From Phycisphaerae bacterium (lineage in GTDB: Bacteria > Planctomycetota > Phycisphaerae > SM23-33): a stretch of 34,748 nucleotides of DNA. The stretch lies in assembly GCA_011050235.1 (NCBI GenBank), contig DRGC01000038.1, forward strand, positions 1 to 34,748, given 5' to 3'. Each line of letters begins with the position of its first letter. Position 1 is the stretch's first letter. Of the stretch, positions 1 to 34,748 are shown in pieces. The notes beneath the pieces are model-generated. The model was not told the origin of the DNA and made no database searches. It was given only the letters and a program-made list of their open reading frames with translations. The translations under genes were made by a program, and so were the position numbers.

Positions 1-2
1 GC

Positions 3-143
3 GCCGGACCGGTCAACTGGAACTTCGAGAAGTTCCTCATCGCCCGCGACGGCACGGTCGTCGGCCATTACCGCTCGAAAACCACACCCGCCGACCCAGC
101 CCTTCTCGAAGCGATCCAACGCGAATTGAACAAACAGCCCTGA
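3..143 (+). CDS. Glutathione peroxidase, C-terminal part (truncated by window edge)
   Basis: Only the last 46 codons are present; the reading frame is open from base 3 to a TGA at 141-143. The peptide contains VNWNFEKFL followed by ARDGTVVGHY. This matches the C-terminal part of glutathione peroxidases, where the Trp and Asn of the W-N-F motif belong to the catalytic Cys/Sec-Gln-Trp-Asn tetrad. The family reduces hydrogen and organic peroxides using thiols. The catalytic Cys and Gln lie outside the window, so activity cannot be judged. The gene converges on the radical SAM gene and the two stops are only 4 bases apart. Seen: tetrad Trp-Asn motif. Inferred: family membership. Confidence 0.8.
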   Translation, partial: AGPVNWNFEKFLIARDGTVVGHYRSKTTPADPALLEAIQRELNKQP

Positions 144-147
144 CCTG

Positions 148-1536
148 TCAGCCTCCCCTGATAGCCCCTCGGCCGCCCTGCAACACGTCCAGCATGCCGT
201 AGTTTCGTTGCGTCAGTCGGGCGTTGTTGCGGTAGGAGAGGTTGCTCGCCAATGAAATCAGGGGGCGTCGCCGTCTCAGGAAGTTGCCGACGATGCGACG
301 CATCGTCTGCCACCGGGAATAGAAGCGCCCGTTGCAGGCGATCATCTCCTCGAGGATGCCCGACCAGGAGAAGTGCTTGTAGTGGGCGGTGGGGAACCCC
401 AAGGTGTAGTACTGCCAATCGCCGGGGAAATCATTGGCGGCGATGCGGTTTTGGGATTTCATCTGATCCCACAAGCGCGTGCCCGGTAGCGGAGTCAGGA
501 ACAGGGCGTTGAGCATGTCGACGCCGTAGGTCTTGGCTGTGCTGGCGATCTTGTTGCCGATGCCCGGCTGGTCCGTGTCCAGGCCCATGATGAATGAGCC
601 CGCCACGAGGATCTTGTGGCGTTGGATTCGCTGCACCGACTGGCGAAGATCTCGCCCTTTGCGCAGGTTGAACTTCTTGCCGACCTCTGCGAGCCCCTCG
701 GCCGTGGGAGACTCAAAGCCGATGAACACCCCGCCGCATCCGGCCCGCGCCGCCAGGGCCAGCAGTTCCTCGTCGTCGCCCATGTTGATGGTGGCTTGTG
801 CGATCCAGGCCTTGCCCAGACGCGCCTGGATCATGGCGCGGAACAGGTCCTTGGCTCGCTCGATATGCGCGGGACTCGTGCCGATGAGGTTGTCGTCCAC
901 CAGCAGGACGAGCTTCTCTCGGATGGTTCGCATTTCGCCGATCACGTCGTCGATGGGCCGATGGCGATAATCGTTCCCGTTGAAGGCCGACACGCTGCAA
1001 AAACTACAGTTCAACGGGCAGCCGCGCGTGGTCTGGATCGAGCCGAACGCATAGCCCCCCTTCAGCAGATCGTGCCTGGCCGGGGGGACCTCGGCCATGT
1101 CCACGTGCTGACCGGCGTAGACCCGCTGCAGCCGGCCCAGCCGCGCGTCGTCAACAACGGTTGGCCAGATGCTCTCGGCCTCGCCGGCGACGACCGAATC
1201 GACGTGCTCCAGGGCTTCGTCGCAACACATGGTCGCGTGGATACCCCCGATCACAACGCTCACCCCGCGGCGACGAAACGCGTCCGCCACCTCATACGCG
1301 CGATTGGCCTGCGACGTGAAGGCGGTGACGCCCACCAGGTCAGGCCGAGGTAAGGCATCGTAGTCGGGGACGCTGAGATTCTCGTCGAAGACGGTGATGT
1401 CCCAATCCGGCGGCGTCAGGGCGGCAACGACCAACAGGCCTAGGGGTTTCCACACGCGGTAACGATTCCAACGGCTTCGCTTGGTATCCGCCAGGCTCAC
1501 CAGTGGATTGAACGGATTGATCAGGTAGAGGCGCAT
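148..1536 (-). CDS. B12-binding-domain radical SAM protein
   Basis: The 462-residue protein has the two-domain layout of cobalamin-binding-type radical SAM enzymes (BchE/HpnJ-like). An N-terminal Rossmann-like part (about residues 1-140) includes GVTAFTSQ and VVIGGIHATMCCDEAL. The radical SAM core follows with the C-x3-C-x2-C iron-sulfur motif at C173, C177 and C180 (RGCPLNCSFC). The N-domain lacks an obvious DxHxxG cobalamin-ligand motif, which is common in this group. A long C-terminal extension of about 100 residues is rich in aromatic and Arg residues. Family members do radical methylations or ring-forming reactions on lipids, tetrapyrroles and natural products; the substrate here is unknown. 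It lies downstream of the cold-shock gene on the same strand, separated by a terminator hairpin, so it is probably transcribed separately. Confidence 0.88.
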   Translation of the reverse strand: MRLYLINPFNPLVSLADTKRSRWNRYRVWKPLGLLVVAALTPPDWDITVFDENLSVPDYDALPRPDLVGVTAFTSQANRAYEVADAFRRRGVSVVIGGIHATMCCDEALEHVDSVVAGEAESIWPTVVDDARLGRLQRVYAGQHVDMAEVPPARHDLLKGGYAFGSIQTTRGCPLNCSFCSVSAFNGNDYRHRPIDDVIGEMRTIREKLVLLVDDNLIGTSPAHIERAKDLFRAMIQARLGKAWIAQATINMGDDEELLALAARAGCGGVFIGFESPTAEGLAEVGKKFNLRKGRDLRQSVQRIQRHKILVAGSFIMGLDTDQPGIGNKIASTAKTYGVDMLNALFLTPLPGTRLWDQMKSQNRIAANDFPGDWQYYTLGFPTAHYKHFSWSGILEEMIACNGRFYSRWQTMRRIVGNFLRRRRPLISLASNLSYRNNARLTQRNYGMLDVLQGGRGAIRGG

Positions 1537-1575
1537 GGGCTCCCGTCACTTGACCCAAGGCCAAGCAGGAAGGGC

Positions 1576-1601
1576 AAACGCCGCCCCCGGGGGCGGCGTT
1601 T
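1576..1601 (-). terminator. Hairpin terminator after cold-shock gene
   Basis: A perfect 13-base inverted repeat (AAACGCCGCCCCC at 1576-1588 and its complement at 1589-1601) sits 25 bases past the cold-shock stop codon. On the minus strand the hairpin ends in GTTT followed by a short mixed tract; on the plus strand it is followed by TGTTTGGTTT. It could therefore work in either direction, but the gene order makes it the 3' end of the cold-shock transcript. Confidence 0.7.
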
Positions 1602-1625
1602 GTTTGGTTTCACGTCTACGTCGGC

Positions 1626-1826
1626 TTAAGCCTTCTGGACGTTGACGGCCTTGGGACCCTTGGGCCCCTCGGTCAGGTCGAACGTGACCGACTCGCCTTC
1701 GGCGAGCGACTTGAACCCTTCGCCTTGGATGTCTTGATGATGGACGAACGCGTCGGTTCCATCTTCAGCCGTGATGAATCCAAAGCCCTTCGAATCGTTA
1801 AACCACTTCACTGTGCCCTTGGCCAT
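1626..1826 (-). CDS. cspA: CspA-family cold-shock protein
   Basis: The protein has 66 residues, the usual length for a single cold-shock domain. It starts [18 protein letters not shown] and carries RNP1 (KGFGFI) and RNP2 (DAFVHH), the surface aromatic motifs that bind single-stranded RNA or DNA. The family melts RNA structure and acts as an RNA chaperone in the cytoplasm. A strong AAGGAG ribosome site lies 7-8 bases before the ATG. The gene has its own terminator and a long non-coding stretch upstream, which fits the long structured leaders known for cold-shock genes. The symbol reflects family; which paralogue this is cannot be told from the window. Confidence 0.95.
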
Positions 1827-2320
1827 ACCATGGCTCCTTCAAAAACAACAGCATGCTGGGTTCGCAAGCGTCGTCATCCAAGCCGACTTATCCACTTCGG
1901 TGAAGGGGTAACCATTCACAGAGGCGGGCAAGCTGGGGTGAAAGCTGCAAATGAATGCGGTTGCCAGCCGAACTCGCTGACGACCCGAGGAACTCCCCTC
2001 GACCGCGTCAGCCCTGAATCGACGCATTATCGGTTCCATCTTCGCCCGAGTCAAAGAAATTAGGAGGATATATTCGGCCCGCGTCCGACGGACCTATCTC
2101 CCGCCACATCCTCACGTTGCCAAGCATCGGTGTCCGGCGCCGACGCCTGTCGCACGCGCCGTTGGGGCTGCTTCAGCGAAGGCGGACGGCGACGCCCCCA
2201 TCGAAGCGGGCCTGTCGCCGCGTCTAAACAAGGTCCCTGCGCTTGCGCCGAGCCAGGAAACCACCGACGATCAACATTAGCGCCGTGGAGACGGGCAACC
2301 CACGGCCGCGGCTGGCTGAC
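1827..2320. other. Long non-coding stretch upstream of cold-shock gene
   Basis: About 490 bases lie between the cold-shock start and the terminator of the PEP-CTERM operon. The only open frame of note directly upstream of cspA on the minus strand (1839-2054) would need a TTG start and has no ribosome site, so I do not call it. The part next to cspA is best read as its 5' leader. I saw no convincing -35/-10 pair. A short minus-strand frame at 2224-2310 is listed separately. Confidence 0.4.
2224..2310 (-). other. Possible fragment resembling a PEP-CTERM-like tail
   Basis: On the minus strand a frame reads LPVSTALMLIVGGFLARRKR and ends at a TAG (2224-2226). A short hydrophobic stretch followed by an Arg/Lys cluster and a stop is the layout of sortase or exosortase sorting tails. 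There is no start codon or body to go with it, the Pro-Glu-Pro motif is absent, and it lies beyond the terminator of the neighbouring PEP-CTERM gene. It could be the eroded end of a lost paralogue or chance. Confidence 0.2.
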
Positions 2321-2360
2321 GGAAAATGAAACGAGCCCCGGGAGAGTGTCCCGGAGCTCG
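2321..2360 (-). terminator. Rho-independent terminator of the PEP-CTERM operon
   Basis: A 12-base-pair stem (CGAGCCCCGGGA at 2332-2343 against TCCCGGAGCTCG at 2349-2360, one non-Watson-Crick position) has a 5-base loop. On the minus strand it is followed by TTTCATTTTCC (2321-2331). It lies about 60 bases after the stop of the 337-residue PEP-CTERM gene, which makes it that transcript's end. Confidence 0.8.
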
Positions 2361-2418
2361 CCAATGCAGTGATTCTGCTGCCGAACGCTTTCCACCTCCG
2401 GCGGATCTACGACCCGCC

Positions 2419-3432
2419 CTAGCGGGTCTGCGACTTCCGTCGCCGCAGGACGGCCAGACCGCCCAGGGCTAGCAGGCCCATCATCGCCGGCTCGGGGACG
2501 GTGTAGAGTTCAAACGCCAGGTCCTTCGAGAAATTGTTGATGCCGACCGGGCCGTCGAGGTTGTCCACGTAGTAAGTCTCCCGGAAGGTGGACAGTCCCT
2601 GGTCAAACGATACGCCCGACGCGATGGGCGGGTTGGGGCCCAGGTCCACATAGTCGATCCCGCCGGTGACCGCGTCGTCCTGGAAATGCCAGATCTCCAT
2701 CGTCGGATCAGTGAAGGGCCCGGGGCCCTGGTCGTGCTCACCGGGCGTGGGGATCGGCGAGGCCAACGGGTTCTTGATCGTGTAGTCGCGGTTGTGCCAC
2801 CCCCACTGCAGGTCCGTGCCGTCCAGGGACGGATCGATCAGCGCGACGATCTTCAGCCAGTAAACGGTGTCGGCCTGCTGGGCGAAGGGGACCTTCAGCT
2901 CGGCGTTGTACTCAAAGAGCCGCTCGGTCGCAGCGCCGCCCACCGGCGTCTCGGTGAACGTGCCCGATTGCACCGCCAGCGGGCCGCGATCCACCACCTG
3001 CGACAGAATGGGTGTGCCGGGATAGCTGAACGGCGGCGTGTTGCCCGGGTCGGCGGGAACGTCCGTTTCGAACGCAATCAGGAAACGCTGCACGCCGGCG
3101 ACTCCGGTGTAGTCGTTGTTCGGGTACGACCCCCACCACTTCACGTGCACGACATCGGTGTCAAAATTGTCGGCAAAATCATCGGCCATGAACACGCCCG
3201 GCGGGTAGATTCCCGTGGCCGAGCCGTAAATGCCCGTACTGTGGTCGCCTTCGATAAAGCTCAGCTCGTCGTGGCCCCAGTAGACTGTGCCGTCGGGCGT
3301 TATCATCTGGTCCATGGGTCTCTGCGAGAACTTCAGCACGTCGCGGCCGGGAAGCGGGTCGGCCAGGAGGGAGGTGGCGGCGATGGCGATAGTCAGCAGG
3401 GCAATCAGGATGTTGTTTGTCTTGATGGTCAT
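2419..3432 (-). CDS. PEP-CTERM sorting-domain protein (337 aa)
   Basis: A secreted protein with an N-terminal signal peptide (hydrophobic core ILIALLTIAIAATSLLA, probable cleavage before DPLPG). The C-terminal tail has VPEP, a short hydrophobic helix and an RRRK cluster at about residues 312-337. PEP-CTERM tails are recognised by exosortase, which processes the protein during export and release to the cell surface or extracellular matrix. The body is rich in Gly, Pro, Asp and aromatic residues and looks like a beta-sandwich type domain of the sort common in planctomycete PEP-CTERM proteins; no catalytic motif was recognised. The start is supported by AAAGGAAG 6 bases before the ATG. It is 43 bases downstream of another PEP-CTERM gene on the same strand and is closed by a terminator, so it is the last gene of an operon. 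No exosortase gene is in the window. Confidence 0.88.
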   Translation of the reverse strand: MTIKTNNILIALLTIAIAATSLLADPLPGRDVLKFSQRPMDQMITPDGTVYWGHDELSFIEGDHSTGIYGSATGIYPPGVFMADDFADNFDTDVVHVKWWGSYPNNDYTGVAGVQRFLIAFETDVPADPGNTPPFSYPGTPILSQVVDRGPLAVQSGTFTETPVGGAATERLFEYNAELKVPFAQQADTVYWLKIVALIDPSLDGTDLQWGWHNRDYTIKNPLASPIPTPGEHDQGPGPFTDPTMEIWHFQDDAVTGGIDYVDLGPNPPIASGVSFDQGLSTFRETYYVDNLDGPVGINNFSKDLAFELYTVPEPAMMGLLALGGLAVLRRRKSQTR

Positions 3433-3475
3433 GATTTTCTTCCTTTGGGTTAAATGGTCTCAGGTTCGATTTGGT

Positions 3476-4228
3476 TTAACGGCCGCCGGCGCGACGTCGC
3501 CGCCTCAGAAGCCCCAGCCCCCCGACGCCGAGCATGGCCATCGTTGCCGGCTCGGGCGCCTCTACGGGGATGCGGAAGATCAGGAACTCGTCGTGGTTGA
3601 ATCCGATAGGGACAGACGGCACGGTGAACGGCGGGTTGGCGGATGTGGTGTCCATGCCGCTGTCGTACCACATCCATCGGGCGTCATCATCGATGCCGCT
3701 GATCGTCACGGCGTGGATGCCGCCGGCAAGGTTGTCCAGCGGACTGGCTGCCGGGGTGACCCATCCGACCGAGGGGTTCACGCCGGCGTTGGCGTTGAGA
3801 ATCTCGGTGGTCATGGTCGCCAGCGATGGCGGGAGCGCCCCGTCGTCTAGATCGACGCCGGTGGCCGCCACTTCCCACGGGGTGTTGCCGCTGAGGACCT
3901 GCCCGCCCAGCGTCAGGTTCGTAAAGTCGGCCAGCACGCCCTGTTTGACCGCATCGTCGCTCCAGGCGGCGATGTAGATCCATGAACTGTCCGGTATGGT
4001 CAACGAATAGGACTCCGTTGACCAGATCATGGTGGGGGTCGTGTTCTCCGCCCAGCCCAACTGGACCGTCGCGCTGAACTCATCGCCAAAATAAATGGCA
4101 TAGGCGTTATCGGCGGTCATCGTCACGTCGAAGTTCTGTTGGCCCTGTGCTCCCGCTGCCGCCAGCAGCAGAATCATCGCGCCGGGAAGGATTCTCGTTA
4201 TTCGGTTTTGTTCTCTACGTGTTCTCAT
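3476..4228 (-). CDS. PEP-CTERM sorting-domain protein (250 aa)
   Basis: A second, unrelated-looking exported protein. I chose the ATG at 4228 because AGGAG lies 10 bases before it and the signal peptide then begins normally (MRTRREQNR, hydrophobic ILLLAAAGAQG, mature end near QQNFDV). An upstream start at 4279 would add 17 Arg-rich residues with no ribosome site. The tail has APEPATMAMLGVGGLGLL followed by five Arg residues, a textbook PEP-CTERM. The central part is beta-rich and acidic (IYFGDEFSA, WSTESYSL, GIDDDARWMWYDSG) with no known enzyme motif. It lies between a 63-residue ORF (139 bases upstream) and the 337-residue PEP-CTERM gene, all on the minus strand. I infer co-expression from the sigma-54 promoter at about 5050. 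Confidence 0.85.
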   Translation of the reverse strand: MRTRREQNRITRILPGAMILLLAAAGAQGQQNFDVTMTADNAYAIYFGDEFSATVQLGWAENTTPTMIWSTESYSLTIPDSSWIYIAAWSDDAVKQGVLADFTNLTLGGQVLSGNTPWEVAATGVDLDDGALPPSLATMTTEILNANAGVNPSVGWVTPAASPLDNLAGGIHAVTISGIDDDARWMWYDSGMDTTSANPPFTVPSVPIGFNHDEFLIFRIPVEAPEPATMAMLGVGGLGLLRRRRRAGGR

Positions 4229-4367
4229 TGCTCTGTCTCCTCTTGCTCTCGTTTGTCTTCTCGTTCGTGTTGGCGTCATCCCGACTCCGGCTCCCCAGGC
4301 CGACGTCGGGGTGACTCGTTATCGTTATCGCTCTTTGCTATTCGTGTGGTTTGTTGTGACAGCTCGC

Positions 4368-4559
4368 TCAGGCCGCCAACTGCGGGCCCAGGTATGCGAC
4401 GGCCATGGCCCGGCCAAGACGCCGCCAGCGGCTGCCCGGCGAGTTCGCCAGTGCTCGACGATCCCGCTCGCCTTCCACTGCCGTCTGCGCCGCACCATCG
4501 CCCAGGACCCTCAGAAGCAGCAATTGCTCTCCGGTCATGTCTCTCAGTTGCGTTTCCAT
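4368..4559 (-). CDS. Small hypothetical protein (63 aa) in sigma-54 operon
   Basis: The 63-residue ORF begins METQLRDMTGEQLLLLRVLG and ends GRAMAVAYLGPQLAA. A clear ribosome site (GAGAGGA, 5 bases before the ATG) and its place 35 bases after the pseudo-receiver gene support it as a real gene. The protein is amphipathic, with a Leu-rich N-terminal helix and a central Arg/Asp/Glu stretch. It has no signal peptide and no recognisable domain, so it is probably cytoplasmic. A longer open frame exists on the same strand up to 5072, but it overlaps the pseudo-receiver gene and lacks a start signal. Function unknown; a regulatory or chaperone-like partner for the neighbours is only a guess. Confidence 0.55.
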   Translation of the reverse strand: METQLRDMTGEQLLLLRVLGDGAAQTAVEGERDRRALANSPGSRWRRLGRAMAVAYLGPQLAA

Positions 4560-4594
4560 GGGATTCCTCTCTTTCGTTCCAGCTTGGTTCGTGC

Positions 4595-4990
4595 TTATGG
4601 TTCCTGGACAACTTCCGCCGGTACGGGCATGTCCAGCGCCTGGGCCAGCCGCTCGACGGGCACCGGGCGGGGCAGAAACACGTCCGCCCCGGCCAGCCGC
4701 GCCTGCCGCTCGATCTCCGGCCTCCCGGCCGGGCCGACGGCGATGAGCCGCTGCAATGACGGCAGAGCCGCCAGGCGGGCGACCAGCATCTGACCGGCCA
4801 ACACCAACTCCGTGGCGATGACGGCCTGCTGGACGAACTGGCGCCGCACGATCTGCAGGACCTCGTCCACGCTGGCTACCACGCACACGTCTCGACCCCA
4901 GCTCCGCAGCAGAGATTCCAGGAAGAAGGCCTGGTCGCTGATGGGCTCGGCTACGAGGATGGTGTTTCCATGACGCAGTACCATTACCAT
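4595..4990 (-). CDS. Degenerate response-regulator receiver-like protein (131 aa)
   Basis: A stand-alone protein of receiver-domain size with alternating beta strands and helices: TILVAEP (beta1), DVCVVAS (beta2), AVIATEL (beta3), LIAVGP (beta4), ADVFLPRP (beta5), and a final helix PVERLAQAL. In true receivers beta1 ends in two acidic residues, beta3 carries the phosphorylated Asp, and beta5 ends in Lys-Pro. Here beta1 has Glu-Pro, the beta3 site is Thr60/Glu61, and Lys is replaced by Arg108. It is therefore probably not phosphorylated in the normal way. The start at 4990 is supported by GGAG 7 bases upstream. It is the first gene after the sigma-54 promoter and may sense or signal to the sensor-less activator next door (inference). 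Confidence 0.65.
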   Translation of the reverse strand: MVMVLRHGNTILVAEPISDQAFFLESLLRSWGRDVCVVASVDEVLQIVRRQFVQQAVIATELVLAGQMLVARLAALPSLQRLIAVGPAGRPEIERQARLAGADVFLPRPVPVERLAQALDMPVPAEVVQEP

Positions 4991-5046
4991 TGCATTTCTC
5001 CGTTGTCCGGCCGCCCTGTGCGGCTGGTCCGTTACTCGCCTTTCTT

Positions 5047-5066
5047 AAAGCAGCGCCCGTGCCAAA
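5047..5066 (-). promoter_or_regulatory. Sigma-54 (-24/-12) promoter
   Basis: On the minus strand the sequence reads TTTGGCACGGGCGCTGCTTT. The -24 element TGGCACG (5058-5064) is a perfect match and the -12 element is CTGCTTT against the consensus TTGCWWW. The GG and GC dinucleotides are exactly 10 bases apart, the strict spacing required by RpoN holoenzyme. Transcription would start near 5038, giving a leader of about 48 bases before the pseudo-receiver ATG at 4990. A sigma-54 activator gene lies immediately upstream, which strengthens the call. Confidence 0.7.
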
Positions 5067-5245
5067 GCGCATTTGCCGGCCCGGTCAAACTCGAACCCGA
5101 TGACGGTCAACGGGTTGCGGCCGGGGTTCGGTGGGCGAGGGTTTTGGGCGGCGCCCGGGCCAATGGGGCGTTTGGCCGCAGCCGCGCAGAGCAAAGGCGC
5201 GCTATCGTGCGGCAGTGTCAGGGGGTTGGCGCCATGGGGCGATCC

Positions 5246-5291
5246 GCCACGCAGTGTGGCGATCGGCCACGCCGTGTGGCGATGGCCACGC
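5246..5291. promoter_or_regulatory. Tandem inverted repeats, candidate activator-binding sites (UAS)
   Basis: Two 15-base palindromes, GCCACGCAGTGTGGC (5246-5260) and GCCACGCCGTGTGGC (5266-5280), are followed by a half site GCCACGC (5285-5291), with a period of 19-20 bases. Read the other way they form GTGTGGC-N4/5-GCCACGC pairs, the size of NtrC-type dimer sites. They lie about 210-250 bases upstream of the predicted sigma-54 start site, within the usual range for enhancers bound by the Fis-type domain of sigma-54 activators. Binding is inference. Confidence 0.5.
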
Positions 5292-5376
5292 AATAGGGGC
5301 CGTCTTGGTAGGTAGCGAAAGAGCGGGACGAGACGTGCGAGCAGAACAGGCCCCCATGCCCCTCAGTGCGGAGAGT

Positions 5377-6327
5377 CTACAGGTCGAAGCGGCGCATCAT
5401 CCGCCAGAGGCTTTTTCGGTCGATGCCGAGCAGCCGGGCCGCCTGGGAGCGCACGCCGTTGGACACCTCCAGCGCCAGGCAGATGTGGTCTCGCAGCGCG
5501 ACCTGGAGCGGGGCGAATGCTTCGGCCCCGGCCTCTGTCGCGCCGCCGAAGACGTCCGTCGGCAGGTCTTCGGGCTCGATGACGGGGCGGCGGCCGAGAA
5601 CGTAGGCCCGCTGGATCACGTTGCCCAGTTCGCGCACGTTGCCCGGCCAGTCGTGGGCCATGAGAATGGCCATCGCCGCCGGTGAGACGCTCCGGACCGG
5701 TAGGGCCAGCGCGGTCGCCACCTGCCGGAGCAGGTACTCGACCAGCAGGGAAATGTCCTCACGGCGGCGCCGCAACGGTTCGATGTCCAGGCGGATGACG
5801 TTCAGGCGGTAGTACAAGTCGCGGCGAAACGTGCCTTCCTCGACGGCCCGGGCCAGGTCGCGGTTTGTCGCGGCGATCACACGGATGTCGATGGGGACCG
5901 GCTGCGTGCCGCCGACCGGGATGACGGCCCGCTCTTCCAGCACGCGGAGCAGCTTGCTCTGCAGCGATTCGCTCATGTCGCCCACTTCGTCCAGGAGGAT
6001 CGTTCCCCCGTCGGCGGCGCGGAGGAAACCCACCGTCGCCTGCTCGGCGCCGGTGAAGGCGCCGGCCTCGTGCCCGAACAATTCGCTTTCCAGAAGCGAC
6101 TCGTGAATGGCCGCACAGTTCACGCCGACGAACGGGCCGTCCCGACGGGCGCTGACACGATGGACCAGCCGAGCGACAAGCTCCTTGCCCGTGCCCGACT
6201 CACCCTCCAGAAGGACGTTGACGTCGTACCCCGAAAGACGCAGAAGATGGTGGCGCAGCGAACGGATACACAGGGATCGGCCGATCAGCGTCGCCTCCGA
6301 TTCCTTCGCAGTGGTCGCAGTGACCAT
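5377..6327 (-). CDS. Sigma-54 activator without sensor domain (AAA+ plus Fis-type HTH)
   Basis: The 316-residue protein starts almost directly with the AAA+ core. Seen in order: Walker A GESGTGKE (42-49), the sigma-54-contacting loop GAFTGA (89-94), Walker [12 protein letters not shown] (107-117), sensor I IAATNRDL, an Arg-finger region [10 protein letters not shown], sensor [10 protein letters not shown], and a Fis-type helix-turn-helix at the end ([19 protein letters not shown]). Such proteins use ATP hydrolysis to remodel closed sigma-54 RNA polymerase. There is no receiver, GAF or PAS domain in front, as in PspF, so its control must come from a partner protein. AAGGAG lies 7 bases before the ATG. 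It is followed on the same strand by palindromic repeats, a sigma-54 promoter and a degenerate receiver gene; I infer that it drives that operon. Confidence 0.93.
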
Positions 6328-6812
6328 GTCTCTCTCCTTCTTGGCCGGGCCCGAGGGGCCAGATGCGCCGCCGGCGAACGGTTGGGAACTCGGCCTTCGT
6401 GGCCTGTGGCACTGAACGAAGACTACGCGGCCTGCGGATGTAGTGCTCCCTACCGACTCCTAGCGGCATGATTGTCCCACAAGATGGGGATTTGTCCAGG
6501 AAAAAAGAGGAAAAACCGGGTCAGAAAGCTGCCAATTGACGACCTGTAGACCGAATGGCCAACATGACGCATTCCGGCGCCGGTGTGCCTCAGGCGGCCC
6601 TAGTTGTCCCACATCCGCTTAACCTGGCCGATCGCAGCCAAGCCCGGCAAGAGCTGGCGGGACAGGTCGCAGATCCGCCGGGGCGGTCCCGAAGTACATC
6701 GGGACGCCAGCCGACGCCAGGTGAGCTCTGAAACCGCTCTAGTCACGTCGCAACTGGCGGAGATGAGACGGACCGTGTACTGTGTTCCCTGCTGCGACAA
6801 GGAGAATTACAC
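6328..6812. other. Intergenic region between divergent activator and GH38 genes
   Basis: This 485-base stretch must contain the promoters of the divergent genes at 6327 (minus) and 6813 (plus). It holds an A-rich patch (about 6506-6518) and one imperfect copy of a palindromic repeat (6682-6708). The minus-strand open frame at 6600-6800 has no ribosome site or recognisable product and is not called. I did not find a convincing -35/-10 or -24/-12 pair. Confidence 0.4.
6682..6708. repeat. Intergenic palindromic repeat, copy 1 (imperfect)
   Basis: GTCCCGAAGTACATCGGGAC (6686-6705) with flanking GGCG/CGCC forms an inverted repeat with one mismatch and one extra base. It is nearly the same as the perfect palindrome at 13142-13167. 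The two copies flank the four-gene catabolic run. Confidence 0.6.
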
Positions 6813-9800
6813 ATGCCGCAGGTCATCAAAGCTGTCGACCCCACGATCTTCCTCAAGGACTCCGGCGGCGCGATGCAACGCCTGGTGACAGTGACGTTGG
6901 AACTCGGCGCCGCCGCCAACTGCACACTGATCGCCAAAGGCCCCGGCATCGATCAGCGCATCGACCTCGGCAAGGTCCCCCCCGGCGAAAGCGTCCACGA
7001 CTGCATGCTGCCTGACTCGCGCCAGAGCGGCACGCTCGGCATGGCGCTGGAGTGCGACGGCTCGGCCGCGCACCAACTAGAAACGCCATGGACGCCGGCC
7101 CGCCATTGGCGGGTGAGTTTCATCCAGTTCTCCCACCACGATTGGGGTTACACAAGCCTCCCCAGCGACACGGTCCGCCAACACGCCAGCGGCTTGGACG
7201 ATGTGCTCACCTACTGTCAGCGGACCGAGGACTGGCCCAAGGAGCACCGTTTCCATTACATGTGCGAGCAGGCATGGTCGGTCGTGCCGTGGCTGGAATC
7301 ACGGCCGCGATCGGTGATCGACCAGTTCATCCATTACGTGGGCAAGGGGCAGATCGAGGTCCCGGCGCTGTGGGGCAACCAGACGTCTGAACTGTGCGGC
7401 CACGAGGAACTGGCTCGACTGATGTACCCCTCGTTCAAGCTCAAGCGCGACTACGGCGTCCAGGTCGTCTCGGCGCTGCATAACGATATCCCCGGCTTCT
7501 CGTGGGGCCTGATCAGCGCCATGGCCAACGCGGGCGTCAAGTACTTCAGCATGGGTGTGCCGAGCTGGTACTTCGAAGATGGCCGGCCGTGCTGGGACCA
7601 GGAACGGTTCCTCTCGCTGGAGGCGCCGGGCCCGTTCCTGTGGGAAGGTCCGGACGGCCAACGTCTGTACAGTTTCTACATGCTGCACGGTATGCGAAAT
7701 GCGGTGGACCCGTGGTTCACGCCATATGAGAGCCTCGCCGCCCAGCTCGGGGAGTTCGAGCGGCGGGGCTACGGCTACGACAATATCCCGCTCATGGTCA
7801 ATGGCGGGCTGGGCGACAACTGCCCCCCGTCGATGCACTATGCGGAGATGGCGCGGAGTTGGAGCCGGCAGTGGGCCTATCCCGAACTCGTCAACGCGAC
7901 ACTGGCTGAGAGCATGCAGGCCGTTCACGAGGAGGCCGACGGGCGCCTGCCCGTATTCCGCGGGGAGTTCCCCAGCACCGACTACACCGCCTGTTCCACC
8001 TGCACGCCGAAGGAAACGGCCGTCAACAGGAACGCTCATAACCTGCTCATGACCGCGGAGAAGTTCGCGACCGTCTCCGGCCTGTCCGCCGAATACGAGT
8101 TCCCTCGCGCCGTCATCGACGAGGCCTACCGCAACACGCTCAACTTCGACCTGCACTGCTGGGGGATGGGGGATTGCGGCGGCCTGTCCATGGACGCCTC
8201 GTGGGATGAGAAGCGCGGCGCCGCCACGCGAGCGGCTGCCCTGGCCGACGACATCGCCGTCAAGGCAATCAACCACATCGCGCAGAAGATCGACTACCCC
8301 CAGGACTCGCTCTATGTCACGGTGTTCAACCCGCTGGCGTGGAGACGCTCGGACATCGTTCGACTGCCTTTCACCTCATGGAGCCCAGCCACCGGTTTAC
8401 CCTACGCCAGCGACCCGGACTCAAAGGTCCAGATGGCTCAGGTACTCGGACGCGAGCCGACCGGGGCGGACTTTGACATGCCGACCAAGCGCTTCGACCT
8501 CATCGACGAGACCACCGGCGCCAAGGTCCCCTACCAACTCAGCCGCGTCACCGACCGGCTCGACCCCCGGCCGTGGTCGGCTGAGCGTCTGTCGCTGCAC
8601 CGCAAGTGGCCCAGGGCCGGTTACGACCTTGTCTTCCTGGCGAGCGACGTCCCCTCGCTTGGGTACAAGACCTATCGGATTGTCATGAGCACCGAAGACC
8701 GCCCCGCCGCCGCGCCAGAGACATTCGACGGAACGGTAGAGACGGACTTGTTCCTGCTGAAGCTCGATCCCGCGACCGGCTCAGTCACAAGCCTCGTGGA
8801 TAAGAGGACCGGCCGAGAATTGGTGGACGACGACGCGGACCACGGCTTCGGCGCGCTCATCTCACGCGGCGCGGGCACGGGCCACGAGAACGACTGTCAC
8901 GTGGACGAGGCCGTGCTGCTTGACGCCGGACCGGTATTCACGACCGTGCGCATCAAGGGCCGCACCGAGGGCGTTCCCGAGTTCGCAAGGGACATCGTGC
9001 TGTACCATCAGACCGACCGGATCGACGTGTCCGCGCGGCTGCTGCGAAACTCCGAACCGAATCTGGAATTGTACTTCGCCTTCCCGTTCAAGGCTGAGAG
9101 CCCCGAGTTCCACTTCGAGGCCAGCGGGTCGGTGGTCGAGCCCCTTGTCGATCAGCTTCCGGGCTCGAATACGGACTACTACGCAATCCAGAACTGGGCG
9201 CATCTGGCCGACGGCGAGTGCGGGGTCGTGTGGACGCCCATCGACAATCACATGGCCGAGTTCGGCGGGCTGTGGCCCGGATGTGTCTCCTCCGCCCACC
9301 ACGGACTGAGGGGCCCCAACTACGGCCACGCCTACCGCCAGCCGGGCGAGATGAAGACCGGGCACATCTACTCCCTGATCATGTACAGCAACTACCAAAC
9401 GAACTTCATCAACGTCCAGCCGTCGGAGTTCATGTGTCGCTACTCCTTCCGTCCGGTCAGCGGGGACTGGCGCGCGGAGGAAGTTCGCAGGCACGGATGG
9501 GCCACGACCAACCCGCTGCTGGGCGTGTGGATGCGAGGCCCCCAGCCGGGCGAGTTGCCGCAACAGAACACCTTCGCCTCGACAGATGCCTCCAACGTCA
9601 TCCTGCTTACGATCAAGCCCGCCGAGGACGGGTGCGGGCACATCGTCCGTCTGATCGAGACAACCGGCCAGGCCGGCGACGTGACGGTGTCACTGCCCCA
9701 CCTGCAGTTCTCATCCGTCATCCAGACAAATCTCGTGGAAGAAGATCTCGCGCCCGCCGAATGCGGGGACGGGACATTCACATTCCGCGCCGAGCCGTTT

Positions 9801-9836
9801 CGGTATCATACGATCCGGTTACTTGGCTCTGAGTGA
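6813..9836 (+). CDS. GH38-family alpha-mannosidase-like glycoside hydrolase
   Basis: The 1007-residue protein resembles the GH38 N-terminal catalytic barrel followed by a long C-terminal beta-sandwich. Near residue 108 it has SHHDWGYTSLPSD, equivalent to the metal-binding His/Asp strand of GH38. Around residue 225 it has HNDIPGFSWGL, which fits the D-x-x-G-x-S region with the nucleophile Asp. The C-terminal half (VETDLFLLKLDPATGSVTSL, DIVLYHQTDRIDVSARLL) is typical of GH38 beta domains. GH38 enzymes cleave alpha-mannosides with a Zn or Ca ion at the active site. There is no signal peptide, so a cytoplasmic role on imported oligosaccharide is likely. AAGGAG lies 8 bases before the ATG. It heads a four-gene plus-strand run with UroD-like, RraA-like and sialidase-like genes. 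The exact glycoside substrate is unknown, and the divergent motif around HHDWG means it may not be a mannosidase. Confidence 0.82.
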   Translation: MPQVIKAVDPTIFLKDSGGAMQRLVTVTLELGAAANCTLIAKGPGIDQRIDLGKVPPGESVHDCMLPDSRQSGTLGMALECDGSAAHQLETPWTPARHWRVSFIQFSHHDWGYTSLPSDTVRQHASGLDDVLTYCQRTEDWPKEHRFHYMCEQAWSVVPWLESRPRSVIDQFIHYVGKGQIEVPALWGNQTSELCGHEELARLMYPSFKLKRDYGVQVVSALHNDIPGFSWGLISAMANAGVKYFSMGVPSWYFEDGRPCWDQERFLSLEAPGPFLWEGPDGQRLYSFYMLHGMRNAVDPWFTPYESLAAQLGEFERRGYGYDNIPLMVNGGLGDNCPPSMHYAEMARSWSRQWAYPELVNATLAESMQAVHEEADGRLPVFRGEFPSTDYTACSTCTPKETAVNRNAHNLLMTAEKFATVSGLSAEYEFPRAVIDEAYRNTLNFDLHCWGMGDCGGLSMDASWDEKRGAATRAAALADDIAVKAINHIAQKIDYPQDSLYVTVFNPLAWRRSDIVRLPFTSWSPATGLPYASDPDSKVQMAQVLGREPTGADFDMPTKRFDLIDETTGAKVPYQLSRVTDRLDPRPWSAERLSLHRKWPRAGYDLVFLASDVPSLGYKTYRIVMSTEDRPAAAPETFDGTVETDLFLLKLDPATGSVTSLVDKRTGRELVDDDADHGFGALISRGAGTGHENDCHVDEAVLLDAGPVFTTVRIKGRTEGVPEFARDIVLYHQTDRIDVSARLLRNSEPNLELYFAFPFKAESPEFHFEASGSVVEPLVDQLPGSNTDYYAIQNWAHLADGECGVVWTPIDNHMAEFGGLWPGCVSSAHHGLRGPNYGHAYRQPGEMKTGHIYSLIMYSNYQTNFINVQPSEFMCRYSFRPVSGDWRAEEVRRHGWATTNPLLGVWMRGPQPGELPQQNTFASTDASNVILLTIKPAEDGCGHIVRLIETTGQAGDVTVSLPHLQFSSVIQTNLVEEDLAPAECGDGTFTFRAEPFRYHTIRLLGSE

Positions 9837-9891
9837 GTGACCTGCCCGCAACTTGCCATTCGCTCGTCCCCGCCCTATTCTCGGGGCGCCC

Positions 9892-11043
9892 ATGAGCGAC
9901 AGGATATTCGAGACCGACCGGATGACGCGGCGCGAGCGGGTGGAGGCGACGCTCAACCATCAGCCGGTGGATCGCGCGGCCATCCACGAACAGGTGTCCT
10001 ACAACCCCGGCGTGATGGCGATGTATACCGGCAAGACTATCGAGGGCTTTGATTACGGCCTCGACGAGATTTGCACGGTAATAGGCCGGACGCTCGACAT
10101 GTGTTTTCCACCCTTCCCCCCCTGCGGCACGGGGCGGGTGACCAGCGACGACGGGTTTGTCTTCCAGCATGACAACTGGACCGCCTGGCGGGTCAGCCGA
10201 CCGTTTACCGACGCCCAAGGCGCACGCGACTGGCTGCTGGCCAGGACGGCGGCGCTTCGGGAGACGCCGCGGACCTCGGGGTTTGCTCTGCCGGGCCAGG
10301 AAGGTCAGCACTCGGGCGGCGGGCAGGACCTTCGCGCCGACTACCGCCGCGACATGCTCGAAACGCAAAGCAAGATCGGCGGCGCCGTGCTGTGCAATTT
10401 CTCCGGGACCGGTTTCTGCGGCGTGTTCGATGCGATGGGGCTCGAACTGTTCACCTACTTCTCCATGGACTATCCCGACGTGCTGGCCGACTACATGCGG
10501 CTGTCAACGCAGCACGAGCTGGCGCGCGTCCATGTGGCGGCCGACGTCGAGCTGTCGCCGGTCATCCTGATCCCCGAAGACTTTTCCACCAAGCAGGGGC
10601 CGATCTTCCCACCGGAGTTCCTGCACTCCCACCACTATCCGTATGTCAAGGCCCTGACCGAGGCTTGGCACGAGCATGGTGTCAAGGTCATCTACCACAG
10701 CGACGGCAATTACAAGAAGGCCATTCCCGCGCTGATCGACTGCGGGGTCGACGGTTTCTACTGCCTCGAACCGGCCTGCGGGATGGACATCGTCCAGCTC
10801 AAGCGGACCTATCCCGACATGGTCTGGGCGGGCGGTATCGACGGGGTCGACCTGATGGAGCGCGGCGAGCCCGAGGACGTCCGCGCCGAGGTGCATCGGC
10901 ACATACGCGAGAGTAATGTGCTGGCCGAGGGAGGAATGTTCATCGCCACCTCGGCAGAGATCAATCCGCCGGTCAAGCCGGAGAACTTTCGCGCGATGGT
11001 CGAGGCGGTGGGCGAACTGACCAACCCCGATTTCGCCGTCTGA
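9892..11043 (+). CDS. Uroporphyrinogen-decarboxylase-like (URO-D / MtaA superfamily) protein
   Basis: The 383-residue protein starts MSDRIFETDRMTRRERVEAT, and RERVEATLNHQPVDR matches the RERV-AALNH-PDR N-terminus of UroD-like proteins. Later features are GVFDAMGLELF, EDFSTKQGPIFPPEF, HEHGVKVIYHSDGNYKKAIP and VDGFYCLEPACGMDIVQLK, all signature stretches of the barrel. This branch is usually not the haem enzyme but belongs to cobalamin or corrinoid methyltransferase-like and catabolic-operon relatives of unknown reaction. Start choice: ATG at 9892 has only a weak upstream site; the ATG at 9922 is an alternative. It follows the GH38-like gene by 55 bases and precedes the RraA-like gene by 33 bases, so it is probably in one operon with them. 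Confidence 0.85.
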   Translation: MSDRIFETDRMTRRERVEATLNHQPVDRAAIHEQVSYNPGVMAMYTGKTIEGFDYGLDEICTVIGRTLDMCFPPFPPCGTGRVTSDDGFVFQHDNWTAWRVSRPFTDAQGARDWLLARTAALRETPRTSGFALPGQEGQHSGGGQDLRADYRRDMLETQSKIGGAVLCNFSGTGFCGVFDAMGLELFTYFSMDYPDVLADYMRLSTQHELARVHVAADVELSPVILIPEDFSTKQGPIFPPEFLHSHHYPYVKALTEAWHEHGVKVIYHSDGNYKKAIPALIDCGVDGFYCLEPACGMDIVQLKRTYPDMVWAGGIDGVDLMERGEPEDVRAEVHRHIRESNVLAEGGMFIATSAEINPPVKPENFRAMVEAVGELTNPDFAV

Positions 11044-11076
11044 GCCATAGCCCTTCAATCACAAGAGGATTCAAGC

Positions 11077-11820
11077 ATGAGCGACGCCGCCCTTTCGAAA
11101 GAAACGCTTGAACTGTTGGGCGCCTACGACACACCGACGGTCTGCAACGTCATTGAGCTGTTCAACGTTCGGCCGTGCAATAGTGGGTACATGGATTCGC
11201 GCATTCGGTCTTGTTTCCCTGATCTCCCGCCCATGGTTGGTTTCGCCGCCACGGCGACATTTCGAGCGGCCGCTCCCGCCGGTGATGACGCTTATTCGAG
11301 CTTGGAACAGCAAGCAGCGGCGTTCTCCGAACTGCCCTTCCCCCCTGTCGTCGTTTTCGAGGATCTCGACGATCCCTGCGCGGCTGCAACGTTCGGGGAA
11401 ATCATGTGCACCACGTACAAGACATTCGGGGCGGTCGGTCTGATTACCAGCGGGGCCGGGCGAGACTTGGAGCAAGTCGGCGCGCTGAAATTTCCCGTTT
11501 TCACGAACGGCACGATCTGTGCGCACGGCTACTGCCAGATTCCGTCGATACAGGTCCCCGTGCACGTTGGCGGCGTCACAGTCCATCCCGGCGACCTCCT
11601 GCACGGCGACTGCAACGGCGTAACGACCATTCCGCTGGACATCGCCTCAGATGTCGCCGCGGCCTGCGAGCCGTTCATGCGCGCCGAAGCGGTGGTGTTG
11701 GAATATCTACAGGCCGGCAGCGTTACGGCCGACGGGCTTTCACAAGCAACCGCCGAGTGCCATCGGATGATTGATGCACTTCGAGAACAAGTCGCTTCCA
11801 AGAGGACAGGAAAGCCGTGA
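11077..11820 (+). CDS. RraA-like / 4-hydroxy-4-methyl-2-oxoglutarate aldolase family protein
   Basis: The 247-residue protein carries the family's marks: an N-terminal LLGAYDTPTVCNVI helix, FGAVGLITSGAGRDLEQV (equivalent to the substrate- and metal-binding G-G-x-R-D stretch), and HPGDLLHGDCNGVTTIP (the PGD...D..GV..IP motif). Enzymes of this fold cleave 4-hydroxy-2-oxo acids to pyruvate or oxaloacetate, or act as RNase E regulators (RraA). Given the catabolic neighbours, an aldolase or decarboxylase role on a sugar-acid breakdown product is more likely. AGAGGA lies 7 bases before the ATG. Its stop overlaps the start of the sialidase-like gene by 4 bases, indicating translational coupling. Confidence 0.88.
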   Translation: MSDAALSKETLELLGAYDTPTVCNVIELFNVRPCNSGYMDSRIRSCFPDLPPMVGFAATATFRAAAPAGDDAYSSLEQQAAAFSELPFPPVVVFEDLDDPCAAATFGEIMCTTYKTFGAVGLITSGAGRDLEQVGALKFPVFTNGTICAHGYCQIPSIQVPVHVGGVTVHPGDLLHGDCNGVTTIPLDIASDVAAACEPFMRAEAVVLEYLQAGSVTADGLSQATAECHRMIDALREQVASKRTGKP

Positions 11821-13073
11821 AGGATCAATTCGGAATCGCCCTAACCCCCGAGATCACTGTCGGCGGCATAACGGTCCAAACAGAGCGCACGCCGCCGCGT
11901 CTTCAGGCGCTGGGCGACATCGGCCTTGTGTGCGCCGCCGGCATCACCGGGCAGATCATCCACCGTGCGCGCTGGCCCGAGCGGGGTCTTTACGAAGCCC
12001 GCGCAACGCGCACGCCCGGCGGCGACTATCTGGTCATGTTCCCCGATGGCGGCCACTACGGAGGCAGCGACGTCAAGACGAACGACATGCTGGCCTACCG
12101 TTCCACCGACAAAGGCCGCTCCTGGCAGGGCCCGACCATCGCCTTTGACATCGACTACGATCAGCACGGATTCGTCCCCCTGATCCCAAAGGGGACGGAC
12201 CGCATTTACGCCTTCGGCACCCAGCCTATTCCGGAGCTTTATTCCCGGGAGGACGGCCTTCACGAGAACGCGCCCATCGGCTGCCGCTGGTCGGACGATG
12301 ACGGCCACACGTGGTCGGACGTGCAACTCATTCGGCCCCAGAACGATCCGGACTTCAAGGGCATGTCGGTGATGCGCATGTGCGAGACCGACGCCGGCAC
12401 GTGGATCATCGGCTCGCACGAGGCCGACTGGTCCTACAACCCGCTCATGACGCGCCAGTACCTGCTCCGATCGGAAGACCGCGGCCAATCGTGGGAACTC
12501 CTGCCGGCCAGGCGCCACGGCGGGTGGTGCGTGATGGACTATGGCCGAATGGACGAAGGACGGCCGATCGCCCTGGGCAACGGCGAGGTGTATTGCATGT
12601 TCCGCACGCCGGCCGGGCGGCTCTGGCAGTCGCGCAGTTGCGACGACGGCAAGACCTGGTCCGACCCGCAGCCCACGCCGCTGGTCCAACCGGACGCGCC
12701 GCCCATGCTTTTCATGCTCTCCGACGGCAAGACGCTGGCCGCCTTCCACCATAACCGCTACAGCGCCGCGTCGGATTTCGACGACCTGGGCGACACGCTC
12801 GTGACGTTTCTCGACCGGGCCGAGATCTGGGTCTCGCTCTCCCGCGATCACGGCCACACGTGGGGCCCGCCGCGATTCGTCCTGGCCAACGCCCTCGTCC
12901 CCACATTCGACAACGCCTTTAGAAACCACCAATGCTCCTACCTGGACATGTTCACCGACGCCGGCAACGTTCACCTCTTTCTGCCCCATCGCTGGGAGCG
13001 AATTCTACATCTGACCGTTCCGGAAGAAGACCTGGCGAAGCTGCCTACAAAAGACCAACTCCTTGCCTCTTAG
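11817..13073 (+). CDS. Sialidase-like protein with five Asp-box (BNR) repeats
   Basis: The 418-residue protein begins with a GTG that overlaps the preceding TGA (GTGA). It has five Asp boxes of the S-x-D-x-G-x-x-W type: STDKGRSW (96), SDDDGHTW (159), SEDRGQSW (219), SCDDGKTW (274) and SRDHGHTW (342). Regular spacing of about 55-70 residues indicates a six-bladed beta-propeller of the sialidase (neuraminidase) superfamily. No signal peptide is seen, unlike secreted sialidases, so it is probably intracellular. Planctomycetes encode many such proteins, and the actual substrate may be a sugar other than sialic acid. Translational coupling to the RraA-like gene suggests that both act on successive steps. 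Confidence 0.87.
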   Translation: MKDQFGIALTPEITVGGITVQTERTPPRLQALGDIGLVCAAGITGQIIHRARWPERGLYEARATRTPGGDYLVMFPDGGHYGGSDVKTNDMLAYRSTDKGRSWQGPTIAFDIDYDQHGFVPLIPKGTDRIYAFGTQPIPELYSREDGLHENAPIGCRWSDDDGHTWSDVQLIRPQNDPDFKGMSVMRMCETDAGTWIIGSHEADWSYNPLMTRQYLLRSEDRGQSWELLPARRHGGWCVMDYGRMDEGRPIALGNGEVYCMFRTPAGRLWQSRSCDDGKTWSDPQPTPLVQPDAPPMLFMLSDGKTLAAFHHNRYSAASDFDDLGDTLVTFLDRAEIWVSLSRDHGHTWGPPRFVLANALVPTFDNAFRNHQCSYLDMFTDAGNVHLFLPHRWERILHLTVPEEDLAKLPTKDQLLAS

Positions 13074-13141
13074 GATAGCGCTCGGCCCAACCAGCGAGTG
13101 AAGGCGACGCCCCTAGAGCATGTTCACAGTCCGTGTAGCGT

Positions 13142-13167
13142 GGCGTCCCGATGTACATCGGGACGCC
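13142..13167. repeat. Perfect 26-bp intergenic palindrome, copy 2
   Basis: GGCGTCCCGATGT followed directly by its reverse complement forms a perfect palindrome with no loop. It is nearly identical to the element at 6682-6708. It lies between the convergent sialidase-like gene and the 191-residue hypothetical gene, where it could act as a two-way transcription stop. A REP-like element or a protein-binding operator are alternatives. Confidence 0.7.
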
Positions 13168-13313
13168 GACCTCGGCACGACCACTCGCGCAATCCTAGGC
13201 ATGACCGTACCCAACCCCAAACACTCCACACACTTAACAGTTGAGTATGGTGTCCCTCGATCCCTGGACGGTTAGCCCTTTTCCCTGAACTAGTAGCCGC
13301 TCCACTACATTCA

Positions 13314-13889
13314 TCAATTAGGAGGGGACCGATAGGTCGCCACAAGGGCAACAAGGGCCGGCATATCGACCTCGTCCTCATCGAAGCAGTACTCGATCTC
13401 AGGTCGTCCTGCCGATATATGCAGACACGGGGTTACGTCTACGCCTTGCCAGGCCGCGTCCATCGGAAGCAGTGATGCATCATTGAACAAGACCGTCCAT
13501 CTCGGCTGAGAGGACCAGTCACAGAAAGTTCGAAAGATGCGACCGTCTGAGAACTGCAGACGCATCTCCCGCGTTTCGCTATCCGCTGTGATACTCGATA
13601 CGTGCAGCCCTACCAGATCGGCAAGTCTCTTCTCGATGATCGTGGCGGAGAACGACGAACCGAAGTGAATCGACCTGGGGCCTTCCACCCGCCAATCGGA
13701 CTCTACCATGAGCGTGATTTGTCCGCTTCTCTCCTTGCGACGATCGGTCCCTTTGCGACTCAGACGACCAAGTTCAAAGAACACGCCCGGCTCAACGCTC
13801 CGCCAAAACCGCGATACTTTCAGCCCTTCCGCTGAGCTCAGTAGGGAGTTGCATTGATCCAACGTCAAACTCTCGTAGCAGGTTGTCAT
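13314..13889 (-). CDS. Hypothetical protein (191 aa)
   Basis: I do not recognise the family. The protein has no signal peptide or membrane segment, and is acidic at the C-terminus (YCFDEDEVDMP). The middle looks beta-rich (ITLMVESDWRVEGPRSIHFG, then MRLQFSDGRIFRTFCDW). The pattern SDWR...IxFG...LxFSDG resembles small soluble proteins of immunity-like or SMI1/DUF-type annotation, but I cannot assign one. GAGGAG lies 5 bases before the ATG. The start is only 8 bases after the stop of the small ORF at 13898-14041, so the two are probably co-translated. Codon use is less GC-biased than in the neighbours, with a higher fraction of A/T third positions by eye, which may hint at different ancestry. 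Confidence 0.7.
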   Translation of the reverse strand: MTTCYESLTLDQCNSLLSSAEGLKVSRFWRSVEPGVFFELGRLSRKGTDRRKERSGQITLMVESDWRVEGPRSIHFGSSFSATIIEKRLADLVGLHVSSITADSETREMRLQFSDGRIFRTFCDWSSQPRWTVLFNDASLLPMDAAWQGVDVTPCLHISAGRPEIEYCFDEDEVDMPALVALVATYRSPPN

Positions 13890-13897
13890 AGGTCTCC

Positions 13898-14041
13898 TCA
13901 GCGGTTTTCACGGGCAATCGCTGTGGCGTTAATCGGGACGGTTATGCTCTGGATAGAACGGCCTTGTCCGCAGAGGATCATGATGTTGCGGGGTAGGATT
14001 CGCAAGTCGATTTCGCGCCCTACGCGCTGTTTGCCCTTCAT
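13898..14041 (-). CDS. Small hypothetical ORF (47 aa)
   Basis: The 47-residue frame starts MKGKQRVGREIDLRILPRNI and ends TVPINATAIARENR. A strong ribosome site (GGGGGAGG, 6 bases before the ATG) and the 8-base gap to the next gene, whose ribosome site overlaps this stop, argue that it is translated. The sequence is basic with a short beta-like hydrophobic stretch. No domain recognised. It could be the first part of a two-gene unit with the 191-residue protein. Confidence 0.4.
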   Translation of the reverse strand: MKGKQRVGREIDLRILPRNIMILCGQGRSIQSITVPINATAIARENR

Positions 14042-14136
14042 TTTCGCCTCCCCCTCGCTTACCTTCGCGGCCAGACTGCAGACGGTCATGGGCCGATGCT
14101 GATACGCGCGGAGCGCCGCGCGGGAGACCAACCATC

Positions 14137-14331
14137 ATGGCGACGTACTGCCTGGAACCGACTGACGTGCCGCCGGTTGAAACGGAGCATCGCCGTATCT
14201 GCACGAAATTGCCCGTGCCCGAGTCGCTGGCGATTCTGGAACGTCTGGCCGCGGCCGAGCCGGCTTCCATGCTGGGACAGCCCCCGGTTGTTTGGGACCA
14301 TGCAGAGGGCTTCAGCGTTTACGATGCGTGA
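14137..14331 (+). pseudogene. Truncated class III aminotransferase (N-terminal remnant)
   Basis: The 64 codons begin MATYCLEPTDVPPVETEHRR and contain LPVPESLAILERLAAAEP and GQPPVVWDHAEGFSVYDA before a TGA. This is the start of a pyridoxal-phosphate class III aminotransferase of the 4-aminobutyrate or acetylornithine type, in which the same stretch runs straight on into GNxWIDF and the rest of about 430 residues. Nothing downstream in any frame continues the enzyme, and the catalytic Lys domain is absent. A usable start with GGGAGA about 10 bases upstream remains. I read it as a remnant left by deletion or rearrangement; a short real gene is very unlikely. Confidence 0.65.
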
Positions 14332-14549
14332 GGCTTATCCGGGACGGTTGACCATTTCTCTTACCCACCTTGTTCCAATCGGAATCGCTCGCACTTTCCC
14401 AGAGGGCCCGCCAACGGCCCCTGCTCTTCGGGAACACGGTATCGCCTTTGGCCGGTGCACACAAGGGCCTGAGGAGCGGGGTGACGCTCGAACGCATTGC
14501 CCACTGCAGGCCAGGCCGGACAGCTCAGTCAGGGGGGACTTTGAACAGC

Positions 14550-16217
14550 CTATCTATCCGACAACGCCGAATCGGGCTGCTTCGATGGCTCGGCTCTCCC
14601 GGCCCGTTGAAGGGCTCGGGCATCAATGAGATACGTCGGTTCGGCCCCGTCGGTCTTGAGGACCACGACATCGTGCAGTTGGCGCTGGCGGATGAACGTC
14701 AGCAGGGGCTGCCAGCAGTCCTTGTCCGGCCGGGCGACAATGAAGTCGATGTCGTATTCATGCACGGCCTCCTGCAATCGCGCCATGTCGAACTGTGAGG
14801 CGGGCCCGTCCTCCTGCGCGATGGCTACGTAGAGACCATTGGCATAGTAGGCGGGTTCGGCGTCTGCGAGCAGCAGCACACGGCCCGGCCCGTAGGTCGC
14901 AAGGATGTGGCGACCGATGGTCCGCCGCACGGCGTGGCGGGCGCCCACATTGCTCTTGAACACTGACCAGCTCGCCAGCGCCGCCAGGCACAGGGCAAAG
15001 ACAACCGTTTGCCTGGCTATGGATTTGCCAAACTCGCCAAGCCGTCCCCCCAGGCCGCGACAGCGTTCGGCCAGGACAATCAGACCCAACGCCCCCCACA
15101 ACTGCGCCAACCCCGCGATAGCGGCCGTGTACCGCCGGTCGAACTTCACGTGCGACGTCATCAGCAACTGACCCGCGATAAAGGCCAGCACGATCACCTG
15201 ACCACGGCCGTTTCGCGCCAGCCCTTTCCTGCCGACCAGCCACACCAGCGCCATCACCCACGTCGCCGGGCCGATTACCATCAGCAGCGTTTCCTGCGCT
15301 TCTTTCAAGACATCGGCTGAAGGTCGCCGGGCCTGGGGGGCCGATAGTCCGACATGGCCCAGCATTTTCGGGGGGCGCCACAGATCGCCCGCAACCCGGC
15401 CTCGCCAATGGGGGATATGGCTGGTTGCGCGGATGTCCAGAATGGGCAAGCCCGTCCGCTCGTAAACCCACGCCACGCGAGGCAGACAAACAACCACCGC
15501 GATCCCGCAGGCCAGAAGAACATGCACAACAGCCGCCCGGCGGAATTTTCCGACCAGCCCGACCACAAGCATGATGACGGCTGCCAGGGGCATAATGAAC
15601 ACTCCCTCGCTACGTGTCAGCGCCGCCAGCCCAGCGGCCGCACCCACAGCCGCCGCCGAGACGACCGCCGGCCGCCTGGACTGGCGCAACAGCGCCAGGA
15701 CCGTCGCAGCCAAGAACGCGGCGTACAGCATGGCGGGGCCGACATTGGCCCCGAAGTGGATGACCCACGGATTGAAGGCCGTCAGCGCCGCTGCCACAAA
15801 ACCGACGCGGCGGCTGAACATCTCTCGGCCAATACAGTAGACCAGCACAATTGTGCTCAACGTGCCAAGGATGCTGATGAGTTGGCCGGCCCGTTCCAGA
15901 CGATCGTTGACCAAGCCCGTCGCGCCACCGAGAAGCCCCGTCAGGATCGGATACAGCGGCGGGATGATGGCGTTTTGAGCCCCGTCGATGTCGCCCCGGG
16001 CCATTTGCCCGGCCAAAGGCAGATAGTAGGTGGTCGCATCGCCGCTGGCGATCCGATAAAAGACGACCTGCTTGGCCAGCAGGCCCGCCGCAGCAAGCAG
16101 CACGATCGCCAGGCCGACCGCGGCGAAGCGGCGCGACACGTCCATCGCCGGCGGCCCGGCGGACGCCAAGTCGCCGGCGGCTCGCCCGTCTGAAATATCC
16201 CGGTCGGTCTGCGTCAT
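14550..16217 (-). CDS. Polytopic membrane protein, GT-C-type glycosyltransferase (PMT/ArnT-like)
   Basis: The 555-residue protein has a cytoplasmic N-terminus, about 10-12 membrane segments (first VGLAIVLLAAAGLLAKQVVF), and a soluble C-terminal domain of roughly 130 residues. After the first helix comes YRIASGDATTYYLPLAGQMA, with the acidic residue in the first outer loop typical of GT-C enzymes, then PPLYPILTGLLGG and a run FNPWVIHFGANVGPAMLYAA like family GT39. GT-C enzymes transfer sugars from polyprenyl phosphate donors on the outer face of the membrane. The C-terminal part (RVLLLADAEPAYYANGLYVA) resembles the outer domain of these proteins. It follows a GT2 gene on the same strand (22-base gap), so the two form a pair at the edge of the glycan locus. 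Acceptor unknown. Confidence 0.78.
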   Translation of the reverse strand: MTQTDRDISDGRAAGDLASAGPPAMDVSRRFAAVGLAIVLLAAAGLLAKQVVFYRIASGDATTYYLPLAGQMARGDIDGAQNAIIPPLYPILTGLLGGATGLVNDRLERAGQLISILGTLSTIVLVYCIGREMFSRRVGFVAAALTAFNPWVIHFGANVGPAMLYAAFLAATVLALLRQSRRPAVVSAAAVGAAAGLAALTRSEGVFIMPLAAVIMLVVGLVGKFRRAAVVHVLLACGIAVVVCLPRVAWVYERTGLPILDIRATSHIPHWRGRVAGDLWRPPKMLGHVGLSAPQARRPSADVLKEAQETLLMVIGPATWVMALVWLVGRKGLARNGRGQVIVLAFIAGQLLMTSHVKFDRRYTAAIAGLAQLWGALGLIVLAERCRGLGGRLGEFGKSIARQTVVFALCLAALASWSVFKSNVGARHAVRRTIGRHILATYGPGRVLLLADAEPAYYANGLYVAIAQEDGPASQFDMARLQEAVHEYDIDFIVARPDKDCWQPLLTFIRQRQLHDVVVLKTDGAEPTYLIDARALQRAGRAEPSKQPDSALSDR

Positions 16218-16239
16218 TGATCCGTGTTTCTCGCGGCCC

Positions 16240-17055
16240 TCATGCCGGCAAGGGGCCGTTCCGCCGCGGCGACCAGTTCCGGGCCATCTGCATCAGGCGA
16301 TAGGCGCCGGTGATCTTGATTCGATTGAGCCGGTGCGTGCAGATCGCCCAGGGGTGCGCTCCGGCGGCGATCTCTCGGGCGACATTCAGTCCTTCGACAA
16401 ACTGCTCGACAAACCCCCCGCCGGACTTGCTGCCCGCGTGCCAGCGGAAGGCGGCCAGGTAGATGTCAACAAAGTGTCCCGGCCACCGCTTGGCCAGGCG
16501 AAGCCAATAATCATAGTCCATACAGTAGTGCAGGTCGCTCCGGAAGGCGCCGACCTTTTCGGCGGCGCTGCGCCGCCAGAACACGCCCGGCTGAGAGATC
16601 CAATTCTCCGCCAGCAACCGCCCCAGTGAGAACCGCCGCATCTGGCGATTCTTGTAGGCCGTGATCCAACGCCGAATCTCGCGATCGTGCTCGTCGACAA
16701 TCGTCACCTTGCCATACAGCCACATTGTCGCCGGCTCGTTTTCGAAAACGCCGGCAACCGTCGCCAAGGCGCCGGACTGGTAAAGGTCGTCGCTGTTGAG
16801 CCAGCCTACAACATCCCCCGTCGCCATCGCCTGAGCCTTGTTCATCGCATCGGCCTGCCCGTCATCCGCTTCGCTGATCCATCGGACAGCGGATCCATAG
16901 CTGTCGAGGATGGCTGGGGTCCCATCATCGGATCCGCCGTCCACGATGATATGCTCCAACTCAAAGGGGCCGGACTGGCTCTGCACGGACTCGATCGTTC
17001 GACGAATAAAACGCGCCTGATTGTACGAAGGCGTCAGAACGGATATCCTGATCAT
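16240..17055 (-). CDS. Family 2 glycosyltransferase (GT-A)
   Basis: I start at the ATG at 17055, giving MIRISVLTPSYNQARFI at the N-terminus, the standard beginning of GT2 enzymes; the frame is open further upstream but without family sequence. Seen motifs are IIVDGGSDDGT, SEADDGQADAMNKA and WLNSDD (metal-binding D-x-D equivalent), followed by QPGVFWRRSAAEKVG and MDYDYWLRLAKRW (acceptor-side WRRS and the catalytic-base region). These match WcaA-like transferases of exopolysaccharide clusters. It uses a nucleotide-sugar donor on the cytoplasmic face of the membrane. It is divergent from the GT4 gene at 17130 with a 74-base gap that must hold both promoters. Nucleotide-sugar specificity cannot be read from sequence. 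Confidence 0.9.
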   Translation of the reverse strand: MIRISVLTPSYNQARFIRRTIESVQSQSGPFELEHIIVDGGSDDGTPAILDSYGSAVRWISEADDGQADAMNKAQAMATGDVVGWLNSDDLYQSGALATVAGVFENEPATMWLYGKVTIVDEHDREIRRWITAYKNRQMRRFSLGRLLAENWISQPGVFWRRSAAEKVGAFRSDLHYCMDYDYWLRLAKRWPGHFVDIYLAAFRWHAGSKSGGGFVEQFVEGLNVAREIAAGAHPWAICTHRLNRIKITGAYRLMQMARNWSPRRNGPLPA

Positions 17056-17129
17056 GCCTTGACAAATACCCGACAGCCAGGGGGACCACAAGGCTTGACC
17101 CCCGTGAGTGCGAGCGAAAGGGCCCACGC

Positions 17130-18218
17130 GTGCGAATTGCCGTCAGTCTTCTGAACTTCCGGCCGGGCCTGATCGGCGGTGCGGAGACGTACATCCGCAA
17201 CATGCTCGCCGCCTTCGAGCAGGCCCGCGGGGGCGACGAGATCGTGCTCGTTGGCTGGCGAGGCAATCTTGACGACGTCGGACCAGCCGGCATTCGGCGC
17301 GTGGATGTCGACAAGGGGGATTGGAGCATTGTGGCGGCCCGGGTGTTTGAAGCATTCACTCCCTACCGCGCGGGCCTGGTAGAACGTGTGTTCCAGAAAC
17401 TCGACGCGGATGTCGCCCTGTTTCCCCAGCAGTCCATCTTTCCGAAGGCCATCGCCGGGCCGACTGTGTTGATCGTGCACGATGTGCAGCACCTTCTGTT
17501 CCCTCACCGGTTCCGCGCCCGAGACCGCATGTTTCGTCGGGCGGCCTATCCTCGCAGCCTTCGACGAGCCGACCGAATTATCGCCATCTCGCAGTTCACC
17601 GCAGACATCCTTGTCGAGCGTTGCGGCGTCTGCCGGGATCGAATTGCGGTGGTCCACCCCGGTCTTGTCGGCTGCAACGTCGATGCGATCGAGCCCTATG
17701 ACGAGATACCCGGGCCATTCCTTTACTATCCCGCAGCATCGTTTCCCCATAAAGGACACGAGCAGCTCTTTGAGACGTTCGCCAAGCTCCGCGAGCGAAG
17801 CGATTTTCCTTACAAGCTCCTGCTGACAGGCCAACGCACGGCCCATTGGCGGGGACTCCGCAAACGGCTGACCGCCCTGGGGATCGGCGAGGACGTGATG
17901 CACCTGGGGTTCGTCCCCCCGTCAGACGTATTGCGGTTGTACAAAGCGGCGGCGGCGGTTGTTTTCCCATCGCAGTTCGAGGGCTTCGGCCAGCCGGCGC
18001 TGGAAGCAACGGAGCTTGGTGCGAAGTTCATCTGCTCACGATTGCCGGTGTTCGCAGAGATCGGCATCCCCCAGCAGTGGCAGATTGATTTCGCCGATCC
18101 GGATCAACTGCTGGCGGCCCTGGGCCGGCCGGGCCCAACCGTCTTGGACAAACCGGCGCCGACCTGGGCGGAAGCGGCCGAGCGGATGTTGGATGTGATT
18201 CGGGGGGCAGCATGTTGA
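17130..18218 (+). CDS. Family 4 glycosyltransferase (GT-B)
   Basis: The 362-residue protein starts with GTG (MRIAVSLLNFRPGLIGGAET). It has the GT-B N-terminal GGAET loop, HDVQHLLFPHRF in the middle, and RIIAISQFTADIL at the end of the first domain. The nucleotide-binding C-domain follows: FLYYPAASFPHKGHEQL, MHLGFVPPSDVLRLY, and the E-x7-E motif in FEGFGQPALEA. The family transfers sugars with retention from NDP-sugars to lipid-linked acceptors on the cytoplasmic side. It opens the plus-strand part of the locus and is followed 64 bases later by another GT4. Confidence 0.92.
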   Translation: MRIAVSLLNFRPGLIGGAETYIRNMLAAFEQARGGDEIVLVGWRGNLDDVGPAGIRRVDVDKGDWSIVAARVFEAFTPYRAGLVERVFQKLDADVALFPQQSIFPKAIAGPTVLIVHDVQHLLFPHRFRARDRMFRRAAYPRSLRRADRIIAISQFTADILVERCGVCRDRIAVVHPGLVGCNVDAIEPYDEIPGPFLYYPAASFPHKGHEQLFETFAKLRERSDFPYKLLLTGQRTAHWRGLRKRLTALGIGEDVMHLGFVPPSDVLRLYKAAAAVVFPSQFEGFGQPALEATELGAKFICSRLPVFAEIGIPQQWQIDFADPDQLLAALGRPGPTVLDKPAPTWAEAAERMLDVIRGAAC

Positions 18219-18282
18219 GTCGACTTGAGGCCGTTGGAATAGGTGTTGCCCCGGGGCTGCCCGCAGGTGCAGCCAGACAGCG

Positions 18283-19500
18283 ATGAAGATCGTCCATATA
18301 GCCCCGTTCTCGCCGTTCCCAACGCATTTCGGTGGTGCGATGCGCACCGAAGCGCTCTGGCGGGCGTTGGCGTCGGCCGGCAAGGTCCAGTTCGTCGTCC
18401 TGGGAGACAAGCCGTCGCTGGAGGCCCGCCGACAACTGCGGGCCGAGGGCGCGTGGGTCTATCCCTCCCGACGAGAGACCAAGAGGCAGAGATTTATCCG
18501 TTGCGTGCGAGCGGGGCTTGCCCGGCGATGCATACCGGCAGCCAGGTATCTGAATCCAAAGAGAATTGACAAGCTTGCAGAGAAAATACAGGGATGGGGG
18601 CCTGACGTTATCGTTGTTGACGATACCTATTTGTCAGTACTCATCCCCGCGCTCATGTCGCCGAACGTCTGTATTGTGGCGCACTGCCACAACGTTGAGT
18701 CGCAAGTTCATCGTCGGGTCGCAGCGCACAACCGTGCGCTCATGGGGCGTCTGGTTAACTATGTGCTCTATCGCAATACATTGGGCGTCGAACGGCGGTA
18801 CCAACATCTGGCGGACCAGGTGTGGACTGTCTCCGAGGATGACGCCGACTACTGCCGACGACGGTTGCGACTGAAATCGGTCTTTGCCATTCCGTGTTGC
18901 CTGGACCTGGATCGTTATCAGGCGACCGACGAGCAAGAGGCCGGAGCGATTGTCTATACGGGCTTCTTCGGCTACTGGCCGAACGAGGACGCCGCTGTGC
19001 GTCTGATTGCGTTATCGAGGCAGTTGCGAGCCGAGGGCACGCCGCACCGGCTGTACCTGGTCGGGCGAGATCCCACCGACCGTATGCTCGCCGCCGCCGC
19101 TGGGGTGAAGGACGTCTGTGTGACCGGCGAGGTGCCGGACGTCCGGCCGTATTTAGCCAAAGCGGCCGTTGTCGCTGTGCCTTTGGCCGCGGGCGGTGGG
19201 ACGAAGCTCAAGGTCCTGGAGGCCATGGCGATGGGGAGGGCGATTGTCACCTCGCCGATCGGCGCAGAAGGTCTGGACATCGTCTCTGGTGTGCACGCCG
19301 AGATCCTTCCGCCGTCGGAGTTTTCCGAGGCGATCACGCGCCTTCTTCGCGATGGGTCGCATCGCCGCGCCCTTGGCGAGGCCGCGCGACAGTGGGTCCA
19401 GCAGCATCGTGACATGCCCGTGATGCAGCGGCGCGTCCGGGAGCTGCTGGCCAATCTACTCTCCGGTGATCGTCCCGCCATCGCAAGCGGCTCTGGATAA
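18283..19500 (+). CDS. Family 4 glycosyltransferase, PEP-CTERM/EpsH-locus type
   Basis: The 405-residue GT-B enzyme begins MKIVHIAPFSPFPTHFGGAM. It has VIVVDDTYLSVLIPAL, CHNVESQVHRR and VSEDDADYCRRR in the acceptor domain. The donor domain has GAIVYTGFFGYWPNEDAAV, DVRPYLAKAAVVAVPL and GGGTKLKVLEAMAMGRAIVT, followed by SPIGAEGLD. This arrangement (FxGxMxYxPN..A and GGGTRLKILEAMA) is that of the sugar transferases often found with exosortase/PEP-CTERM exopolysaccharide clusters. It probably adds a sugar to an undecaprenyl-linked repeat unit. Only a weak ribosome site precedes the ATG. Confidence 0.9.
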   Translation: MKIVHIAPFSPFPTHFGGAMRTEALWRALASAGKVQFVVLGDKPSLEARRQLRAEGAWVYPSRRETKRQRFIRCVRAGLARRCIPAARYLNPKRIDKLAEKIQGWGPDVIVVDDTYLSVLIPALMSPNVCIVAHCHNVESQVHRRVAAHNRALMGRLVNYVLYRNTLGVERRYQHLADQVWTVSEDDADYCRRRLRLKSVFAIPCCLDLDRYQATDEQEAGAIVYTGFFGYWPNEDAAVRLIALSRQLRAEGTPHRLYLVGRDPTDRMLAAAAGVKDVCVTGEVPDVRPYLAKAAVVAVPLAAGGGTKLKVLEAMAMGRAIVTSPIGAEGLDIVSGVHAEILPPSEFSEAITRLLRDGSHRRALGEAARQWVQQHRDMPVMQRRVRELLANLLSGDRPAIASGSG

Positions 19501-19545
19501 CGGGCCATCCCGGCAACGACCGTGCTGCCAGCGTCACCGACCCGG

Positions 19546-20652
19546 TCAGCTCCGCCCGAGCAATTTCTGCGCCACCACCCTTGCCGACCATAATGGTCTG
19601 CGCAGGCAACTGTAGTAAAGGCTCTCGTAGGCCTGGCAGTCCGTCCAACAGACTGGGCATTTCCCCCGGGCAATGGTCTTGCGAAGCTCGGCGGCGCGCG
19701 GGCTTCGCCATGCGGGCAGAATGTCATAGTCGGATGAACGGACGTTCCCGATCACCGAGTCCGTCATGCTTAGGCAGGGGGTAACGTTGCCGTAGGGGCC
19801 CACCCAACAGGATGCGAAAAGGCCGTAGCAGGGCACGGGCAATCTCTGCGGCGCAGCCAGATGAGCCATGATCCCGCTGATGTAAAGCCGGGACAGGGCA
19901 AGCTTGTAGCGACGCCGCATGGCCTGGAGTGCATCCAGTATCTCGCTCTTCTCGCCCAGTGCATTGGTGCAGTGATAGCGAGCGCTGCTTTGCGCGCACC
20001 GAAAGCAGAACTTGTCGATGGACGGGATCAGTCCTTCGTTCATGACGTAATCGACCGTTTCGCTTAATTGCGAAGCATTGGCGCTGCTGAGGGTGAAACT
20101 TATCTGATGCCTGAGTTGGGGAATCTGCACGCTCAGAGCGTTCAATCGCTTCAGTAAGTCGACGGCTTTGTCGAAGGAACCGATCACCCCTCGAATTTTG
20201 TCATGTGAGGCGCCAAGCCCATCGAGCGAAACACTCACGGTGAACTGTCCGCCGGGCCGGGCGAATCGGAGGATTGTCTCGACGTCTCGGGCGACCGCCT
20301 CCGGACGTAGCGCGTTGGTCACGATGGAGACGCTGTCCAAGCGAGACACAAGCACTTTCAGCAGTTCTGTGGCGCCCTCCTTGAGAAACGGCTCGCCCCC
20401 GGTCACCTCGATCTGCCTGACGCCAGAGCGAATCGCATGCGATGCCACTTGGATCCATTCGTCAGCGGATAACTCCTTCTGCAGGCCAGCCGGGTCGTGG
20501 CGGTAAAGCTTCCAGATGTGACAGGTTGTGCACCGACTATTGCACAGATTCGTGACTTGCAGGACTAATCGCTTGGGCACAGCTCTGGGCCTGCCGCACA
20601 TGCGTCTTGCATTGACACGCACGATTTCGATGACGCCCTCAAGCACATTCAT
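19546..20652 (-). CDS. Radical SAM enzyme with SPASM-like C-terminal Cys cluster
   Basis: The start chosen is the ATG at 20652, with AGGAAGG 11 bases upstream; a GTG at 20679 would add nine residues. The radical SAM motif NLCNSRCTTCHIW gives three Cys for the 4Fe-4S cluster (C37, C41, C44 from the ATG), and VTGGEPFL is the SAM-binding GGE. A second group of Cys near the end (CYGLFASCWVGPYGNVTPC and CPVCWTDC) resembles the auxiliary-cluster SPASM or twitch domain. Such enzymes often modify peptides or sugars. It is antisense to the surrounding glycosyltransferase genes, so it has its own promoter in the gap before the flippase gene. A role in making or altering the glycan, or a small peptide, is inference. 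Confidence 0.9.
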   Translation of the reverse strand: MNVLEGVIEIVRVNARRMCGRPRAVPKRLVLQVTNLCNSRCTTCHIWKLYRHDPAGLQKELSADEWIQVASHAIRSGVRQIEVTGGEPFLKEGATELLKVLVSRLDSVSIVTNALRPEAVARDVETILRFARPGGQFTVSVSLDGLGASHDKIRGVIGSFDKAVDLLKRLNALSVQIPQLRHQISFTLSSANASQLSETVDYVMNEGLIPSIDKFCFRCAQSSARYHCTNALGEKSEILDALQAMRRRYKLALSRLYISGIMAHLAAPQRLPVPCYGLFASCWVGPYGNVTPCLSMTDSVIGNVRSSDYDILPAWRSPRAAELRKTIARGKCPVCWTDCQAYESLYYSCLRRPLWSARVVAQKLLGRS

Positions 20653-20897
20653 GCGGATGAAGACCTTCCTGCGTCGCACCGGGCGTCGAACATGCCGATC
20701 GAACGCTTCCTGGCGGGCATGAATGTACGATCATCCATCTCTTGCCGCAAGCGAGCCAATGCGTTCTGTGCGGCCGGAATCACGCGCATGTGCGGACCTG
20801 TCCCTTCACAGAGGCCCGGAATACAAATACCATGTGTCGACGATGTGAATGGACCCGGCGCCTGCGGGATCAGCCGCAGGCTGTAAGGAATACCCAG

Positions 20898-22433
20898 ATG
20901 CCCATGAGGCCCTTTGCTGTCATTCCAAAACTTCTGCGAACGCAAGGGGCCAAGCTGTCATCTGTCTACCTGGTTAGCAGCGTCGCCCAGCAACTGGCGG
21001 TGCTGCTGCTGATTCCGGTGTTCACGCATCACCTGACGACGGACGAGTACGGCCTGGTGGCGCTGTTGATGAGCATGATGTTGTTCGTCCGCGCCCTGGT
21101 CGACATGGGCCAGCCCGCCGCCCTCATTCGCTACTACTACGCCCCGCGGGAGGAGACCGAATCCCACGGTGACCTGCTGTTGTCGGCTATCGTGTTGCGG
21201 CTGGTAACGGCTGGGGTGTTCCTGGGCGCCATGTTCGTCGCGCTGGCCCCGGCGTGGGGATGGATCACCAACAACAGGCTCCCGTTGCAGCCGCATTTGT
21301 CCATCGTCCTGCTCGCCGCGGTCGGCGGAAGTGTCAACGAGCTCGTGCACACGATCTTCAAGGTCCAGCAGCGTGCCGGAGCCTACGCGGCTGTGGGCCT
21401 GCTGACGACGCTGATCCAACTCGCCTCCAGCGTTGTCTACGTCGTGGTCCTCAAGCTCGGTCCCCTCTCACCCGTGCTGGGATGCGTGACCGGATCGGTG
21501 GGCGTGGCCCTGCCATTGGTGGTCTGGTCTTTCCTGAAGCCCTCTGCCGGGCGGCTGCGCCGCGCCGTCTTCTGGCGACACCTGCGCTACGGTCTGCCCC
21601 TGGTGGGCGGAGGGGCGGCGAGATGGCTTCAGAATGGGGCGGATCGTCTCGTGCTCAACCGCGTCGCAGGCGGGTCGCTGGGGCCGTACAATCTCGGCTA
21701 CAACATGGCCTTCACGGGCATGTCGGTCATGTTCAACAGCATCGGCAACGCACTGCAGCCCATTCAGTTTCACGTGATGCAGACCCGCAAGGATTCCCCC
21801 ACCATCCTTCGCGCACTGGCGAGCGTCTATGTCGCCTTGCTGGGTGCGGTCTGCATGACGGTCGTGCTCTATGCCCGGGAACTCGTTGCGATCATCGCCC
21901 CGGCCTCCTACGCCCTGGCCGGGCGGGTCCTTCCGTTGATCGCGGTGGCCTATCTCTGTCACGGCTACTACTTGTTCGTTCGGCGCGTGCTGCTGTTCCA
22001 CAAGAAGACGGTTCTGGTCTCCGTGCTGACCATCGTCCCGTGCCTGCTGGCGTTGGCGGGCAACATTCTGTTGATTCCACGATGGGGAATCGACGCCGCC
22101 ATCTGGGTGCTCCTGGGCAGCGTGCTGGCGACGCTGGCGGCCACCTTCATTGCCGCCAGGCGCGTGGACGCGACCCGCTATCCGCTGGCGGCGATACTGG
22201 TGACGAATATCATGATCGCAGCGGCAGCCTTGTGGCTGACCTACGGGCCGGCGGAAGGGGTCACCGCAGCAGGGGTCGCCATCAAGCTGGTGGTGCTCGG
22301 CGTATACCTCGCGCTCGTCTGGATCATGTTCATACGGCCTCACGAACGAGTTCTGCTGGGCTTGTCGGCTAGCGACGGCCCGCCATCGGACAGAAACAAT
22401 TCGATCGGATCGGATCGCGATGTGATCGCATGA
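20898..22433 (+). CDS. Wzx-type oligosaccharide flippase
   Basis: The 511-residue protein starts at the ATG at 20898, supported by AAGGA 8 bases upstream. The open frame extends 52 codons further, but that part is Cys/Arg-rich and unlike the family. About 12-14 membrane helices are visible (LVSSVAQQLAVLLLIPVF; LLSAIVLRLVTAGVFLGAMF; AALWLTYGPAEG). The polysaccharide transporter hallmark TTDEYGLVALLMS follows the first helix, and ILLIPRWGIDAAIWVLLGS lies in the second half. Wzx proteins flip lipid-linked repeat units to the outer face of the membrane. Its stop overlaps the next gene's start (ATGA), so it is coupled to the double glycosyltransferase. Confidence 0.92.
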   Translation: MPMRPFAVIPKLLRTQGAKLSSVYLVSSVAQQLAVLLLIPVFTHHLTTDEYGLVALLMSMMLFVRALVDMGQPAALIRYYYAPREETESHGDLLLSAIVLRLVTAGVFLGAMFVALAPAWGWITNNRLPLQPHLSIVLLAAVGGSVNELVHTIFKVQQRAGAYAAVGLLTTLIQLASSVVYVVVLKLGPLSPVLGCVTGSVGVALPLVVWSFLKPSAGRLRRAVFWRHLRYGLPLVGGGAARWLQNGADRLVLNRVAGGSLGPYNLGYNMAFTGMSVMFNSIGNALQPIQFHVMQTRKDSPTILRALASVYVALLGAVCMTVVLYARELVAIIAPASYALAGRVLPLIAVAYLCHGYYLFVRRVLLFHKKTVLVSVLTIVPCLLALAGNILLIPRWGIDAAIWVLLGSVLATLAATFIAARRVDATRYPLAAILVTNIMIAAAALWLTYGPAEGVTAAGVAIKLVVLGVYLALVWIMFIRPHERVLLGLSASDGPPSDRNNSIGSDRDVIA

Positions 22434-24697
22434 GGATATGTTTCTTCTCATCTGGCAACAGCCTTCAGGGCGGCGCCGAACGACGCCAGGTCCAGATCGT
22501 CGGCCACTTGCTGGCGAGCGGCCATACGGTCCATGTCGTGCTCCCCGCCGCCAGTGAGCTGACGGAGAGATACCGCCGCATGGGGGCCGTCGTTCACCTG
22601 ATATACTGGCAACATCTGCGGACGCTGGCCGACCCGTTGCATGTGCTGCAGTATCTGCTGTGGATGCCGATCATCACGGTTCGCCTGGCCCGGCTGTTGC
22701 GGGCGATGCGAATCGAGGTACTCCACGTCAACGAGATTCTCGACTTTCAGGGCTTGGTGGCCGCACGGCTGGCTCGAGTCCGAAGCGTCATTTTCATTCG
22801 TTTCATTCTTCCACAGCGATGGATCCGCCGCGCGTTGGCGTGGATCGTCGTCGCCCTGGCCGACCGCGTGGTGTGTGTCTCCCAGGCGGTCCATCGGATG
22901 GCTCTGGCCGGTCGGCGCGGCCAGCGGGTGCGCGTCATCTACGATGAGCAGCCCGACGACGACCCGTTCGACCCGGCTCGGACGTCCCCGGTAATGGGCG
23001 CGGACGCGTGGGGCGGGCCCGTCGTCGGCACGGTGGCGAAGATGGTCGCCCAAAAAGGCCATCTGGTGCTGCTGGAGGTCATCGATCGCCTTCGCCGCCG
23101 GGGCTGCGGCAATCTGCAGTGTCTGATCGTTGGTGGCGCCGTGCCCGGCCATGAGGCCTACGCCGAACAGGTGCGGCGCGATATTCGACGGCGCGGCCTG
23201 GAAGAGGCCGTCCACCTGGTCGGCCAGCAGGACAACGTTGCCCCTTACCTGGCCGCCATGGATGTTGTCTGCCATTTGCCGCTGTGCGAAGACAGCTTCC
23301 CGGCCGTTCCCATGGAGGCCGCCGCGATGGGTAAGCCGGTGGTCAGCTTTCGCCGGGGGGGGATTCCCGAACAGTTGACCCATCCGGCCGCCATCAGGCT
23401 GGTCGAGCCCGGCGACATTGACGGTCTGGTCGAGCAGGTCCGCCAGTTACTGGACAATCCGGATTTGCGAAACGACATCGGCCGGCGGGCCCGCGACGAA
23501 ATACGATCCAAGTTCCCTCGGCAGCGCCACATTGAGCAGTTGGATCGGCTCTACGGGGAGCTAACCGCCCCTCGCCCTGGCCCCCAGCGCCGCCCGCGCG
23601 TCATGCGAGTGGTGCACAGCCTGGCGATTGGCGGCACGGAAAAGCAGGCCTTGGCGATCGTCGATCGGCTGCGTCATGTGGTGGATATCGACCTGGTCAC
23701 GCTGGCGGACGAGGCGGCCATGTCCGTGCCGAGTTCCTGGCGACATGTGCGACACGTCTCGCTGGGGTGCGACCACGGCGGCTGGGCCGGTTGGCGCCTG
23801 ATCCGGACGATCTGGCGGCTGTGGCGGCTGATCGTTGCCCGCCGCCCGGATCGAATCCATTGCTCACAAGTCTGGCCCAACCTTGTCGGTTGCCTGGCCG
23901 CCTTGGCGGCCGGCCGGCGCGTCTGGGTCATGTTTCACGGGCTCGGCCTGAACATTGTGGGCTCGACAGACCTGTGGGGCGTCCGCTGGGCGGCCCGGGC
24001 CGTCTATTGCCTGTGCAGGCCCAAAGTTTGGGCCCAGAGCCCGGCCACGGGGCGCTTCGCGTCGGCCCTGTTGGGAATCGCTGAGCGAAAGGTCCACCTG
24101 GCCGCCAACGGTGTGGCGATTCCCCCTCGCCCGCGACAAACGAACAGGCAGGGCCCAACCCGATTCGTAATGGTCGGTCGGCTGGTGGCCGTCAAGAACC
24201 ACGCCATGGCCGTCCGAGCGATGCGCGAGGTGCTGGATCGAGGACGCTCGGTGCACCTGCGCGTCGTCGGCGACGGCCCGGAGGGACCGGCGCTGCGGGC
24301 GATGATCGAGGCCCTGAGTCTCAGCGCCCACGTTCAACTCCTGGGCTGGAAGGCCGACGTGGCCGACCTGCTTGTTGAATCGGACGTGCTGCTCCAGCCC
24401 AGCGACAGCGAGGGGCTCTCCAACAGCGTGCTGGAGGCGATGGCTCATGGCCTGGCGGTGGTGGCTTCGGATGTGGCTGGCCTGCGCGACATCCATGCCG
24501 TCACCGACGCCTTGATCCTCGTGCCCCCCGGCGATCAGGCGGCTCTCAGCGCCGCCGTCGGACGTCTCGCCGACGACCCCGCCACGGTCGACCGCGTCGG
24601 CCAGGCCGGGCGGGAGGCTGTTGCGAGGCACTTCTCGATAGAACGCGCCGCAGCCGAGTGGGCCGACCGTTACGCCTTGCCGGCAAGGACATCATGA
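22430..24697 (+). CDS. Double GT4 glycosyltransferase (two GT-B enzymes fused)
   Basis: At 755 residues this is twice the usual length. Residues 1 to about 380 form one GT4: MRICFFSSGNSLQGGAERRQ, TVAKMVAQKGHLVLLE, and the donor-site stretch EDSFPAVPMEAAAMGKPVVS. Residues from about 390 form a second: VMRVVHSLAIGGTEKQALAI, VMVGRLVAVKNHAMAVRAM, and SDSEGLSNSVLEAMAHGLAV with the E-x7-E motif. A short Pro/Arg-rich linker (TAPRPGPQRRPR) joins them. Both halves keep their donor-binding motifs, so both could be active. It likely adds two sugars in succession to the growing repeat unit. It overlaps the flippase by 4 bases at its start, and the convergent membrane-protein gene by 28 bases at its end. 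Confidence 0.9.
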   Translation: MRICFFSSGNSLQGGAERRQVQIVGHLLASGHTVHVVLPAASELTERYRRMGAVVHLIYWQHLRTLADPLHVLQYLLWMPIITVRLARLLRAMRIEVLHVNEILDFQGLVAARLARVRSVIFIRFILPQRWIRRALAWIVVALADRVVCVSQAVHRMALAGRRGQRVRVIYDEQPDDDPFDPARTSPVMGADAWGGPVVGTVAKMVAQKGHLVLLEVIDRLRRRGCGNLQCLIVGGAVPGHEAYAEQVRRDIRRRGLEEAVHLVGQQDNVAPYLAAMDVVCHLPLCEDSFPAVPMEAAAMGKPVVSFRRGGIPEQLTHPAAIRLVEPGDIDGLVEQVRQLLDNPDLRNDIGRRARDEIRSKFPRQRHIEQLDRLYGELTAPRPGPQRRPRVMRVVHSLAIGGTEKQALAIVDRLRHVVDIDLVTLADEAAMSVPSSWRHVRHVSLGCDHGGWAGWRLIRTIWRLWRLIVARRPDRIHCSQVWPNLVGCLAALAAGRRVWVMFHGLGLNIVGSTDLWGVRWAARAVYCLCRPKVWAQSPATGRFASALLGIAERKVHLAANGVAIPPRPRQTNRQGPTRFVMVGRLVAVKNHAMAVRAMREVLDRGRSVHLRVVGDGPEGPALRAMIEALSLSAHVQLLGWKADVADLLVESDVLLQPSDSEGLSNSVLEAMAHGLAVVASDVAGLRDIHAVTDALILVPPGDQAALSAAVGRLADDPATVDRVGQAGREAVARHFSIERAAAEWADRYALPARTS

Positions 24698-25674
24698 AGA
24701 CAGATCGCTGCGGCAATGGCAAGGACAGGCCCGGCCGTATCGAAGACCTGGCGTGCGGCGTTTTGGTTTCCAGCCCAGTAGGCGCTGAGCGCGATACCCA
24801 CCAATGCGGGCAGGAATGAGGCCAGCAAGAGCGTTCGTGGCATTCGTCCAAGTCGCCAGACGGCAAGGGGGGGCAGAAATGTCAACAGCAGGACCACGAA
24901 CACGACGCACTCCAGGAAATTATACGGTAACGAGGCGATGTGCTGCCATCCAGCTTCGGGCACGTGAGTCGCAGGCCCGCCGATGACGGCTCGCCCAACA
25001 ACAAGCGTGGCTATTGAAGCGAGCGCTGCTGCGGCCATATGGATCAACGGCCTCGTTTTCAGATCTCCCTTCCGTGCGCCAAGGCACCACCCGACCATAC
25101 ACGCCGGCACGAATGCCGCCATGGAATCCTTGGCCAGTACTCCCATGATCGCCAGGGGGACCAACCAGCCAAGTCGGCCGCTCAACAGGGCCGTCAGGAG
25201 TGCACAGAAGAAGAACAACTCGCCCGCATCCACCAGACCAACCAGGATGAGATTGGCAACAAGAAAGCTGCTGACGAGCAATAGGGCCGCCACCCCGCCA
25301 ACCAGGTTGCTGTAATGAAGCCGGCGACACATAGGCAGCAGCAACGTCGCGGCCCCCGCCGTGAAGGCGGAATTGACGATCAGCATCGCCAGGAACGTGC
25401 GATCCCACTCGACAAAGCCCACTGTTGGCAGCAATGCCAGGACCCCCGCCGCCAACGCCGGCGTCAGGATGCGATATCGATGCGTTGGGTTGACCCCTTC
25501 ATCCTCGCCCCGGACCATCTGGTAATACGACTTGCTGTCAGGCTGGGCGTCGCGAGGATCAAATCGCTGCAACGTTGGGTATCCCAGGCCCAGACAGATA
25601 ACGAAAATCAGGGCGAAGATGACCAGCTCACTTCGACCTGCCAAGCCATTGAGGATAGGTCGCTGCCATTTCAT
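24670..25674 (-). CDS. Polytopic membrane protein of glycan locus (GT-C or polymerase candidate)
   Basis: The 334-residue protein has about 9-10 hydrophobic segments (first ELVIFALIFVICLGLGYP). After the first helix comes a loop FDPRDAQPDSKSYYQMVRG and then THRYRILTPALAAG. The D-S-x-x-Y-x-x-M ... YRxLxPxLA pattern recurs in poorly described membrane proteins of exopolysaccharide loci and has the topology of GT-C enzymes. It may be the locus's polymerase or a lipid-sugar-dependent transferase. Its C-terminal 28 bases overlap the end of the double GT4 on the other strand. It is 21 bases downstream of the AsnB-like gene, so it ends a three-gene minus-strand operon. No catalytic residue can be proven by eye. 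Confidence 0.7.
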   Translation of the reverse strand: MKWQRPILNGLAGRSELVIFALIFVICLGLGYPTLQRFDPRDAQPDSKSYYQMVRGEDEGVNPTHRYRILTPALAAGVLALLPTVGFVEWDRTFLAMLIVNSAFTAGAATLLLPMCRRLHYSNLVGGVAALLLVSSFLVANLILVGLVDAGELFFFCALLTALLSGRLGWLVPLAIMGVLAKDSMAAFVPACMVGWCLGARKGDLKTRPLIHMAAAALASIATLVVGRAVIGGPATHVPEAGWQHIASLPYNFLECVVFVVLLLTFLPPLAVWRLGRMPRTLLLASFLPALVGIALSAYWAGNQNAARQVFDTAGPVLAIAAAICLHDVLAGKA

Positions 25675-25695
25675 ATGTGATCCCTTTGACTCCCA

Positions 25696-27561
25696 CTATG
25701 GGGAGCCGGAGATTCCTGAATTGTCTTCGCTTCCCGGCCGGTCAGCCAGCACATCCATGTTCAAACTGGAGATGCGCCCTTCCATGACCCATCGCCACAT
25801 CTGCCAGTAGAACAGCAGTAGCCGCGCCGGACGACCGGCCGGGCGAAACCGCAACCGGCCTTTGCGGACCGCTTCGACGCCGTCGCTGTTGAGATCGGGA
25901 TGGTCGGCCGGGATGTGAGCGATGACCGACGAGATCAAGTCCGACCTGTTCAATGCAGCCGGAAGCATCGCGCCGATGCGCTGACGCGAGGCCCGGGCGT
26001 AACGAAGCCCATAAGAGGCCAGTTCGCTCAGTCGCAGCCAGAGCCCTTTGGCGAACGGCGTGGGGCCCGGGCGGATGGGTCTCTGGCTGAAGATGGGCAC
26101 GTGCATGGCCTTGGGGAAATGCCGCTCGTAGATTCGGAAGTACAATTTTCCCTGCCACTTTATTTCCTCAGGAATTTCCCCCGTGGCCGTGCAATACGCC
26201 TTGCCGATTCCCGGCGTCAGTGGAAGCACGTCGTTGGCGTATGCCACCAGAGGATTTTGGCCTGTCCGGTTGGCCGTCCTGCTGCGGATGTGGAATCGGG
26301 TGACACCGTTCTCAGTATGCCCGTACGCATCGCGCAGTTGCCGTTGCCGCCGGCGACACTGGTCGTACATGTCTCGGGCGCGTCGGATGCCGAAGACCCG
26401 CTCGGCCGCCTGCCAGGTGGGTGAGCCCCACTCGAATCCATTGTGGCGCCAATAGGCCTCATACCCACCGAGTTGCCGGGCGGCGCCTCGACCGGGTGCG
26501 TTGATGGAACATCCCAGGCCGACGCCTTCCCATGCGGCGCGCCATTCCGGCCGGATGTAGCGGGACAGCTGCGTGACGAACAGATCGTAGCTCTGAGTGG
26601 ACACATCGGTGGCCAGGACGTAGTCGAGATAGTCTGTGGATGAGAAGAACCTTTTCGGATGAATCATCCGAACATCAAGCCCGTGGCGTTTGGCAATGCG
26701 CCGACCGTAACGGGCGTCCGCATCGAGATGATTGTAAGGATTGCTCAACGTGACGACGTTCGGACGGGCGCCGGCTTCGAGGACCAACTCCAGGATCAGA
26801 CGTGAATCGAACCCGCCGCTGAGCAGGATCGTGCCCGGCGAGACGTACTGAAGGTACTGCTGTACCTGAAATCGAAGCATGTCGACGATCGCATGGGTGT
26901 CGATGTCGTCGAGCGTCAGATCGGTCCGCACAGCGGGCCAGGGCCAGTACTCCCGCCGGTCCCACCGGTCGGTAGCGGCGTCGTAGACGATGATACTTGC
27001 GGGCGGCGACTTTCGGACGTCGGCCAACGAGGTGACCGTGTCAATGTGTTCGCCGAAGCTGATCAACGCGCCCCAGCCAAGCGGGTCCATCTGCACGTCT
27101 GTCAGGCCGCTGGCGGCGATGCCCTTCGCCTCGGTCGCCAGCAGGACAAGCCCGTCGCGCCGGTGCACGCATAGAGGCTGCATGCCCAGGCAGTCATTGA
27201 CGATGACCAGCTTGCGCCCGGCGGCGTCCCAGAAGACCGCCGCGAACGCCCCGTCCAACTCCGGCAGCAGTTTCTGGGCGCACTCGGCGTCGCCGTCGCA
27301 CACACGCTGCAGGCGCTGCTCGAGTCGCCCGTCGGGGTCGATGGGCAGGCCGGAAACCATCAGGATGTTGCCGCGCTCACTTCGGCGGAACATATCGACA
27401 TCGAGATGCCGGTCACTGGTGTGGACGCAGGCCATCGCGCCGCCATCGAACGTCGCAAGCTCGCACGTGTGCCACGCCCGGGCGCGCTGCATCTGGGCCA
27501 TCTTTCGGGCGATGGCGCCGTTGTCGGCGGCGTCGGGTCGGATGCAGACAGCGATCTTCAT
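25696..27561 (-). CDS. Asparagine-synthase-like protein lacking the glutaminase Cys
   Basis: The 621-residue protein has the two AsnB domains. The N-terminal Ntn-hydrolase-like part shows LDGAFAAVFWD (102-112) and NDCLGMQPLCV (122-132). The synthetase part has the pyrophosphate loop SGGFDSR (248-254). The true start is MKIAVCIRPD, so the Cys at position 2 that hydrolyses glutamine is missing. Such AsnB relatives (beta-lactam synthetase, lasso-peptide cyclases) adenylate a carboxyl group and attack it with an amine other than glutamine-derived ammonia. AsnB-type proteins are also known in exosortase-linked polysaccharide clusters, where they amidate sugar acids. Its start overlaps the ATP-grasp stop by 4 bases, so the two are coupled. 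Function inferred: amide formation on a surface glycan or a small metabolite. Confidence 0.85.
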   Translation of the reverse strand: MKIAVCIRPDAADNGAIARKMAQMQRARAWHTCELATFDGGAMACVHTSDRHLDVDMFRRSERGNILMVSGLPIDPDGRLEQRLQRVCDGDAECAQKLLPELDGAFAAVFWDAAGRKLVIVNDCLGMQPLCVHRRDGLVLLATEAKGIAASGLTDVQMDPLGWGALISFGEHIDTVTSLADVRKSPPASIIVYDAATDRWDRREYWPWPAVRTDLTLDDIDTHAIVDMLRFQVQQYLQYVSPGTILLSGGFDSRLILELVLEAGARPNVVTLSNPYNHLDADARYGRRIAKRHGLDVRMIHPKRFFSSTDYLDYVLATDVSTQSYDLFVTQLSRYIRPEWRAAWEGVGLGCSINAPGRGAARQLGGYEAYWRHNGFEWGSPTWQAAERVFGIRRARDMYDQCRRRQRQLRDAYGHTENGVTRFHIRSRTANRTGQNPLVAYANDVLPLTPGIGKAYCTATGEIPEEIKWQGKLYFRIYERHFPKAMHVPIFSQRPIRPGPTPFAKGLWLRLSELASYGLRYARASRQRIGAMLPAALNRSDLISSVIAHIPADHPDLNSDGVEAVRKGRLRFRPAGRPARLLLFYWQMWRWVMEGRISSLNMDVLADRPGSEDNSGISGSP

Positions 27562-28874
27562 GAATGCCCTTTGGACGGTTCAGTTACAATTTCTCCGTTG
27601 GGCGATTCCACTTCCGGTCGCTCCGGATAGATGTGCGCTCCCAACTGCTTCAGCAGCGCCTCCACGCGAAGATTGCATGTATTGTTCAGCCAGAAGACGC
27701 CATGCTGGAAGACCCAATCGTTGTTGGTGTCGTCGTAGATGTATCGTCCCAGGTTCTGGGCTTCCTGGTCGATGCCCATCGGGTTACTGGCAGCCCGCGC
27801 ACTGATGGGAGGCTCCCAGGACGTGCCGACGTACGCGTGAAGTTCGGTCACCAGCGTCCGGCCGTCCTGACAGCGGACAAAATCGACGGACAGGCTGGTG
27901 AAGCCCCCCGCTTCGGTGATCCGCCGGGTCGTGTCGAACATCTCCATCGGCGGACAGCGCCACGCCCACAACAATGAGCCGCTGTGGAACTGGCCGATCG
28001 GCAGTTTCTGATAGCCGATGTAGCTGTCGCCGATGCGCATCACGCGCCATTCCTCGATGCCGGGGAGGTACTCCTGGAAGATGACACACCCGCGCTGGCG
28101 GTCACGCGGATCACAGCCACGTCGGGCCACCCCCGCCGCGAAGCTCCGCCGGACGTGCCCCAGGAGCTTCCTGCGCTTGCGGAAGATCCACACGCCGCTG
28201 GAACTGGAGCCCAGGTCGCTCTTGCAGACAATCGGCAGATCGGCCTCGCCGGCCAGCGCCAGCGCCGCGTCGCGATCGTCGAAGATCCACGTCCGGGGCT
28301 GGACAAATCCATGCTCGTCAAGCCATTGATAGACGCGTCGCTTGCTCTCGTAGAAATAAAGGCATTCGGGCTCGGGGTAGACGACCTTGCCCATCTCCTC
28401 GGTCATCACTCGGATGCGACGGTCGTAAAGATCCTTCCAATGGGCCCGATGGACCGACGGGCGGACGAGAAACGCGTCGCACTCGCTCCGCTCGATCGCC
28501 GAGCGCCAGTCCGGCTGGAGAATGTCCACCAGGCGATAGGGCACGCCAAGATCGCGGCAAGCGGCGATGAAATGGTGGTGCAGGTGCGTCACCTCCCGGA
28601 CGATCCCGATCCGCACATCCACGCGGGCGGGATAGGTCGATTCGTCGGGATCATTTGCAAAAGGATTGGCGGCTGCCCATATGTTCGCCTCGACGGCGCC
28701 ACGGTCGACCAGGCGCCAAAGCAGCGTCTTTAACCACTGCGGCAGCGCCCGCTGAATGCGGCGCGAGCCGCCGATCCGCGCCAGAAGCCCGGCGCCGCGC
28801 ACCTTGGCAGCGGCTGAACGACTGGACGTCACATTGGTCTGGGAAGCGGTCATCGCGTCGATTGGCCGGCCCAT
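27558..28874 (-). CDS. ATP-grasp ligase-like protein
   Basis: The 438-residue protein has a pre-ATP-grasp part (RIGIVREVTHLHHHFIAACR, about 88-107) and an ATP-grasp fold with the nucleotide loop CKSDLGSSSSGVWIFRKRR from K218 on, then VIFQEYLPGIEEWRVMRIGD (adenine and hinge) and VDFVRCQDGRTLVTELHAY (D331, E344). ATP-grasp enzymes activate a carboxylate as an acyl phosphate and join it to an amine or thiol. The usual metal-binding E-x-N reads E-L-H (H346), so metal binding may differ. The last ~50 residues carry no domain I recognise. The first gene of a minus-strand operon, it is coupled by a 4-base overlap to the AsnB-like gene. Start at 28874 is weakly supported; M8 is an alternative. Confidence 0.8.
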   Translation of the reverse strand: MGRPIDAMTASQTNVTSSRSAAAKVRGAGLLARIGGSRRIQRALPQWLKTLLWRLVDRGAVEANIWAAANPFANDPDESTYPARVDVRIGIVREVTHLHHHFIAACRDLGVPYRLVDILQPDWRSAIERSECDAFLVRPSVHRAHWKDLYDRRIRVMTEEMGKVVYPEPECLYFYESKRRVYQWLDEHGFVQPRTWIFDDRDAALALAGEADLPIVCKSDLGSSSSGVWIFRKRRKLLGHVRRSFAAGVARRGCDPRDRQRGCVIFQEYLPGIEEWRVMRIGDSYIGYQKLPIGQFHSGSLLWAWRCPPMEMFDTTRRITEAGGFTSLSVDFVRCQDGRTLVTELHAYVGTSWEPPISARAASNPMGIDQEAQNLGRYIYDDTNNDWVFQHGVFWLNNTCNLRVEALLKQLGAHIYPERPEVESPNGEIVTEPSKGHS

Positions 28875-28892
28875 CGGCGGGCAAGCGGATAG

Positions 28893-28898
28893 ATTATA
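28893..28898 (-). promoter_or_regulatory. Possible -10 element for the ATP-grasp operon
   Basis: On the minus strand a perfect TATAAT lies 18 bases before the ATP-grasp start. Upstream at the right distance only a weak TTTCCT is found as a -35. The start of transcription would be close to the chosen ATG, giving a very short leader, or favour the start at M8. Confidence 0.3.
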
Positions 28899-28992
28899 GG
28901 GCCATCTCCCTTTGTAGGAAAGCAGCAGCCCCCCGGACCTGACCGACGGAAGGCGGCTTCAACGTTCCCGAGCCAAATACTTTGACACAGCG

Positions 28993-29889
28993 ATGATGTT
29001 TCGCCAGAATCCTGCCACTGACATGGAGAATGCCTCTTCAACACGATCGGGAGCCAAACCGTCCTTACGGGATTTTTTCACAGCCGCGGAAAAGTGGAAG
29101 TCAACGACGGATCGTTGGGTTTATCGCTACCTGTTTCGCCCCTGGACTCCCTATCTGAGTTGGGCCCTCTGTCGCCTTGGCCTGTCGGGCAATGGGGCAA
29201 CACTCTTGGGCGGCGTGTGCCTGATTGTGGGCGCCGTGTGCCTGTCCGGTCCCTGGCCGGCGGCCTGGATAATCGGAGCGGCGCTGGGGCTGTTCCATGT
29301 GGCCTTCGATGCGTGCGATGGGGAGATCGCCCGCGTTCGGCGCGAGGCCGGGGCCGCCGGCGATAAGGGCATGACGGGTTATTACCTCGACACCCTGATG
29401 CACGGCCTGGAAACATCGCTGGCGGCCGGCATCGGCTATCGGCTGTATGTGACCAGCCACATGGGCGTCTGGCCTCTGATACTGGCGGCGGCGGCGATGG
29501 TGGCCGTGTGCACGGCCCCCTATCTGGCGTACTGCAAGACCCTGTCGGTCTGGCTGGGCAAGCACGGGGAAAACCCAGATGATGTTCATACGCTAATGGG
29601 CTTTGTCCGGGGCGAGCCGTCGATCATCTCCGAACAGCGGCGCGATGAGATCGTCTCACTGCGACGATGTCTACTGTACCTCAAGCAGACGTTGACGACG
29701 CCGGGATACTTTCTCACGTTGCCGCTGGCCGTCTGCCTGGATGTGTTTGTCGGCCCCCTGGCGACCAGCGGGGACGTTGTCATTTCCTGGCGATTTATCT
29801 GGCTGGCGGTTTATGTGGCCGGTAAGGTATTGTATTCGCTGTATTGGGGCGCCCGTCTGGCGGTGAGGTTGCGGGAGCTTCCCGCATGA
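28993..29889 (+). CDS. CDP-alcohol phosphatidyltransferase family membrane protein
   Basis: The 298-residue integral membrane protein has the family core DACDGEIAR (106-114) inside a helix-rich segment. The expected D-x2-D-G-x2-A-R ... G-x3-D-x3-D motif reads D106, D109, G110, A113, R114, G129, D133, then His137 instead of the last Asp. The gap between R114 and G129 is longer than the usual eight residues. The family transfers a phospho-alcohol from a CDP-alcohol to a second alcohol (phospholipids, inositol phosphates, choline headgroups). The fourth Asp is the proposed base, so the His is notable. A cytidylyltransferase-like gene follows 57 bases later, giving a donor-plus-transferase pair. 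The likely result is a phosphodiester-linked decoration of a lipid or glycan (inference). Confidence 0.88.
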   Translation: MMFRQNPATDMENASSTRSGAKPSLRDFFTAAEKWKSTTDRWVYRYLFRPWTPYLSWALCRLGLSGNGATLLGGVCLIVGAVCLSGPWPAAWIIGAALGLFHVAFDACDGEIARVRREAGAAGDKGMTGYYLDTLMHGLETSLAAGIGYRLYVTSHMGVWPLILAAAAMVAVCTAPYLAYCKTLSVWLGKHGENPDDVHTLMGFVRGEPSIISEQRRDEIVSLRRCLLYLKQTLTTPGYFLTLPLAVCLDVFVGPLATSGDVVISWRFIWLAVYVAGKVLYSLYWGARLAVRLRELPA

Positions 29890-29946
29890 CGATTCGATTG
29901 TCGGCCGTAATCGAGCGTTGGCCCTGCTTGTGGAGACATTAGGACC

Positions 29947-30654
29947 GTGAAGGTAATCATTCTGGCAGCGGGACAGGGGGGGCGGCTGCGGCCATTAACG
30001 GCGGACAGGCCCAAATGCATGGTCCAGGTCAACGGGCGGACGATTCTGGACTATCAGTTGGATGCCCTGGCCCAAGCCGGCCTCACTGACGTGACTATTG
30101 TTATTGGGTATCGCGGCGACACGATTCGTGACCACGTCGGCTGGCGATGCCGGTTCATCGTCAATGAAGCATTCGAGACGACCGACAATATGTACTCGCT
30201 GTGGCTGGCTCGCGATCTCGTCGCGGGGGAGGCGTTTGTCTTCTGCAACAGCGACGTGATCGTCGAGGCGTCCATGATTCGAGACCTTGTGAATTGCCCG
30301 CACAGCTCGGCCATGTTGGTCGACACCGAAAAAGAGTTGTCCACCCGCGAAACGAACCTCGTCATCGAGAACGGCTGGGTTACGGAGTACCACAGGGACA
30401 TTCCCCTCGACCGGGCCAATGCCCAAGGCCTCTTCACGGTGAAACTGGGCGCCGAGGGGTCGAGGCTGCTTTTTGAGAGGATCGACGAGTTTGTCCGAGG
30501 AGACAGCCTCAACTATCACCCTTCAAGAGCTTTCGACGCTGTCCTCCCGACCGTCCCCGTGGCGCCGATCGACGCCAACGGTCGCCCTTGGTTCGAGATC
30601 GACACGTTGGAGGATCTGGCCGACTGCCGGCGGAGGCTCGGTCAGCGCGGGTGA
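29947..30654 (+). CDS. LicC/IPCT-like sugar- or alcohol-phosphate nucleotidyltransferase
   Basis: The 235-residue protein starts with GTG and reads VIILAAGQGGRLRPLTADRP, then KCMVQVNG: the G-x-G-x-R-x-x-P-x-T ... R-P-K loop of nucleotidyltransferases. Next come NEAFETTDNMYSLWLA, the acceptor-region stretch of choline- and inositol-phosphate cytidylyltransferases, and FVFCNSDVIV with metal-binding D103. Length and motifs fit LicC-type enzymes, which make CDP-choline, or inositol-phosphate cytidylyltransferases, which make CDP-inositol. Its position behind the CDP-alcohol phosphatidyltransferase suggests that it makes that enzyme's CDP-linked donor. The alcohol (choline, inositol, glycerol or other) is not readable. 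Confidence 0.88.
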   Translation: MKVIILAAGQGGRLRPLTADRPKCMVQVNGRTILDYQLDALAQAGLTDVTIVIGYRGDTIRDHVGWRCRFIVNEAFETTDNMYSLWLARDLVAGEAFVFCNSDVIVEASMIRDLVNCPHSSAMLVDTEKELSTRETNLVIENGWVTEYHRDIPLDRANAQGLFTVKLGAEGSRLLFERIDEFVRGDSLNYHPSRAFDAVLPTVPVAPIDANGRPWFEIDTLEDLADCRRRLGQRG

Positions 30655-30811
30655 CCTTTCGCAGCCCTTCCCCGCCCCGAAACCCCTTGCTTTTGCGCGC
30701 GGCGAAGCTCTAGACTCAATGTCCCGGTTGCTGCCGCGGGCTCTCACAATTGCCGCCATTCTTGCCGAAAGATCTGCGTCATTCGCCAATCCGGCGCCCA
30801 GGAGTGTGGCT

Positions 30812-31801
30812 GTGTACGAAAGCAGGACCATTGCTGTTGTCATACCGTGTTTCAACGAACAGGACAACATCGTCAACGTCCTGACGAAGATCCCGGACTT
30901 TGTTGATGCGGTCGTTATTGTCGATGACGCCAGCACCGACGACACGGCCCGGATCGTCGACCAACAGATCGCCCGGGAGGGGGACTCCTGCCGAACGGTC
31001 CTGCTTCGTCGCGAGCAAAACGGCGGGCCCGGCGCTGCAGTCATTACAGGCCTGACCGAATGTTTGCGGAGGGATTACGACATTACGGCCGTGATGGACG
31101 GCGACGGGCAGATGAACGCCCAGGAGTTGCCCTGGTTGATCGGCCCGGTGGCCCAGGGCCAGGCCGATTACGCCAAGGGAAACCGCTTGTTCTATCGAGG
31201 AGCGTGGCAGCGAATTCCGCACAGCCGCTATCTGGGGAACGCGTTTCTGTCGATGCTGACCAAGATCGCCAGCGGCTACTGGCACGTGGCGGATTCGCAG
31301 TCGGGGTACCTGGCCATCAGCCGAGAGGTGCTCGAGACGATCGATCTGCAGAAGATCGACACGGGCTACGGGTACACCAACGACTTGCTGGTCCATTTGA
31401 ACGTCTACGACTTTCGCGTCGCCGACGTGCACGTTCGGCCCATCTATTGGCCCCAGCGGCAGTCGAAAATGAAGGCCTGGATAGTCTTCCCTCGCCTGAA
31501 CTGGATGGTGTTCAAGCGGTTCTGGTGGCGCATGTGGCGCAAGTACGTCATTCACGACTTCCATCCGCTCGTGCTGTTCTATTTCGCCGCAACTCTTTCA
31601 GGCTTGGCGGCGACAGGTCTGTTTGTGCGCCTTGTCTGGCTGTGGATCGCCACCGGCTCGATCCCGCGCGTCAACGCCCTGGTGTGGGTCCTGTGCACGC
31701 TCAGCGCGATCCAATTAGGGCTGTTCGCGATGTGGTGCGACATGGAGGCCAATCGCGACCTGAAGTGTGTCCCGCGCCGCCGCCTCGGCCGATCCCGCTA
31801 A
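30812..31801 (+). CDS. GT2 polyprenyl-phosphate-type glycosyltransferase with C-terminal membrane helices
   Basis: I chose the GTG at 30812 because AGGAG lies exactly 7 bases upstream and the GT2 fold then begins at once (TIAVVIPCFNEQDNI); an ATG at 30719 would add 31 residues with no ribosome site. Motifs are VIVDDASTDDT (35-45), GGPGAAVITGL, MDGDGQMN (D96/D98, metal-binding D-x-D), and DSQSGYLAISREVLETI. Two hydrophobic helices end the 329-residue protein. This is the layout of dolichyl/polyprenyl-phosphate sugar synthases (DPM1/GtrB-like), which make lipid-linked sugars used by GT-C enzymes. It could feed the GT-C-like protein at 14550-16217. Confidence 0.88.
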   Translation: MYESRTIAVVIPCFNEQDNIVNVLTKIPDFVDAVVIVDDASTDDTARIVDQQIAREGDSCRTVLLRREQNGGPGAAVITGLTECLRRDYDITAVMDGDGQMNAQELPWLIGPVAQGQADYAKGNRLFYRGAWQRIPHSRYLGNAFLSMLTKIASGYWHVADSQSGYLAISREVLETIDLQKIDTGYGYTNDLLVHLNVYDFRVADVHVRPIYWPQRQSKMKAWIVFPRLNWMVFKRFWWRMWRKYVIHDFHPLVLFYFAATLSGLAATGLFVRLVWLWIATGSIPRVNALVWVLCTLSAIQLGLFAMWCDMEANRDLKCVPRRRLGRSR

Positions 31802-31939
31802 CAGCAACCCGGCGCGCCGGAGACACACCCGGCCGTTCTGCATGGCGACATCGCTGGGGCTGGCACAGATACGTGGTGGGACGGGCCCCCACCGCGCGAT
31901 ACGTGCGGAATCTCTCCCTCAGCGCGCCGCCACATCCTC

Positions 31940-32170
31940 TGCCGCTTTGTGCGACATTGGACAATCGAATTGACAGGCCCCGGCGGCAGTGCTTCAATTG
32001 GTTCGGTTGTCGGGCAAGAATCTTCAGTTTCCCGGGGGGTCTCCCCACACAGAAGGGAGCAAGGAAATGAAACGCGTGCTATTAGTTGGGCTGGGCATCC
32101 TTCTTGTCATCGGCGCAGTAAATGCGGCAGATACGGATACCGGCAGCCAGACCTTCAACTCCGACCTGTC
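31940..32170 (+). repeat. Duplicated promoter, leader and 5' coding unit of LRR gene 1
   Basis: From about 31950 to past the signal peptide this stretch is closely similar to 33972-34200. Shared blocks include CAGTTTCCCGGGG, CACACAGAAGGGAGCAA and GCGGCAGATACGGAT. The duplication therefore included the promoter and ribosome site as well as the gene. Confidence 0.85.
31970..31998 (+). promoter_or_regulatory. Sigma-70-type promoter of LRR gene 1
   Basis: A perfect -35 TTGACA (31970-31975), a 17-base spacer and a -10 TTCAAT (31993-31998; 4 of 6 matches). The same hexamers and spacing are kept in the second gene's copy, while spacer bases differ. Transcription would start near 32005, about 60 bases before the ATG. 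Confidence 0.6.
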
Positions 32171-33722
32171 ACTGGACGTCTACATGAAGACGTTGGATGG
32201 GGATGACGAATGGGTCGGCACCACGCCGTCTGGAACTCCCCTTGAGATTCCGGAATCCCAGTACTGGTTTGTGATGCCACGTGGCCCTGTAGACATGGGC
32301 AAGCTGAGCCAGGAAGTCCTTTCAAAACGTGTCCCCGGGCTGAGCTTGCCGAAAGGCACAGTCGATGATGACCTGGCCCACCTGAAAGGCCTGACAGGCT
32401 TGCAGACGCTCATCCTCGCCAGCACAAAGGTCACGGATGCGGGGATGGCGCACCTGAAAGGCATGACGGGCTTGCAGCGGCTCGACCTCACCAACACAGA
32501 GATCACGGATGCTGGCCTGGCTGACCTGAAAGGCCTGACGGGGCTGCAGACGCTCAGTCTCAGCATCACAAAGATATCGGATGCGGGCCTGGCCCACCTG
32601 AAAGACCTGACAAGCTTGCAGGACCTCCACCTTGCCGCCACAGCCATCACGGATGCCGGGCTGGCGCACCTGGCAGGCCTGACGAACTTGCAGAGGCTCA
32701 TCCTCTTCGGCACAAAGATCACGGATGCCGGGCTGGCCCACCTGAAAGGCATGACAGGGCTGCACGTGCTCATCCTCGGCGGGACGAAGATATCGGACGC
32801 GGGGCTGACCCACCTGAAAGGCATGACAGGGCTGCGTATGCTCGGCCTCAGCGGCACGAACATCTCGGGCGCGGGGCTCGTACACCTGAAAGACATGACG
32901 GGCTTGCAAAGGCTCTACCTCGATGACACAGAGATTACGGATGCGGCTCTGGCCCACCTGAGTGGCCTGACGAGCTTGCAGCAGCTTTGGCTCTATGAGA
33001 CAGACATCACGGATGCGGGCCTGGAACACCTGAAAGGCCTGACAGGGCTGCAGAGGCTCGGCCTCACCAGCGCAAGGATCACGGATGTGGGGCTGGCCCA
33101 CCTGAAAGGCCTGACGGGGCTGCGGCTGCTCAACCTCTACAAAGCAAAGATCACGGATGCCGGGCTGGTCTACCTGAAAGGCCTGACAGAGCTGCGTGTG
33201 CTCGTCCTCAGCGGCCCAGACATCACGGATGCAGGCCTGACCCACCTGAAAGGCCTGACGAGCTTGCGGAATCTCGTCCTCTTCGGCACGAACATCACGG
33301 ATGCCGGGTTGGTCCACTTGGTGGGCATGACGGGTTTGCGGGAGCTCGACCTCAGCGAGACGAAGATCACAGATGCGGGGCTTACCCACCTGAAGGGCAT
33401 GACGAGCTTGCAGGAGCTCCGCCTTAGCGACACAAAGATCACGGATGCTGGGTTGGCACGCCTGAAAGGCCTGACGAGCTTGCGAACGCTCGAACTCCAC
33501 GACACGGACATCACGGATGCGGGCCTGGCCCACCTAGCGGGCATGACAGGCTTGCAGCGACTCTACCTCCGCAACACGAACATCACAGATTCGGGGTTGG
33601 CCCACCTGAAAGCCCTGACGGGCTTGCAGCATCTCAATATCTTCTACACAGACGTCACGGATAGGGGCCTGCGCGAACTGCGAAAAGCACTTCCGGGAAC
33701 CCGCATTAACTCCTTCCCCTGA
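32067..33722 (+). CDS. Secreted leucine-rich-repeat protein 1 (551 aa)
   Basis: The protein has a signal peptide (MKRVLLVGLGILLVIGAVNA, mature end near ADTDTG), then a region of about 85 residues with DVYMKTLDGDDEWVGTTPSG, then 17 LRR units of 24 residues plus a C-terminal cap ending at GTRINSFP. The unit is close to TGLQxLxLxxTxITDAGLAHLKGL, a repeat abundant in Planctomycetes. Many units share near-identical stretches, showing growth by unit duplication. The solenoid is a binding scaffold, probably for protein or glycan ligands outside the cytoplasm or on the cell surface. There is no PEP-CTERM tail or membrane anchor. The start is the ATG at 32067 preceded by AAGGGAGC. A paralogue follows in tandem. 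It has no visible enzyme motif. Confidence 0.93.
   Translation: MKRVLLVGLGILLVIGAVNAADTDTGSQTFNSDLSLDVYMKTLDGDDEWVGTTPSGTPLEIPESQYWFVMPRGPVDMGKLSQEVLSKRVPGLSLPKGTVDDDLAHLKGLTGLQTLILASTKVTDAGMAHLKGMTGLQRLDLTNTEITDAGLADLKGLTGLQTLSLSITKISDAGLAHLKDLTSLQDLHLAATAITDAGLAHLAGLTNLQRLILFGTKITDAGLAHLKGMTGLHVLILGGTKISDAGLTHLKGMTGLRMLGLSGTNISGAGLVHLKDMTGLQRLYLDDTEITDAALAHLSGLTSLQQLWLYETDITDAGLEHLKGLTGLQRLGLTSARITDVGLAHLKGLTGLRLLNLYKAKITDAGLVYLKGLTELRVLVLSGPDITDAGLTHLKGLTSLRNLVLFGTNITDAGLVHLVGMTGLRELDLSETKITDAGLTHLKGMTSLQELRLSDTKITDAGLARLKGLTSLRTLELHDTDITDAGLAHLAGMTGLQRLYLRNTNITDSGLAHLKALTGLQHLNIFYTDVTDRGLRELRKALPGTRINSFP
32391..33650 (+). repeat. 72-bp coding repeat array (LRR units) in gene 1
   Basis: About 17 tandem units of 72 bases. 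Each unit carries a version of CACCTGAAAGGCCTGAC and of ATCACGGATGC. The array is coding throughout, so it is an LRR solenoid and not a CRISPR. Confidence 0.9.
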
Positions 33723-34089
33723 TCACATTTGACGGGTGGCCGTTCTCTTGCCCCTGTTGTGGCTGCGAGATCGGTCAGGCCCCGTCTGCCGGGGCACCTC
33801 GGTCGAACGAAACGATACATCGGCACATGAGGTATCGGCCGGCCGCGACGGTCGGGCTCTGATATGCCGGGCTCGGGTCGGGGCGCCCGGCAAGACAACG
33901 ACTTCCCCGCCTCCCGCCACAACCGCTACAAACTTACATAAGGCCGCTCAGGGCAAGCGACCGGCCGCTCTGCGCGACGTTGGGCAATTGAATTGACATG
34001 CCTTCGCAGCAGTGCTCCAATTGGTTCGATTGTCGGGCAAACAGTCTCAGTTTCCCGGGGCGTCCGCCCACACAGAAGGGAGCAAAGAA
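33723..34089. other. Intergenic region between the tandem LRR genes
   Basis: A GC-rich hairpin (GCCCCGTCTGCCGGGGC at about 33780-33796) may help end the first transcript, but no T tract follows. The 3' part is the duplicated promoter and leader. I saw no gene. Confidence 0.5.
33993..34021 (+). promoter_or_regulatory. Sigma-70-type promoter of LRR gene 2
   Basis: TTGACA (33993-33998), 17 bases, then TCCAAT (34016-34021), the same layout as in the first copy. Conserved hexamers in diverged surroundings support function. Confidence 0.6.
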
Positions 34090-34748
34090 ATGAAACGCAT
34101 GGCATTGATCGGGCTGGCTGTTCTTTCTGTCATCGGCGCAGCACATGCGGCAGATACGGATGCCGGCATCCGGACCTTCAACTCCCAACTGCCGCTGGAC
34201 GTCTACATTGTGAGGACGTTGGATGGTGATGAGGAACGGGTCGGCGCCACGCCGTCTGAGACCCCCCTTGAGATTCCGGAATGCCAGTATTGGTGGGTAA
34301 AGCCGCGCGGCCGGGCGGACATGGACAAGCTCAGCCAGGAAGTCCTTTCAAAACGCATCCCGGGGTTGGAACTGTCCAATGCAACCGATGATGACCTGGC
34401 CCACCTGAAAGGCCTGACCGGCTTGCGGATGCTCAATCTCAGCGAGACAACGATCACGGACGTGGGGCTGGCCCACCTGAAAGGCCTGACGGGCTTGCAG
34501 CGGCTCAGCCTCGACGACACGCACATCACGGATACGGGCCTAGCCCACCTGAAGGGCATGACGGGCTTGCGAGCGCTCAACCTCTGGGGCACAAACATCA
34601 CGGACGCGGGCCTGGCCCACCTGAAAGGCCTGACGGGCTTGCAGCGGCTCAGCCTCGACGACACGCACATCACGGATACGGGCCTAGCCCACCTGAAGGG
34701 CATGACGGGCTTGCGAGCGCTCAACCTCTGGGGCACAAACATCACGGA
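34090..34748 (+). CDS. Secreted leucine-rich-repeat protein 2 (truncated by window edge)
   Basis: The first 219 codons of a paralogue of the 551-residue LRR protein. It keeps the signal peptide (MKRMALIGLAVLSVIGAAHA), the pre-repeat region (DVYIVRTLDGDEERVGATPS, IPECQYWWVKPRG, SQEVLSKRIPGLELSNATDD) and then 24-residue LRR units (TGLQRLSLDDTHITDTGLAH, TGLRALNLWGTNITDAGLAH). Leader and ribosome site (AGAAGGGAGC) match the first gene. The LRR units contain an exact 144-bp duplication (listed separately). Total length and any C-terminal anchor lie outside the window. Confidence 0.92.
   Translation, partial: MKRMALIGLAVLSVIGAAHAADTDAGIRTFNSQLPLDVYIVRTLDGDEERVGATPSETPLEIPECQYWWVKPRGRADMDKLSQEVLSKRIPGLELSNATDDDLAHLKGLTGLRMLNLSETTITDVGLAHLKGLTGLQRLSLDDTHITDTGLAHLKGMTGLRALNLWGTNITDAGLAHLKGLTGLQRLSLDDTHITDTGLAHLKGMTGLRALNLWGTNIT
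34469..34748 (+). repeat. Exact 144-bp tandem duplication inside LRR gene 2
   Basis: Bases 34469-34612 and 34613-34748 are the same over all 136 comparable positions; the second copy is cut by the window end. Each copy encodes two LRR units (48 residues). Identity at silent positions shows a very recent duplication or gene conversion. Confidence 0.9.

Follow-up and report, generated by a model that had tools for sequence, protein, structure and literature searches.

What would an asparagine-synthetase (AsnB) homologue that lacks the catalytic cysteine of its glutaminase domain do beside an ATP-grasp ligase, within a locus devoted to glycans? The two genes are found in the window, which is the whole stretch of 34,748 nucleotides analysed here (contig DRGC01000038.1 of a Phycisphaerae bacterium), and the question reaches beyond this organism: amide-linked amino acids on many bacterial polysaccharides shape charge and immune recognition, and few of the ligases are known. 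The pair had been noticed from the sequence together with an overlap of four bases, and both open reading frames are indeed present, sharing an ATGA. The genes considered in what follows are these:

19546-20679: SPASM radical SAM gene (Pfam)
20742-22433, plus strand: Wzx-type flippase (Pfam, NCBIfam)
22430-24697, plus strand: double GT4 glycosyltransferase (Pfam, NCBIfam)
24670..25674, minus strand: polytopic membrane protein of 334 aa with about 9 hydrophobic segments, possibly co-transcribed with the pair
25696..27561, minus strand: ASNB, second gene of the pair, an asparagine-synthetase homologue of 621 aa whose glutaminase domain is dead (ORF and fold)
26800..26820, minus strand: codons of the PP-loop, SGGFDSR, residues 248-254 of ASNB (sequence)
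27558..27561, minus strand: ATGA stop/start overlap that couples ATPG to ASNB (sequence)
27558..28874, minus strand: ATPG, first gene of the pair, a 438-aa protein resembling ATP-grasp amino-acid ligases (ORF and predicted fold)
28993..31801, plus strand: divergent glycan-type genes, namely a CDP-alcohol phosphotransferase-like gene, a sugar nucleotidyltransferase and a GT2 (Pfam, NCBIfam)

The AlphaFold2 model of ATPG (pLDDT 86.8) matches LysX (3vpd, Z 23.6) and ArgX (3vpb, Z 23.6) over approximately 270 residues, as well as RimK (Z about 22), and this fold, together with the ATP-binding lysine pair and the acidic metal ligands, places the protein in the ATP-grasp superfamily. Residues K178, K218, E275, R277, K290, D331 and E344 are invariant in an alignment of 52 homologues, and position 346, a nearly invariant Gln in the family, is His in the window copy. 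The usual metal-ligand pattern of LysX, ArgX and RimK is E-x-N; ATPG shares with these ligases the fold and the Lys, Asp and Glu residues, but it differs from them in its E-x-Q/H pattern, in its additional N- and C-terminal parts and in its score of 31.2 bits against the RimK family model TIGR00768 (cut-off 143.4). A Pfam scan returned no family for it at E 0.1, the TupA-like ATP-grasp family included. The amide-forming role that had been proposed for the ATP-grasp protein is supported, at the level of sequence and model, by the LysX/RimK fold and the intact Lys/Lys/Asp/Glu set, and the best reading of ATPG is that of a LysX/RimK-fold amino-acid ligase that makes an amide on one of the units from which a surface glycan is built. 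Such an enzyme could use a uronic acid, joining it to an amino acid or an amine, or an amino sugar, to which an amino acid would be attached; no gene for the formation of uronic acids was recognised in the window.

The second protein belongs by its fold to the AsnB structural superfamily (Ntn glutaminase-like plus PP-ATPase fold), with matches to TsnB9 (Z 29.8), E. coli AsnB (1ct9, Z 29.3) and beta-lactam synthetase (Z 27.1). Its Asn_synthase match in Pfam is below threshold (15.5 bits vs a cut-off of 21), although the fold is nonetheless clear, and it is an orphan, with an identity of at most 20%. Against the family models it scores 58.6 bits for TIGR01536 (AsnB; cut-off 267.1), 59.9 for TIGR03104, the NAGGN (N-acetylglutaminylglutamine amide) amidotransferase that is its best NCBIfam match (1.4e-16; cut-off 570.1), 59.9 for TIGR03108, the XrtA/PEP-CTERM amidotransferase (cut-off 816.9), and 33.9 and 26.9 for the lasso peptide cyclase and ikarugamycin-type cyclase models NF033535 and NF033561 (cut-offs 525 and 300). 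Scores so far under the cut-offs rule out membership of the pair in the NAGGN, lasso, RimK and XrtA families.

In its N-terminal half ASNB has the fold of class II glutamine amidotransferases (GATase_7 in Pfam, 5e-8), and the predicted structure of this half aligns with the glutaminase domains of GlmS and PurF with a Z of about 17. The catalytic residue of glutamine-hydrolysing AsnB (TIGR01536) is an N-terminal Cys; the ASNB N-terminus reads MKIAVCIRPD, with Lys at position 2, and the loss extends to other glutaminase positions, which 15/15 Cys-containing AsnBs keep. The original prediction, which had described precisely this absence and the retention of SGGFDSR, had also named an alternative start restoring Cys2 as the finding that would overturn it. 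Such a start was looked for in the sequence and none exists: 7 codons upstream the frame is closed by a TGA, the intervening codons include no start, and the codon before Cys6 is GTC, which is not a start and therefore cannot yield Cys2.

The synthetase half is altered as well. The SGGxDS motif of the PP-loop is present as SGGFDS (residues 248-253), followed by Arg in place of Ser; this Arg ends the loop in 39/40 Cys-less members, vs Ser, Ala or Asn in Cys-containing AsnBs, and two residues of the loop, its second Gly and its Asp, are invariant in 40/40. Where AsnB has GEGSDE, the acidic GxGxDE motif is missing from the window protein, which reads GRGAAR (GRGAARQLGGY), and no Lys is found near residue 493 by alignment, in a region of low pLDDT where the alignment is uncertain. 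Both the acidic motif and the C-terminal Lys are kept in intact Cys-containing homologues, and row-by-row inspection of the alignment limits the loss of the Lys to the window ASNB and some other Cys-less AsnBs. Because both features appear to have been lost, adenylation or catalysis by the window ASNB itself is doubtful, and the notion of two carboxylate-activating ligases in one operon is weakened. Most other paired AsnBs retain the Glu of GxxGSE, and a Lys in T[DN]KGY, one residue away, is found in many of them, so that most members of the family look like working ATP-binding enzymes.

The glycan context attributed to the pair is borne out on two levels, since glycosyltransferases and a Wzx-type flippase are present in the window and the ATPG loci of other genomes are Wzx/Wzy-type glycan clusters that contain Wzx, Wzy, Wzz, glycosyltransferases, UDP-sugar dehydrogenase and WecB. 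The membrane protein that was said to follow the pair is there, 21 bp from ASNB, with a weak match to the cell-surface glycopolymer model NF046093 (21 bits vs a cut-off of 150), but it lies outside the conserved module, as no homologue of it was found near ATPG in other loci. The CDP-alcohol phosphotransferase, the nucleotidyltransferase and the SPASM radical SAM gene were likewise rejected as parts of the module, not being conserved near ATPG, and the same is true of the GT2. A defence system was considered too, and neither ATPG nor ASNB had a PADLOC match.

How general is this arrangement? A contig search with the single window ATPG as query gave no match, while an alignment of eight sequences used as query found relatives; clear orthologues number seven in 397 genomes of the class. 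The survey sample comprised 80 ATPG relatives from GTDB genomes of many phyla, adjacency being defined as within 100 bp. A Cys-less AsnB homologue is adjacent to ATPG at 27 loci besides the window, in at least five phyla, which is the recurrence for which a genome-neighbourhood check had been suggested; the genes overlap in several phyla, and the 4-bp overlap is identical to that of the window in 7/27 of the other listed pairs. In Brumimicrobium oceani C305 (locus L116) the genes stand in the order CapA (7101-8231), AsnB (8244-10004) and ATPG (10001-11128). Within 100 bp of ATPG lie 27/44 of the Cys-less AsnBs, 1/14 of the Cys-containing ones and 114/1041 of all genes, and the difference between the two kinds of AsnB in the same loci is significant (Fisher p 4.6e-4). 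The evolutionary distances of the partners are correlated (Mantel r 0.72, permutation maximum 0.29). On the ATPG tree the pairing state switched repeatedly, both gene orders occur, and the starred branches cannot be explained with fewer than 10 upstream and 4 downstream state changes; judged from this tree, the association of ATPG with Cys-less AsnB is one that arose repeatedly. A single clade of all Cys-less AsnBs is not rejected by the AU test (p 0.58), nor is it established. The nearest planctomycete relatives of the window ATPG have no AsnB partner, from which it follows that the partner is not obligatory, and in the window's own family the other AsnB matches nearly all have the Cys, with no ATPG found in those loci.

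Taken together, these observations make it somewhat probable that ATPG is an amide ligase and the Cys-less AsnB its partner, both working on the units that make up a surface glycan. The partner, which keeps an ATP/pyrophosphate-type loop and for which glutamine hydrolysis would be impossible, may work in the same step as ATPG or in the next one, either as an amidating enzyme that takes free ammonia or an amine, or as a non-catalytic partner. The folds, the active site of the ligase, the dead glutaminase, the repeated adjacency and the glycan surroundings are computational results, and the amide chemistry on the glycan, the joint action and the order of the steps are what we infer from them.

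The most serious rival would have ATPG make the amide alone, the Cys-less AsnB being a pseudoenzyme, or a regulatory or structural partner in glycan synthesis, and the window ASNB no longer activating a carboxylate. The many loci that have ATPG without AsnB agree with it, as do the Arg that replaces the last PP-loop Ser, the acidic motif and Lys lost from the window copy and the Crocinitomicaceae-type pairs, in which the entire glutaminase domain is gone; the invariant Gly and Asp of the loop and the Glu and Lys kept by other paired AsnBs count against it, and we regard it as rather unlikely. Proximity in the genome is, of itself, no proof that the two proteins would share a step, and they could be mere neighbours with unshared functions: gene shuffling is frequent in gene-dense glycan loci, which commonly carry AsnB homologues of one kind or another, and the closest relatives of the window ATPG lack the partner. 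The preference of ATPG for Cys-less over Cys-containing AsnBs of the same loci, the overlaps in several phyla and the forced state changes make this coincidence improbable.

Two further alternatives change the product. Beta-lactam and carbapenam synthetases resemble ASNB in combining an AsnB fold with an absent glutaminase Cys, the graspetide ligase PsnB is an ATP-grasp enzyme related in fold to ATPG, and a SPASM radical SAM gene is close by, so a secreted small amide or peptide, made by beta-lactam-synthetase, carbapenam-synthetase, lasso-cyclase or graspetide-like chemistry, can be envisaged. Yet ASNB differs from the beta-lactam and carbapenam enzymes in the apparent lack of the C-terminal Lys and acidic motif, in the Arg that ends its PP-loop and in lying in no small-molecule cluster; the lasso-cyclase scores are low, the SPASM gene does not recur with the pair, and no RiPP leader-binding or protease domain was matched in Pfam among 20 neighbour proteins scanned (loci L116, L125, L112 and L104), all of which renders such a product very improbable. 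A cytoplasmic small amide, for example an osmolyte like NAGGN, is less probable still. The NAGGN pathway (asnO, TIGR03104, and ngg, TIGR03103) also pairs an AsnB homologue with a GNAT/ATP-grasp ligase, and TIGR03104 is the best match of ASNB; however, that match falls far short of its cut-off, ATPG has no match to TIGR03103 (NCBIfam), ASNB lacks the Cys for using glutamine, and the relatives are found consistently inside glycan loci.

The preferred reading, an amide ligase with its partner on a surface glycan, has precedents. In Lactococcus lactis the ATP-grasp D-aspartate ligase AslA, described in an operon with racD, and the asparagine synthase AsnH act on peptidoglycan (PMC4155827); the likeness lies in a ligase and an asparagine synthase that decorate an envelope polymer, whereas the window pair lies in a glycan locus and its ASNB is without the glutaminase nucleophile. 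A decoration of the AslA/AsnH kind would take two steps, an amino acid being ligated to a polymer precursor before amidation. In Campylobacter jejuni the capsule amidoligase Cj1438C (PMC11800379), of the TupA-like ATP-grasp type, is also an ATP-grasp enzyme of a glycan locus, and the group that it converts to an amide is the carboxylate of a sugar, but it is a domain of a glycosyltransferase fusion with no AsnB partner described, and ATPG, unlike it, has no Pfam match. The XrtA/PEP-CTERM family TIGR03108, annotated as an amidotransferase, resembles ASNB as an AsnB homologue of exopolysaccharide loci, its cut-off being far above the score of ASNB. The claim that such a pathway is undescribed therefore stands for the gene pair, of which no description was found in the open-licence papers searched, and is tempered by AslA/AsnH and Cj1438C as ligase and asparagine-synthase precedents. 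Bacterial glycans are known to carry amino acids in amide linkage and amino acids of the opine type (PMC10609480), and the recurrent pairs suggest a widespread and apparently undescribed attachment of amino-acid-like groups to surface polysaccharides.

A bolder proposal, which is tentative, takes the Cys-less AsnBs that have an [ST]GGxD[SG]R loop to be active enzymes whose PP-loop chemistry is altered. With ATPG, a dedicated ligase whose partner may be AsnB, opine dehydrogenase, FemAB or CapA, they would make up a modular system, spread across phyla, that writes different amide-linked amino-acid or opine groups onto surface glycans. Beside the lactam synthetases and lasso cyclases there would then be a further large set of AsnB relatives that have dispensed with glutamine hydrolysis, and the signature of ATPG with any of these four partners would allow such decorations to be predicted from genomes. 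Pseudoalteromonas luteoviolacea (locus L127) is a strain in which ATPG is paired with an octopine dehydrogenase. Octopine dehydrogenase, FemAB and CapA are all families linked to amino acids or peptides, and in AsnB-free loci it is often one of them that occupies the slot beside ATPG, octopine dehydrogenase doing so at 11 loci.

The DNA described here is one entire contig of a 4.0-Mb genome in 98 contigs; its genes are GC-rich and PEP-CTERM proteins are among their products, which, together with the planctomycete relatives of ATPG, indicates a planctomycete source. The original prediction, that an AsnB homologue devoid of the glutaminase nucleophile Cys2 (Cys-less) overlaps an ATP-grasp gene by 4 bases, is borne out by two genes that show the codon-position GC pattern of the adjoining genes:

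27558-28874, minus strand: ATPG, the ATP-grasp protein; real open reading frame
25696-27561, minus strand: ASNB, the Cys-less AsnB homologue; real open reading frame, sharing ATGA with ATPG

Glycosyltransferases, a Wzx-type flippase and a sugar nucleotidyltransferase flank the pair. The downstream membrane protein proved, on comparison of ATPG loci, to be local and outside the conserved unit, as are the divergent CDP-alcohol and nucleotidyltransferase genes. Within 20742-25674, the 3' ends of a double GT4 glycosyltransferase gene (plus strand) and the membrane gene (minus strand) overlap by 28 bases (24670-24697). At 28993-30654 (plus strand), a CDP-alcohol phosphotransferase-like gene lies beside a nucleotidyltransferase similar to cytidylyltransferases of the inositol-phosphate or phosphocholine type; both point away from the pair and suggest a phospho-alcohol substituent on the glycan.

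The conserved pairing sought by neighbourhood analysis does exist. No ATPG relatives were listed in the window's own family, and a search of 397 genomes recovered seven clear orthologues in other families of the class (35-44% identity in alignment). Scanning GTDB genomes with an alignment identified 80 ATPG loci. Of these, 27 (the window not counted) encode a Cys-less AsnB homologue on the same strand and within 100 bp of ATPG, the locus titles covering Planctomycetota, Verrucomicrobiota, Bacteroidota, Ignavibacteriota and Aminicenantes. Spacing is at most 70 bp in 25 of the 28 listed full-length pairs (window included), and eight of these, the window among them, have the 4-bp overlap, with near copies in groups of three and two. 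Cys-less homologues adjoin ATPG far more often than Cys-containing ones of the same loci (27/44 vs 1/14; Fisher p 4.6e-4), the baseline for all genes of ATPG loci being 114/1041. Partner distances are correlated (Mantel r 0.72, permutation maximum 0.29), for which shared descent alone could suffice.

The model of ATPG, built with 52 homologues (pLDDT 87), matches LysX and ArgX with Z 23.6 and RimK with about 22 over ~270 residues. K178, K218, E275, R277, K290, D331, E344 and R403 are invariant across these homologues; Q346 is nearly so, and is His in the window. As modelled, the architecture is that of carboxylate-amine ligases, making ATPG a candidate ligase whose substrate is unreadable from the fold.

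The N-terminus of ASNB is MKIAVCIRPD. An alternative start restoring Cys2 is excluded: the in-frame 5' stretch (TGA ACC GTC CAA AGG GCA TTC ATG) offers a stop and no start codon, and GTC precedes Cys6. ASNB also lacks equivalents of the glutaminase Arg, Asn, Glu and Asp (A44, S70, P73, gap) that the 15 full-length Cys-containing AsnBs in the comparison share without exception; the predicted model retains the Ntn amidotransferase fold (Z ~17 to GlmS and PurF). At five related loci (L140, L143, L148, L157, L169) the AsnB homologues, of 425-426 aa with the PP-loop at residue 74-76, lack this domain wholly and share the 4 bp overlap with ATPG.

The PP-loop of ASNB is SGGFDSR. Among non-redundant Cys-less homologues the loop reads [ST][GSD]GxD[SGTC], followed by Arg in 39/40, a position held by Ser, Ala or Asn in the Cys-containing AsnBs. 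Most Cys-less members keep the Glu of GxxGSE, and a Lys occurs within T[DN]KGY in many. At the position of GEGSDEVFGGY in E. coli AsnB the ASNB sequence is GRGAARQLGGY, and the region around residue 493 contains no Lys, a stretch across which its model is weak; in L104 the last Glu of the acidic motif is also replaced by Arg. Binding at the ATP site is plausible, and catalysis by the window copy is doubtful.

In the AsnB tree the Cys-containing proteins form one clade and the Cys-less several deep lineages, with ASNB an orphan long branch (at most 20% identity). The starred branches of the ATPG tree force at least ten changes of state for upstream and at least four for downstream AsnB. Because the planctomycete proteins among which ATPG falls lack an AsnB partner, and pairing has changed repeatedly, the window pair may have arisen independently as another instance of this kind of partnership; its repeated emergence favours a functional link.

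In loci without AsnB, the neighbour of ATPG is often an octopine/nopaline dehydrogenase (L097, L098, L099, L101, L103, L106, L107, L108, L110, L127, L129), with an adjacent Cys-less AsnB in 0/11 of these loci, or else a FemAB-type transferase (L150, L154, L166) or CapA/PGA_cap (L114). CapA/PGA_cap-AsnB-ATPG triples occur in L116, L125 and L144, and the isolate Brumimicrobium oceani C305 has a clean polysaccharide operon, CapA-AsnB-ATPG-Wzy_C-GT4-(ATP-grasp)-WecB. All three families are linked to amino acids or peptides. The dehydrogenases suggest that the organisms with these loci have glycans containing opine-type amino acids. The L114 CapA homologue weakly matches the model of the lasso-peptide epimerase MslH, hinting that amino-acid chemistry may be a task of the CapA proteins in these loci.

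ATPG would phosphorylate a carboxylate and couple it to an amine carried by a building block of the glycan; its partner, the Cys-less AsnB, would work alongside, using ammonia or amine instead of glutamine, or as a helper. Of the amide-forming pathway originally envisaged, with two ligases in a glycan locus, the ATP-grasp ligase fold and the glycan context stand, and the weak point is the catalytic role of ASNB. Bacterial glycans are known to carry amide-linked and opine-type amino acids on uronic acids or amino sugars (PMC10609480), AslA and AsnH form a two-protein ligase-then-amidase scheme in peptidoglycan (PMC4155827), and a capsule locus encodes an ATP-grasp glucuronamide ligase (PMC11800379). 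The module looks undescribed in the open-licence literature searched, and represents a variation on envelope-polymer ligases already known.

Also within the glycan locus, a radical SAM/SPASM protein (19546-20679, minus strand) weakly matches a prokaryotic-viperin PADLOC model (1.8e-9); with no homologue near ATPG in other loci, it is probably a general SPASM enzyme. A leucine-rich-repeat protein of 577 aa lies at 31989-33722 (plus strand), and the open reading frame at the contig end (34203-34745, minus strand) may be antisense to a further run of such repeats.
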